Source: Hyphomicrobiales bacterium
GTDB taxonomy: Bacteria; Pseudomonadota; Alphaproteobacteria; Rhizobiales; Methyloligellaceae
Direction of reading: 5' to 3'
NCBI GenBank assembly: GCA_028280515.1
Contig: JANQLP010000046.1
Location: forward strand, 1-53,833
Length of the DNA stretch: 53,833 nt
Positions 1 through 53,833 of the stretch are shown here, one piece after another; the stretch's first letter is position 1, and each line of letters opens with the position of its first letter. The notes below the pieces were generated by a model. The model ran no database searches, had not been told where the DNA came from, and worked only from the letters and a program-made list of their open reading frames with translations. Made by a program: the position numbers and the translations under genes.

Positions 1-3000
1 GCCGTTCAGCGCGTCCTGCACCGAGGTGATCGTCAGCGTGTCATTGTCCGCATCGGTGTCGTTGGCGAGCAGCGCCGACGCCAGGATCGTCGCAACCGTG
101 TCCTCATCCGTGGTGAAGCCTGAATCTGCGCCCGCAACCGGATCATCGTTGACCGCATTCACGGTGAGGTCGACGGTCGCTGTCGATGTCCCACCATTGC
201 CATCCGACACCGTGTAGGTGAACGACGCCGGGCCATTATAGTTCGCGGCCGGCGTGAACTCGACATCACCTTGGCCGTTCAACACGACTATACCGTTGAC
301 TGCATCCTGAACCGAGACGATCGTCAGCGTGTCATTGTCCGCGTCCGTGTCGTTGGCGAGCAACGCCGAAGCCAGGATGGTCGCGACCATGTCCTCGTTT
401 GTAGAAAACCCTGAGTCATTCAGGACAACTGGCGCCGTGTTGGTTAGCCCATTTGCAATTGCCTCAAGTTCCGTTCGTGTCAGGATGGTCCCGTCGGCGA
501 ACTCGATCTCCTCCAGACTGTCAAAACCGCCCGTACCCCGGAACTGCTCGTCTAGGAGGATAGAACCTGTTACACCTGTGAAGGTGAGCGTCACGTCATC
601 GGTGTCGGTCGTGGAACGCGTTAAAATCATATCGGCTACGTTCAGACCCGCACCCAACACCAGCCGATCCGTATCGAAACTAGAACTGTGTCCGTCGTCG
701 CGTATAACATCGTCGCCATCGCCCAGATTGTAGACGTAGGTATCACTGCCCGTCCCACCTTCCAGTGTATCGTTACCGACCCCGCCATCGAGCGTATCGT
801 TGCCGTCTCCAGCCTGGACCAGATCATTGCCGCCCAGAGCATCTATGACGTCGCCAGCCACTGAGCCAACGAGAGTATCGTCGCCTTCGGTACCGACAAT
901 TTCAGCCGAGTATTCTGTTATCGTGGCCTGATTCCAAACGGAGCCGTCGCTGAAACGAAACTCCTCGATAGCCGTATAACCATTTGGGTTGAACTGATCC
1001 GAAATGGTGAGTGTATCGGCGCTACCGGCGATCGAAACAATCAGGTCCGAACCCTGCCGAGACAACGTCAAGTCACTTGCCGCAATTCCCGAACCGAACT
1101 CAACAATGTCGAATTGGCTTTGAGTGACCCATTCGCGCAAGTCGAAAATGACATCGTTGCCGTAACCACGGTCATAGACATAGGTATCATCGCCACCGCC
1201 ACCCTCCAGACGATCGTTGCCTGTGCCCCCGTCCAGCACATCATCCGTTTCAAACCCGATCAGCGTATCGTCGCCTGAAGTGCTTTGAAGCAGGATGTCC
1301 TGAATGTCCTGTCGCAGCCAGGTCGTCCCGTCACTGAATCGGAACTCGGCAATTTCGAAATGGCGTGGACCGATAGTGAACTTTGTGAATTGACCTTCGA
1401 TCGTGAGCGTGTCCGTTGTTCCGGAGATCGAGATGGTCAGATCATCACCACTCCGAGACAGGATGAGATCGCTTGTCGTAATCTCTGACGTAAACTCAAC
1501 GGCGTTCTGGTTTCCTCCGATGCCGACCGGCTTGTCGTAGATCACGTCTTGTCCATAGCCGGTGCCAAAGACATAGGTATCGCCGCCGCCGCCACCCTCC
1601 AGACGATCATTGCCTGTGCCACCGTCCAGCACATCCCCCCCTCCGAATCCGATCAGGGTATCGTCGCCTGAAGTACTTTGAAGCAGAATGTCCTGAATGT
1701 CCTGTCGCAGCCAGGTCGTCCCGTCACTGAATCGGAACTCGGCAATTTCGAAGTGGCGCGGACCGATGGCGTACTGTGTGAACTGACGTTCTATCGTGAG
1801 CGTATCCGTTGTTCCGGAGATCGAGATGGTCAGATCATCGCCACTCCGAGACAGAATGAGATCGCTCGTCGTGATCTCGGACGTAAACTCGACCGCGTTC
1901 TGGTTTCCTCCAAGGCCGACCGGCTCATCGTAGATCACGTCCTGCCCATAGCCGGTACCAAAGACATAGATGTCATCGCCGGACCATCCCTCGAGACGGT
2001 CGTTTCCGGCGCCGCCGTCAAGCCGATCGCCACCGCGAAATCCGATGATCAGGTCATCGCCGGAAGTACTCGCAATGTCCATAAGTGCAAGTTCCACATC
2101 GTCCAGCGTCCAGATTGTTCCATCGCTGAAATGATATTCTTCGATGTCTTGAGCCGACGATGCGAGCGTCATACTCGTGAAGGTGGATTTCACCGTCAGT
2201 GTATCGTTCGATCCGTTGAGACGAATGATCAGATCATCACGATCCTGCCCCCTCTCGAGGATCACATCGCTGACGGCGACATCCGAGTTGAATGAGACAA
2301 TGTCAAAATCGCCAGACGCGACGTTGCCGACTTGTTCATCGATAATGTCATTGCCGTATCCATATCCGAAGATATAGGTGTCGTTATCGTTGCCGCCGAT
2401 CAGAGTGTCGTTGCCGGCACCTCCATCGAGCACATCGTCGAAATCAAAGCCGTAAATCGTGTCGTCGCCAGCGGTTTTCGCCTCCGCCACGAGCTGAACC
2501 ATGATTTCATCCCAGGTCACCGCAGGAGAAACGCCGTCCTGGAATTCGAACCTCTCAATTCGATCCGCCCATTGTGTGCCAAAGACGATAGTATAAGTCG
2601 CGTGGAACTGATCGACGATGGTGAGCGTCGCGGGGTCATTTACGAACGATACAATGAGATTGTCGGAATTGCCGTTCCGAGAAAAAACCACATCGCTTGC
2701 GGATATCCCGGCGCCGAAGCGAACGACATCATCCGCAGTTGTCAGAATGTCAGTTAGGTCTTCTTCGATCGTGTCGTGGCCATAGCCGAAGCCAAACAGA
2801 TACGTATCGCCGTCGTCGCCACCGCTCAGATAGTCATCTCCCAGGCCGCCATCAATTACGTCCTGATAGTGAAAACCATGAATGGTGTCATTGCCGTCCG
2901 TCTTGGCTTCCGCGGTGATCGTTTCGATAACATCGTCCCACTTAAGAACAACGCCATCGGAGAAAACAAAATCTTCGATACGATCGAACCATTGAATCTC

Positions 3001-6000
3001 AAAAAGCCCGAACAGGTCGATGTTGACGGCATCGAACTGATCTCGAACGACCAGACTGTCCGTTGTGCCATTGATCGTAATGAGAAGATCGTTCAGGTTT
3101 GCCGAAGAACGCTGGAAAACGACATCGCCAGAGGTCAGATTGCCGTCAAAGACAACTCGGTCGAACCCTTCAATATCAAAGAACGGCAAGCCCGCAATAT
3201 CCGGCAGATTGACATATCGGGTGTCCTCGAAAATCGTATCGGAACCAGACCCGACTCCGAAATGGTAAATGTCGCCACCGTCGAGGCCTAAGATCAGGTC
3301 GTCTCCCGCGCTCGCCCGGAATACGTCCGATGTCCCGAAACCGAATGTGATATCATCGCCGTCCGTCGTATATCTGGTGATCAGCCGTTGCTGGATATCA
3401 ATCCAGCTCAATGCGGCGCCCTGCTGGAAGTAGACCGCCTCGATACGGTTGTTAGGGGAAATGTTGGATTTGAACCCTAGGCCGTTATAGGCAAATTGGT
3501 CCCGAATCAGGATGCTGTCGTTCGGATCTGCAAAGGATATCAGCAGATCATCGCTCTCGCCGTCACGATTGAGAATGAGGTCGCCAGAGAGAATTCCGTC
3601 CCCGAAGAAGAGTATGTCGGGATCGGAAAGCAAGGGATTGGTCATGACATCGTGGATCGTGTCGTGACCGTGTCCCGGCTTGTAATAATACTTGTCTCCG
3701 CTATCGCCGCCGAGCAAAAGATCGGCCCCTTGGAGCCCTTCCAGCTCGTCATTCAAGCCGGTGCCCTCGAGCGTATCGTCACCTGTGGTCCCGACACCTG
3801 TTGCGGCCGCAATCTCGAGCGTCTCGAGTATCTCACCGTCGGCGAACTGGATGTCCTCGACGCCCCAATTGTTCGATGTGATGTTGCCACCGAACGACAC
3901 CGATGGAGTTTCGTATTGGTTTTTGACCGTGACTTTGTCTCCGGTCGCAATGACAGTGATGACGAGATCGATCCCATCGCGTTCGATGTTGACCTGATCC
4001 CGCGTCAACAGGGAAAAGCGCAGACGGTCACCATTCTGGACGCCACCGGCCTCCGCGTCGAAAATGGTATCTTGGCCGAAATTCTCACCGAAGACGTACA
4101 CATCCTGACCGCTTCCGCCGGTCAGCGTGTCATTGCCGGCACCGCCCACGTAGACAACTGTCTTCGCATCGGTCGTCCGCGTAAGCGTATCGTTTCCTGA
4201 TGTGCCAACTTCGACGTCTGTGTAGCCAAGACCGCCAAGTATCTCGGTCAGCGAAAGTGGCGCGGCTACAGCGTCGAGCGCGCGAATGACACTGGCGACC
4301 GCGAAATCAATCCGGGTGTCAATACCGTCCGAGCGCACGAGCGCTTCGCCATACTCGGCGAGCAGCGGTGCCCAATGGCTCTGCCATTCCGACAGCGCCG
4401 TAGCAGGCGTGGGAGAAAGCTGCAAAAAAGCGTTCTGAAAAGCATCTGCCAACGTCGTCATGTCGGTTGCGAAGAGACGGTCCGAATCGGCCTCATATGT
4501 CGCACCCGTGAACACCGCCGACAGCGGCCCCTGCGTCGCAAGCCGAGCCGTCGTCTTGCCCACGATATCGTTCCAGTTGTCGATGAGTTCACTGACATTG
4601 TTCTGTTCAGGGACGCCGAACTGATCCCGTGGGGTCAGCTCGTAGCCGAGATACTTCTCCAGAAACGCGAGCTTGCGCTCATCGAAATCCGGCCCCATTG
4701 CGGTCGCGGCAACTCCGTCAACGCCAGCCCATCGATACAGAATCTCTTCAACATCGACCTTCAGCCCGGCATAGCTCGTCGTTGAAGGCAGGTTCGCGAA
4801 AGCATCCACCAGTGTCAGCAACGAAGCATCGTTCGTCATCGCAATGCGCAATGTCGTCATCTCCCCGTACCCTTTGAGGTCCGGCAGAGCAGCCGCCTGC
4901 GTGCTCACACTGGTGTCACCGAGATAGACTGAATCGGTTTCGTGGTAGTCGAACACGACATCGGAGATCGTTGTCTGGCTCAAATCAGCCCGTGTTACAA
5001 TCGCCTCCAGAATGACGTCGTTGCCCGCGATGTGGTCGTCAACGGGCACGCTGGTGGTAAGGGAAATCTCGGTGATCCCGTGATCGGCGAGTGTCTTGAG
5101 TTCACCAGGATCCGTTTGACCATCCTGGTCGAGGTCCTGCCAAATCAGCAGATCGCCGAAATTGGCATCGAGCGCGTTGATGACACCATCAGAATTGGAG
5201 TCATAAGCACTCAGGGCCGTGAAACCGTCCTCTGACAGATTTCCAAACAGTTCTCCGATGCCATCGATTTGCCCGTTGCCGTCCAGGTCGCGCGCGAGGA
5301 AGCCGTCATCTGCTTTGACCCAACCGGTCCGCTCGGCAAACCCGTCATCATCCATCTCGAAATAGATGTTCCTGGCTCTGACGCTGCTGAGTTCCAGCCC
5401 GTCGCCGTCGAGATCGATGACCAATGGATCATATCCCTGGAGCCCCTGGCCAGTTCCTGCATAGAGCGCCAGGTTGATACCCCGGAGCAGATCGTCGAGC
5501 GAGGTCTGTGACGGATCGACGCTGACTTGCCTGAAGACGGTTATGTTCCCGGTGCCGCGCCCTGTGTCGAGATCCATGTCGTAATTCTCGACCACTGACT
5601 GAACGGCGTATCCGTCCTTGCCAAGACGAACGAGGAGCTGGTTCGAGTCTGACAGGCCATAAGCGAATGTCGACATGAAGGCCACGTCCACCGCCATGCT
5701 GAGATAGGAGTCGAGGAAGTTCATCAGAACGCCCGGACCGGCAATCGCATTCAGAATCCCCGAGAAGGGCGTCCAATGCGCAAACCCGCCTTCCATCCAC
5801 CATTGCTGCACACCGCCAGTCAGCCGGAACGGCCCCCAGGTGACGAAATCGTCCTGCGTCGCATCCATGACGAATGTCCCGCTGGCCATTCCGAACACAT
5901 CAATGTCGTCTCCTCCGTAGAGGTGGGATGTCCAACCATCGCCCTGAAGGAAATCGATGCCCGCACCGCCATGCAGGACGGAGAACCCTTCGCCGTCCTC

Positions 6001-7515
6001 GAACTTGCCGCCATTGGCAAACAGGACTTGCGTGCCCGCGCCAGCCTTCACGATGTTGGCGTTCTCGATGCCCACCAGAAGCGATGCCCGGTTCGGACTG
6101 TAGCTATAAACGCCCGCCTTAATGTCGGGTGAGGACTGGCTGCCCAGATGCACGACAATCGTGTCATTGATGTCGGTGACGTCGATCGTGTCGGCGTCAT
6201 CAGAGGACACCGTGCTTGAGCCAAGGTCTATGGTGAGGTCCGGATTGCCGCCTACACCTAAGAAACCTGCCCTGACCACAACTTCGTCGGCGTTGCTCGT
6301 GCCGATGATCTTTTCAATTGAGATAAGTGAATCAATACCGCCTTGACCGTCGTTGGTTACAGATACAGTGGACGAACCAAACGATTGCCCTGGAAGGCCG
6401 GGAACCGGAACGTCCGTTGGCTCCGTCATAATGATTGTTATGCCATTCCCTACCGCTGAGTAGTCGGCGACATCAGTTCCATCATTTTGAACAGCAAGAC
6501 CATCTTCGCCGCCGTGCAATATGTCATCACCTGCACCGCCGACTAGAATGTCATTGTCTTTTCCACCGAATAGAACGTCATTCCCACCATCTCCAAAGAG
6601 CTTGTCATCTGCCTGTTGGCCATAGAGATAGTCCATCCCGCCGCCGCCGTGTAACTCATCCTTGTCGGTGGGATCGTTGACGCCATTGTCTATCGAATAA
6701 AAGCCGTAGATGACGTCGTCGTTACCATCGCCCCAAAGAACATCTCGATCATGCCCGCCGACGATCAGGTCTTTGCCGTCACCACCGTGGATTACGTCCC
6801 GGTCAGAACCCGGATTCAGGGTCGGTGCCTCATCATGGTTCCCGAACAGAAAGTCATTGCCTGCGCCGCCTTGAACGGTATCATTGCCCTCGCCGGCAAA
6901 GATCTGATCACTCCCTTCACCGCCATCCAGTACGTCAGCGCCACCACGCGCGAAGATGATGTCATCACCACCCGCTGAATTGATCATGTCGGAATAATTC
7001 GTTCCGACGAACTCTTCGGCGTTACTACTGCCTATCGCTTCTACGCCGGGAACTAGGGTGAGGCCTTCTTGATTGAAATAGTCAACGACGCTTTGGGTGA
7101 TACCTTCCGCTATATTGTCGAGAGCAATCCCACCGATGACTGCTACAACGATTGCTCCTCCAACTCCTATGGACAAGTTCAGTCCGAGTACAGTCGCCGC
7201 CACCCCCACAACTATCTGTTTAGCATAAAGGCTCCCCGCTAATGCTCCCAACGCACCTGCAAACTCGACTAAGGCCAGCTCAAACGCTTGGCGCGTAGGA
7301 TTGCCTTCATCCGGCAAATCCCCAACATTCTGAACAACACCGATGTATGCAGAAAGAGCGGCGCCCAGCGCATTAGACTTCGTCGCGAGCGTTCCAATTT
7401 GTTGCTTCAGCGCGGTGTCAGCAATCTTGTCAGCTTGTTCTTGAAGCACCGCCCCCAATGCGGTGAATGCACCACCAATTACATCGTCAAGTTCTACAAG
7501 CGTTGTTTGTGACAT
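1..7515 (-). CDS. Giant RTX protein, C-terminus cut by window edge
   Basis: The frame is open from an ATG at 7515 (AAGGGA ribosome site about 8 nt upstream) to base 1, giving 2505 residues with no stop. Order of parts: a short N-terminal region with a hydrophobic stretch (about residues 86-136); a block of GGxGxDxxx calcium-binding nonapeptides (about 177-340); an FrpC-like region with acidic Ca-binding-type loops such as VIDLDGDGLEL (about 693-820); nine modules of the haemolysin-type calcium-binding related kind (about 1104-2349), each with a GDDTLxG motif, a YxFGxGYGxDxI-type segment and a final FxDGxxW motif; then cadherin-like 97-residue repeats (from about 2359). RTX proteins leave by type I secretion and fold on Ca2+ outside the cell. 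A HlyC-type acyltransferase gene lies upstream on the same strand, so the hydrophobic N-terminal part may be an acylated, membrane-inserting region (inference). It could be a toxin, an adhesin or a hybrid. The secretion signal should lie beyond the left edge. Confidence 0.9.
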   Translation of the reverse strand, partial: MSQTTLVELDDVIGGAFTALGAVLQEQADKIADTALKQQIGTLATKSNALGAALSAYIGVVQNVGDLPDEGNPTRQAFELALVEFAGALGALAGSLYAKQIVVGVAATVLGLNLSIGVGGAIVVAVIGGIALDNIAEGITQSVVDYFNQEGLTLVPGVEAIGSSNAEEFVGTNYSDMINSAGGDDIIFARGGADVLDGGEGSDQIFAGEGNDTVQGGAGNDFLFGNHDEAPTLNPGSDRDVIHGGDGKDLIVGGHDRDVLWGDGNDDVIYGFYSIDNGVNDPTDKDELHGGGGMDYLYGQQADDKLFGDGGNDVLFGGKDNDILVGGAGDDILHGGEDGLAVQNDGTDVADYSAVGNGITIIMTEPTDVPVPGLPGQSFGSSTVSVTNDGQGGIDSLISIEKIIGTSNADEVVVRAGFLGVGGNPDLTIDLGSSTVSSDDADTIDVTDINDTIVVHLGSQSSPDIKAGVYSYSPNRASLLVGIENANIVKAGAGTQVLFANGGKFEDGEGFSVLHGGAGIDFLQGDGWTSHLYGGDDIDVFGMASGTFVMDATQDDFVTWGPFRLTGGVQQWWMEGGFAHWTPFSGILNAIAGPGVLMNFLDSYLSMAVDVAFMSTFAYGLSDSNQLLVRLGKDGYAVQSVVENYDMDLDTGRGTGNITVFRQVSVDPSQTSLDDLLRGINLALYAGTGQGLQGYDPLVIDLDGDGLELSSVRARNIYFEMDDDGFAERTGWVKADDGFLARDLDGNGQIDGIGELFGNLSEDGFTALSAYDSNSDGVINALDANFGDLLIWQDLDQDGQTDPGELKTLADHGITEISLTTSVPVDDHIAGNDVILEAIVTRADLSQTTISDVVFDYHETDSVYLGDTSVSTQAAALPDLKGYGEMTTLRIAMTNDASLLTLVDAFANLPSTTSYAGLKVDVEEILYRWAGVDGVAATAMGPDFDERKLAFLEKYLGYELTPRDQFGVPEQNNVSELIDNWNDIVGKTTARLATQGPLSAVFTGATYEADSDRLFATDMTTLADAFQNAFLQLSPTPATALSEWQSHWAPLLAEYGEALVRSDGIDTRIDFAVASVIRALDAVAAPLSLTEILGGLGYTDVEVGTSGNDTLTRTTDAKTVVYVGGAGNDTLTGGSGQDVYVFGENFGQDTIFDAEAGGVQNGDRLRFSLLTRDQVNIERDGIDLVITVIATGDKVTVKNQYETPSVSFGGNITSNNWGVEDIQFADGEILETLEIAAATGVGTTGDDTLEGTGLNDELEGLQGADLLLGGDSGDKYYYKPGHGHDTIHDVMTNPLLSDPDILFFGDGILSGDLILNRDGESDDLLISFADPNDSILIRDQFAYNGLGFKSNISPNNRIEAVYFQQGAALSWIDIQQRLITRYTTDGDDITFGFGTSDVFRASAGDDLILGLDGGDIYHFGVGSGSDTIFEDTRYVNLPDIAGLPFFDIEGFDRVVFDGNLTSGDVVFQRSSANLNDLLITINGTTDSLVVRDQFDAVNIDLFGLFEIQWFDRIEDFVFSDGVVLKWDDVIETITAEAKTDGNDTIHGFHYQDVIDGGLGDDYLSGGDDGDTYLFGFGYGHDTIEEDLTDILTTADDVVRFGAGISASDVVFSRNGNSDNLIVSFVNDPATLTIVDQFHATYTIVFGTQWADRIERFEFQDGVSPAVTWDEIMVQLVAEAKTAGDDTIYGFDFDDVLDGGAGNDTLIGGNDNDTYIFGYGYGNDIIDEQVGNVASGDFDIVSFNSDVAVSDVILERGQDRDDLIIRLNGSNDTLTVKSTFTSMTLASSAQDIEEYHFSDGTIWTLDDVELALMDIASTSGDDLIIGFRGGDRLDGGAGNDRLEGWSGDDIYVFGTGYGQDVIYDEPVGLGGNQNAVEFTSEITTSDLILSRSGDDLTISISGTTDTLTIERQFTQYAIGPRHFEIAEFRFSDGTTWLRQDIQDILLQSTSGDDTLIGFGGGDVLDGGTGNDRLEGGGGGDTYVFGTGYGQDVIYDKPVGIGGNQNAVEFTSEITTSDLILSRSGDDLTISISGTTDTLTIEGQFTKFTIGPRHFEIAEFRFSDGTTWLRQDIQDILLQSTSGDDTLIGFETDDVLDGGTGNDRLEGGGGDDTYVYDRGYGNDVIFDLREWVTQSQFDIVEFGSGIAASDLTLSRQGSDLIVSIAGSADTLTISDQFNPNGYTAIEEFRFSDGSVWNQATITEYSAEIVGTEGDDTLVGSVAGDVIDALGGNDLVQAGDGNDTLDGGVGNDTLEGGTGSDTYVYNLGDGDDVIRDDGHSSSFDTDRLVLGAGLNVADMILTRSTTDTDDVTLTFTGVTGSILLDEQFRGTGGFDSLEEIEFADGTILTRTELEAIANGLTNTAPVVLNDSGFSTNEDMVATILASALLANDTDADNDTLTIVSVQDAVNGIVVLNGQGDVEFTPAANYNGPASFTYTVSDGNGGTSTATVDLTVNAVNDDPVAGADSGFTTDEDTVATILASALLANDTDADNDTLTITSVQDALNG
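11..398 (-). repeat. Cadherin-like tandem repeats in RTX gene (97-codon period)
   Basis: The DNA around 11-105 and 302-398 is nearly identical at an offset of 291 bp. In the RTX frame both encode the LLANDTDADNDTLTI type of segment that is typical of tandem cadherin-like or VCBS-like adhesin repeats. The array continues past the left edge, so its full copy number is unknown. Confidence 0.8.
1278..2063 (-). repeat. Recent 393-bp tandem duplication inside RTX gene
   Basis: Bases 1278-1670 and 1671-2063 are two copies of one 131-codon haemolysin-type calcium-binding related module. They are nearly identical at the DNA level, including third positions, whereas the other modules of the gene have diverged. 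The repeat keeps the reading frame. This points to a recent duplication or gene-conversion event that adds one module. Confidence 0.85.
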
Positions 7516-7556
7516 TCTTGATTCCCTTCCAGGCGCCGACTAAGACCCGTTTCCAC

Positions 7557-8192
7557 TTAGCGCCCTCTTGAGCTGAGTATCCGCAACAGTGTGATCATTG
7601 AGATAAAGATGCAGAGAATTGTTCCTGACATTATAAAAACTATCGTCCAATCGCCTCTGTAGATTGTAAAATTACCACCATCTAGAACTTTTTTTGTTGC
7701 GGAAGGAAAAAATAAAAACACAATTGTCGATACTAGAAGGGTGGTATACGCATATTTTCCCTTGAAAGATTCTGATAATCTTATGTATTCAAATATTCCA
7801 TAAACATTTAAAATAATATTTTTCGATGTTATAGATAATAAAAGAGATGATATGATCAATATATATATAAGTGTATTATCTCTATTTTTTATATTTGAAG
7901 CGCTATTTTCATGACTCTGGAACAACGAATCCAAGCCAACCACCCACAACAGGTATGCGGCCATCAAGAGAATTGTAAACTTAACTAAATACTTCATCAT
8001 ATCAGATGCATCTTTTATGGGAACGATTTTCGATTCGCCGCGATAGAAGACATAAGACCAAACAACCCAAGATATTCCAGGAGCAACAACTGAATATTCT
8101 ATCTTTATTGATCCAAAAAGTATTGATATAATTATGCAAGTTACAAATATAATAATTGATCTAATTAAATAAGATGGAATTATATTAATCAT
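7557..8192 (-). CDS. Small AT-rich polytopic membrane protein
   Basis: The product has 211 residues with five or six likely membrane segments (for example near residues 8-30, 33-50, 68-88, 107-125, 147-165 and 180-205) and a few charged loops. I recognise no family. Base composition is much more AT-rich than the flanking genes, with many ATA/TTA codons, which suggests separate acquisition. The ribosome site is weak (CAGGAC about 7 nt before ATG). It ends 41 nt before the RTX start on the same strand and lies downstream of the HlyC-type gene, so it probably shares the RTX transcript. Its position between activator and RTX protein makes an immunity or accessory role thinkable, but nothing in the sequence proves this. 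Confidence 0.75.
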   Translation of the reverse strand: MINIIPSYLIRSIIIFVTCIIISILFGSIKIEYSVVAPGISWVVWSYVFYRGESKIVPIKDASDMMKYLVKFTILLMAAYLLWVVGLDSLFQSHENSASNIKNRDNTLIYILIISSLLLSITSKNIILNVYGIFEYIRLSESFKGKYAYTTLLVSTIVFLFFPSATKKVLDGGNFTIYRGDWTIVFIMSGTILCIFISMITLLRILSSRGR

Positions 8193-8758
8193 TTATGTCC
8201 TGAAAAATCTTGAATTATTGCACCATTACGCCTTTGCAAACGATTACAGCAAGGGAATTATCAGAAATACTACTATGTCTGCGGAGATTAAATTGATGGA
8301 GATTTAACCTGAGAGATTTGTGTCTTGCCCTCCGAAAAAAACGCGAACTCCCCAGCGCGCGGTTGTGCGCCGCCGAAGTAGCCCCTTGATGCCACTTCAC
8401 GATCCTGCTTCACCCTTCGCAGCTCTGATCACGTCCTCACCGAAACCGCTAATCATTTCAAATCGCTCGATTTTTCGAAGATCGCTTCAATTGAGACTAT
8501 ACGTATGAATACTCGACATTTATGACGATGGTGCGGTGATTTTGTGAAAAACGTCAAATGTTCTTTTGTCACACCAAGTGCAATCGCCTCAATTTGTTAA
8601 ATAGTATTTGCACTTATCTGCAATTACCGGTTGCATGCCTTAAATTGTGCAGCCAAACCGGATCAGCTGACTGACCTTCAACGACGAGCCAGACGACGAG
8701 ATCAATCTGTCCGGCGATGCGCCCTGATGTGACGCTGTGATCGTGTTCGCCGCCTTGC
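8193..8758. other. AT-rich intergenic stretch upstream of membrane/RTX genes
   Basis: This 566-bp stretch has no convincing gene on either strand. The short frames it contains have no recognisable protein and no good ribosome site. It is AT-rich like the neighbouring membrane-protein gene and probably holds the promoter of the membrane protein-RTX pair. It includes the inverted repeat at 8576-8615. Confidence 0.6.
8576..8615. promoter_or_regulatory. Inverted repeat AAGTGCAA...TTGCACTT
   Basis: Perfect 8-bp arms at 8576-8583 and 8608-8615 are separated by 24 bp. The arm centres are 32 bp apart, about three helical turns, so they could bind a dimeric regulator on one DNA face. The site lies about 400 bp upstream of the membrane protein gene. 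It is too loosely paired for a terminator and no regulator is known. Confidence 0.3.
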
Positions 8759-9364
8759 CTATTTGGACTTGATCGTCTGGATACTGATCTTGCCGTCCTT
8801 GTCGCGCGCGCGGAGCTTGAACGGTTTCCCCTCGAACACCGCCTCGCCCATCCGCTCGACCATGGCCTTGACCGCCTCGGGCGCCCCCACCGCATCGATC
8901 AGCCAGAGCGTCTCTCCGCTCGTCCACTCATCCGGCCGGAGGCGTACGGGCCCGTCAATACTGTCCGTCAGTTTCTTGTCGACTTCATCCGAGACGCGCG
9001 CCCAGAGCGCCACGCCGACGGGCGCCGGGATACCCCCCTCCTTGGCACGCGCTTCGGCCAGGGTGAACTGGTTGGCAAGCAACGGCGGTACGACGAGCCA
9101 TTCCAGGTCGGTGAGGCTGTAGTGCCTGTAGTGGGGCGAGCGCATGAGGATAGAGACGATCTCGCCGAAACCGGCAGCGAGCATTTTGGCCTGCAGCGCG
9201 TTGCGCGCGGCCGCCTGCTCAGCCGAACCATTGCCGGTATCAGATTTCCCTCGAGCCTTTGGCGAAGCGGGCTTTTTGGCCGCACCCGCCGAAGTTGCTT
9301 TCCGCTTGGGTTGTGCCTTTGATTTTGCACTCGTCTTGCGGGCAGCCGCCATCATATCCCCCAT
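8759..9364 (-). CDS. HlyC-type RTX toxin-activating lysine acyltransferase
   Basis: HlyC-family enzymes transfer a fatty acyl group from acyl-ACP to lysines of RTX toxins in the cytoplasm before secretion. Family marks over residues 68-190: MRSPHYRHYSLTDLEWLVVP, then PVGVALWARVSDEVD, then LRPDEWTSGETLWLID. Asp157 in LWLID matches HlyC Asp92. At the place of the catalytic HlyC His23 (SPLHR) the ungapped alignment gives Tyr79, with His78 and His81 next to it. HlyC has about 170 residues; this one has 201 because of an Ala/Lys/Pro-rich tail of about 45 residues at the N-terminus. Two in-frame ATGs at codons 4 and 5 are alternative starts. It lies upstream of the RTX gene on the same strand, 566 bp from the membrane protein, fitting the usual hlyC-before-hlyA order. 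Confidence 0.88.
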   Translation of the reverse strand: MGDMMAAARKTSAKSKAQPKRKATSAGAAKKPASPKARGKSDTGNGSAEQAAARNALQAKMLAAGFGEIVSILMRSPHYRHYSLTDLEWLVVPPLLANQFTLAEARAKEGGIPAPVGVALWARVSDEVDKKLTDSIDGPVRLRPDEWTSGETLWLIDAVGAPEAVKAMVERMGEAVFEGKPFKLRARDKDGKISIQTIKSK

Positions 9365-9871
9365 TTCTTCAAGTCATGAGAATTGTGCGAAAGTTCACTT
9401 CGGCACTGTTTGACCGATTCAAATAGATCGCGCAAGCGTGGCGGAGGTATGACGCCTGAAGAGAGAATTGACGAACGTTCAAGCCAGCCGGTGCTAGGCA
9501 TATTGCGTTGTTGAGTTGCGTTGGAAGATTAGCAAAGACTGAAATATGCAGTCAGGCGATGATGTCTCCCCTTTCTCATCCGCGGGCCGTCGACGTGAGC
9601 ATCCGCGGATGGCCTCCGCACCTGCCGAGGCCACCTATCGCGCTCGCGTTGACGAAGCTGGATCAACTTTGATTCCCATTGCCCCCTGAGCGCGCACATA
9701 TTGCACACAAAGCGGAAAGGGAAAGGTACTGGACCTTTGTGGTATCCTTTGCACAGCAGGCAGATGTCGCAGATCGCGGCACCGGCCGAGAGTCCGTCCC
9801 TTTCGCGCGACACTCAAATCGAGATGTCCGCAATACCCTCCAATGCCGAAACGCGTTGAACAGCGTCCTGA
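9365..9871. other. Intergenic region with decayed attachment repeat
   Basis: This 500-bp stretch has no supported gene. Short frames on both strands lack family resemblance. It holds the half copy of the dispersed repeat at 9661-9708 and the decayed upstream part of the nitrate reductase remnant. Confidence 0.6.
9661..9708 (-). repeat. Dispersed dusA-associated repeat, half copy D
   Basis: These 48 bases match the arm part of the copies at 10342 and 16386: a GATTCCCATTGCCCCCTGAG-like segment followed by GCGCACATATTGCACAC. The dusA-like part that follows in the full copies is missing here. It has the same orientation as the other three copies. Confidence 0.7.
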
Positions 9872-10264
9872 TGTCCGCTCAGTATTGTCTTTGAGGACCG
9901 TGCGTCCTGCTTGTTACGGGTTGCGCTTTTTGACGACGACAGGCTTGAATTCGCGCTGTTCCTCGCTTCTGAGCCAGTGGCATTCTCAAGAAGCTGGGCA
10001 GCCGAGAAGCTGAGCAGTTCATTCGACGATGCGGAGCGGCTGTCCTTCCTTGCTGGCCGTAGCTCAGGAGACGTCCGGCACCGCGGCGCCATCATTTGTT
10101 CCTGTATGGGTGTTGGCGCGAACGATATCGCTGAAGCTGTTCGCAACGGGGCGTCGTCTGTCGATAACATCGGAACGACGACAAGCGCGGGCACAAACTG
10201 CGGGTCATGCCGTCCCGAACTGGTGAAGTTCATTCGGGCCGACGTCCTGGAAGCAGCGGAATAG
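9872..10264 (+). pseudogene. nasA: C-terminal remnant of assimilatory nitrate reductase
   Basis: The frame codes for about 130 residues after an in-frame TGA at 9869-9871. No sensible start codon precedes the conserved part. The sequence resembles the end of the molybdopterin assimilatory nitrate reductase: a DDRLEFALFLASEPV segment, a RLSFLAGR segment, then a BFD-like [2Fe-2S] domain with CSCMGVGANDIAEAV and TSAGTNCGSCRPEL. These supply the four cysteines (CxC and CxxC) expected of that domain. The catalytic 700 or so residues are absent. It lies between two copies of the dispersed repeat, so it is probably debris carried or cut by an integrating element. A stand-alone BFD-like ferredoxin is the alternative, but the partial upstream similarity and the stop argue for a remnant. 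Confidence 0.75.
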
Positions 10265-10406
10265 ATCGGAACGCGACTTCGATCCGGAGCGTCGGCCTTA
10301 TCTGGTTAGGTATTGCTTTCGGATTGCCGGATGTCGATCAGCGTCGATTTCCGTTGATCCCTTGGTGCACACATATTGCACACGCGACGCCGTAACTCTC
10401 TGAAAT

Positions 10407-10490
10407 TTAGATCACTTGTGTCCAATCCATCATGGGCGCAATGGAGAAACGCCGGTCCACCTGAGCACATGTGAGGGAATTTTCGGCCAT
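10407..10490 (-). pseudogene. dusA: dusA 5' fragment in copy A
   Basis: ATG at 10490 opens a 27-codon frame containing RRFSIAPMMDWT, then TQVI and a stop. DusA (tRNA-dihydrouridine synthase A) proteins begin with a nearly identical FSVAPMLDWTDRHCR motif. The remaining 300 or so residues are absent. A promoter-like pair lies directly upstream. The match stops just after the motif known as the insertion point of dusA-specific elements, so this looks like a displaced native 5' end. Confidence 0.75.
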
Positions 10491-10498
10491 AACCGTGG

Positions 10499-10528
10499 TC
10501 CATACGCGTGCCCCTGCGGCCGTGTCAA
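10499..10528 (-). promoter_or_regulatory. Sigma-70-like promoter of displaced dusA, copy A
   Basis: On the minus strand TTGACA (10523-10528) is followed after 18 bp by TATGGA (10499-10504), just upstream of the dusA-fragment ATG at 10490. The same pair and spacer occur in copy B. The leader would be only a few bases long. It may still drive transcription leftward into whatever follows the junction. Confidence 0.55.
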
Positions 10529-10729
10529 ACCGGCGTCCGTTCCAGGTGCACGCCGAGCGCACATGTCCGCCAGGGCCACGAGCCGAAGCCGGGAATGGCC
10601 AGCAGGCCAATTCTGCTTTGCACCCGACTGCGCACAGCAGAGCCAGAAGACCATCACGTCCGCTTCTGAGCTAAAGCGAGCCTGGTTCCCTTTTGCCGAA
10701 ACATGGCCGTTGTTATGCGAACCGGCTGA

Positions 10730-11569
10730 TCAGTGCGACATGAAAACAGGCACGTTCATGTGCTGCATTACATGCTGCGTGACACCACCGAACAGCTCTT
10801 CGCGCAGCCGCGCATGGCCATAGCCGCCCATCACGAGAACATCCGGGTTAACGTCCGCGCAGTAGCCCGTAATGGCCGGCCCATGGCCGCCGCGTGGTGC
10901 GCTCAACGTCACCTGTTCCGCCTCGATGCCATGCCGCTTGAGATGACGCATGATGTCATTGCTCGGTGGCGCACCCTTCTTGGACTGGGCATCCTCGTCG
11001 GACATTACGGTAACAACATCGAGGCGCGTCTTGGTCTCAAGTATCAGCATTGCGTTCGAAAGCGCGCTGGCCGCCGCCCGGCTGCCGTCCCATGCGATAA
11101 CGGCATGCTCGTTGAACGGCCGCACCGTGTATTGGTTTGGAACGATGATGATCGGTCGCCCGGATCGCAGTACCAAGTCCTCGGCACGGACGCGCGGACG
11201 CTTGTCATCGGCGGACGAAAACTGCCCCATCAGAAGAACGTCATAGTAACGAGCCGCCCGCGCCAAAAGGTCATTTGGCGGCCCTTCCTCGACAACCCAG
11301 TCGACAGCTCCGGAGAACTTGGTCTTTGTAACGGTTTCCCTGAAGCCGGATTCTATACCAGCCGCTTCCTCCGCCCCCGCCTTGGCAAGCGTGTCCATGA
11401 TTTCGCGGGATATCCATCTGCTGACATCTTGCTCAAACTCGGGCGGCATTCGCATGTGAAGGCCCGTCAGCGCCGCCTCGTATTTCTTGCACATCTGTAT
11501 CGCGAATTTCAGCGCGGACTGAGCATTCTCGCTACCGTTGAAGGCGACAGCCAGATCTTTGATTGCCAC
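10730..11569 (-). CDS. Tandem universal stress protein (UspA family)
   Basis: The start is taken as GTG at 11569, with AGAGGGAGA about 8 nt before it. The longer frame to 11821 would add 84 residues unlike any Usp. The product has 279 residues in two Usp domains: the first opens with DLAVAFNGSENAQSAL, the second with HAVIAWDGSRAAASAL and ends with the nucleotide-binding type loop MGGYGHARLREELFGG. Two-domain Usp proteins are cytoplasmic ATP-binding stress proteins. The gene lies downstream of the truncated panE frame on the same strand and is divergent from the tct-frc operon, so it may share the palindromic control region at 11821-11972. Its direct role in carboxylate use is unknown. Confidence 0.88.
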   Translation of the reverse strand: MAIKDLAVAFNGSENAQSALKFAIQMCKKYEAALTGLHMRMPPEFEQDVSRWISREIMDTLAKAGAEEAAGIESGFRETVTKTKFSGAVDWVVEEGPPNDLLARAARYYDVLLMGQFSSADDKRPRVRAEDLVLRSGRPIIIVPNQYTVRPFNEHAVIAWDGSRAAASALSNAMLILETKTRLDVVTVMSDEDAQSKKGAPPSNDIMRHLKRHGIEAEQVTLSAPRGGHGPAITGYCADVNPDVLVMGGYGHARLREELFGGVTQHVMQHMNVPVFMSH

Positions 11570-11643
11570 GTTACATCTCCCTCTGGTTTGGCCCGGGCGC
11601 GCTCCCCATCGACCAGGCGGCCGACGGGAAGACACGGCGGCAC

Positions 11644-11766
11644 CTAATACATACCTGCCTCTCGGATACCAGCGCCAGCAATCAGCGAAACATCCGCACC
11701 GCCTTGCGTCAGCATCGCGCCCACATAACCGCCAATAGCCCCCGCACCGTAGATGCAAATCTTCAT
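11644..11766 (-). pseudogene. panE: Truncated ketopantoate reductase (PanE/ApbA) N-terminus
   Basis: ATG at 11766, with an AGGAGG ribosome site about 9 nt upstream, opens a 40-codon frame. It begins MKICIYGAGAIGGYVGAML, the NADP-binding Rossmann start (GxGxxG) of 2-dehydropantoate 2-reductase-like proteins. The similarity fades after ADVSLIA and a stop follows at 11644-11646. The normal protein has about 300 residues. The good ribosome site suggests a once functional first gene of a leftward operon with usp, later deleted to a stub. Confidence 0.75.
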
Positions 11767-11820
11767 CGAAACGTGTCCTCCTGAGCGCGAACAGAAACCA
11801 GGCTCCACTCCGACAGTCCA

Positions 11821-11839
11821 TTGGTATACATTATACCAA
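11821..11839. promoter_or_regulatory. Operator-like palindrome 1 (TTGGTATA-CAT-TATACCAA)
   Basis: The arms of 8 bp are perfect with a 3-bp centre. It lies 55 bp upstream of the panE stub and 236 bp before tctB. Together with the two sites near 11943 and 11964 it probably binds the GntR/FCD regulator encoded at 14232. Confidence 0.6.
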
Positions 11840-11934
11840 ATATGCAAATTTGTCGATTTTCTTCGTTTTGAAACAATGGGTTCGATAAAAAACCTTTTAT
11901 AAAACAACAAGATGGTTGAATCCCTATAATCTAC

Positions 11935-11951
11935 TGGTATATGGTATACCA
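11935..11951. promoter_or_regulatory. Operator-like palindrome 2 (TGGTATA-TGG-TATACCA)
   Basis: The 7-bp arms are perfect. It contains TGGTATACCA, which fits the TNGTNNACNA pattern known for FadR/FCD-type GntR regulators. It starts 5 bp after a TATAAT at 11925-11930, so a bound repressor would block a rightward promoter there. That promoter has no convincing -35 box. Confidence 0.6.
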
Positions 11952-11955
11952 CAGT

Positions 11956-11972
11956 TGGCATATCGTATACCT
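11956..11972. promoter_or_regulatory. Operator-like palindrome 3 (imperfect)
   Basis: TGGCATA-TCG-TATACCT resembles site 2 with two mismatched arm positions. Its centre lies 21 bp from that of site 2, two helical turns, which would allow cooperative binding on one face. Confidence 0.5.
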
Positions 11973-12074
11973 CTGCATCATTCAGTCTGGCGAGGGTTAA
12001 CCCCTCCAACGAGAAGGCTTCCATGCAGGAGGGCGTTAGAGAAAGCGCCGTAGGTACCAGGGAGGGCGTCCGCG

Positions 12075-12581
12075 ATGCGCAAAGCCGAGCTGTCGATGGC
12101 CGTCGTGATGGGGCTCTTTTCGCTCTATCTCATGTGGAAAAGCACCGAACTTCCTATCGGCTGGACCTCGGGGGAAGGTCCAGGTGGCGGAGCTTGGCCG
12201 TTCTGGCTCTCGGCCATCATGACGGTCTGCTGCATCGTAATCGTGAGGAACTGGTATCGCCGGAAATCGCCTCCCTCACAGTCTGACGATGTGTACATGG
12301 ACCAAGGCACTGTGATTGCGGTGGGTCTGGTCGCCGCTGCCCTCATCACGACGGTCGCGGCGTTTTACGTCATCGGGGTCTACGGTGCAGTGCCGCTGTT
12401 CATGGTTTTTTATGTCAGGTTTCTTGGCCGGCACTCTTGGCCGGTGACGGCGGCAATGGCGACGGTCACACCCGTCGTCATGTTCTTCTTCTTCGACGTG
12501 GCCCTGAAAATCACTCTGCCAAAGGGTCTGCCGATCGTGGAGGAGACGGTCTTCTACCCCCTTTACAGGATCTTCCTTTGA
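12075..12581 (+). CDS. tctB: Tripartite tricarboxylate transporter small membrane subunit TctB
   Basis: The product has 168 residues with four likely membrane segments (near 7-22, 45-60, 78-100, 105-150) and the usual TctB features: a GPGGGAWPFWLSAIM segment after the first helix and a late FDVALKITLPKGLP motif. TctB pairs with TctA in the inner membrane for cation-driven carboxylate uptake. GGGAGGGCG precedes the ATG by about 8 nt. It is the first gene of tctB-tctA-gntR-frc, 78 nt before tctA. The periplasmic binding protein TctC, normally in the same operon, is absent, so the system must borrow one from elsewhere. Confidence 0.9.
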   Translation: MRKAELSMAVVMGLFSLYLMWKSTELPIGWTSGEGPGGGAWPFWLSAIMTVCCIVIVRNWYRRKSPPSQSDDVYMDQGTVIAVGLVAAALITTVAAFYVIGVYGAVPLFMVFYVRFLGRHSWPVTAAMATVTPVVMFFFFDVALKITLPKGLPIVEETVFYPLYRIFL

Positions 12582-12659
12582 TGTCGCGAAGGCAAACGCA
12601 TTGCCCACGCCGAGAGGAACTGACCGAGTGAAACAAAAAGAGCGCATTTGGAATGGGCT

Positions 12660-14201
12660 ATGATTGAAATCCTCGCACAACTATGGGGCGGCTTTCTTAT
12701 CGCTTTCGAACCTTTGAACCTGGCACTCATTGTGTTCGGTTGCACGATCGGTCTGTTCATCGGCGCAATGCCGGGTTTGGGCTCGGTCAACGGTGTGGCC
12801 ATCTTGCTGCCTTTGACATTCCTGGTGCCCCCGACGGGCGCCATCATCTTTCTCGCAGCAATCTACTACGGCGCCATGTATGGCGGGGCTATCAGCTCGG
12901 TCATGCTCGGAATACCGGGCGCCTCTACCGCGGTGGCGACAACATTCGATGGCCGGCCGCTAGCGAAAAACGGGCTCGCCGACAAGGCACTGACGGCCGC
13001 GGCCGTCGCCTCGTTCGTTGGCGGCACGATCTCTGTCGTGCTTTTCACGTTCTTTGCGCCGCCGCTCGCCCACGTCGCCTTGTTCTTTGGCGCACCTGAA
13101 GAGTTCGCTTTGATGATGCTGGCCTTTGCAACATTCGTCGGCCTCGGCGGCGACGACATCGCCAAGACGATCTTCTCGATCTGCATCGGGCTCGTGCTCT
13201 CGGCGGTCGGCCTCGATATCGTTTCCGGCGAACCCCGTCTGATCTTCGGCGATATCACCGGCTTCTTGCACGGCATCAATTTCCTCGTTCTGGCAATCGG
13301 CATTTACGGCATCGGCGAAATGCTCTGGACGGTGGAGGAGAACTACAAGGCCGGCGGAAAGAGCATGCTGTCGAAAGCTGTCGTTACGGTCGAGCGCACG
13401 ATAAGCAACCTCAGGGAGCTGCTCGGCACGTGGAAGACGGCCGTCATGAGCTCGTTTCTCGGATACTTCGTCGGCATTCTGCCGGCTGCTGGAGCAACGC
13501 CGGGCTCGCTGATGGCGTATGGCATCGCCAAGCAGATCTCCCGCGATCCGGACAAATTCGGTAAGGGTGCAGTCGACGGCGTCGTTGCGCCGGAAGCAGC
13601 GAACAACTCAGCGAGCACCGGTTCCATGCTGCCGATGTTAACGCTCGGCATTCCCGGCTCTCCGACAACCGCCATCCTGCTCGGCGGCATGGTGATCTGG
13701 GGCCTTGAGCCCGGTCCACGGCTGTTCACCGACCACAGCGAATTCGTCTGGGGCCTGATCGCGTCGCTTTATGCCGCCAACCTGTTCGCGGTCATCATCA
13801 ACGTCGCGTTCATCCCCGCTTTCATCTGGGTACTGAAGCTGCCCTTTACGCTATTGGCCCCCCTGATTTTCATCCTCTGCCTCGTCGGCGGCTACGCTCC
13901 GACCCAGGATATGCATGACGTGTGGTTGATTCTGGTTTTCGGCATCGTCGGTTATCTCATGCGCAAGCTGGACTATCCGCTCGCTCCGGCAGTTCTGGCG
14001 ATCGTGCTTGGTCCGCTGGCAGAACCGGCAATGCGGCAATCCCTGCTCATCAGTGATGGCGATCTCTCGATCTTCTTCACCCGCGTCTATGCCGCTCCGA
14101 TCATGATCATCGCGTTGGTCCTGCTGTTCCTGCCGCTCCTGAAACCTTTGTTGAGAGCGGTCAGGGGACAAAAAACCAAAGTTCGGGTCGCCGGTGAGTA
14201 G
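12660..14201 (+). CDS. tctA: Tripartite tricarboxylate transporter large permease TctA
   Basis: The product has 513 residues, a typical TctA length, and about 11-12 membrane segments. The conserved GLFIGAMPGLGSVNGVAI segment near residue 35-55 and the later PGSPTTAILLGGMVIWG segment are TctA/DUF112 marks, the two half-repeats of the permease. It forms the transport channel with TctB. I chose ATG at 12660 because GGAATGGG lies about 6 nt upstream; TTG at 12648 would add four residues. The downstream frc gene suggests a dicarboxylate such as oxalate as cargo (inference; TctA sequence does not show substrate). Confidence 0.9.
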   Translation: MIEILAQLWGGFLIAFEPLNLALIVFGCTIGLFIGAMPGLGSVNGVAILLPLTFLVPPTGAIIFLAAIYYGAMYGGAISSVMLGIPGASTAVATTFDGRPLAKNGLADKALTAAAVASFVGGTISVVLFTFFAPPLAHVALFFGAPEEFALMMLAFATFVGLGGDDIAKTIFSICIGLVLSAVGLDIVSGEPRLIFGDITGFLHGINFLVLAIGIYGIGEMLWTVEENYKAGGKSMLSKAVVTVERTISNLRELLGTWKTAVMSSFLGYFVGILPAAGATPGSLMAYGIAKQISRDPDKFGKGAVDGVVAPEAANNSASTGSMLPMLTLGIPGSPTTAILLGGMVIWGLEPGPRLFTDHSEFVWGLIASLYAANLFAVIINVAFIPAFIWVLKLPFTLLAPLIFILCLVGGYAPTQDMHDVWLILVFGIVGYLMRKLDYPLAPAVLAIVLGPLAEPAMRQSLLISDGDLSIFFTRVYAAPIMIIALVLLFLPLLKPLLRAVRGQKTKVRVAGE

Positions 14202-14231
14202 ACCCACGGCAATGCGACCAGGAAAAAGAAC

Positions 14232-14924
14232 ATGCTGAGTGGAAATCCGAAGATCGTCCCTATTGACGGACGTTTCGGCCTAAAGGCCAAGGTCTATGAG
14301 TCGCTCAAATGCGCGATCATGAACATGAACATCTACGATGAACAGGCCGATCTGCGGATCAACGAAACCCAATTGTCAGATAAACTTGGCGTTTCGCGAA
14401 ATTCGCTGCGCGAAGCCTTGTCCCGGCTCGATCAGGAGGGTCTGGTCAAAATTGTTCCCTACCGGGGCACAACGATCGTCCGCAAAACGAAAGCCGAGAT
14501 TCTCGAGATGATCACGGTCTGGGCCGCGCTTGAGAGCATGGCCGCAAGGCTTATCACCGAACATGCCACGAACCAGGAGATTTCGTCGCTCAGGATCCTC
14601 TGCAGCAGTTTCGAACGAGAGGACAACCGGCCCGAGACGTGCCTCGACGAATACTCGGATGCAAACATCCTGTTTCACCAGGCAATCCTCGCTATCAGTC
14701 GAAGCGAACTGCTTAATGACATGACTCAGTCGATGTTCATGCATCTCCGCGCCATTCGTGCGCGCACGATTTGCGAGAAGGACCGCGCGGCGCGTTCGGT
14801 CGTTGATCACGTCCACATCATCGAAGCACTCGAAGCGCGCGACACCGAGCGGGCCGGACGACTGGTGTGCGAGCACAATCTAAACCTGAAGGTGCATGTG
14901 GAGCGGAACGTGGACATTGATTAG
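14232..14924 (+). CDS. GntR-family regulator, FCD subfamily
   Basis: The product has 230 residues. An N-terminal winged helix (about 12-82) has the helix-turn-helix [19 protein letters not shown]. An all-helical FCD ligand-binding domain follows (about 90-225) and keeps the usual metal ligands: Asp and His in [11 protein letters not shown], His in [13 protein letters not shown] and His in CEHN. FCD proteins bind carboxylates through the metal. It sits inside the operon between tctA and frc with an AGGAAAAAG ribosome site. It probably controls the operon and the divergent panE-usp transcript through the TGGTATACCA-type palindromes at 11821-11972. Confidence 0.9.
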
Positions 14925-15003
14925 CCGCCGGAACGATCCGGTCGGAAAGCGGATCAATTGGAAAAAAAGCATTCGAGAGAAAAGAAACAAAGGAGATCAA
15001 CAG

Positions 15004-16254
15004 ATGACGAAAGCACTCGAAGGTATCAAGATCATTGATTTCACCCACGTCCAGGCTGGGCCCGCCTGTACCCAGCTCCTCGCATGGTACGGTGCCGACG
15101 TGATCAAGGTCGAGCGTCCGGGCTCGGGCGATGTGACACGCAATCAGTTGCGCGATATCCCTGATGCCGATGCGCTGTATTTCACGATGCTTAACAGCAA
15201 CAAGCGCTCGCTGACGCTCAACACCAAAACGCCAGAAGGCAAGGAAGTTCTTGAAAAACTGATCAGAACCTCGGACGTCATGGTGGAGAATTTCGGTCCG
15301 GGCGCGCTCGACCGGATGGGATTCTCGTGGGACCGTATTCTGGAACTCAACCCGAAGATGATCCTTGCATCTGTGAAGGGTTTCAGCGAGGGGCACCACT
15401 ACGATGATCTAAAAGTCTACGAGAATGTGGCGCAATGCGCCGGTGGCGCGGCTTCGACGACGGGATGGTGGGATGGCCCGCCGACCGTGAGTGCCGCGGC
15501 GCTCGGCGATAGCAACACAGGCATGCATCTGGCGATCGGCATTCTCACGGCCCTGCGTCAGCGCGACGTCACCGGCAAAGGACAGAAAGTCGCCTGTTCC
15601 ATGCAGGACAGTGTGCTGAATCTCTGCCGCGTTAAACTGCGTGACCAGCAGAGGCTCGACCGACTTGGATACCTGGAGGAATATCCGCAGTATCCGCATG
15701 GTGAGTTCAGCGATGTCGTTCCGCGCGGCGGCAATGCCGGTGGCGGCGGCCAGCCCGGCTGGGTGCTGAAATGCAAGGGTTGGGAGAACGACGACAATGC
15801 CTACATCTATTTCACTATTCAGGGGCACGCCTGGGCACCGATCTGTGACGCCATCGGCAAACCCGAGTGGAAGGAAGATCCGGAATACAAGACCGCGGCA
15901 GCACGGCAGCCACATATTGAGGAGATTTACGCGGAAATCGAGAAGTGGCTCGCCGACAAGACGAAGTTCGAGGCCGTTGACATCCTCCGAAAGTTCGACA
16001 TTCCGTGTGCGCCGGTTCTGTCAATGAAAGAACTTGCTGCCGACAAGTCCCTGAGGGAGAGCGGCACGATCGTCGAGGTGGCTCACAAGAAGCGCGGCAA
16101 GTACCTTACTGTCGGAAGTCCGATCAAATTCTCGGAGATGGACATCGAGGTTACCGGCTCGCCACTCCTCGGCGAGCACACCGATGAGGTTCTCGCCGAG
16201 CTGGGTTACAGCGACGACAGGATTGCGGCGATGCATGAGGCAGACGCCGTCTGA
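15004..16254 (+). CDS. frc: Formyl-CoA:oxalate CoA-transferase-like (family III)
   Basis: The product has 416 residues and follows Frc of Oxalobacter almost throughout: [14 protein letters not shown] at the start, GDSNTGMH with the catalytic Asp169 at the same number, the glycine loop GGGGQ (246-250) and [10 protein letters not shown] near the end. Frc moves CoA from formyl-CoA to oxalate. Two differences are visible. The position of Oxalobacter Trp48 is Gln48, and the segment before the glycine loop is about 11 residues shorter. These could shift acceptor use. AGGAGA lies 8 nt before ATG 15004; the longer frame from 14896 overlaps gntR and is unlikely. Oxalyl-CoA decarboxylase is not in the window. 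A strong terminator follows. Confidence 0.88.
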
Positions 16255-16295
16255 CTGGCGTCAGCGCGAGCTGATCGCTTCCTTCAACAAAAAAC

Positions 16296-16326
16296 GGGCG
16301 GTGCCTCATTCGAGGCACTGCCCTTT
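16296..16326 (+). terminator. Rho-independent terminator after frc
   Basis: A GGGC-GGTGCCTC stem pairs with GAGGCACT-GCCC around an ATTC loop and is followed by TTT. It lies 42 nt after the frc stop and ends the tctB-frc operon. Confidence 0.8.
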
Positions 16327-16405
16327 CCTGCCGGTCCGGTCAGGCGCATTGAGTGATGCCGAAATCGGGACCTTAAGTCGACCAACGTCGATTTCCGTTG
16401 CCCCC

Positions 16406-16534
16406 TCAGTGCACACATATTGCACACGCACGCTCATAGCCATCTGAATTACAATATTTTTCCGCCCACCTCATCATGGGTGCAATGGAGAAACGCAGAT
16501 CTACCGCGCTGCATTTTTGGGAATTTCCGCCCAT
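16406..16534 (-). pseudogene. dusA: dusA 5' fragment in copy B
   Basis: ATG at 16534 opens a 42-codon frame with LRFSIAPMM, the DusA N-terminal motif. It then diverges from DusA (WAEKYCNSDGYERA...) and stops at 16406. The segment CGTTTCTCCATTGC[A/G]CCCATGATG is identical in copies A and B apart from one base, while the upstream codons differ. This fits a recombination core with 5' ends from different dusA alleles. Confidence 0.7.
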
Positions 16535-16542
16535 GACCGCAG

Positions 16543-16572
16543 TCCATATGCGTGCCCCTGCGGCCGTGTCAA
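16543..16572 (-). promoter_or_regulatory. Sigma-70-like promoter of displaced dusA, copy B
   Basis: On the minus strand TTGACA (16567-16572) and TATGGA (16543-16548) are separated by 18 bp, just as in copy A. It points left toward the frc terminator region. Confidence 0.55.
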
Positions 16573-16574
16573 AC

Positions 16575-16943
16575 GTATGCGAATTCTTGGCGCACACGGA
16601 CTGCACACGAAACAAACGAAGAAATGTACGAATTCTTGGTGGCGAAAGATCGGCCAGCGGACAGCCTCAGTTGTGAGAGATCGTGCCGGATATGGGAAGG
16701 CCGTCCGATACGCCTGGCTCCAATATAGGTTGTCTGCAATACGCTCGGATGCGGACGCGAATGAGGCGGCATATTCGTAACACCTACACAACATAGTGTG
16801 CGTTTTCTTTACCCACTTCCTGTTTTTGGGAAGATTGCACCAGTTCTTTCTGTTAATGATCAGTTAACGTGCACTGGCCGTTCCTTTTCTACCACAATTT
16901 GGTGTGTTTGGTCTTGTGTACAACTTTAAGTTGAGGGTTCGGC
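16575..16943. other. Upstream region of giant adhesin gene
   Basis: No gene is visible in these 369 bp. They hold possible arm-type TGCACAC words (16590-16609), two GAATTCTTGG words about 50 bp apart (near 16580 and 16630), and near the gene the palindrome GTTAATGATCAGTTAAC at 16852-16868. The promoter of the 12.5-kb gene should lie here. No clear -35/-10 pair stands out. Confidence 0.5.
16852..16868. promoter_or_regulatory. Palindrome GTTAATGATCAGTTAAC upstream of adhesin gene
   Basis: GTTAA and TTAAC arms surround a TGATCA centre, 76 bp before the adhesin ATG. It is a plausible operator by position and symmetry only; no regulator is known. Confidence 0.35.
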
Positions 16944-19900
16944 ATGGCCAAACGCGACGCGTATTCGTCCGGTCCGGTTTCCGGCGGCAAAACGAAAAAC
17001 AAGAACACACCGGAGAGCTCGGCGGAGGCGGTACAAGTCGCCCAGGCCGACACTGACACCCAGAACCAGCCGTTCGATCTGAATGCGGCGCCGGTCAGGG
17101 CGAGTTTCAACTCGACCGCACCGGGTATGCGTATTGAGCTCCCGCCGGGTACGGCCATAGACAAGGTCTTCGTCTCCGGTCTCAACCTCTATCTCGTCCA
17201 GCCTGACGGCTCGGTGGTGGTGATCGTGGGCGGCGCCACGAACGTCCCCACACTGGTGCTTTCCTCCGGCGCCGTCATCCCGGCCGAAAAGCTGGAAGCT
17301 GCTCTCGAGGGTTCGCAGGAAGGCGTGCCCACAGCCGGGCCCGATGCGAGTGGGCCTGGCAGCAGCGGCGGCGATTTCGCGGTCAATCCGGGCGATATCG
17401 GCGGGCCGTTTGACCTCGGCGGGCTCCTCGGGCCTGCCGACGGGCCGGAACTGGGTCTGGTTCCTTCGGAGTTTGAGTTGCCGGAGGACCTCGAAGAGAT
17501 CATCGCCCTGCCTTTGATCGGCAACCCGGAACCGGGTTTCGTGGAAGAGGACGACCTCGATACCCGGGGCACCGGCGCTGCCGGCCCCAGGCAAGGCAAC
17601 GACCTTGACGGGTCGCGGCCCGATGCCCTCACCTTCACCGGCTCTCTGGACGTCAATTTCAACGGCACGCCCGGCACCATCGCCTTTGCCGGCGGCCTTG
17701 ATGGCACTACCTTCCAGGACGCCAACGGCAATCCCGTGACTTCGAACGGCCTGCCCGTCATCCTCTCACTCACCGACCCGCAGACGCTGATCGGTTTTAC
17801 GGATGCACCCGGCGGCGTGGACGGCCAGTTCGACCAGGGGCTTGACCATCAGATCTTCACCGTCACCATCGATCCCGCCGGCGCCGGGTCCTACACGATT
17901 AAAGTGTCCCACAACCTCGATCATCCAATCCCGGTCAATGACGGCCAGGACGGCGACACGGACTTCGACGACACCGACGGCTTCCCGACCCCGGGGGATG
18001 AAGAGTTTCTCGGCCTGAACTTCCCGTTCGTGGCCACCAACACGTTCGGCAGCGCGTCCGGCGTCTTCACCGTCTTCTGGCAGGACGACATGCCGGTGAT
18101 CGGCGTGCCGGCGGCGGATCTCGAGCCCGGCGACGAGTTCCGCGTCAACGAGCATATATCCCGATCGCAGGAAGAGCCGCAGGTGACGCAGCTTGCCGAC
18201 GGCCGCGTCCTGTTCACCTTCAGGACGGGCGACGACACCGACGGCGACACCAGCCCCAGCGGGATATCGGCGCGGATCGGCACGCCCGATGCCGGCGGAT
18301 CGATTAGTTTCGGCGATGAGTTCCGCGTCAACGAGCATATATCGTCAATTCAGTTCGATCCTCAAGCAACGCAGCTCGCCGACGGCCGAATTCTGTTCAC
18401 GTTCACGACGTTTGACGATACGGACGGCGACACCGACGGCGGGGTGTCGGCGCGGATCGGCACGCTCAACGCCGGCGGGACGATCGATTTCGGCGACGAG
18501 TTCCGCGTCAACGAGCATATCTCCGGTCGTCAGGGTGATCAGCAGGTGACGCAACTGGCCGACGGCCGGATCCTGTTCACCTTCCAGACGTTTGACGATG
18601 CGGACGGCGACACCAGCTTCGGCGGGGTGTCGGCGCGGATCGGCACGCTCAACGCCGGCGGGACGATCGACTTCGGCGACGAGTTCCGCGTCAACGAGCA
18701 TATAGACGAATTTCAAGACGAGCCGCAGGTGACGCAGCTTGCCGACGGCCGCATCCTGTTCACCTTCAGGACGGGCGACGACACCGACGGCGACACCAGC
18801 ATCGCCGGAGTGTCGGCGCGGATCGGCACGCTCAACGCCGGCGGGACGATCGATTTCGGAGACGAGTTCCGCGTCAACGAGCATATATCCGGAAGGCAGA
18901 TCGAGCCGCAGGTGACGCAGCTCGCCGACGGCCGCCTCCTGTTCACCTTCAGGACGGCTGACGACACTGACGGCGACACCAGCGGTGCCGGAGTGTCGGC
19001 GCGGATCGGCACGCTCAATGCCGGCGGGACGATCGATTTCGGCGAGGAGTTCCGCGTCAACGAGCATATAGACTCAACTCAGTTCGATCCGCAGGTGACG
19101 CAACTCGACGACGGCCGCATCCTGTTCACCTTCACGACGCGTGACGCCACGGACGGCGACACCGACGACAACGGGGTGTCGGCGCGGATCGGCACGCTCA
19201 ACGCCGGCGGGACGATCGATTTTAGCGACGAGTTCCGCGTCAACGAGCATATCTCAGACCGTCAGGACCAGCCGCAGGTGACGCAGCTCGACGACGGCCG
19301 CATCCTGATCACCTTCAGGACGCGTGACGACACGGACGGCGATACGAGCTCCGCAGGGGTGTCGGCGCGGATCATCGACATTCGCAGTATCGTCGATGAG
19401 GAGGGCCTGCCGGACGGTATCCCGGGCGGCGACGGCGATGTTGCCGGCGAGGTGCTGGTCGCGACCGGCGATCTCGCGATCTCCTGGGGCGCGGACAACG
19501 GCAATAACGGGTCCGGTGGCCTCGGCGACCGGATGGTCTTCTTCGCGCCCGATGATCCGACCATGGGCATGCAGACGCTCTCCGTGCGCGATCAGAACTT
19601 CAACGAGATCGAGCTGAAGGCGATCGTGTTCAACGCGATGAGCGGGCAATTCGAGCAGGTTGTGGTCGATATTGCGGGCGCGGGCACGGATACCCTGCTC
19701 GGCACCGCGACCGACGGCTCCGGCGCGGTTCACGACGTGTTCATGGTGACGCTGTCGGACCTCGGTAGCGGCGAATACACCTTCGAGCTCAAGGCGCCGC
19801 TGGTGCACCCCTTCACCGACGACGATCTTCAGAATGACGGCCCCGACACGTCGTTTGAGGACATACTGCGTCTGCGCTTCAGCTTTACGGCCAAGGACTC

Positions 19901-22900
19901 CGACGGCGACACGGACTGGAGCGAGTTCGAAATACTCGTCGACGACGACTCGCCGGTCCTGACAAGCGCCATGGAGATGGCAAGCGTGGACGAGGCGGAT
20001 TTGCGGACATTCTCCGCTACCAGCACCATAGAACCGCTGCGGACATTCGACGATCCGACGCCGACCTCCGAGGACACATTCGGGAGCTCCGTTGCCGTCG
20101 ACGGCAATTTCGTGGTTGTCGGTGCGCCCAGTGACGACACCGCCGGCCTCAATATCGGCCAGGTGCATCTGTTCGACGCCAACACAGGCGCGCTGATCCA
20201 CACCTTCGACGATCCGACTCCGTCGGCGGCAGGCGGCGACCTTTTCGGTGTCTCCGTTGCGGTCGACGGCAATTTCGTGGTTGTCGGTGCGAACTTTGAC
20301 GACACCTCCGGCGCCAGTTTCGGCCAGGCACATCTGTTCGACGCCACCACGGGCAATCTCATTCACACCTTCGACGATCCGAATCCGACAACATTCGACC
20401 TTTTCGGGAGCTCCGTTGCGGTCGACGGCAATTTTGTGCTGGTCGGTGATCCCTTTGATGAAACCGTCAGTCGCTCTGGCGGCGAGGCGTATCTGTTCGA
20501 CGCCACCACCGGCTTGCTGATCCGCACTTTCAACGATCCGACACCGGCACCCGACAATTTCGGGGCCGCCGTTGCGGTTCAAGGCAATTTCGTGCTGATC
20601 AGTGCGCCCGGTTCCAGCGAGGTGTTTCTGTTCGACGCCACCACGGGCAATCTCATTCACACCTTCGACGATCCGAATCCGACAACATTCGACCTTTTCG
20701 GGAGCGCCGTTGCGATCGACGGCAATTTTGTCCTGATCGGTGATCCCAGTGACAGCACCGCCGGCCCCTTTATCGGCCAGGCGCATCTGTTCGACGCCAC
20801 CACGGGCAATCTTATTCACACCTTCGACGACCCGACACCGACAATATTCGACAGTTTCGGGGTCTCCGTTGCGGTCGACGGCGATTTCGTGCTGATCGGT
20901 GCGCCCATTGACGGCACCGCCGGCGCCTTTGTCGGCCAGGCGCATCTGTTCGACGCCACCACCGGCGCGCTGATCCACACCTTCAACGACCCGACGGTGA
21001 CAAGCTTCGACGGTTTCGGTGGCTCCGTTGCGATCGACGGCGGCACGATACTGATCGGTGCGCTCGGTGATGACACGGCCGGCGCAAATGTCGGCCAGGC
21101 ACATTCGTTCGGTCCCACTGGCGAGCCGGTTCCGATATCGACCTCCCTTTCGCTCCTCTCGCTCGTAGACTTCGGCGCCGACGGACCGGGCGGCTTTACG
21201 CTCAAGGACGCGACCCAGCTTGGCGATCCGCCCGGTGTCATCACCGTCACCGACGAGAATGGCGCCACCGTCTCGCTCACCTCGATGGGCGATCCGGTGT
21301 TCTTTACAAGCTTCGACGACAGTATCGCCGGTCAGACGACGCTGACGGCGACGGCCAACGGCCGGGATATCTTCACCCTCACCGTGACCGAAGACGGTGA
21401 CGTCATCTTCACGCTTATCGGCAAGATCGATCACCCGCTCACAGACGACCCGACGACGACCGGCACGGTCGAGACCGCCTTCGAGGACACGCTGTTCTTC
21501 GATGTCGGCACGCTGATCAACGCCGCCGACGGCGACGGCGATACGATCATGCTGGGTCCCGATCAGGTGATCTTCAAGGTGGTGGACGACATCCCCGAGG
21601 CGGCCGGCATGGTGATGGGCACCGTGGATGAGGCTGATCTGAATGCGGATAGCCCCGTTGGCGACGATTTCGAAGTCAACACGACAACCCCGAACATACA
21701 GGACGACCCGGTGATCACGGCGCTTGAGGGCGGCGGCTTCGTGGTGGTGTGGGAAGACTCGAGCCGGACCGGGGGCGATACCTCGGGCGAGGCGGTCCGG
21801 GGGCGGGTTTTCAACACCGACGGCACGCCGGTCAACACGGACGATTTTGTCATTCCCACCACAACGCTGGACGGCCAGAACGACCCGGTGATCACGGCGC
21901 TTGAGGGCGGCGGTTTCGTCGTGGCGTGGGACGACGCGAGCCGGACCGGGGGCGACACCTCGAGCGGTGCAATCCGCGGGCGGGTTTTCAACGCCGACGG
22001 GACACCGGTCAACACGGACGATTTCCTCATCAACACCACAACGCTCAACACCCAGGACGAACCAGTGATCACGGCGCTTGAGGGCGGCGGCTTCGTGGTG
22101 GTGTGGGAAGACTCGAGCCGGACCGGTGACGACACCTCGAGCGATGCAGTACGCGGGCGGGTTTTCAACGCCGACGGCACGCCGGTCAACACCGATGACT
22201 TCGTCATCAACACGGCAACGCTGAATAGCCAGAACGACCCGGTGATCACGGCGCTTGAGGGCGGCGGCTTCGTGGTGGCATGGGACGACTTCAGCCAGAC
22301 CGGGGACGACATCTCGGGCGATGCAGTCCGCGGGCGCGTTTTCAACGCCGACGGGACGCCGGTCAACACGGACGATTTTGTCATTCCCACCACAACGCTT
22401 GACGGCCAGCGCGACCCGGTGATCACGGCGCTCAAGGGCGGCGGCTTCGCGGTGGCATGGGAGGACTTCAGCCAGACCGGGGGCGACACCTCGGGATCGG
22501 CCCTTCGCGGGCGCGTGTTCAACGCCGACGGGACGCCGGTCAATACGGACGATTTCGTCATTCCCACCACAACGCTCGACGACCAGCGCGACCCGGTGAT
22601 CACGGCGCTCGAGGGCGGCGGCTTCGCGGTGGCATGGGAGGACTTCAGCCAGACCGGGGGCGACACCTCGGGATCGGCCCTTCGCGGGCGCGTGTTTGCC
22701 GCCGACGGGACGCCGGTCAATACGAGCGACTTCCTCATCAACACCACAACGCTGAACAGCCAGTTCGACCCGGTGATCACGGCGCTCGAGGGCGGCGGCT
22801 TCGTCGTGGCGTGGCAGGACTCGAGCCAGACCGGGGGCGACACCTCGAACGGTTCAATCCGCGGCCGGGTTTTCACTGCCGACGGGACACCGGTCAATGC

Positions 22901-25900
22901 GAGCGACTTCCTCATCAATTCCACGACCTTCAGCGACCAGAACGCCCCGGTGATCACGGCGCTTGAGGGCGGCGGCTTCGCGGTGGCGTGGGAGGACGAG
23001 AGCGAGATCGGGGACGATGCCTCTGGTACCGCAATCCGCGCGCGGGTTTTCGATGCACTGGGTGTCCCCGTCGGCGTACGGACCACCCTCGACCTTTCAC
23101 CCCTCGTAGACTTCGGCGCCGACGGGCCGGGCGCGACCCCCTTCGCGCTCAAGGACGCCACGGTGCTGGGACCCGGTAACGGCCCGCTCGCCGTCGTGGG
23201 AGCGGACGAAAACGGCGACCCGGTCTCGCCCCTGACCTCCATGGGCGATACGGTTTTCTACACCGAGTTTACCTCGGTGAATGGCATCACCGTGCTGCTC
23301 GCGACCGCGGGGGGCGTGAATAATGACGAGCGGGAAATCTTCCAGCTGACGCTCACCGAAGCGGGCGAGGCCGCCTTCACGCTCATTGGAAAGATCGACC
23401 ACCCATTCACCGACGCAGACTTCCAGAATGACGGGCCGGAAACCGCGTTCGAGGACCGGTTGTTCATCGATATCGGCGGGCTGATCAACGCCACGGACGG
23501 CGATGGTGACACGATCATGCTCGATGACGGCCAGGTCATCTTCAAGGTGCTGGACGATATTCCCGAGACCAGCGGCATGGTCATGGCGACCGCTGGCGAG
23601 ATCGGGCTCGGCGGCGTCCCAGTGCCTGAACCGGAAACAGGCGAGTTCCTGGTGAACACCACCACCGACAATACCCAGCAAAACCCGTCGGTGGCCGCGC
23701 TCGATGGCGGTGGCTTCGTGGCCATCTGGCAGTCGTTAACGGGCGCCGGTCCAAACGATACGGATGTAATTGGCCAGCGTTATGACGACAGCGGCAACAA
23801 GATCGGCGGCGAGTTCACCGTGAACACGGTTTTGCCCGGCGCGCAGGGCGTCCCTTCGGTCGCCGCGCTTGACGGCGGCGGCTTCGTGGTGACGTGGCAG
23901 TCAACCAACCAGCTCCAGGACGTCTTCGGCCAGCGCTTCGACGCCAATGGCGATCCGGTGGGCGGCGAATTCCTTGTCAACACGGACACCGTGGGCCAGC
24001 AGTTTTCCCAGCAGGTTATCGGGCTTCCGGGCGGCGGCTTCGTGGTGGCCTGGGAGGACGGTATAGGCGACACCGAGATCATCGGTCAGGTTTACGACGC
24101 CGGCGGCGCTCCCGTGGGCGGCGACTTTCAGATCAATACCGAGACGTCCGGCCGACAGGGCTTTCCATCCCTGGCCCCGCTCGAGGGCGGCGGCTTCGTC
24201 GTGACCTGGGCATCCTTCGGTCAGGATACCGACGGCAGCACCGGCATCTACGGCCAGCGCTTCGACGCCAGTGGCGATCCCGTCGGCGACGAATTCCAAA
24301 TCAACACGTTTATCCCGAACGTGCAGACCCAGCCCTCGGTTGCCGCGCTTCAGGGCGGCGGTTTCGTGGTGACTTGGCAATCGTTTGGCCAGGACGGCAA
24401 CGGCAACGGCGTCTTTGGCCAGCGCTTCGACGCCAATGGCGACCCGGTCGGCGGCGAATTCCCGGTGAATACGTCAACCCTCGGCAGCCAGCAGGATGTA
24501 TCCGTTGTCGGGCTTGACGACAGCGGTTTCATGGTGATCTGGGAGACGGATTTAACCAACGACATTATCGGTCAGCGCTTTGGCGCCAACGGCAATCCGG
24601 TCGGCGGTGAAGTCCTGATCAACGAGACCGTGGCGGGCAATCAGGTCAATGCCGGATTCACGGGCGGCCGGTTTATCGACCAGCTCGCCTCCGGCGACAT
24701 TGTCGCGATCTGGAGGGGCGATCCGTCTATCGACAACACCGAAGTCTATGCGCGCATTTTCTCCGCCTTCCCCTTCGAAACCGCCACGATCGATCTCAAC
24801 ACGATCGTCGATTTCGGCGCCGACGGGCCGGCGGCAACGGACGCCTTCACGCTGAAGGATGCGACAATCCTCGATAATGGCGGCCCGCTGGCTGTCACCG
24901 CGCGGGACGAGAACGGCGACACTGTCACCGTCACCTCCATGGGCGACCAAGTCTTCTTCACCGGTTTCGACGACAGCACTCCGGGAGAGATTACGCTGAC
25001 CGCGACCGCGGCGGGACGCGACATCTTCACGCTCACGCTGACGGAAACGGGCGAGATCAGCCTCACGGTCCTTGGCGGGATCGACCACCCGTTCACCGAT
25101 CCCGACTTCCAGAATGACGGGCCGGAAACGGCGTTCGAGGACCGGTTGTTCATCGAGTTCGGCGGCCTGATCAACGCCACCGACGGCGACGGCGACACGA
25201 TCATGCTGGATGACGAACAGGTCGTCTTCAAGGTGACCGACGACATTCCGGAAGCCTCCGGCATGGTGATGGCGACGGTGGATGAGGCGGATTTGGGCAG
25301 CGTCGTGTTTTCGCGGACATTCGACGATCCGACGGTGACAACCAGTGACCTTTTCGGGGACGCCGTTGCGGTCGACGGCAATTTCCTGGTTGTAGGGGCG
25401 CGCGGTCACGACACCGCCGGTTCCTTTGGCGGCGACGCGCATCTGTTCGACGCCACCACCGGCGCGCTGCTGCAGACCTTCACCGACCCGACGGTGACGG
25501 GCAGCGACCAATTCGGGAGCTCCGTTGCGGTCGACGGCAATCTCGTGGTTGTCGGCGCACCCAATGACAACACCGGCGGTTCCTCAGCCGGCCAGGCGCA
25601 TCTGTTCGACGCCACCACGGGCGCGCTGATCCACACCTTCGACGATCCGACACCGACAGGCGGCGACTCTTTCGGTTTCAACGTTGCGATCGACGGCAAT
25701 TTCGTCCTGATCAGCGCGGATACTGACAGCACCAGCGATTTGTTTGCCGGCCAGGCGCATCTGTTCGACGCCACCACCGGCGCGCTTTTGCGCACCTTCG
25801 ACGACCCGACCCCGGCATTCTTCGACCGTTTCGGAGCCTCCGTTGCGGTCCAGGGCAATTTCGTGCTTGTAGGTACGCCCGGCGCCAACAGCTCCCCCGG

Positions 25901-28900
25901 CCAGGCGTTTCTGTTCAACGCCACCACCGGCGCGCTGCTGCAGACCTTCGACAATCCGACACCGGCAGTCGGCGACAATTTCGGCGGCCGCGTCGCGATC
26001 GATGGCAATTTCGTGGTTGTAAGTACACCCGGCGACGACACCGCCGGCGACGATGTCGGCCAAGCCTATCTGTTCGACGCCACCACCGGTGCGCTGATCC
26101 ACACCTTCAACGACCCGACACCGACAAACGGCGACGTTTTCGGAAGGTCCGTTGCGGTCGACGGCAATTTGGTGCTGGTTGGTGCGCCATTTGACGATAC
26201 CGCCGGCAACAATGTCGGCCAGGCCTATCTGTTCGACGCCACCACCGGCGCGCTGCTACAGATCATAAACGATCCGACGTTGACGAACGAGGACCTGTTC
26301 GGCGCCTCGGTTGCAATCGACGGCGGCACTATACTGATCGGCGCGCCCGAAGACGATACCGACGGCTCCGATGTCGGCCAGGCCCATCTGTTCAATTTCA
26401 ACCAGATCAACCAGTCGATCTCGGCAACCCTCGACCTCACCCTGCTCGTCGACTTCGGCGCCGACGGGCCCGACGCCGTTCCGTTCGCGCTCACGACCGT
26501 CGTGGCGCAGGATTTCGGCACGTTCACCTCCGCCGGTGAGCAGGTACGCATCGTCTCCGACGGCACCACCCTCACCGGCTTCCGCGACGACGGCGCCGCT
26601 GCCGGCAACGGCACCCTGGACGGCGACGACACAGTCGTCTTCACGGTCGAGATCAACGGCAACGACGTGGTCTTCACCCTGTTCGAGAAGCTCGATCACA
26701 CGGGTAACGCCGATCCGCTGGAACTCGAATTCGGCCAGTTCATCAACGCCATCGACGGCGATGGCGACACGATCATGCTCGACGCTGCCCAGGTGATCTT
26801 CAAGGTCGAGAACGCACCGGTAGAATGGGTTGTGAAGACCCGCGAGGAGAGTTCGAATACGCTCGCCAGCACAGTCGATATTACCGAGGGCGAGACGGCC
26901 GTGTTCGAGGTCCAGTTTGCGAGCCAGGGGTTGAAGCAGGGCGAGATGGCCACGATCCGGCTGGAACTTGGAGGGATCTCGGGGTCGGTCGACAACAACG
27001 ATTTCGTTGAAGACTTATCCCCCAGTTTTGGCCGGTTGATTCTCGACGACATGGTTGCCCAGGGCGGCACGCCGCTCGGCTCTACGGTCACCATCGATAT
27101 CCTCGACGGCGCCACCAAGGTCGGCGAGGCGCTTTACGACGGGGCAAACCGGGTGCTGAAGGTCACGGCGACCGACGGCGACATCCCGACGGGGCTGACG
27201 CTGCTTTCCTTCGACCTGACGACGCTCGTGAATGACGACGGTGCCAGCGCATCTGAATCCCTGACCATCAGTGTCACCGACGGCCCCGTGACGGAAGGGG
27301 CGGGCGACGTGGATGACGAGGCATCGGCGACGATGAGCGACGCCACGATCACCATCAACGATGCGCCTGAAATCATCTCTAACGGCGGTGGCGCTACGGC
27401 ATCGGTGTCTGTTGCGGAAAAGGCCACATTCGTTACCGACGTGAACGCATCCGACCCGAACCTCGACCCGGTCACCTTCGCGATCACCGGCGGCGCCGAC
27501 CAGAACCTGTTCACGATCGACACGAATACCGGCGTGCTGAGCTTCATTACCGCGCCCGATTTCGAGACACCGATCGACCAAGGCGGGACGCCCGGCGACA
27601 ACATATACGAGGTGGAAGTCACCGCCGCCGACGACCGCGGTGGAACGGATATCCAGACCATCGATGTGACGGTGACGGACGTTTTCGAGTTCGCGCCGAA
27701 CTTCTTCGGCGAAAATGTCACCTTCAAACAGCTGGCCCCGGACCAGAACACGATTGTCGACGACAATACGGCCACCGCGCAGGTCGGCAACGACCTCGAG
27801 TTCGACGGTTTGCCGATCGGAGTAGAAGACGACGCCATAGACATAGACGTCAGCGCGAACCAGATCGTCGTGACCTTCGACCCCCTGCTTGGTTTTCCTG
27901 ATAGCGGTGGCTTCAACGGCTTTTCGATATCCGATACCGCCGATACCATCGCGTCCATAACGAATGTGGTTCTCGACCCTGGCACGACTGGCCTAACGTC
28001 TGACAGGATCACGTCCGATGGCGAAGAGATCTTCATTGATCTGTCGGGCCTCGTCTTTCTGCGTGGCGCGAGTTTCACCCTCGACGTGACCTTCGCCAGC
28101 GTCGCCGACCCGATCATCCTCGATCTGGACGGCGACGGCATCGAACTCTCGACGATCAGTGATTCCGTAGCCTTCGACCTCAACGCCGACGGCGTGGCCG
28201 AGGAGATGGCCTGGACCGCGGGCGAGGACGGCATCCTGGTCATGGACCTCGACGGCTCGGGCGCCATCGAAGACGGCAGCGAGATGTTCTCGCCCTGGTT
28301 CAACGACGGCGGTTTCGTTGACGCGCTCGACGCGCTGGCCTCGCTCGACAGCAATGGCGACGGGGTCATCGACGTGAACGACGATGCCTTCGCCGACATC
28401 CTGGTCTGGGTCGACGCGAACCATGACGGCGTCAGCCAGGCCGGCGAGCTCACGAGCCTCGCCGAGCAGGACATCGCATCGATCGATCTCGGCGCTCAGT
28501 CAGCGAACACGCAGATCAACGGTCAGCAGGTGATGGCCGAGGGTTCCTACACGCTTGAGGATGGCACGACCCAAGACTATGTGGTGGTGGACTTCGACAC
28601 CGCAGCACCCGCGAGCGTCGTGACAGCCACGCCGATCATGGCGACGCGCAAAGTCGACGCGACCCTGTCGGGCAACCAGCTGGTCTTTGCGTTCCTTGGC
28701 GCGGCTTTCGCGTCCGAGTTCATCACGTCGGTTGCGATCGACATCTCGGCCCAGGCCGCGACCTTCGACGCGACCGATCTGCAACTCACGCTCGACTCAG
28801 GTGGCGATCTCTCCGGCGTGACTGCCGAAGTCTCCGACGACGGCAACACGCTCACCATCACCATGCCCGACGGCGTGGTGATGCAAGGCGATGAGTTGTC

Positions 28901-29495
28901 CATCGGCGTCACCACCGCGGACGGTGAGGACCTCGATCCGGGTGCAGTCAACGTCTCGGTCTCCTTCAATGACGGGTCGAGCCTCGAAGCGGACCTTGAG
29001 CCTGCCGCGTCCGGCGACGGCGCATCCGCCACCGCTTCCCTGGAAACAGACGTGGTCGTCGGCCAGACGATCCTGGGCACGGAAGGCGATGACATCCTGC
29101 TTGGTGGCGAGGGCGACGACATCCTGCTCGGTGGTGGGGGCGACGACGTGCTCGATGGCGGCGCGGGACAGAACACCCTCACCGGCGGCGAAGGCGCGGA
29201 CACCTTCGTTCTCGGCAGCATCGACATTGCCGACATCATCACCGACTACGACTTCGAGGAAGGCGACGAGATCGACCTTTCCGCGTTGCTGGGCGGAAGC
29301 AACGGCAACACGGAAAATTCAGTCCGGGTTGTCGTCGAAGACGGCGATGAGGCCAGCCTCGAGGTCGATGTCACCGGCAGCGGCGACAACTTCGCCAAGG
29401 CCGCGACGCTTCAGGGTATCGTGACGGGTGATACGGTCAGGGTCGTCCTTAGCGATGATGGTGGCGAGGCCAACACGTCCAATATCGTCGTTTAG
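16944..29495 (+). CDS. Giant type I-secreted adhesin-like protein with five propeller-type arrays
   Basis: The product has 4183 residues; GAGGG lies 6 nt before the ATG. The N-terminal 120 residues (VQVAQADTDT..., IELPPGTAIDKVFVSGLNLY) resemble the retention module of large repeat adhesins that stay in the outer membrane exporter. DUF5801-like modules (marks DGDGDTIML and VDDIPEASGMVM) separate five blade-repeat arrays at about residues 397-811, 1034-1394, 1575-2045, 2233-2608 and 2792-3153. Then follow a Calx-beta-like and a cadherin-like domain (about 3475-3583), an FrpC-like segment with IILDLDGDGIEL (3723-3890), a few GGxGxD calcium nonapeptides (4043-4086) and a type I secretion C-terminal target region with ADTFVL and ITDYDFEEGD. 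It is strongly acidic, as usual for Ca2+-dependent secreted proteins. No secretion genes are adjacent. Likely role: cell-surface adhesion or biofilm (inference). Confidence 0.93.
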   Translation: MAKRDAYSSGPVSGGKTKNKNTPESSAEAVQVAQADTDTQNQPFDLNAAPVRASFNSTAPGMRIELPPGTAIDKVFVSGLNLYLVQPDGSVVVIVGGATNVPTLVLSSGAVIPAEKLEAALEGSQEGVPTAGPDASGPGSSGGDFAVNPGDIGGPFDLGGLLGPADGPELGLVPSEFELPEDLEEIIALPLIGNPEPGFVEEDDLDTRGTGAAGPRQGNDLDGSRPDALTFTGSLDVNFNGTPGTIAFAGGLDGTTFQDANGNPVTSNGLPVILSLTDPQTLIGFTDAPGGVDGQFDQGLDHQIFTVTIDPAGAGSYTIKVSHNLDHPIPVNDGQDGDTDFDDTDGFPTPGDEEFLGLNFPFVATNTFGSASGVFTVFWQDDMPVIGVPAADLEPGDEFRVNEHISRSQEEPQVTQLADGRVLFTFRTGDDTDGDTSPSGISARIGTPDAGGSISFGDEFRVNEHISSIQFDPQATQLADGRILFTFTTFDDTDGDTDGGVSARIGTLNAGGTIDFGDEFRVNEHISGRQGDQQVTQLADGRILFTFQTFDDADGDTSFGGVSARIGTLNAGGTIDFGDEFRVNEHIDEFQDEPQVTQLADGRILFTFRTGDDTDGDTSIAGVSARIGTLNAGGTIDFGDEFRVNEHISGRQIEPQVTQLADGRLLFTFRTADDTDGDTSGAGVSARIGTLNAGGTIDFGEEFRVNEHIDSTQFDPQVTQLDDGRILFTFTTRDATDGDTDDNGVSARIGTLNAGGTIDFSDEFRVNEHISDRQDQPQVTQLDDGRILITFRTRDDTDGDTSSAGVSARIIDIRSIVDEEGLPDGIPGGDGDVAGEVLVATGDLAISWGADNGNNGSGGLGDRMVFFAPDDPTMGMQTLSVRDQNFNEIELKAIVFNAMSGQFEQVVVDIAGAGTDTLLGTATDGSGAVHDVFMVTLSDLGSGEYTFELKAPLVHPFTDDDLQNDGPDTSFEDILRLRFSFTAKDSDGDTDWSEFEILVDDDSPVLTSAMEMASVDEADLRTFSATSTIEPLRTFDDPTPTSEDTFGSSVAVDGNFVVVGAPSDDTAGLNIGQVHLFDANTGALIHTFDDPTPSAAGGDLFGVSVAVDGNFVVVGANFDDTSGASFGQAHLFDATTGNLIHTFDDPNPTTFDLFGSSVAVDGNFVLVGDPFDETVSRSGGEAYLFDATTGLLIRTFNDPTPAPDNFGAAVAVQGNFVLISAPGSSEVFLFDATTGNLIHTFDDPNPTTFDLFGSAVAIDGNFVLIGDPSDSTAGPFIGQAHLFDATTGNLIHTFDDPTPTIFDSFGVSVAVDGDFVLIGAPIDGTAGAFVGQAHLFDATTGALIHTFNDPTVTSFDGFGGSVAIDGGTILIGALGDDTAGANVGQAHSFGPTGEPVPISTSLSLLSLVDFGADGPGGFTLKDATQLGDPPGVITVTDENGATVSLTSMGDPVFFTSFDDSIAGQTTLTATANGRDIFTLTVTEDGDVIFTLIGKIDHPLTDDPTTTGTVETAFEDTLFFDVGTLINAADGDGDTIMLGPDQVIFKVVDDIPEAAGMVMGTVDEADLNADSPVGDDFEVNTTTPNIQDDPVITALEGGGFVVVWEDSSRTGGDTSGEAVRGRVFNTDGTPVNTDDFVIPTTTLDGQNDPVITALEGGGFVVAWDDASRTGGDTSSGAIRGRVFNADGTPVNTDDFLINTTTLNTQDEPVITALEGGGFVVVWEDSSRTGDDTSSDAVRGRVFNADGTPVNTDDFVINTATLNSQNDPVITALEGGGFVVAWDDFSQTGDDISGDAVRGRVFNADGTPVNTDDFVIPTTTLDGQRDPVITALKGGGFAVAWEDFSQTGGDTSGSALRGRVFNADGTPVNTDDFVIPTTTLDDQRDPVITALEGGGFAVAWEDFSQTGGDTSGSALRGRVFAADGTPVNTSDFLINTTTLNSQFDPVITALEGGGFVVAWQDSSQTGGDTSNGSIRGRVFTADGTPVNASDFLINSTTFSDQNAPVITALEGGGFAVAWEDESEIGDDASGTAIRARVFDALGVPVGVRTTLDLSPLVDFGADGPGATPFALKDATVLGPGNGPLAVVGADENGDPVSPLTSMGDTVFYTEFTSVNGITVLLATAGGVNNDEREIFQLTLTEAGEAAFTLIGKIDHPFTDADFQNDGPETAFEDRLFIDIGGLINATDGDGDTIMLDDGQVIFKVLDDIPETSGMVMATAGEIGLGGVPVPEPETGEFLVNTTTDNTQQNPSVAALDGGGFVAIWQSLTGAGPNDTDVIGQRYDDSGNKIGGEFTVNTVLPGAQGVPSVAALDGGGFVVTWQSTNQLQDVFGQRFDANGDPVGGEFLVNTDTVGQQFSQQVIGLPGGGFVVAWEDGIGDTEIIGQVYDAGGAPVGGDFQINTETSGRQGFPSLAPLEGGGFVVTWASFGQDTDGSTGIYGQRFDASGDPVGDEFQINTFIPNVQTQPSVAALQGGGFVVTWQSFGQDGNGNGVFGQRFDANGDPVGGEFPVNTSTLGSQQDVSVVGLDDSGFMVIWETDLTNDIIGQRFGANGNPVGGEVLINETVAGNQVNAGFTGGRFIDQLASGDIVAIWRGDPSIDNTEVYARIFSAFPFETATIDLNTIVDFGADGPAATDAFTLKDATILDNGGPLAVTARDENGDTVTVTSMGDQVFFTGFDDSTPGEITLTATAAGRDIFTLTLTETGEISLTVLGGIDHPFTDPDFQNDGPETAFEDRLFIEFGGLINATDGDGDTIMLDDEQVVFKVTDDIPEASGMVMATVDEADLGSVVFSRTFDDPTVTTSDLFGDAVAVDGNFLVVGARGHDTAGSFGGDAHLFDATTGALLQTFTDPTVTGSDQFGSSVAVDGNLVVVGAPNDNTGGSSAGQAHLFDATTGALIHTFDDPTPTGGDSFGFNVAIDGNFVLISADTDSTSDLFAGQAHLFDATTGALLRTFDDPTPAFFDRFGASVAVQGNFVLVGTPGANSSPGQAFLFNATTGALLQTFDNPTPAVGDNFGGRVAIDGNFVVVSTPGDDTAGDDVGQAYLFDATTGALIHTFNDPTPTNGDVFGRSVAVDGNLVLVGAPFDDTAGNNVGQAYLFDATTGALLQIINDPTLTNEDLFGASVAIDGGTILIGAPEDDTDGSDVGQAHLFNFNQINQSISATLDLTLLVDFGADGPDAVPFALTTVVAQDFGTFTSAGEQVRIVSDGTTLTGFRDDGAAAGNGTLDGDDTVVFTVEINGNDVVFTLFEKLDHTGNADPLELEFGQFINAIDGDGDTIMLDAAQVIFKVENAPVEWVVKTREESSNTLASTVDITEGETAVFEVQFASQGLKQGEMATIRLELGGISGSVDNNDFVEDLSPSFGRLILDDMVAQGGTPLGSTVTIDILDGATKVGEALYDGANRVLKVTATDGDIPTGLTLLSFDLTTLVNDDGASASESLTISVTDGPVTEGAGDVDDEASATMSDATITINDAPEIISNGGGATASVSVAEKATFVTDVNASDPNLDPVTFAITGGADQNLFTIDTNTGVLSFITAPDFETPIDQGGTPGDNIYEVEVTAADDRGGTDIQTIDVTVTDVFEFAPNFFGENVTFKQLAPDQNTIVDDNTATAQVGNDLEFDGLPIGVEDDAIDIDVSANQIVVTFDPLLGFPDSGGFNGFSISDTADTIASITNVVLDPGTTGLTSDRITSDGEEIFIDLSGLVFLRGASFTLDVTFASVADPIILDLDGDGIELSTISDSVAFDLNADGVAEEMAWTAGEDGILVMDLDGSGAIEDGSEMFSPWFNDGGFVDALDALASLDSNGDGVIDVNDDAFADILVWVDANHDGVSQAGELTSLAEQDIASIDLGAQSANTQINGQQVMAEGSYTLEDGTTQDYVVVDFDTAAPASVVTATPIMATRKVDATLSGNQLVFAFLGAAFASEFITSVAIDISAQAATFDATDLQLTLDSGGDLSGVTAEVSDDGNTLTITMPDGVVMQGDELSIGVTTADGEDLDPGAVNVSVSFNDGSSLEADLEPAASGDGASATASLETDVVVGQTILGTEGDDILLGGEGDDILLGGGGDDVLDGGAGQNTLTGGEGADTFVLGSIDIADIITDYDFEEGDEIDLSALLGGSNGNTENSVRVVVEDGDEASLEVDVTGSGDNFAKAATLQGIVTGDTVRVVLSDDGGEANTSNIVV
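18132..19376 (+). repeat. Propeller-type array 1: seven 60-61-residue repeats
   Basis: There are seven units of the form EFRVNEHI...PQVTQLADGRILFTF...DGDT...GVSARIGT, with a period of 60 or 61 codons. Only the last unit lacks the GTLNAGGTIDFG link. A period near 60 with hydrophobic-strand spacing and a count of seven suits a beta-propeller. Confidence 0.85.
20043..21126 (+). repeat. Propeller-type array 2: seven FG-GAP-like repeats
   Basis: There are seven units of TFDDPTP...FGSSVAVDGNFVVVGAP...GQAHLFDATTGALIH, about 52 residues each. The FG...GAP pattern is that of FG-GAP/integrin-alpha-type blades. Unit 4 is short and has VAVQGNF in place of VAVDGNF and no full DDTAG loop. Confidence 0.88.
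21666..23079 (+). repeat. Propeller-type array 3: eight 59-residue repeats
   Basis: There are eight units of DFVIPTTTLDGQ...DPVITALEGGGFVVAWED...GDTSG..RGRVFNADGTPVNT. Units 5 and 6 are nearly identical in DNA (22441 onward against 22618 onward, offset 177 bp), so the eighth unit looks recently added. Confidence 0.88.
23640..24768 (+). repeat. Propeller-type array 4: seven 51-57-residue repeats
   Basis: There are seven units of GEFLVNT...QQ.PSVAALDGGGFVVTWQS...VFGQRFDANGDPVG. They are related to array 3 (GGGFVVxW and the D/NGxPV turn) but more diverged from one another, with variable loops. Confidence 0.85.
25317..26404 (+). repeat. Propeller-type array 5: seven FG-GAP-like repeats
   Basis: There are seven units of the same type as array 2. 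Unit 4 again is the short one with VAVQGNF and no full calcium-type loop, and unit 7 again ends with VAIDGGTILIGA. The whole array thus appears to be a block duplicate of array 2. Confidence 0.88.
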
Positions 29496-29608
29496 GGGCG
29501 CTGCGCCGCCACCTCGTCCCCACCGTCTTCGAGGGCGAAATCACGACGGAAGTGATCTGGGGAGCTTCCCGCTGAGGGCACGATCAGTCCGTGCTGAACC
29601 GCTTTCAT

Positions 29609-29630
29609 GAACGCCTCCGCGGAGGCGTTC
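29609..29630. terminator. Perfect palindrome after adhesin gene
   Basis: GAACGCCTCCG and CGGAGGCGTTC form a perfect 22-bp palindrome 113 nt after the adhesin stop and 147 bp before the end of the convergent gene. There is no T-run on the plus strand, so it is a weak terminator candidate that could serve both directions. Confidence 0.45.
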
Positions 29631-29776
29631 AAGGATTTATGCTCGAACATTCGTCAGAAGTTACGGTCCATGGGGTGGGGAATCCACTTGTACACCCCGC
29701 ATCTGATTGCTGTGGACAAAGCGCGATAGTACAGAGGGTGATCAGTAATACCGATAAGAATCGCATATCAACCTCC

Positions 29777-30541
29777 TTATTGGCAATTCGCCTTCGTTAT
29801 GCCAGCCAAATGGAAGAGACGCGCATTGGGGTGATCGGAGGGTTTGAACGGTGCAGACAGCTCGTACTGCCTATTGCTACCCTTTCTCAAACCAAATACG
29901 AGAAAATCAACCGCGCAGCCGGCGTCCAAGGCGGCCATCTCTTCCGGTGTGAGCTTCTTGTGCAAATCTCGAGTTGCGCCCCACATGTACGGGCCAAGTA
30001 GAATTGGGTAAGTGCCTCCCGCAGGGGGCGTTGCTCCCCTTCTCCGAACCGCAACCCAGGCTTCGTATTGGCCAGCCTCATGGGCTGGTAGAAAATTCCG
30101 AAGTTTGATTTCATCCTCTCCTAACCGAAAACTCAGCATCCCGTCCGTTGGCTTATAGTCCCATTTGGTAAATTGGAGGCGGGCTAACTCGGGATTGGCA
30201 CAGCCCTGATTGACTACGAAGTATGCGATGCCGGCACCGACTGCAACCGATGCTATGCCTCCTGTTATCGCAACTGTAAGAGGATGGTTGCCTAGCAATG
30301 GCACTACCACATCTCCTGTTGCGGCGGCGTACCCCCCCAAAAACGCGGAGGATAAGCCTACGGCCAAAGCAAAGATCAGCGTGACCCAAAACGCATCACC
30401 GCACTCGATGCGCTTTCCTGTAAGTACAATAATCAGCGGGAATGCCATTAGGAACAATAGTGTCATGGTACCTACCGCCAACCCGGCAACAAGTGCCCAG
30501 GTTGGTCGCGGATCCGGCGCAGGATGAGAAGGTGCGGTCAT
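29777..30541 (-). CDS. Membrane-anchored protein of unknown function
   Basis: The product has 254 residues. Three membrane segments are likely near residues 15-40, 50-72 and 88-110, followed by a soluble C-terminal domain of about 140 residues with no recognised motif. The segments LGPYMWGATRDLHKKLTPEE and VDFLVFGLRKGSNRQYEL look like an ordered domain. GGAGCTGAACAGAT precedes the ATG. It is the last gene of the minus-strand cluster that begins at 38330, 157 nt after the M15-like gene. The soluble part could sit on either side of the membrane. Confidence 0.7.
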   Translation of the reverse strand: MTAPSHPAPDPRPTWALVAGLAVGTMTLLFLMAFPLIIVLTGKRIECGDAFWVTLIFALAVGLSSAFLGGYAAATGDVVVPLLGNHPLTVAITGGIASVAVGAGIAYFVVNQGCANPELARLQFTKWDYKPTDGMLSFRLGEDEIKLRNFLPAHEAGQYEAWVAVRRRGATPPAGGTYPILLGPYMWGATRDLHKKLTPEEMAALDAGCAVDFLVFGLRKGSNRQYELSAPFKPSDHPNARLFHLAGITKANCQ

Positions 30542-30698
30542 ATCTGTTCAGCTCCGATTAGTTCGCAATCCAAAACCAGAAGGATGAGTGAGTAACCGAG
30601 TAGCTTGGTCATCTTTGTGAATCCGTCTAATTCAAAGAGCTGTTCATCTTGGGACGGTGCTGGCAGCATCCAAAGACGTGGGTCTTCTCAAGCGCCCC

Positions 30699-31313
30699 CT
30701 ATCCAACGGCTGCGTTTGTTCCAATACTCCACTCCGAAACATCGTCGTACCTGGCCTTTGTGGGGAGCACAGAGATATGGACGTGCTTGGTGTGCGGATT
30801 CGCACCATTGTAACGTCGCCCCTCCCAAGGAGCCGCGCCGCCGATCGCTTTGGAATTGAAGATCTTCCTGTTCCAGATGATGTACTTGACGCGTCTGTCG
30901 CGATCGCTGCGGATTGCATCGACGATTTTTTGAGCATCGCAGCCGCTGTTCGGGTCGTGTGTAATGTCGATTGCAGTCACGACACCCACTCCACCATCGC
31001 GGATGTTCGGACAATGATCGGAACGTCCCCCACCGCCGCAATGGCGTTGGTCCCCTATAGTTCCATCACTTGCTTTGTTGCGCCCGGGAAAGGCCGCATC
31101 GACCTGCCGTCGAAGCTGCAATAGTGATTTCGCCGCGCGCCATCGACTGATGGCGTCAAGCATTGCCTTTGACTCGTTCGAAGAGCTACCATCCATAGAC
31201 TCCGCAAAGGCTTCGTTGTCATCGAGAGTTTCCTTTGATCCAAACTCTTTGACTCTGAGTTCTTCTGGAATTTCATCAATAGGAAATGTTGTTTCAGTTT
31301 TTTCGTCGGTCAT
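30699..31313 (-). CDS. M15-like (ARB_07466-type) putative peptidoglycan peptidase
   Basis: The product has 204 residues. The C-terminal half (about 78-190) carries the marks of a D-Ala-D-Ala peptidase-like fold: SDHCPNIRDGGVGVV, AIDITHDP with the metal-type Asp, VKYIIWNRKIF, then NPHTKHVHISV with the HxxHxH end. The His/Asp/His set matches zinc-binding M15 peptidases and the related ARB_07466 C-terminal domain known from actinobacterial and phage proteins. The N-terminal 75 residues are charged and probably disordered. No signal peptide is visible, so export or a lysis-like release would need another route. GAAGGACC precedes the ATG. It lies in the protease/envelope cluster, 76 nt after the barrel candidate. 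Confidence 0.65.
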   Translation of the reverse strand: MTDEKTETTFPIDEIPEELRVKEFGSKETLDDNEAFAESMDGSSSNESKAMLDAISRWRAAKSLLQLRRQVDAAFPGRNKASDGTIGDQRHCGGGGRSDHCPNIRDGGVGVVTAIDITHDPNSGCDAQKIVDAIRSDRDRRVKYIIWNRKIFNSKAIGGAAPWEGRRYNGANPHTKHVHISVLPTKARYDDVSEWSIGTNAAVG

Positions 31314-31389
31314 TGGGTCCTTCGCTTTCGCTTCGTGCTGTTCGAGGCCTGACTTATCCAGTCCATAAAGATGACCCGCCGTTGGGGCT

Positions 31390-32685
31390 TCACCGAGCTG
31401 GATCGCCCAGCTTCATTGTGAAAGCACCCTTGATGAAATTTTCGTCCTGTAGCGTTGTTTCTGCTCGCCCCTTCGCATATTCCAGCTCAACGCCAAAATT
31501 CTTCTTTTGTCCGAACTTGTATTCCACCTTCGAAGAAAATCTCTGAAAATCATCCAGAGGTCCTGCAAGAGTTTTTAGCCACTTGTAAGCCACCGACAGC
31601 TTGATTTTGTCGAGTATATTTTCTTCATTTGCCGGATTTCCTGTCAGAACCAGCTCCACAGCGCCGCCAACCCTGCTGTAATCCTTGGTTCTGAAGAGTT
31701 CTGCATTTCCACCGGCGTCAAATACGTGGCCATATTCAAATCGTCCGCTTGGCTCAACAAACATGACAATGTGTTGCTTGGGGCCGATCGGTTGGAGGAA
31801 CCTGAAATACGGGAGAGGCAAGGACGGATAGTAGATGACCTCACCGTCCAATATCGATGAATTCCCGACATCATCCGTGAGATACTGGGTCTCGAAAGCA
31901 ACTGTGTGGCCGATTCCTCCCCGCTCGACGTTACGGAAATGCACGTCGAAATGCGCACCGAACCCAAGCTTGTTTACTTCATCACCAACGCGAGAAGTGA
32001 ATCGCCGCTCGTATGTCACAAACGGAATGAAAGAGAAAGGATTGAATAGCAGCGGGCTCTCGGATGTACCCTTGTTTGTCAGGAATCCATTGAATACAAT
32101 GCCGGCCGCAAGTTTGGCCTCCGCTTTCCAAATATCATCTTCAAAATTGTTGCTTCCCGAGAAAGATGCCGACGATGCAGTTGGCGCTTTTAGAGGCTTA
32201 CCCAGATCTTCCGGCTTTCCTCGCAAGCTGAATGTCTTTTTGACCTGTTGCGGCGGTTCTGGCGAACCGTTACTGGCGTTCCCGACTGTACCACTCGATG
32301 CCGACGTGCGTTTAAGGCAAATTATATGAACGCAGCCGGAGAAAAAGTCGGAACCACCAAAATTTTCTTTTTTTTGACATCCAGGAGCCGGGTCCAATCT
32401 GAAAATTGACTTGTCGTGGAAATTTAGGAAACTCGTAAAACTGGTTTCTCTTTGCACCAGTTGTTTCCAGTCTTTCAGCGGCGCTTTGGTCGGATCTTTT
32501 ACGCCCCATTTGTTTGTTTTCGCACGATGAACCGCGAGCTTGTCGGGGTCGACTCGCGATACGCCGTCTCGAGAGATTTTGCAGATATTGCTCGACTCGA
32601 ATCCGGTCACCTCACCTGCCCAGGAATTATGCGATGCGCCCAGCGATAAGAATGTGATTGCGGCATATATTTTGATTTTTCTCAT
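31390..32685 (-). CDS. Secreted protein, probable outer-membrane beta-barrel
   Basis: The product has 431 residues. A signal peptide (MRKIKIYAAITFLSLGASHNSWAG) would be cut after residue 23 or 24. The N-terminal part (25-150) has two cysteine pairs and no known motif. The second half alternates hydrophobic and polar residues with many aromatic strand ends (KLSVAYKWLKTL, SKVEYKFGQKKNFGVELEYA, GAFTMKLG), like a small outer-membrane barrel, although the last residue is not aromatic. No named family is recognised. It is 36 nt downstream of the trypsin-like gene on the same strand. Confidence 0.7.
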   Translation of the reverse strand: MRKIKIYAAITFLSLGASHNSWAGEVTGFESSNICKISRDGVSRVDPDKLAVHRAKTNKWGVKDPTKAPLKDWKQLVQRETSFTSFLNFHDKSIFRLDPAPGCQKKENFGGSDFFSGCVHIICLKRTSASSGTVGNASNGSPEPPQQVKKTFSLRGKPEDLGKPLKAPTASSASFSGSNNFEDDIWKAEAKLAAGIVFNGFLTNKGTSESPLLFNPFSFIPFVTYERRFTSRVGDEVNKLGFGAHFDVHFRNVERGGIGHTVAFETQYLTDDVGNSSILDGEVIYYPSLPLPYFRFLQPIGPKQHIVMFVEPSGRFEYGHVFDAGGNAELFRTKDYSRVGGAVELVLTGNPANEENILDKIKLSVAYKWLKTLAGPLDDFQRFSSKVEYKFGQKKNFGVELEYAKGRAETTLQDENFIKGAFTMKLGDPAR

Positions 32686-32721
32686 GTTGAAAATTTCAAA
32701 TTATATTGATTAATTTCTCAA

Positions 32722-34167
32722 TTAAGTACGATCTTCTATTTTTTTGACGACAGCATCCATGTATTCATAAAATTTCTTTTCATAAAATTTCAAAGAAAAA
32801 TAATCATCAAATAAAATACCCCCATATCTTTTTTCCAATATTCTCCTTATGTCATTTGAAATATCTAACCACTTTCCTCTCTGGCCGGGGAACAGAGAAG
32901 AAATCTTGATATTCAGAAGGTTTTCTCCATCATTTCTCAAGACATTTCGCACAGCCAAGACAACGTCAATCCGAATGCTGTCCCGCGCGTCTTCAGTGAT
33001 TGTTCCAGTCAGTCCTTCAGAATCTGCACCTTGTCTGCCACGAAATCGGCTGAGGATTCTGTTGCCTTGAGAACCAAGACTGTTGTCGCTGATCTCGCCG
33101 GCACCCAACGCAGGCAGGGACGCTGATGTGAGGCGCTCTTCGAAGTTTACAGATGTCGCCTTCTGCGCCATTTGAGAGTTCACCTCGAGCAAATCCTCGG
33201 CAGTCGCCAAGCGAACATTTAGGCGCGACATCACCTTGGTCAAATTGCAGGCAATGGCGTGCTCCTGGCGCGGATTTGGATCGGTTTCGCCGGCAAAATG
33301 CAGTCCTACGGCCATCCCGCTCGATTGGTGATACCAAAGGGAGCCACTGTCCCCACCAGATGAAATTTCTTCATCGCCTGGGTTATCAGGTTGTCTGGAA
33401 ACGAGTTTGAAGCCGCTGACGCCGATTCTCTTATGAACTCCGGGGCTCACCTCGTATCTGATGAAATACGTGCCCTCACCATCCACACGTCCAGCAGTCT
33501 GTCCGGTGGTGCGGCCTGATTTGACGAGAACTTCGCCGAGCTTAGGGTCGCGAGTGCCTTTCAGAAAATCAAACGTGCCGTATAGAAAAGGCAGCCATCC
33601 TCGCACACCATTCAAATGCGCTATTGCCGCGTCACCTTCGGCGTCCAGCATTGAACGTTCGAGAAACGCAACTGTATCGCGCGGCGCGCGTCCGGAGTCA
33701 TAAGGTCCAGGCTGGACAATTGAGTCGCCCGGCTTTGATTTTGCGCCCGCGAGCACATGCCAGTTGCTCAGAATCGAAGGTCGCTCGTTCACCTCATCGA
33801 TGACTATCGCGCCCAGCGAACCGGCAGTGGAATACTCGTGACCGATGGAGATCCCACCCAATAGAGTGTCGAAGCGAGATTGATGCTCAACCGGTTGGGT
33901 GGCGCGCCGGGTTTCATACGTGGCTTCAATTACGTCAACCGGAACGCCATCGATTTGCTTTGGAAAGAGTTCGACCGCTTCAAGCGCGGCCTCGTCAATC
34001 TTCTCGCTCACGTGAATTCGAACGACCGTCTCTGATGTCTGCTTGCCGGCCTCCCATTTGTAACCGACATCAATCGCTGTCACATTGCTACGGGTGCCAA
34101 ATTTTTTCTCAGCGGCGTCGCGCGCTTTGTCTAACTGAGTCCGCGTGATTTGTTTGGAGGAGGTCAT
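32722..34167 (-). CDS. Trypsin-fold serine protease (NAL1-like/S1 type)
   Basis: The product has 481 residues without a signal peptide. A protease core lies at about 100-310: GGISIGHEYSTAGSLGAIV, the catalytic His137 in LSNWHVLAG, Asp179 in EGDAAIAHL and Ser274 in GGDSGSLW, with VKSGRTTGQTAG between. This layout is that of bacterial S1-type proteases related to plant NAL1. The N-terminal 100 residues look like a regulatory or propeptide-like domain. A C-terminal domain (about 330-481) has no recognised match and is more AT-rich at its end. GGAGAAAA precedes the ATG. It lies between a small Cys-containing gene and the barrel candidate. Its substrate is unknown. Confidence 0.8.
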   Translation of the reverse strand: MTSSKQITRTQLDKARDAAEKKFGTRSNVTAIDVGYKWEAGKQTSETVVRIHVSEKIDEAALEAVELFPKQIDGVPVDVIEATYETRRATQPVEHQSRFDTLLGGISIGHEYSTAGSLGAIVIDEVNERPSILSNWHVLAGAKSKPGDSIVQPGPYDSGRAPRDTVAFLERSMLDAEGDAAIAHLNGVRGWLPFLYGTFDFLKGTRDPKLGEVLVKSGRTTGQTAGRVDGEGTYFIRYEVSPGVHKRIGVSGFKLVSRQPDNPGDEEISSGGDSGSLWYHQSSGMAVGLHFAGETDPNPRQEHAIACNLTKVMSRLNVRLATAEDLLEVNSQMAQKATSVNFEERLTSASLPALGAGEISDNSLGSQGNRILSRFRGRQGADSEGLTGTITEDARDSIRIDVVLAVRNVLRNDGENLLNIKISSLFPGQRGKWLDISNDIRRILEKRYGGILFDDYFSLKFYEKKFYEYMDAVVKKIEDRT

Positions 34168-34223
34168 GCTTTTCTCCGGGTCAGAAAAAAATCAAATAAA
34201 TCAGCCTGTTGATTTGCAGCACC

Positions 34224-34514
34224 TTAGTTCTGAAGTGCCTTGAGTTTCGGCTTGGACGCTTCCGCCTCTTCCGCGTAGCAGGCCTCGAGATGCCAGCAGT
34301 TTTCCGTGCTTCGCGGATAACCGCAGGCGGTCGTCAGAACGTCCTTGCCCTCGAGTTCATCAAGCGCCTTTTTTGCCTGTTCGTTTGCGGGTTTCACGCG
34401 AACCGGCCCGATTATTGGCGTGTCGAGAATGTGTGTGGCGCCATCCATGCAAGGAGACGGATAGATGGGGCAGACATAACCGCCCAGGCATATCGGAGCA
34501 TCGACGGGTTTCAT
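34224..34514 (-). CDS. Small cysteine-containing protein of unknown function
   Basis: The product has 96 residues and six cysteines (CLGGYVC, SPCMDG, TACGYPR, ENCWHLEAC), which suggests a metal site or disulfides. Segments IIGPVRVKPANEQAKKALD and DELEGKDVLTTACGYP hint at a small folded domain. No signal peptide is seen. AAGGACCC lies before the ATG, much like the M15-like gene, and the gene lies 56 nt before the trypsin-like protease on the same strand. A partner of the protease is possible but unproven. Confidence 0.6.
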   Translation of the reverse strand: MKPVDAPICLGGYVCPIYPSPCMDGATHILDTPIIGPVRVKPANEQAKKALDELEGKDVLTTACGYPRSTENCWHLEACYAEEAEASKPKLKALQN

Positions 34515-35076
34515 GATTGGGTCCTTCTACTGTTAGATACTCTGCAATAATCGTTTCCTGATCGCCGGACACAGGCCGAAAAGAGCAACGCCCGTTGACC
34601 GCCGCTAGAGATGGCGGCAACGGGCGCGCAAGGTTTGAGGGAGGCGATGGAAAACGATTTGGTTATGGAAAATTGAGCGCCTTTTGCCCCCCAGCGGCCG
34701 GATAATTGAGCGCGTGTTTGGCCCAAAAGACCCGCCGTTATTGCCTGCCGGCATTGCAATCTGAGCGATACGTTCATCGGTATCGTGCTCCGCTTCACCC
34801 AACTTCGACAAGTATTGCTCTGTTCGAAGGGTTCTGACTGATAGAACTTGGGGTGCATTATTACGCCCACGCGTGAGACGAGCGTGATTTGCGCCGTAAA
34901 CGGGCGTGAAATGTTCGTGAAAAGATAAGGCTTATCTAATTTTCGGTGATTTTTTCGGCCAATTCGTTCGTCACGAAAGGGATCGAAATGCACGCTTCAG
35001 ATATGCGAGCACTGAAACATTCTGATGCTGAAACTTCAGATTTTTCTATTCTATTTATGTGTGTTCTGAACAGGAA
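34515..35076. other. Intergenic stretch with a strong hairpin
   Basis: This stretch of about 560 bp between the subtilase and the small Cys protein has no supported gene. Short frames overlap on both strands without family resemblance. It contains a hairpin at 34589-34626 and may separate two transcription units of the cluster. Confidence 0.55.
34589..34626 (-). terminator. GC-rich hairpin between cluster halves
   Basis: CGCCCGTTG and CAACGGGCG are perfect arms. They continue inward with CCGCC/GGCGG pairing around an 11-nt loop, with one bulge. No clear T-run follows on the minus strand. It may end the PAP2-subtilase transcript or act as an attenuator. Confidence 0.45.
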
Positions 35077-37158
35077 TCAGTTCGATGAATATTTCCGCGG
35101 CGGAATGTGTTGGTTATCCACCTTCTTTAAAATACACTTACCGAGACGCAGTTTGTCGCCCTGACTTGTTGGCCAGGTGGGCACATGTGAGCAGACACTG
35201 CCCCACTGGCCGGGCGTGAGTTCATAAGCCATTCGGCGAACAAGCTGCGGTGCCGCAACGCTTGTACCTCGCAACGAGACAACTGTCCCGCTGTAGGTTC
35301 CTGCGGCAAGAATGCCAGGATGGGCGATGCCATCGTCAGCTATAGCTGAGAGGTCCGGACCCAATCTCGTCTTGCTCGGACCGCTTGACGTATAGTCTGC
35401 TGGCTGCAAACCGTCAGCTGCTTCAGCAGCACCCACAACAAGAGTCGAGCAACCGTTCGCAATCGCAGAGATCGTGCCTTCGTGTGAGACCGGTCCGCGA
35501 GGATTGAGCGCCTTATAGTCCCCGGTCTTCGGATCTCTGCAATATGCGTCGGCGTGTGAGAAGTATGACGGTCGATTTCGTCGGGGATAGCCTGTTGGCG
35601 TATCATCTCGCTGGATGAAAAACTTGGCGACAACACTCTCTTTCACAGATCTTTTTAACGAGATGTTCCATTGTCCGGCAGGTGCGAGATTCTCAGATTC
35701 GTCAAGCGAATGCGTTGGATTGACGGCCAGGAAAATGCGGCCCCTGCCGACACTGCTGTTTTTTCCTGCTACACAATCATAGTAAACAGCAGCTACGGGT
35801 CGCTTGTTGTGCTGCAGGACTCTCACACTGCCGGCGTTCGGAAGTGTTGCGATGCCCATTTCGTTGTCAGGAGTCGTCAACTGCAATTCAACCGGTGCAG
35901 TCGGTCCATTCACCTCGCCACCTTCGATGTCCAGCCAGATCTCCAAAAAATTTGGCGTCGCGTCATCAGGCTGGATGACCCAGTCGATGTCCTGCGGTTT
36001 GTCGTCCGAAAACGTCATTCGGGCCGTGTCGCGATTACGGTAACTGTTACCCGAAGGAAGAACGACCTTGGTGGGCATTGGGTCTTTGATCCTCGTAGTT
36101 CGATAATTGGCAAGGCTATCAATGATCCATTCTAGGTCGTGCGTTCCATCCTTTGGTCCTGCCAGGATACCGTAACTAAAGTTGATTGTGAGAGGGACTG
36201 GTATTCCTGGATTTTCCTTTGTCTTGCCCATTCTATCGGCCCATAACATGATCTGCCGAATTCCCTGCAAGACATAGCTTCCCATCGTGATACCCGACGT
36301 ATCGGCCGTTGCTTCCGCGGGCAATTGAACAGCAAAGATCGGCGAGTCCTGTGGGCCATTGATTTCCGCAGGATCGAATCCGGCGGCAACGTCCAAAATG
36401 TGGGTACCGTGAGATCGCCGAAACGCATTAGCCTTATGCCCCTCCGAAGCGAAATCCAACAGGCCTGCTTTGCGATAAATTTCAACATCGCGCATTCCGG
36501 ACTGTAGGTCGTCGTTGAGTTCCTTCCACTGAAGCCTTTTGCCGAAAGCTACTCCATTGTCCTCTGTTCTTACCTCAAGAGTCTGGAGCCAGATCGCCTG
36601 TACGCGAGCCTGACCTGCGATGGTCTGAAATCGTTCGTGGGCGAACGCGATACCATCATCGACGATTCCAACTGCTGTGGAAGGAAGAAAACCCCCACCA
36701 GGCGGAGGAATTTCTGTGGCTCTGCCGCCCCTGAGCACCAAACCAAACGTGAGTGTCGGGATCGGTGCACCAACGAAATGAATTGCGTAGAGATCAGTGT
36801 CGGCGTACGCGCCATCGCTTTGGTATGCCGAACTCTCCTTGAGGTATACGAAGAACCAAACACCGACCGGATCTTTAGGTTCGGGAACTCCATCATTGAT
36901 GTCCAGGATCAAAGTATCTAGGTGATCTTCCTCGTCAGCCGTCATGCGCAGCCAAAAGGTCGAGCTGTCCTCAGTCGCCAGTTCCTGCAGTGCTTTCAGG
37001 TTTCGATGATAAATTCCTTTGTTGTCTGGCTTGACCTCGATCAAAACTGGACACCAGCGGGCCTCTTCGGCATCACCACGAACCCGCCGGTTTTGAACTT
37101 CCCAGTCCAGGTAACGATTTCTTCGTGTGACTTCTGTTGTCTCCCAATCGAGCGCCAT
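35077..37158 (-). CDS. Subtilisin-like serine protease (S8 family)
   Basis: The product has 693 residues from ATG 37158, which has GGGAAA about 7 nt upstream and follows the PAP2 stop after two bases. The alternative start at 37197 overlaps that gene. Catalytic elements: Asp167 in AVGIVDDGIAFAHERF, His250 in RSHGTHILDVAAG, oxyanion Asn371 in VLPSGNSYRN and a Ser near 633 in RGTSVAAPQ. Between Asp and His lies an insert of about 80 residues. The N-terminal 150 residues form an unrecognised domain and no signal peptide is seen. A segment of about 200 residues sits between the oxyanion Asn and the Ser, longer than in small subtilisins. Coupling to the PAP2-like gene suggests joint function. Confidence 0.85.
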   Translation of the reverse strand: MALDWETTEVTRRNRYLDWEVQNRRVRGDAEEARWCPVLIEVKPDNKGIYHRNLKALQELATEDSSTFWLRMTADEEDHLDTLILDINDGVPEPKDPVGVWFFVYLKESSAYQSDGAYADTDLYAIHFVGAPIPTLTFGLVLRGGRATEIPPPGGGFLPSTAVGIVDDGIAFAHERFQTIAGQARVQAIWLQTLEVRTEDNGVAFGKRLQWKELNDDLQSGMRDVEIYRKAGLLDFASEGHKANAFRRSHGTHILDVAAGFDPAEINGPQDSPIFAVQLPAEATADTSGITMGSYVLQGIRQIMLWADRMGKTKENPGIPVPLTINFSYGILAGPKDGTHDLEWIIDSLANYRTTRIKDPMPTKVVLPSGNSYRNRDTARMTFSDDKPQDIDWVIQPDDATPNFLEIWLDIEGGEVNGPTAPVELQLTTPDNEMGIATLPNAGSVRVLQHNKRPVAAVYYDCVAGKNSSVGRGRIFLAVNPTHSLDESENLAPAGQWNISLKRSVKESVVAKFFIQRDDTPTGYPRRNRPSYFSHADAYCRDPKTGDYKALNPRGPVSHEGTISAIANGCSTLVVGAAEAADGLQPADYTSSGPSKTRLGPDLSAIADDGIAHPGILAAGTYSGTVVSLRGTSVAAPQLVRRMAYELTPGQWGSVCSHVPTWPTSQGDKLRLGKCILKKVDNQHIPPRKYSSN

Positions 37159-37160
37159 AG

Positions 37161-38330
37161 CTATTTCCCTTTTCCTTTTGTTTGGATCGGGGACCACTCG
37201 TTTCTGGCCGCGTTCCAGAGATGATTCAGCAGCTCAGAGACTGGAACGGAGAGTTTGTCAGACCTGCTTGCGCCGCCGGCTTTCCTCTTTGCCTGTGGCG
37301 CATTTTTCTTAGGATCAGATTTCAAATATGCGGCAAGAACTTCTTCGTATAGGAAGTCACCTTTGAATTCAGGACCCTTGAAAGTATACGTCCGGACATC
37401 ACCCGTGCCGGCAAATCTCCGGACATAGAACTCAGCCAACGCCTGTCCCAGCACCATTCCAGCTACGCTGTCCACGGGGAAATGAACACCGGCGACAGTC
37501 CGGTTTATTGCGATCCGCTCTGCGTGTCGCATCAGCTGCTGAAATGTCTGGCTTTTTGCGCCGGGATCGATTGCCCTGTCCTGGCACATGAGCTCATACA
37601 GAACGAATGCCAACGCAAAGGCTTCCGTGGCATGACCACTCGGCAAGGTGCCGTGCCCGGGGGTTTGAATCATCGGTTGCACCTGCGCCGAATACTCGAC
37701 CGGACGCCGGCATGCGAGTGCATGTTTGACTCGCATTTCGATGATGATTGTTACGTGTTGAACAACTGACAGCAGCTCCAATGTACGACGATGTCGTTGA
37801 CGATGCAGCGATGCCACCGAAGCAAGAAAACTCAGAATGTCGGTCAACTGAGTAATGATCTCCGAACTGCGCTCGACGCGAAGCGCAGAGTAATTTCGGA
37901 CCCACTCCAGCTGTTCTTTAAATTCATCCTTTCCAGGCCGGATCATGTGAACGAGACATTGAGCGTCGCGATCATTAACTCCACGGTACTGCAGCGACAT
38001 GGACTCCTTGGCTTGGTCGTCGTAGTGGATTCCAGATAACAACTCTGCCTGCAGGATTTGGTGCCGACGCGTTTTTGACCAGAGGTCCAGAGCGGCAGGT
38101 CCTGTTTCATTTTGTTCGGGTGCACTGGATGGAGCACTCCAACGACCAACCACCCCATCACGGCTTGTGATCAGAGCCCGCGCTGTGCGCCCAGAACCTC
38201 CAAATACTCCAATTCTGCCTTCACCGCCTTCACCACCTTCGCCGCCTTCACCGCCTTCACCACCCTCACCGCCTTCTCCGCCTTCTCCGCCTTCGCCTCC
38301 AAATGTTCCAAAGAAAAAACTGCGTGGCAT
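37161..38330 (-). CDS. PAP2/vanadium-haloperoxidase-like protein with Gly-Gly-Glu N-terminus
   Basis: The product has 389 residues. The acid-phosphatase/haloperoxidase core shows all three motifs: KHALACRRP (202-210), PSGH (230-233) in GHGTLPSGHATEAFAL, and R277-x5-H283-x3-D287 in NRTVAGVHFPVD. Family members hydrolyse phosphate esters or, with vanadate, oxidise halides; the sequence does not tell which. The core is soluble, without the six helices of membrane PAP2 enzymes, closer to haloperoxidases. Residues 11-38 are a perfect (Gly-Gly-Glu)n tract. GGAGGGGGCGAG precedes the ATG. Its stop TAG is followed by CT and then the subtilase ATG. A SARP-like regulator lies divergently 255 bp away. 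Confidence 0.8.
   Translation of the reverse strand: MPRSFFFGTFGGEGGEGGEGGEGGEGGEGGEGGEGGEGRIGVFGGSGRTARALITSRDGVVGRWSAPSSAPEQNETGPAALDLWSKTRRHQILQAELLSGIHYDDQAKESMSLQYRGVNDRDAQCLVHMIRPGKDEFKEQLEWVRNYSALRVERSSEIITQLTDILSFLASVASLHRQRHRRTLELLSVVQHVTIIIEMRVKHALACRRPVEYSAQVQPMIQTPGHGTLPSGHATEAFALAFVLYELMCQDRAIDPGAKSQTFQQLMRHAERIAINRTVAGVHFPVDSVAGMVLGQALAEFYVRRFAGTGDVRTYTFKGPEFKGDFLYEEVLAAYLKSDPKKNAPQAKRKAGGASRSDKLSVPVSELLNHLWNAARNEWSPIQTKGKGK
38217..38300 (-). repeat. 9-bp tandem repeat coding for (Gly-Gly-Glu)n
   Basis: About nine units of a GGCGAAGGT-type 9-mer with synonymous variation encode an in-frame Gly-Gly-Glu tract at residues 11-38. Unit gain or loss by slippage would keep the frame, so length variation between strains is expected. 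Confidence 0.85.
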
Positions 38331-38585
38331 CTCGCCCCCTCCATGTACGACAACCCAGAAAATTTCCAGTTCGTAGTATTTGAAAAGGTAGATTGTTCGA
38401 TGTCTGATATTAAATCGTCAAGATATGTCGCTCGCAAATAACGAGAATTCACGCATTTTTAACGCGGCGCGCGCCGATCAATCACCATTTCTTTTGACAA
38501 GCCTACCTATTTTGTCGTTTTCTTCATTACGCACCCGATAAAGGAAATAATATTTTCTGAATCAATCGAGTGACGGGAGAAGACT
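38331..38585. promoter_or_regulatory. Divergent control region of protease cluster and SARP-like gene
   Basis: This AT-rich 255-bp spacer lies between two divergent starts. Both promoters must lie here. A GCGGCGCGCGCCG run near 38465 stands out. I could not identify reliable -35/-10 boxes or direct-repeat SARP boxes. Confidence 0.45.
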
Positions 38586-40238
38586 GTGAGTTGTGGCGGC
38601 ACAACACTACTTCTCCAGGTTATCGGTCCATTTCGTATGGTCCGCTCTACCGGGGAGGATATAACCCCTAGGGGACGAAAAACTTGTGCCCTGCTGGCAT
38701 TGCTGGCGCTTGCGCCGGAAAACAAGCGCTCACGAAAATGGATCCAGGACAAACTTTGGAGTGACCGCGCAGATGCGCAGGGAGCCGCAAGCCTTAGGCA
38801 AAGTCTAGCCGAAATTCGACGCACACTTGGAACTGATCGCGACTGCGTACAGGCTGACAATTATTTAATCGCCCTCGATCGAGACCGCGTCAAAATTGAT
38901 GTCGAAGACAATCGAGAATTATGCAACGAAGCGAGCACTGAGGACCGTGAGCTTCTGGAAGGACTGGACATCCGGGATCCGGAGTTCGAAGACTGGCTAC
39001 GTGATCAACGTCAGCAGTTCCGCGAGCAAGTAGTGGATTGTGATGAAGAAGCCGTTTCAGAAAGTGCAGTTGGAGGAGAAAATTCAGACACTCCGAACAG
39101 ATTGCTTCTCTCCCGCGGCCAATTCGCAAACTCGGCTGAAAGCCTCGTCCTTGCGGATACGTTACTAGACGCAATAGCCAAGACAATATCGGAACTCGCC
39201 TGTGTTGACGTGGTTGATCAACGGCTGGACCACCCACCAACGCCATCACCAGCTAACGCTCTGGCGTTGCACTCTGACGTTGCCAAAGCGAATGGCAAGC
39301 AAACTCTGCGTGTTGTCCTTACGAAACGCCCGACCAACAGCATCGTGTGGTCGGATGCGATACAACACAACAAACGGGTCGGATTGAACATCAATGACCG
39401 GGCGTTTTTGAGGAGCATTAATGATGCCGTAAACGTTGCAATTGATCAGTTTTCCGAAACACAGTCTGAGATTGCTCCACAAACACTTTCGACATCCTTG
39501 TGCTATTCAGGAATTCGGCATCTATTTCGGCTGGGAAAGACAAACTTCAAGCTGGCAGACGAACTGTTTAGACGCGCATTCGAGCTGGAGCCGCGTGGCA
39601 TCTACTTGGCATGGCGAGCATTTCTGCGAATGTTCATGCTGGCTGAGAGACAGTATTCTTGCCGCGACACACTCGAAAGCGAAGCGGTTGAATATACGTC
39701 CCGCGCACTTGAATTGGAGCCACACAACTCATTTGTGGCAAGCCTTGGTGCACACGTCTATTTGACAGTCCACCGCTCTTACGTCACCGCCTACGAACTA
39801 GCTGAACAAGGCATCCAATTGAACCGAGCCAATCCGCTTGGTTGGGCATGTCTAGGCATGGCTAAATGCCACTTGGGAAAGTCAGTCGAAGGATTCCGGC
39901 ACACTCTGCTAGCGCGTGATATTGCCGGTTCAACACCCTACAGATTCCAACTCAATGGTCTGTGCTGCATAGCCGGCACGGTGGCTGGAGCATTCGAACA
40001 AGCGATCCGACTAGGTGAAACGAGCCATGCATTGTCGCCAACATTTGCGCCACCGCTTAGATACCTAACTGCCCTTTACATGTTCAGTGGCCAGCGCGAC
40101 CTTGCACAACAAACGGTCCAAAAACTGCGAAAACTTGAGCCAGATTTCTCATACGAGATGCTCGCAGAGCGATCATATCCGACGGCTAGTTTGCATCGTA
40201 CGTCGATTTTGAATTCGCTGCCCTTGCAGGAGATTTGA
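38586..40238 (+). CDS. SARP/BTAD-like transcriptional regulator with TPR region
   Basis: The product has 550 residues. The start is GTG 38586 with GGGAGAAG about 5 nt upstream. The N-terminal winged helix (about 8-100) has LLLQVIGPFRMV, then KTCALLALLALAPENKRSRKWIQDKLW and GAASLRQSLAEIRRTLG. This is the OmpR/SARP-type DNA-binding domain common in Rhizobiales. A short BTAD-like helical piece includes LLEGLDIRDPEFEDWLRDQR. A central alpha/beta segment (about 170-290) is followed by TPR-like helices (about 300-530; for example FRRAFELEPRGIYLAW and ALELEPHNSFVASLGAHVY). It has no sensor or phosphorylation domain. Being divergent from the PAP2-protease genes, it is their likely regulator (inference from position). 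Confidence 0.8.
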   Translation: MSCGGTTLLLQVIGPFRMVRSTGEDITPRGRKTCALLALLALAPENKRSRKWIQDKLWSDRADAQGAASLRQSLAEIRRTLGTDRDCVQADNYLIALDRDRVKIDVEDNRELCNEASTEDRELLEGLDIRDPEFEDWLRDQRQQFREQVVDCDEEAVSESAVGGENSDTPNRLLLSRGQFANSAESLVLADTLLDAIAKTISELACVDVVDQRLDHPPTPSPANALALHSDVAKANGKQTLRVVLTKRPTNSIVWSDAIQHNKRVGLNINDRAFLRSINDAVNVAIDQFSETQSEIAPQTLSTSLCYSGIRHLFRLGKTNFKLADELFRRAFELEPRGIYLAWRAFLRMFMLAERQYSCRDTLESEAVEYTSRALELEPHNSFVASLGAHVYLTVHRSYVTAYELAEQGIQLNRANPLGWACLGMAKCHLGKSVEGFRHTLLARDIAGSTPYRFQLNGLCCIAGTVAGAFEQAIRLGETSHALSPTFAPPLRYLTALYMFSGQRDLAQQTVQKLRKLEPDFSYEMLAERSYPTASLHRTSILNSLPLQEI

Positions 40239-40829
40239 CCGCGCCTGCGCTCGGAAACCCATCATTTCTTGAAAACTGGGTATAGCATTCATTCACAACC
40301 GACTCTTCATTGCAGACTTAGTCCGTCTAATTGCAACGCCAATGGTTTTTCTCAACCTCAGGCAGCGGTTGTACTGACTGAACTGTCGAACTTAGGCACA
40401 TCCAAGAAGATCACTCAACGTATACTAGTTCAACGCAGCGAACTCTTTTTTAGCCGAGTCAAGGATAGCATTGGAACAATTCGCAGACCTCCACTTACAA
40501 TCCTCGCTATATCATCTTGCAGCTCATCAGCAGACAAGTGATACGAACGTCGACAGCCGCTACAATGCTGGCCAAATGCACCGACCACAATCAGGTTGAT
40601 GATTCTGGGCCAATGTAGCTTCCTGTTGCTCCCTGAGTGCACACATATTGCACGTGGATCTGTAACTATCTGTTTTACAGTGTTTTTGTGTCCACTCCAT
40701 CATGGACGCAGTTCAAACAGAACGGCGCAACGAATCCTGTGCGATTCAGTTCGAGAATCCGGCGCTCTACTTGTAGAGCGACCCTAGGCGTTCATTCAGC
40801 GACGGTCGCACACGCCAGGCCCGTCAGGC
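40239..40829. other. Intergenic boundary between accessory and metabolic regions
   Basis: No gene is supported in these 590 bp. The 90-codon frame at 40269-40541 lacks a ribosome site and any family resemblance. The stretch holds copy C of the dispersed repeat and is where gene content changes from secreted/repeat proteins to ordinary catabolism. Confidence 0.6.
40612..40710 (-). repeat. Dispersed dusA-associated repeat, partial copy C
   Basis: It keeps the arm (TTCCTGTTGCTCCCTGAGTGCACACATATTGCAC region) and, in reverse, the codons ATGATGGAGTGGACACAAAAACACTGT (MMEWTQKHC). These resemble the DusA motif MLDWTDRHC better than copies A and B do at this place. The RFSIAP part and promoter are missing, so the match ends at the presumed crossover core. 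Confidence 0.7.
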
Positions 40830-41636
40830 TTACTCGCCCTTGAACACCGGCTCGCGGCGCTCTGCGAAGGCTCGGCGGCCCTCTTTATAGTCGGCGCTGT
40901 CGAACGCCGCCGCAATGCGGGCCTCCAGTTCGGGCCGGCAGCTCTCGAGCTCTCCGGCGTCGAAGGCGTCGACGATGGCCTTGTGCCCCTGGACCGAAAG
41001 CGGCGCGCCGGCGGCGATTTCCGAGACAAACGCCAGCCCGGCCTCCAAGGCGGATTGTCCGGCCTCGGCCACCCGGTCGACAAGCCGGAGGCGCACGGCG
41101 TCCTCAACGCCGAAGAGGCGGCCGGAGAACAGGATCTCCTTGGCCGCGGTCGCGCCCAATCGATGGTAGAGCAGCCGGCAATCGACGATGCTGTACAGCA
41201 CGCCCAGTCGCGCAGCCGGTATGCCCGCGGTCAGGGTCGCATCGGCGACACGGATATCGCACGCAAGTGCCACGCTCAAGCCACCGCCGATGGCGCAGCC
41301 CGACATGGCCGCAATCACCGGCTTCGGGCAACGGCGGATCGCCTCGACCGCACGGTCGTTCTCCGCATCGTAGAACGCGGCCGACTTGGCGCTGTCCCTC
41401 AGTTCGTCGAATTCGCTGATGTCGGCGCCGCTGCAAAAATGCCCGCTGTCTCCCGCCAGAACCACTGCGCGAATGTCGCGCGCCAGCCCGGCATGCGCGA
41501 AGATGTCGGCGAGCCCCTGCCACATGGCGAGCGACAGCGCGTTCCGCCGTCGCGGCTGGCTGATCGTCACGACCAAGACGCCGGGGGAACGCATTTCGGC
41601 TTTGAGACGGTTGTCCAGTCCGGGAAGATCCGACAT
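40830..41636 (-). CDS. Enoyl-CoA hydratase/isomerase (crotonase) family
   Basis: The product has 268 residues from ATG 41636. The longer frame to 41735 would overlap the aminotransferase by 59 nt and adds a non-crotonase tail, although the ribosome site of the chosen start is weak. Crotonase marks: AVVLAGDSGHFCSGADISEF and KPVIAAMSGCAIGGGLSVAL, the two oxyanion-hole segments, and the CDIRVAD strand. Family members hydrate, isomerise or cleave acyl-CoA thioesters. It is the last gene of the leftward arm dctP-peptidase-aminotransferase-crotonase. The family III CoA-transferase of the opposite arm could supply its CoA ester. The substrate is unknown. Confidence 0.85.
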   Translation of the reverse strand: MSDLPGLDNRLKAEMRSPGVLVVTISQPRRRNALSLAMWQGLADIFAHAGLARDIRAVVLAGDSGHFCSGADISEFDELRDSAKSAAFYDAENDRAVEAIRRCPKPVIAAMSGCAIGGGLSVALACDIRVADATLTAGIPAARLGVLYSIVDCRLLYHRLGATAAKEILFSGRLFGVEDAVRLRLVDRVAEAGQSALEAGLAFVSEIAAGAPLSVQGHKAIVDAFDAGELESCRPELEARIAAAFDSADYKEGRRAFAERREPVFKGE

Positions 41637-41676
41637 GCCGTGAACCCGCGCGCGAGCCAGAAACCGCGCTCCGCCC

Positions 41677-43077
41677 TCAAACGTCAACGTGCTGCAGGAA
41701 TCCGCCGTCTTCGCTGGCGGCCGCGGCATCCTCAAGCGTTCTGGCGAAACGATCGACGATCTCCGCGATCTCGTGGTCCGAGACGATCAGAGGAGGACAG
41801 AAGGCGATGGTGTCGCGGATATTGCGGAGGATCAGGCCGTGCTCATGCGCCTGGTCGAAAACGTAGGTGCCGAGGCGGCCCTGCGGTTCGAAAGGACGCT
41901 TCGTGGGCTTGTCCGCAACCAGCTCGACCGCGGCGATCAATCCGCAGCCGCGCACTTCGCCGACCAGCGGATGGTCGCGCAATCGGCCAAGGCCGTCACG
42001 CAGCATCTCACCCATGCGGGCGGCGTGCGATATCAGATCACGCTCTTCGATCACCTTCAGGTTTTCCAGCGCCACCGCCGTCGCCACGGGATGCCCGCTC
42101 CCCGTGAAGCCGTGGCCGAGCGTGCCTACGGCCTCGCTGCCGTCGGCTATCGCGTCGTACAGCTCATCCGTCATAAGAACCGCGGCCAATGGCATATACG
42201 ATGATGTGAGCTGCTTGGAGAGCACCAGAAGGTCCGGCTCGATGTTGAAGCGCTCGCAGCCGAACATGTGGCCGAGCCGGCCGAACCCGGTAATCACCTC
42301 GTCGGCGACGACGAGGACGTCGTACTTGCGGCAAACCGCCTGAACCTTTTCCCAGTAGCCGGCCGGCGGCACGATCACGCCGCCGGCGGCCATAACGGGC
42401 TCGCCGATGAACGCCGCCACCGTTTCCGGGCCCTCGCTGACAATGAGCTGCTCAAGCTCTTGGGCCATGCGCTCGGAGAAGGCGTGCTCGTCTTCTCCCT
42501 CGGTGCCGAAACGGTAATGGTGCGGACAGGACGTATGCACGATGTTGGCGATGGGCAAGTCAAATTGCGCATGCACCCACGGCAGCCCGGTCAGGCTGCC
42601 GGCCGCAACCGTCACCCCATGATAGGCGCCGACCCTCGAGACAATCTTCTTCTTCTGCGGCCGCTCCAGAACGTTGTTGTAGTACCAGACCAGCTTGACG
42701 ACGGTGTCGGTCGCCTCGGAGCCCGAATTGGTGAAGAACACACGGTTCAAGCGCTCCGGGGTCATCGCGACCAGCTTTTCGGCAAGCGCAATGCAGGGGT
42801 CGTGGCTCTTGTGCGAGAAGGTATGATAGTAGGGCAGAGTGTCCATCTGGCGCATCGCAGCCCGCGACAGCCGCTCCTCACCGAAGCCGACGGCGACGCT
42901 CCAAAGGCCGGCCAAGCCGTCGATATACTCTCGTCCGTCGTCATCGTAGACGTGAACGCCCTCGCCGCGCGCCATGACGATCGGGCCGCGGCGCTCGTGA
43001 CGACGGGCATTGGTGTAGGGATGAAGCACGTTCGCAACGTCGCGCGACTGCACCGAGTTGCCTGCGGCCATTTTCAT
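41677..43077 (-). CDS. Class III (omega) aminotransferase, PLP-dependent
   Basis: The product has 466 residues, usual for the family. Marks in order: GVHVYDDDGREYIDGLAGLW, NSGSEATDTVVKL (phosphate-binding), VGAYHGVT, VVADEVITGFGRLG (near 258, with the Asp that contacts the pyridine nitrogen) and LLVLSKQLTSSYMPLAAV with the PLP lysine (near 287). Such enzymes move a terminal or beta amino group to pyruvate or 2-oxoglutarate. AAGGAC precedes the ATG. It lies 41 nt after the NicX/M29-like gene and 40 nt before the crotonase. In this locus it suggests an amine or beta-amino acid intermediate. Confidence 0.9.
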   Translation of the reverse strand: MKMAAGNSVQSRDVANVLHPYTNARRHERRGPIVMARGEGVHVYDDDGREYIDGLAGLWSVAVGFGEERLSRAAMRQMDTLPYYHTFSHKSHDPCIALAEKLVAMTPERLNRVFFTNSGSEATDTVVKLVWYYNNVLERPQKKKIVSRVGAYHGVTVAAGSLTGLPWVHAQFDLPIANIVHTSCPHHYRFGTEGEDEHAFSERMAQELEQLIVSEGPETVAAFIGEPVMAAGGVIVPPAGYWEKVQAVCRKYDVLVVADEVITGFGRLGHMFGCERFNIEPDLLVLSKQLTSSYMPLAAVLMTDELYDAIADGSEAVGTLGHGFTGSGHPVATAVALENLKVIEERDLISHAARMGEMLRDGLGRLRDHPLVGEVRGCGLIAAVELVADKPTKRPFEPQGRLGTYVFDQAHEHGLILRNIRDTIAFCPPLIVSDHEIAEIVDRFARTLEDAAAASEDGGFLQHVDV

Positions 43078-43118
43078 TGAATTTGTCCTTCAGTCCTTAT
43101 TGCCAGCCGACCGAGCGC

Positions 43119-44114
43119 TCATGACGGCCGATCGCCCGTCTCGATAAGCAAGGTATCGCCGTCGAACACCGGTTGTCCGTCCAGTTCGAGCACGGCGCCG
43201 GTCAGCACCGTGTCGTAATGGGCGGCCGCGCGGCATTCGCCGCCGGGCGCGCTGGTCCCCAGGGCAAGCTGGATGCCGCCCCAGACGCTCTCGTCGCTGA
43301 GCATCGTGCCGTCGAGAGTGCATTCCGGATTCATACCGACGCCCAGCTCGCCCAGATTGTAGACATTGGGATCGTCGAAGCCGGAAAGCAGCTTGCGAAA
43401 GACGTCGGCTTCCGCGCCACCCTCGATGGCGACGGCCATGCCCTTTTCGTAATGGATCTCGACCGGTGCCTGCTCGATCAGAGCCACGCCCGGAATGCTG
43501 GCATTGACAACGATCTTGCCTTCGGCGGTGCCCTCCACGGGGGCGATACTGGCCTCCAGGCAATAGCCGGCCGAGATGTCGACGGTATTCGCAAACCCGT
43601 TCAGGGAACGGCCGCGGCGGCCCTCGATGCTCATGGTTATATCGGTACCGAGACTCGAATGAACCCGTGCCGTCTTGGCTTCGTGGAGCGCCGCCGCGAC
43701 AGCGTCGATTTTCGGCCGCAGCGCCTCGAAATCGGCCTGCCAGCCGGGGGCGAGAAAAAAGTCCTCGGCATCCGCCTCGGGCAGGCAGATGACTTTGGCC
43801 CCGGCCGCTTGGGCCTCGCGGCGCGCCTCGGTGTGGGCCACATTCTGGCGCATCGGGGCGATGATCAGATCGGCTGCCTTCATGGATGCAGCGGCGACGG
43901 CGGAAAGCTGGCTGCCATGGTGGCCGCCAGGCTTGGCCTGCACAAGGGTCAGGGACGCTCCCACCTCGCTGACCGCGATGGCCAGAGGCTCGGCGTTTGA
44001 TGCGGTGAACGGATCATGGAGGATCAACACCTCCATCTCCGGAACAGCGCCGCCAAGCAGCCGAACGACCTTGCGCGCGTTGGGGAGTTTCATGATCGCG
44101 GGAACCACGCCCAT
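43119..44114 (-). CDS. NicX/M29-like metalloenzyme (annotated elsewhere as leucyl aminopeptidase)
   Basis: The product has 331 residues. The second half carries the pattern of the M29-like group: EIHYEKGMAVAIEGG, LGELGVGMNPECTLDGTMLS, DESVWGGIQLALGTS and CRAAAHYDTVL, with acidic and His residues suited to metal binding. The group includes 2,5-dihydroxypyridine dioxygenase (NicX) as well as proteins called aminopeptidases, so peptidase action is not certain. The N-terminal half has a Rossmann-like character (MEVLILHDPFTA..., ADLIIAPM). MKLPN at codon 8 is an alternative start. It lies between the TRAP binding protein and the aminotransferase, so a ring-opening or hydrolytic role in catabolism fits better than protein turnover (inference). 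Confidence 0.7.
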   Translation of the reverse strand: MGVVPAIMKLPNARKVVRLLGGAVPEMEVLILHDPFTASNAEPLAIAVSEVGASLTLVQAKPGGHHGSQLSAVAAASMKAADLIIAPMRQNVAHTEARREAQAAGAKVICLPEADAEDFFLAPGWQADFEALRPKIDAVAAALHEAKTARVHSSLGTDITMSIEGRRGRSLNGFANTVDISAGYCLEASIAPVEGTAEGKIVVNASIPGVALIEQAPVEIHYEKGMAVAIEGGAEADVFRKLLSGFDDPNVYNLGELGVGMNPECTLDGTMLSDESVWGGIQLALGTSAPGGECRAAAHYDTVLTGAVLELDGQPVFDGDTLLIETGDRPS

Positions 44115-44206
44115 AATCTCTCACGTATCGGATTGAACGGATCGCGAAAGTCCGCAGGGGCGCAACGTGTGCGCACACCGCACCCCCGCATTGTCGATGC
44201 CGACGG

Positions 44207-45289
44207 TCACTCGCCGGCCTTTGCGATCCGGTCGAACAATCCGTCTTTCCAGACGTCGGCGAAGCGTTTCGGCAGGTCGGCCAAACCGTCCTGAAACGCC
44301 TTGAGCTCCGCGGCGCTGAGTTCGACGACCTTCATACCCCGGGCCTTAGCCTCTTTCAGATGCGCGGCATCCTGGGCATAGACCTTGTTCTGGCCCCATT
44401 GCAGCGCCTCCGCGGCGGCCTCCGTGATGACCGCCCGGTCCTTGTCGCTCAGTTTCTGCCACCATGAATCGGACGCGATCAGCCACTGCACCTCGCGCAC
44501 ATGGCCGGTCAGGATCACATGATCCTGGACTTCGTTGAAACTGCTGCCGAGCGTGATGCCAAGCGGGTTTTCCTGTGCGTCGATCACACCCGTCTGCAAG
44601 GCCGTATAGACCTCGCCAAATGCCATCGGAACCGGGCTCGCGCCAAGCATGCGGAAGGCTTCAACCTGAACCGGGATCTCACGGACACGGATTTTCATGC
44701 CCGCCATGTCCTGCGGCTTGCGCACCATCCGGTCCTTCGTCGTGACATGGCGCGGCGGCCGGTCCATCCAGCCGAGGATACGGATGCCCTTCTTGTCGAG
44801 AACGGTCTTGCGGATTTCATCGCCGACCTTGCCTTCGACGACCTTTTTGAGGTGTTCGGGCGACACGATCAGATAGGGCGTGTCGAGAACGCCGAATTCA
44901 GGCGCGACGGCAGAGATGATGGCGGCGCCGGAAATGCCAAGCTCGATGGCGCCGCCTTGCATCAGATCGAACATGGCGCGCTCGCCGCCCATTTCGCCGC
45001 GCGAGTGGACGGTGATGTCGATCCGGCCGTCAGTCTTCTCGGCGATGTTCCGCGCCATGCGTTGCACGGCCTCGTCGACGACGGTGCCGGTCATCTCATG
45101 ATTCAGGTTGGCCTTCACATCCTGGGCATATGCGTGCGGGGCCTGAATGAACATCGAGGCCGAGGCGACGACCGCCGACATGATCAGTGCAGATAGTGCG
45201 GGCTTGCATCTCGACAGCAGACGCGCGGCGTTTGGCGCAGCCGCGACGGTCCTCGACCGTTGCTGTGCATTTCCCGTTGTTCCAACCAT
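44207..45289 (-). CDS. dctP: TRAP transporter solute-binding protein DctP
   Basis: The product has 360 residues from ATG 45289, with TTGGAGGG about 9 nt upstream; the longer frame adds a tail without meaning. A long N-region leads to a signal peptide ending AYA-Q (cut after about 55). DctP marks: GGERAMFDLMQGGAIELGI, GVLDTPYLI, KIRVREIPVQVEAFRMLGASPVPMAFGEVYTALQTGVIDAQENP with the Arg that binds the substrate carboxylate. It is periplasmic and feeds DctQM (47672-49436), which lie on the other arm of the locus. The ligand should be a carboxylate. Confidence 0.92.
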   Translation of the reverse strand: MVGTTGNAQQRSRTVAAAPNAARLLSRCKPALSALIMSAVVASASMFIQAPHAYAQDVKANLNHEMTGTVVDEAVQRMARNIAEKTDGRIDITVHSRGEMGGERAMFDLMQGGAIELGISGAAIISAVAPEFGVLDTPYLIVSPEHLKKVVEGKVGDEIRKTVLDKKGIRILGWMDRPPRHVTTKDRMVRKPQDMAGMKIRVREIPVQVEAFRMLGASPVPMAFGEVYTALQTGVIDAQENPLGITLGSSFNEVQDHVILTGHVREVQWLIASDSWWQKLSDKDRAVITEAAAEALQWGQNKVYAQDAAHLKEAKARGMKVVELSAAELKAFQDGLADLPKRFADVWKDGLFDRIAKAGE

Positions 45290-45465
45290 GACATAGACCC
45301 TCCAAAATCGTCCAACGCGCCGCCGGACCTCGTCTGGTCGGTGCTGTCCGAGGAACCGTCCGGCGAGCTCGATGGAGCTACAGCGGCTACCGGCGGCAGG
45401 CCCGGAACAACAGATCGTTTCGCACCCTCGCCGACTACAGCGCACGACTATATGTTTATTGTCGA

Positions 45466-45475
45466 TTGTCGACAA
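45466..45475. promoter_or_regulatory. GntR/FCD-type operator TTGTCGACAA, site 1
   Basis: It is a perfect 10-bp palindrome that fits TNGTNNACNA. An extra TTGTCGA half-site adjoins it at 45459-45465. It is the likely target of the GntR protein encoded at 49588, 177 bp upstream of the dctP start. Confidence 0.6.
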
Positions 45476-45631
45476 GATATTTTTCATGAAGAAGATCATA
45501 AATCTAATTTTTATCATTTAAAACATATATTTAAACAATTTATATAGCAAAGTATCGTTGGTACAAACAGCAATTTTTTATGTCTTTTTCGACCGCTAAC
45601 ATGTTGACTCGCGGAAAGTTCCCTGCCTATT

Positions 45632-45643
45632 TTTGTCGACAAA
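45632..45643. promoter_or_regulatory. GntR/FCD-type operator TTTGTCGACAAA, site 2
   Basis: It is a perfect 12-bp palindrome with the same core as site 1, 167 bp away. Two sites could allow repression by looping across the divergent promoters. Confidence 0.6.
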
Positions 45644-45862
45644 GGACACTGGCTGTGGGGCACGATGACGGGGGCGCGGGATTGGATGAGCCTCATGGAA
45701 AGCGGGCCTTACGAAGACACGAGGAGCGGAACCGGCCCTCGGTGGCAACCGATTGCGAGGGCCTCGCGACGACAGCGCCGCGGACCGTTCATCGCGATCC
45801 GACAGTGATCACGACCCTGGGTGATTGTGAGGCCTGAGTGATTCTAAGGAAGGTGTGAGACA

Positions 45863-47122
45863 ATGAAGCAGTCGAAGGGCGCCGGCCCACTTGCCGGGAC
45901 CAAGGTGATTGAGCTTGCCCACGTCATGGCCGGCCCCACATGCGGCCGCATGCTCGCCGATATGGGCGCTGACGTCATCAAGGTGGAGCGTGTTCCGGAC
46001 GGCGACGACTCACGTCGCGATACGATCGCATCGGGGAGCGGCGACCAGGGCGACTCCCATGCCTTCATGATGATGAACCGCAACAAGCGCGGCATCGCGG
46101 TAAACCTGAAGACGGACGGCGGAAAGGCCGTGCTCGAACGCCTGTTGACGGATGCCGATGCGGTGATCGAGAACTACCGGCACGACACAATGGAGAAGCT
46201 CGGTTTCGGCTACGCCGACCTGCACAAGCGCTTTCCACGCCTCATCTACTGCGCCGTTTCGGGCTTCGGGCGCACCGGACCTTACGCCGAGCGCGGCGGT
46301 TTCGATTTGATCGCCCAGGGCATGAGCGGCCTTATGAGCATCACCGGCGAGGCTGCGGGACGGCCACCGGTGAAGGTGGGCCCGCCCGTGACCGACATTA
46401 CGGCCGGGCTCCTGGCGACAATGGGCATATTGGCCGCCCTTTACAATCGTGAGCAGACCGGTGTCGGTCAGATGGTGGATACGTCGCTCTACGAAGCCGG
46501 CATTACGCTCACCTACTGGCACTCGGCCATCTGTTTCGCCACCGGTGACAATCCGGGCGCCCTCGGGTCCGCGCACCCGCTCAACGCTCCCTACCAGGCT
46601 TACGAGACATCCGACGGCTGGATAAATGTCGGCGCGGCCAACCAGTCCAACTGGCTGCGCATGATCTCCGTCATGGACGCCGAGGAACTGGGCCGCGACC
46701 CCCGGTTTGCCGACAACGCCAAGCGCATGGAGAACAAGGGCGCGCTCGACGAGGCGCTGGCGCCCGTCTTCAAGACACGCAGCTCGCAAGACTGGCTCTC
46801 GGCCTTCGAGGAGGCGGGCTTCCCGGCCGGGCCAATCCGGTCCGTACGCGAAATGCACGAGGACCCGCAAACGCTGGCACGAGGCATGGTGACCCAGGTC
46901 GAACACAGCCGCTTCGGCACGGTCGATACCATCGGCTTTCCGGTGACGTTCACGGAAACGCCGGCGGAGGTCTCGCGCGGCGCCCCGGTCTACGGTGAGA
47001 GCACATGGGAGATCCTCGCCGAGCATGGCTTTAGCGAGGAGGAAACCCGCCAGTTGATCGAAGAGGGTGCCGTTGTCCCCGCCGCCGCGCACGCGAAGAC
47101 GCCCGAGGTTGAAGACGCGTGA
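45863..47122 (+). CDS. Family III acyl-CoA transferase (CaiB/BaiF type)
   Basis: The product has 419 residues. Marks: GTKVIELAHVMAGPTCGRML at the start, [21 protein letters not shown], then GPPVTDITAG with the catalytic Asp178, and FPAGPIRSVREMHEDPQ near the end. It transfers CoA between carboxylates; donor and acceptor cannot be read. It is only distantly like the frc product at 15004 and lacks the GGGGQ loop. AAGGAAGG precedes the ATG. It opens the rightward arm and probably activates the imported acid for the crotonase. Confidence 0.9.
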   Translation: MKQSKGAGPLAGTKVIELAHVMAGPTCGRMLADMGADVIKVERVPDGDDSRRDTIASGSGDQGDSHAFMMMNRNKRGIAVNLKTDGGKAVLERLLTDADAVIENYRHDTMEKLGFGYADLHKRFPRLIYCAVSGFGRTGPYAERGGFDLIAQGMSGLMSITGEAAGRPPVKVGPPVTDITAGLLATMGILAALYNREQTGVGQMVDTSLYEAGITLTYWHSAICFATGDNPGALGSAHPLNAPYQAYETSDGWINVGAANQSNWLRMISVMDAEELGRDPRFADNAKRMENKGALDEALAPVFKTRSSQDWLSAFEEAGFPAGPIRSVREMHEDPQTLARGMVTQVEHSRFGTVDTIGFPVTFTETPAEVSRGAPVYGESTWEILAEHGFSEEETRQLIEEGAVVPAAAHAKTPEVEDA

Positions 47123-47177
47123 TGCCGTCGCCGACCATGGTTTTGCGTCGACGGAACATGCGCAAGGATTGATCAGA

Positions 47178-47675
47178 TTGACAGCCGACACGCCGATCAT
47201 CCACCGCGAGGCCGTGCAAACCGCCTGGGTCGACTATAACGGCCATCTGAACGTTGCCTATTACAACCTCATCTTCGACCATGCCACGGACGTGCTGCTC
47301 GACCGATTGGGGGTCGGCGCCGCCTATGCGGACGCGTCCGGCTGCAGCACGTTCGTGGTCGAGGCCCACACCCGCTACGTGGACGAACTGGTCGACGGCG
47401 CGCCGGTCCGGGTCATGACGCAGCTTCTGGGCTTTGACGAGAAACGTCTGCACTACTTCCACACCATGGAGCACGACGAAAAGGGCTTTCTTGCCGCGAC
47501 GCAGGAACTCATGTCCGTTCACGTGGACCTGACGAAGCGAAAAACCGCACCCTTTCCCGAACGCGCGCTCAAGACGATCGCCGCCGTCGCCGCGTCTCAC
47601 GCCCGGACCGAGCGACCCGAGACGGTCGGCGCGGCGATCAGGCCGCCGCGGCCCCGCGCACCTGGTGCCGAATGA
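47178..47675 (+). CDS. Hotdog-fold acyl-CoA thioesterase
   Basis: The core reads TAWVDYNGHLNVAYYNLIFDHATD, the 4HBT-type hotdog helix with the active-site Asp, and TFVVEAHTRYVDEL. The WVDYNGHxNVAYY form is that of thioesterases found with carnitine/betaine catabolic genes. The start is uncertain: I took TTG 47178 (AAGGA about 9 nt upstream, 165 residues), while GTG 47067 would overlap the CoA-transferase by 56 nt and add a basic tail unlike the family. The stop overlaps the dctQ start (ATGA), so the two are translationally coupled. It may release the CoA product or recycle stalled CoA esters. Confidence 0.8.
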   Translation: MTADTPIIHREAVQTAWVDYNGHLNVAYYNLIFDHATDVLLDRLGVGAAYADASGCSTFVVEAHTRYVDELVDGAPVRVMTQLLGFDEKRLHYFHTMEHDEKGFLAATQELMSVHVDLTKRKTAPFPERALKTIAAVAASHARTERPETVGAAIRPPRPRAPGAE

Positions 47676-48157
47676 CCGTCCTGTGCCGCGTCCATGAAGC
47701 GATGCTCGCCGCCGTCAGGACATTCCTGATCGGTCTTTTCCTCATGCTGGTGGCGGTCGTATTCTTCCAGGTCATCGCCCGCTACGTCTTCGACGCGCCG
47801 CCGTTCTGGACGGAGGAGCTGGCGCGGTTCACCCTCATCTGGATCACCTTCGTCGGCGCCGGGCTGGTGCACCAACGCGGTGAACATATCGCGGTGAACA
47901 GCTTCCGCGACACCCTGCCCCGCAGGCCGCGGGCCCTGCTCGACATCCTGATTTCCCTGCTCGTGCTCGCCGTCCTGATCGTGTTCGCCAAGGCCGGCCT
48001 CTCGATCGTCGCCGTCGGCACTCAGACGGCTCCCGCGCTCGGCATTTCCATGCGCTATGTCTACGGCGCGCTGCTCGTCGGCACGGCGCTGATGATCCTC
48101 GTCACGGTCACGCAGCTCGTCGTCCGGCTGTCGGCGCTCTCCAAGGGAGCCGATTAA
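47672..48157 (+). CDS. dctQ: TRAP transporter small permease DctQ
   Basis: The product has 161 residues and four membrane helices (near 14-38, 50-68, 85-108, 125-150). Family marks are VFFQVIARYVFDAPPFWTEELARF and the GAGLVHQRGEHI segment. The start overlaps the thioesterase stop by four bases and the stop is 2 nt before dctM. DctQ holds DctM in the inner membrane and takes part in docking of DctP. Confidence 0.92.
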   Translation: MTVLCRVHEAMLAAVRTFLIGLFLMLVAVVFFQVIARYVFDAPPFWTEELARFTLIWITFVGAGLVHQRGEHIAVNSFRDTLPRRPRALLDILISLLVLAVLIVFAKAGLSIVAVGTQTAPALGISMRYVYGALLVGTALMILVTVTQLVVRLSALSKGAD

Positions 48158-48158
48158 C

Positions 48159-49436
48159 GTGTCGATCGGCATCATCCTCGCCCTGTTCTTTGTGTTCGTG
48201 CTGCTTGGGGTTCCGATCGCCTTCGCGATCGGCATCGTCTCGGTGCTCTATATTGTCGACTCCGGCCTGCCGCTCCTGGTCGTCGGGCAGAGGATGGTCG
48301 CCGGAGCCGATTCCTTTCCGCTGCTGGCCGCGCCGCTGTTCCTTCTGGCCGGCACCATCATGAGCTACGGCGGGATCACCCGGCGGCTGGTGCGCCTGGC
48401 CAACGCCATTGTCGGCCACATCACCGGCGGCCTGGCGCAGGTGAACGTGTTCTCCAGCCTGCTGCTCTCCGGCATGTCGGGATCGGCGACAGCCGATGCG
48501 TCCGGGCTCGGCTCGATGATCATCCCGGCGATGAAAAAGGCCGGCTACGCGCCAAGGCTGAGTGCCGCGGTAACCGCGGCCTCGGCCACCATCGGACCGA
48601 TCATCCCGCCGAGCGTTCCGTTCGTCATCTACGGCGCCATGGCGCAGGTCTCGATCGGCAAGCTGTTCGTGGGCGGCATCATTCCGGGCCTGTTGATGAC
48701 GCTGTTCCTGATGGTCACGATCTATCTGACGTGCCGGCAGCACGGCTACAGGACCCACGACAGGCTGGATTTCAGCGAGCTGCGTGCGGCCTTCAAAGCC
48801 AGCCTGCTCGACCTGATGCTGCCGCTGGTGATCATCGGCGGCATCCTCGGCGGCGTCTTCACACCAATCGAAGCGGCGGCCGTCGCCGTCGTCTACGCTG
48901 CCACCATCGAGCTGTTGATATTTCGCGAAATCGGCGTGCGCGACATTCCGGAAATCGTCATCACGGCCGTGCGTCTGACCGCGATCATCATGTTCGTAAT
49001 CGCGGTTTCCAACATCTTCGGCTGGATCCTGATCCGCGAAGGCGCCGGCAAGCTGCTGGTCGACTTCATGCTGGGGATCAGCAACGACGTGATCGTGCTA
49101 AGGCTGCTGCTTGTGGCCCTCTTGATCTTGCTCGGGCTGTTCATCGAGACCATCGTGCTGATCGTGCTGGTCGTACCCCTGTTGACGGCGCTGTCGCCAC
49201 ACCTGGCGATGGACCCGGTTCATCTCGGCGTCACGGTCGTCCTTTCGATCATGATCGGGCTGATCACGCCCCCGCTCGGGCTGTGCATGTTCATCGTCAA
49301 CTCCATCGCCGGAATCGGCATGGGAGAATACACGCGCACCATCATGCCCTACCTCGCAGCGCTCATCGTTTGCGCCGTGCTGGTGGCGCTGGTGCCGCCG
49401 TTGACAACCTGGTTACCCACGGCCATGATGAACTAG
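48159..49436 (+). CDS. dctM: TRAP transporter large permease DctM
   Basis: The product has 425 residues and about 12 membrane segments. Marks: GVPIAFAIGIVS, PLFLLAGTIMSYGGITRRL, SGMSGSATADASGLGSMIIP, SATIGPIIPPSVPFVIYG and GLITPPLGLCMF, the paired hairpins of the sodium-coupled elevator. The start is GTG directly after dctQ. It works with DctQ and the DctP encoded on the divergent arm. Confidence 0.93.
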   Translation: MSIGIILALFFVFVLLGVPIAFAIGIVSVLYIVDSGLPLLVVGQRMVAGADSFPLLAAPLFLLAGTIMSYGGITRRLVRLANAIVGHITGGLAQVNVFSSLLLSGMSGSATADASGLGSMIIPAMKKAGYAPRLSAAVTAASATIGPIIPPSVPFVIYGAMAQVSIGKLFVGGIIPGLLMTLFLMVTIYLTCRQHGYRTHDRLDFSELRAAFKASLLDLMLPLVIIGGILGGVFTPIEAAAVAVVYAATIELLIFREIGVRDIPEIVITAVRLTAIIMFVIAVSNIFGWILIREGAGKLLVDFMLGISNDVIVLRLLLVALLILLGLFIETIVLIVLVVPLLTALSPHLAMDPVHLGVTVVLSIMIGLITPPLGLCMFIVNSIAGIGMGEYTRTIMPYLAALIVCAVLVALVPPLTTWLPTAMMN

Positions 49437-49587
49437 GTGAAGGAACCGGCTCTGCATATGCGCGACCGTCGCCGACAAACTCTCTTGATTCCGTACATCG
49501 TCGATCATCCGGCAAGGCCCGTGGGGCCTGCGGCGGGCGGTCCGGCTGCGGTTTTCGACGGCCAGCGAGAAAATGGCGAGGACACTC

Positions 49588-50358
49588 ATGTCGGCGCGCA
49601 CGCCTAAGACCACCTATGACGCACAAGGATCCCGTGCACCGGCGGGATCGGCGGCCAAGCCGGCGGCCGCGGGCCGGTTGGACGACAGACTGCCGGACGT
49701 TCTCGGCCAGGAACTGACGAACATCATCGAGCGACGCATCATCTTTCTCGATTTCGCGCCCGGCGCCCATGTCACGGAACAGGAGATATCCAGGGAGTTC
49801 AATATCTCACGTTCACCTGTGCGCGAGGCCTTTCGCCAGCTTGAAGCGAGCGGCCTCGTCGTCCGCCTGGCCCGCCGCGGCGTCCGGGTCAACGAAATGA
49901 CGGAGCAGAACCTCAAAGAGATCTACAGTTGCCGCGTGCCGCTGGAAGGCATGGCCGCGGCCGCCGCCGCCAAGCATGCGAGCAAGGACGATCTCGATAG
50001 AATGACAGGAGCGCTCGAAGGCATGGCGACGGCGCTCGAGATTTCCGACGTCAACCGGTTCTTCGACGAGAACATCGCGTTCCAAAAGTACATGCACGAA
50101 GCGTCCGGCAATCTGATGCTGCAGCGCATTCTGGCCGACCTGGACAAGCACGCCTTGAGATACCGTTATTTCGGCCACACCAAGGCGGCGGAGATACCGC
50201 AGTTCTCGTATGAGGCTCAGCTTGCGGTCCTTGCCGCCATAGAAGGCCGCAACCCGCAAGAAGCCAAGAAGCTGACCATGAGCATGATACGCCAGGCCCA
50301 GCGACTGCACAGGAAAGTTCTCCGCCGACACGGACATGAGTTGAACGGCAACGCATAA
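49588..50358 (+). CDS. GntR-family regulator, FCD-like with lost metal ligands
   Basis: The product has 256 residues from ATG 49588 (GAGGA 6-7 nt upstream; ATG 49573 would add five). The winged helix includes EISREFNISRSPVREAFRQL. The FCD-type helical domain keeps the layout, but the first ligand site reads ENIAFQKYMHEASGN where FCD proteins have D...FH, and the later EH...AI and RxH histidines are missing (SYEAQLAVLAAIEGRN, MSMIRQAQ). It may bind ligand without metal, like FadR. It closes the rightward arm and probably controls the TTGTCGACAA sites at 45466 and 45632. Confidence 0.88.
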   Translation: MSARTPKTTYDAQGSRAPAGSAAKPAAAGRLDDRLPDVLGQELTNIIERRIIFLDFAPGAHVTEQEISREFNISRSPVREAFRQLEASGLVVRLARRGVRVNEMTEQNLKEIYSCRVPLEGMAAAAAAKHASKDDLDRMTGALEGMATALEISDVNRFFDENIAFQKYMHEASGNLMLQRILADLDKHALRYRYFGHTKAAEIPQFSYEAQLAVLAAIEGRNPQEAKKLTMSMIRQAQRLHRKVLRRHGHELNGNA

Positions 50359-50433
50359 GTTAACTGGTCGCTACAGCCTGGTTGTTTGATCCCGGAAACC
50401 GCCTGATAGCCAGCATGTTTGTACGATTGGCGT

Positions 50434-53166
50434 TCATGCCCCTGGCGCAGCTCCGTCAATCTGCGATTTCTGTCTACGGAACGCGAGGCGCATCTGTTTT
50501 TCGGTTTCGACCAGCGCAAAGAACACGGCACCTATGGCGACGATCAGGAGGCCGTCAGCCAGGGAGACGCCCTGCGTGCCGAATACGGTCTGCAAGGGAG
50601 GCAGGTATGTGATGGCGAACTGTGCGACCGTCACCGTAATGACGCAGGCCCATACAACCTTCGTTCCCCTCACTGCTTTCCAGGTCAGAGAAGTACCGTG
50701 GATGTTGCGGATGAAAAAGAGGTGGAACATCTCCAGCACAACCAGCGTATTCATCGCCATGGTCTGTGCCAGCGCCTGATCGTAGCCCCGGTCCACGGCA
50801 TATGTATAGATTCCGAAGACCGCGAAGAGGAACAGGCTCGAGACCAGCACAATGTGCCAGATCAGACCGGCTGTAAGCAGCGGCCCGTCGCGCGGGCGGG
50901 GTGGACGGCGCATGGTACCTGCCTCGGACGGTTCAAAGGCGAGCGCAAGGCCAAGCGTTACCGCAGTGATGAGGTTGATCCAGAGGATCTGCACCGCGGT
51001 GATCGGCAATGCCATTCCTGCAAAAAGCGCCACGATGATCGTCATCGCCTCGCCCGCGTTGGTGGGCAGCGTCCAGCTGATGACCTTCTTGATGTTGTCG
51101 TAGACGGTCCGCCCTTCGCGAACCGCTGCCGCGATCGAGGCGAAATTGTCATCGGCCAGCACCAGTTCGGCCGCCTCCTTCGCGGCCTCGCTGCCCTTCT
51201 GCCCCATGGCGATCCCGGCATCGGCGCGTTTGAGCGCGGGTGCATCGTTCACCCCGTCGCCCGTCATGGCCACGGTCAAGCCGTGCGATTGCAGCGCAGT
51301 GACGAGGCGCAGCTTGTCGGCCGGCGAAGTACGGGCGAAGATGTCAGTCTCCACTGCCGCGTCGGCAAGTGCTGCATCGTCCATCGCCTCGACCTCTTCA
51401 CCGGTCAGCACTCTCTCCTGATTTTTCAGTCCGATCTGCCCGGCGATGGCGCGGGCGGTCGCGGCATGATCGCCCGTGATCATCTTTACGCGGATGCCCG
51501 CCGCGTGGCACTCCGCGACGGCCTCGATCGCCTCGGCGCGCGGCGGGTCGATCAGGCCTATCAGGCCTATCAGCGTGAGCCGCCCGTCCAGATCAGTGGT
51601 GTTCAGAATGGTTTGGCTCTGTTCCACGTCCCTGGTGGCGACCGCGATTACTCTCAGGCCTTCGGCCGCGAGCTCTTCGACCATGTTATGCCAGTGGCCA
51701 TCGTCGAGCGGATCGGTGCCGCCATCGGCCGCGCGCTGGCCAGAGCAGAGCGCCAGCACCGCCTCCGGCGCGCCCTTTACCTGGATGCAGGCATGGCCTT
51801 TGTGGTCGTGATACAGAACGGCCATGTAACGGTGCGCGGCGTCGAAGGGGATTGCATCGGTGCGGCTCCAGCCCCGGAAGGGCTGCGGCCCCGCGCCGGT
51901 GATCTTGCCGGCGAGTGCTATCAGTGCACCTTCCATCGGGTCGCCTTCGACGCGCCAACCATCCGCCGCGCCATGCAGCACCGCGTCATTGCACAGGCCG
52001 GCGGCGCGGGCGAATTCCATCAGAACAGCATGCTCATCCGGGTCGGCGTCAGCTTCGCGCCAGCGCACCGTACCTTCAGGTGCATATCCGCTACCGCCGA
52101 CGGAGTAGACGTGCTCGGCCGCGGCAAGCGTCGCAGCCATCATCTCGTTTCGGGTCAGCGTGCCCGTCTTGTCGGAACAGATCACGGAAACCGAGCCCAA
52201 CGTCTCGATAGCCGGCAGGCGGCGAATGATGGCGTTGCGCCGCGCCATGGCCTGCACGCCGACGGCCAGCGTGATCGTCAGCACCGCCGGCAGCCCCTCG
52301 GGGATCGCTGCGACGGCGAGGCTGACGACCGCCATGAAGAGATCGGCAAAGGGAAGGTGCCCGACGAAATGGCCGTAGATGAGGAGGCTGGCCGCGATCA
52401 TCAGAATGAACAGCGTGAGCCAGCGGGCGAAGATATTCATCTGACGGACCAGCGGAGTGGTCAGCGTCTGCACCTCCGACAGCATCCCGCTGATCTGGCC
52501 GATTTGGGTGTCGGCCGCAGTGGCCGCAACTGCGGCCCGTCCTGTGCCTGAGACCACGAGCGTTCCATTGAAGAGCATCGATGTCCGATCCCCCAGCACG
52601 GCTCCTTCGGCAACCGGTGCAGTGCTCTTTTCAACGGGCACGGACTCGCCCGTCAGGATTGCCTCCTCGGCCTTGAGGCCACGCGCCTGCAAAAGGCGCA
52701 GATCGGCCGGAACCCTGTCGCCCGCCTCGAGGAGCACGACGTCGCCCGGCACGAGGTCGGCGGCATCGACGCTTTGCCGCCGCCCGTCGCGCAGCACGGA
52801 CGAGTGCGGAGCGAGCATGTCGCGTATCGCCTCCATCGCCTGTTCGGCACGGCCTTCCTGTACAAAGCCGATCAACGCGTTGACGAGGACGACCGCGAGG
52901 ATCACGCCCGTATCGACCCAGTGCTGCAGTGCCGCCGTGACCGCGGCCGAGGCGATCAGCACGTAGATCAGCACATTGTGGAAATGCGCGAGAAACCTGA
53001 GAATGGCGCTACGCTTCGGCTGCTCCGGCAGACGGTTGCGCCCGTACTCCGCCAGGCGACGGGCCGCTTCGGCGGAAGTCAGGCCGGTCTCTACCGCATC
53101 CAGGGACCGGAGCGCGGTCTCTTTCGATACCGCATGGAGACTTGTCGGTGGGGTTTGCTCGTTCAT
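50434..53166 (-). CDS. P-type cation-transporting ATPase (P2-like)
   Basis: The product has about 910 residues. All P-type parts are present: TGESVPVEKS (near 172), AAIPEGLPAVL in M4 (near 290), the phosphorylated Asp in CSDKTGTLTRNEMM (near 331), KGAPEAVLALC in the nucleotide domain, and MTGDGVNDAPALKRAD (near 636). The domain order is that of Ca2+/Mn2+-type P2A pumps. In M6 the sequence is INLITAVTLGLALAFEP, without the NxxD of sarcoplasmic Ca2+ pumps, so the ion is uncertain. GTG 53178 is an alternative start four codons upstream. It stands alone, converging on the gntR gene with 75 bp between. Confidence 0.9.
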   Translation of the reverse strand: MNEQTPPTSLHAVSKETALRSLDAVETGLTSAEAARRLAEYGRNRLPEQPKRSAILRFLAHFHNVLIYVLIASAAVTAALQHWVDTGVILAVVLVNALIGFVQEGRAEQAMEAIRDMLAPHSSVLRDGRRQSVDAADLVPGDVVLLEAGDRVPADLRLLQARGLKAEEAILTGESVPVEKSTAPVAEGAVLGDRTSMLFNGTLVVSGTGRAAVAATAADTQIGQISGMLSEVQTLTTPLVRQMNIFARWLTLFILMIAASLLIYGHFVGHLPFADLFMAVVSLAVAAIPEGLPAVLTITLAVGVQAMARRNAIIRRLPAIETLGSVSVICSDKTGTLTRNEMMAATLAAAEHVYSVGGSGYAPEGTVRWREADADPDEHAVLMEFARAAGLCNDAVLHGAADGWRVEGDPMEGALIALAGKITGAGPQPFRGWSRTDAIPFDAAHRYMAVLYHDHKGHACIQVKGAPEAVLALCSGQRAADGGTDPLDDGHWHNMVEELAAEGLRVIAVATRDVEQSQTILNTTDLDGRLTLIGLIGLIDPPRAEAIEAVAECHAAGIRVKMITGDHAATARAIAGQIGLKNQERVLTGEEVEAMDDAALADAAVETDIFARTSPADKLRLVTALQSHGLTVAMTGDGVNDAPALKRADAGIAMGQKGSEAAKEAAELVLADDNFASIAAAVREGRTVYDNIKKVISWTLPTNAGEAMTIIVALFAGMALPITAVQILWINLITAVTLGLALAFEPSEAGTMRRPPRPRDGPLLTAGLIWHIVLVSSLFLFAVFGIYTYAVDRGYDQALAQTMAMNTLVVLEMFHLFFIRNIHGTSLTWKAVRGTKVVWACVITVTVAQFAITYLPPLQTVFGTQGVSLADGLLIVAIGAVFFALVETEKQMRLAFRRQKSQIDGAAPGA

Positions 53167-53178
53167 CTGTTTCTTCAC

Positions 53179-53741
53179 TCACCGCTCTCAATCACCGCCC
53201 TCATATCGCGACCTTCGTCCTGCCGGTGCGTCTGGATAACCCTGATCTTGCCGCGCAGACCGGTCGTCCGGAAGCGCGAACCGATAATCTGGCGATGGCA
53301 AGCGCACTCTCGCGGACCGGAAGAACCGCTTTGTCGTCACGACGACATGTGTAGGGCCGGTCGGAGTCACCAGCACCCGTATCGGATGGGTATATACTTT
53401 TGGCGTGCGGGTTGTACCGCCGCGTAAAGCCGCAGACTTGTGAGCCGCCTTAGACGTTGTCCGGCGAGACTGGTATGGGCGATCGATGGTCACTCAGACA
53501 CGCATCCGCCGAGCGGCGTGTCTGCCCGGTCAGCAAGAAACTGACGGATCTCCTTGTCTCCCGCTGGCGCACAATCGCTCGCTCGATACAGTGGCCATTT
53601 GGAGCAATGTCTTCGACCATCAGTTGCACGATGTCGCGCCCGATGGCGGGACAAGCACCAGCCGCGTCTCGCCGGTTCCTTCGACGAGCGGTGAGCGGCG
53701 CAGCACGCCGGACTTGAAGCTCTGACGCCAAAGCAATCAGG
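53179..53741. other. Intergenic stretch upstream of ATPase gene
   Basis: I see no supported gene in these 560 bp. Overlapping short frames on both strands have no recognisable motif. The stretch may hold decayed coding sequence (a minus frame around 53660-53710 looks protein-like but is broken by stops) and the ATPase promoter. Confidence 0.5.
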
Positions 53742-53833
53742 TCATTCCGGAACAATTTCACCCGGCAGGGTGTTGATCGTCATGGTCTTGCTCGGCTCGA
53801 AGTGGACGACAGACCGGATCGACTTGCCGGCCT
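53742..53833 (-). CDS. C-terminal end of an unidentified protein (cut by window edge)
   Basis: A minus-strand frame enters from the right edge and stops with TGA at 53742-53744, giving about 29 residues including SVVHFEPSKTMTINTLPGEI. Codon use and the regular hydrophobic pattern suggest real coding sequence. No family can be named from this end alone. Confidence 0.5.
   Translation of the reverse strand, partial: AGKSIRSVVHFEPSKTMTINTLPGEIVPE

What the first reader, a model, noticed from the sequence alone, without database searches (positions are those of the whole stretch)
16944..29495. A 4183-residue adhesin built as a string of five predicted beta-propellers
Five separate arrays of blade-size repeats (about 50-61 residues) occur with 7, 7, 8, 7 and 7 units, separated by DUF5801-like modules. 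Arrays 2 and 5 are FG-GAP type; arrays 1, 3 and 4 are three other repeat types with similar strand patterns. Counts of seven match closed seven-bladed propellers. Most known giant RTX adhesins use Ig-like or cadherin-like repeats, so a poly-propeller stalk is unusual.
Basis: partly seen in the sequence, partly recalled or inferred. Interest (0 to 1): 0.75.

Follow-up and report, generated by a model that had tools for sequence, protein, structure and literature searches.

The report
Surface adhesin carrying five beta-propellers
A giant bacterial protein appears to carry five disc-shaped beta-propeller domains plugged one by one into a repetitive backbone, which would make it a many-headed version of the long adhesins that bacteria use to hold on to surfaces or cells.

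Summary
In detail: an intact 4183-aa ORF carries five arrays of 7, 7, 8, 7 and 7 units. Arrays 1, 3 and 4 are one family, here WX; the spacers are T1SS-143/DDxP modules, not DUF5801. Structure prediction was off, so closure was tested on sequence. Seven units recur in 68 of 86 WX and 16 of 18 FG-GAP arrays of the loci examined. The outer strand precedes the first blade in 37 of 54 WX arrays and follows the last in 0 of 53, the phase of velcro closure. One relative has five near-identical seven-blade copies. Propellers sit near the same point of each DDxP module; a paralogue has that point empty and others fill it differently. Best reading: a many-headed, type-I-secreted surface adhesin whose propellers are ligand-binding heads rather than the stalk; the 3D fold, budding, ligands and retention are inferred. 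Multi-propeller giants recur in the class, up to eight arrays per protein; no listing from ten paper searches describes them.

The parts
16944..29495 (+). ORF for the 4183-aa multi-propeller DDxP/RTX protein (432 kDa, pI 4.05, no cysteine)
16944..17543 (+). shared N-terminal region (aa 1-200), 43-70% identical over the aligned part to nine other chassis proteins, among them L105, which lies near an LssB-type T1SS ATPase; possible retention region
18129..19376 (+). array 1, WX family, 7 units (aa 396-811)
20031..21113 (+). array 2, FG-GAP_2, 7 units (aa 1030-1390)
21663..23081 (+). array 3, WX family, 8 units (aa 1574-2046)
23640..24770 (+). array 4, WX family, 7 units (aa 2233-2609)
25311..26408 (+). 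array 5, FG-GAP_2, 7 units (aa 2790-3155)
19656..20027 (+). T1SS-143/DDxP module between arrays 1 and 2
21243..21653 (+). T1SS-143/DDxP module between arrays 2 and 3
23205..23588 (+). T1SS-143/DDxP module between arrays 3 and 4
24918..25301 (+). T1SS-143/DDxP module between arrays 4 and 5
26454..26780 (+). T1SS-143 module after array 5
27405..27674 (+). cadherin-like stretch (aa 3488-3577), under Pfam's cut-off
   Evidence: 25.6 bits, cut-off 28.8
29046..29168 (+). RTX nonapeptide region (about aa 4035-4075, limits set by eye; Pfam best stretch aa 4042-4070)
29232..29432 (+). type I secretion C-terminal target domain (aa 4097-4163)
   Evidence: TIGR03661, 29.2 bits, cut-off 17.6

Best explanation
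A giant type-I-secreted, surface-displayed adhesin with several heads. Its backbone is a row of T1SS-143/DDxP modules. Near one point of each module, after the DDxP motif and before the (I/L)DLxxLVDFGADG segment, a whole closed beta-propeller has been plugged in: four with seven blades and one with eight, from two repeat families with no detectable relation. In arrays 2, 3 and 5 the propeller follows a VDEADL segment, in array 4 a degenerate form of it, and array 1 sits just before that segment. Velcro closure puts the two ends of a propeller side by side, as a domain budding sideways from a split backbone domain needs. Each propeller would be a ligand-binding head (sugar, matrix polymer or protein) held off the axis, and five would bind multivalently. 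Shown: arrays, counts, closure phase, insertion place, T1SS-type C-terminus, an LssB-type transporter gene and two LapG-like protease genes elsewhere in the genome. Inferred: 3D closure, sideways budding, ligand binding, surface retention, use of that transporter.
For: Seven units in 68 of 86 WX and 16 of 18 FG-GAP arrays after filling internal gaps (64 and 16 raw). Single-blade amplification still ended at seven, or eight in array 3: every blade's nearest relative lies in its own array in WX arrays of P0001 (1 and 3), L041, L043, L052 and FG arrays of L041, L056, L095 and one of L098. Outer-strand motif before the first blade in 37 of 54 WX arrays and after the last in 0 of 53 (about 3 expected by chance in either); all five arrays here show this phase. 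The FG array profile matches integrin alpha chains, whole-chain E 3.5e-12, best single stretch E 0.0064. L080 holds five 363-aa copies, 98.9% identical at that lag, each with seven blades by eye. DDxP-to-GADG spacing is 401-505 aa at the five arrays here and 28 aa at the empty place of L041. Paralogues hold FG-GAP, WX or ELWxxDGT arrays there. C-terminal T1SS target and RTX repeats. LssB ATPase, 888 bits with cut-off 693, near DDxP paralogue L105, and two PF06035 matches. Published rule: ligand-binding domains bud from split Ig-like domains of RTX adhesins (PMC12077191, PMC10865825; passages).
Against: No 3D model. WX has only weak solved relatives. 14 of 86 WX arrays count 3-6 units after gap filling, and one FG locus (L093) shows 18 irregular units. 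The outer strand was seen at neither end in 16 of 54 WX arrays, and the FG strand test is weak: 8 of 16 at the start, with its internal control passing in only 9 of 16. By the limits of TIGR03660 the insert falls between modules, so splitting of a module is not proven. No T1SS gene among the 15 window ORFs scanned. The N-terminus has PTAGP where LapG substrates have a di-alanine site (recalled). No ligand evidence.
Confidence: 0.6

Rival explanations
1. Poly-propeller stalk: the propellers are in-line beads or spacers that lengthen the adhesin, and the true ligand site is in the C-terminal third.
For: By TIGR03660's limits the arrays lie between successive modules. [quoted passage not shown] L080 strings five propeller-size copies with short proline-rich linkers.
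Against: A velcro-closed ring has adjacent ends and so is a poor in-line spacer. The same place can be empty or hold unrelated repeat types, more like swappable heads.
Confidence: 0.25
2. Carbohydrate-active propellers: the WX arrays are enzyme-like and the protein is a multi-domain surface enzyme or glycan scavenger.
For: Five of the six PDB sequences listed for WX are glycosidases, the best an endo-arabinase at E 0.0037, the others at 0.4-0.9; the sixth is a pneumolysin chain (that these glycosidases are propellers is recalled). Glyco_hydro_43 matched in 6 of 51 arrays and BNR_4 in 1 of 51.
Against: These matches are weak and partial. Blades of arrays 1 and 3 are on average 78% and 75% identical to one another, which leaves little room for a unique catalytic site. 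FG-GAP arrays are not enzymes in cases I recall.
Confidence: 0.1
3. Open beta-solenoid or Ig-like extender repeats whose number is incidental.
For: The repeats are 45-61 aa and adjacent; no 3D model was obtained; 14 of 86 WX arrays have fewer than seven detected units.
Against: Seven units in most arrays, no outer strand after the last blade in 53 arrays, integrin match of FG-GAP.
Confidence: 0.06

Closest known systems
DDxP proteins / T1SS-143 repeat proteins (Di Nocera and De Gregorio 2020, PMC7730722, parts 1-3 of 5 read)
   Same: Modules ending in DDxP with DGDGD shortly before, proposed growth by insertion, T1SS-type giants, no recognised retention module in most groups
   Different: The parts read describe no propellers; here a whole propeller array follows each of five DDxP motifs
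RTX adhesins with split domains (AhLap PMC12077191; FrhA PMC10865825; passages seen)
   Same: Giant T1SS adhesin with RTX C-terminus; a folded ligand-binding domain inserted in a backbone domain
   Different: In the passages the heads are sugar-binding, peptide-binding, ice-binding, RTX-like or vWFA domains, two or three per protein; the word propeller does not occur in either main text. Here five propellers spread over most of the length
BapP of Pseudoalteromonas tunicata (PMC12153261; abstract and passages)
   Same: Large biofilm adhesin with a predicted propeller and possible T1SS export
   Different: One predicted five-bladed propeller at the N-terminus, then 12 Ig-like domains, with a signal peptide
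FG-GAP propeller of integrin alpha chains
   Same: FG-GAP blades; profile match E 3.5e-12; seven blades (recalled)
   Different: The integrin calcium motif DxDxDG (recalled) was not seen by eye in arrays 2 and 5; T1SS carrier protein
Public relatives QIE43225.1 and WP_081536244.1 (annotated tandem-95 repeat protein and Ig-like domain-containing protein)
   Same: Giant plasmid-borne alphaproteobacterial ORFs with 8 WX arrays of seven, and 6 arrays of which five have seven
   Different: No FG-GAP array found in them; backbone not tested; the annotated start of the second lies just inside its first array

Membership tests
DDxP / T1SS-143 proteins | Repeated modules ending in DDxP | tested here: met
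   DDxP at aa 381, 1001, 1548, 2204, 2766; TIGR03660 5 stretches, 170.6 bits, cut-off 66.05
DDxP / T1SS-143 proteins | DGDGD motif 11-19 aa before DDxP | tested here: met
   By eye: 3 of the 5 DDxP motifs have DGDGD 14 aa before; the one at 1001 has DSDGD, the one at 381 none
RTX adhesins | RTX nonapeptides and C-terminal T1SS signal | tested here: met
   PF00353, TIGR03661
RTX adhesins | T1SS gene cluster next to the gene | tested here: not met
   None among 15 window ORFs scanned (ORFs right of 38330 not scanned); an LssB ATPase lies on another contig near a paralogue. Unlinked T1SS genes are also known in DDxP proteins (PMC7730722)
RTX adhesins | N-terminal retention module with a LapG di-alanine site (recalled) | tested here: inconclusive
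   Shared N-terminal block in nine relatives, mostly PTAGP; two PF06035 matches in the genome; no Pfam match for aa 1-395
RTX adhesins with split domains | Ligand-binding domain inserted within an Ig-like domain | tested here: inconclusive
   Recurrent insertion place and an empty counterpart; domain limits and ligand need a structure and assay
Beta-propeller fold | Characteristic blade number | tested here: met
   68 of 86 WX and 16 of 18 FG arrays have seven
Beta-propeller fold | Velcro closure phase | tested here: met
   All five arrays here; WX 37 of 54 at the start, 0 of 53 at the end
Beta-propeller fold | Closed ring in three dimensions | not testable with these tools
   Structure prediction switched off

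The most novel reading that the evidence does not exclude
A large, undescribed class of many-headed type-I-secreted adhesins in which complete propellers of unrelated families (seven, eight or nine blades) are interchangeable cassettes at one place of the DDxP backbone, so that a bacterium can vary its binding heads by swapping whole discs; with the WX repeat a propeller family that Pfam and NCBIfam do not model.
Probability: 0.5. Interest if true: 0.75.

Novelty: new variant of a known kind. Interest (0 to 1): 0.65.

Why it matters
The RTX adhesins in the papers seen are mostly Ig-like rods with two or three heads. Here propeller arrays make up nearly half of the protein. If true, it gives natural propeller scaffolds with near-identical blades, a cassette logic for how giant adhesins gain new binding specificities, and a testable function for proteins now annotated only as tandem-95 repeat, Ig-like domain-containing or hypothetical.

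Tried and rejected
Structure prediction of arrays 1+2 and 3+4 was prepared (alignments A6 and A4) but the tool is off. PDB search with six WX arrays gave nothing to E=1, with 51 arrays weak hits, with one T1SS-143 module nothing to E=1. Family hits inside WX were judged spurious without further test: Pro_racemase (aa 672-720, 29.9 bits, over its cut-off of 27), CopC in 27 of 51 arrays with best E 5.6e-9 (in the one member shown, 25 residues), PDIAV_lipo in 11 of 51. Inheritance of the eight blades by position was tested and not seen: in-register identity is no higher than shifted. ELWxxDGT: 9 units in 4 of 4 own-genome arrays, but 7 with a gap and 8 in two other genomes and a split locus in a third, so nine is not universal. 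The genome-contig scan gave one relative. Left out of counts: arrays with fewer than 3 units; loci L001-L038, most of which lie in regions fetched again later. Bias: regions were chosen by matches to profiles of seven-unit arrays, though units were counted with single-unit models; duplicated arrays (the two in L061) are not independent; L080 is one entry (30 raw, 34 gap-filled) outside the sevens. The strand test used 7- and 8-unit arrays only. The spacing script misread the GADG of one filled place in L041 and one in L042; those were read.

Full report
What is in the sequence. The ORF at 16944-29495 encodes 4183 aa without internal stops. Arrays 2 and 5 are FG-GAP_2. I call it WX after its Q..P.V..L..GG.VV.W core. 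I found no Pfam or NCBIfam model that accounts for it: the commonest hits over 51 arrays are CopC (27) and PDIAV_lipo (11), which I take as spurious. The spacers are T1SS-143 modules (TIGR03660) with the DDxP motif, and 3 of 5 with DGDGD, of DDxP proteins (PMC7730722, parts 1-3 of 5 read).

Are the arrays closed propellers? First, unit number. Arrays of at least three units were counted with single-unit models in 61 fetched loci plus this protein, and then in two named plasmid loci. After filling internal gaps 68 of 86 WX and 16 of 18 FG-GAP arrays have seven units (64 and 16 raw). Three WX arrays have eight: array 3 here, L040 in the same genome and L042 in the same family. Fourteen WX arrays count 3-6 and may hold missed or lost blades; the run in L080 counts as one entry of 34; one FG array has 6 and L093 has 18 irregular FG units. 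Regions were picked by similarity to seven-unit arrays, which favours sevens.

Second, closure phase. In a propeller closed by one strand, the chain starts with the outer strand of the last blade and ends one strand short. In 7- and 8-unit arrays the outer-strand motif lies before the first blade in 37 of 54 WX arrays and after the last in 0 of 53; for FG-GAP in 8 of 16 and 0 of 10 (threshold at the 95th percentile of windows outside arrays, so about 5% by chance). The internal control passes in 50 of 54 WX arrays but only 9 of 16 FG arrays, so the FG test is weak. All five arrays here fit. Sixteen WX arrays show the strand at neither end, perhaps through divergence. ELWxxDGT arrays in L040 start and end at another strand by eye, yet each has nine units.

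Third, duplication unit. L080 consists of five 363-aa copies, 98.9% identical at that lag, each with seven blades by eye (30 model hits in all plus four blade-size gaps) and a proline-rich linker. The seven-blade set is thus copied as one piece. In several other arrays single blades have been amplified, since every blade's nearest relative is in its own array, and these stop at seven, or eight in array 3. In the three eight-unit arrays blades do not correspond by position, so the number seems to have been kept while blades were homogenised.

Fourth, solved relatives. The FG-GAP array profile finds integrin alpha chains at whole-chain E 3.5e-12, best single stretch 0.0064, and WD40 chains more weakly; integrin alpha heads are seven-bladed propellers (recalled). 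WX finds only weak hits: an endo-arabinase at E 0.0037, a pneumolysin chain at 0.16 and four other glycosidase chains at 0.4-0.9.

The insertion place. In this protein the distance from DDxP to the GADG of the next segment is 401-505 aa at all five arrays. In paralogue L041 one module has the two edges 28 aa apart, with no propeller, while two later modules of the same protein carry an FG-GAP and a WX array. L042, of another genus, has empty places of 27-59 aa and one filled with a WX array of eight. In L040 three such places hold ELWxxDGT arrays of nine units and one a WX array of eight. The place is not identical to the residue: array 1 sits before the VDE segment, arrays 2, 3 and 5 after it, and array 4 after a degenerate form. 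So nearly one place of the backbone takes at least three unrelated repeat families or nothing. Published work on RTX adhesins uses insertion in a split domain as the mark of a ligand-binding domain (PMC12077191 and PMC10865825; passages only). A velcro-closed ring, with its ends together, suits that position. By the limits of TIGR03660 the insert falls between modules, by those of the DDxP repeat inside one; only a structure can settle it.

Secretion and setting. The C-terminus has RTX repeats and a type I target domain. No T1SS gene was found among the 15 window ORFs scanned; neighbours include a TctAB transporter, a CoA-transferase and, further off, an HlyC-like gene beside another RTX protein. 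Elsewhere in the genome an LssB-type ATPase (888 bits) lies near DDxP paralogue L105, whose N-terminus is 58% identical to that of this protein, and there are two LapG-family (PF06035) matches. Use of that exporter and regulated release are inferences. The host is probably an alphaproteobacterium: the best TctA match among plasmids is a Paracoccaceae record, 67%.

How common. WX matched 34 of 385 genomes of the class and FG-GAP arrays 26 of 385, the window's own included. Of 62 array-bearing ORFs examined, 17 carry at least two arrays, 18 with L080; these were chosen among the best matches, so the share is no survey. Named cases are QIE43225.1 with eight WX arrays of seven, and the ORF of WP_081536244.1 with six arrays, five of them of seven. 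Four relatives in the genus and family (L044, L045, L046, L048) share the N-terminus (48-65% identical) but showed no WX or FG array; some of these contigs are cut, so arrays may be missed.

Literature. Ten searches of the held library brought up no title or abstract start describing multi-propeller T1SS adhesins; some listings were capped (25 of 146, 12 of 26). BapP, with one predicted five-bladed propeller, is the nearest (PMC12153261, abstract and passages). The library lacks most subscription papers.

Verdict. It is a new variant of the DDxP/RTX adhesin kind, and the window's protein is one of many.

Noticed in passing
L040 (own genome C193) aa 364-2120 and L104 (C49) aa 1426-1904: Four ELWxxDGT arrays with nine units each in DDxP proteins: candidate nine-bladed propellers. 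Two other genomes showed 7 (with a gap) and 8.
   Followed up: partly
L080, ORF of 1936 aa: Five head-to-tail 363-aa copies, 98.9% identical, each seven WX blades by eye with a proline-rich linker: a chain of nearly identical propellers.
   Followed up: partly
L102 and L103 (alphaproteobacterial plasmids): Named giants QIE43225.1 and WP_081536244.1 with eight and six WX arrays, annotated only as tandem-95 repeat and Ig-like domain-containing proteins; the second's annotated start lies just inside its first array.
   Followed up: partly
L039, ORF of 4628 aa open at both ends: A planctomycete MAG contig encodes four FG-GAP arrays of seven units in one giant ORF.
   Followed up: partly
L101, ORF 3039-6254: A viral contig, with an ORF that looks like a terminase by eye, encodes a 1072-aa protein with a WX-like stretch (37% identity, E 2e-23 among candidates): possibly a propeller in a phage protein.
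   Followed up: no
window 1-7515 (-) and 8762-9364 (-): A large RTX protein (HCBP_related, cadherin-like; open at the window edge) lies near an HlyC-type acyltransferase-like gene.
   Followed up: no
window 29780-37197 (-): A row of minus-strand ORFs: three without Pfam match, a 481-aa protein with a NAL1_N match under its cut-off, and a 706-aa protein with a subtilase match just over its cut-off (24.4 against 21.8 bits).
   Followed up: no
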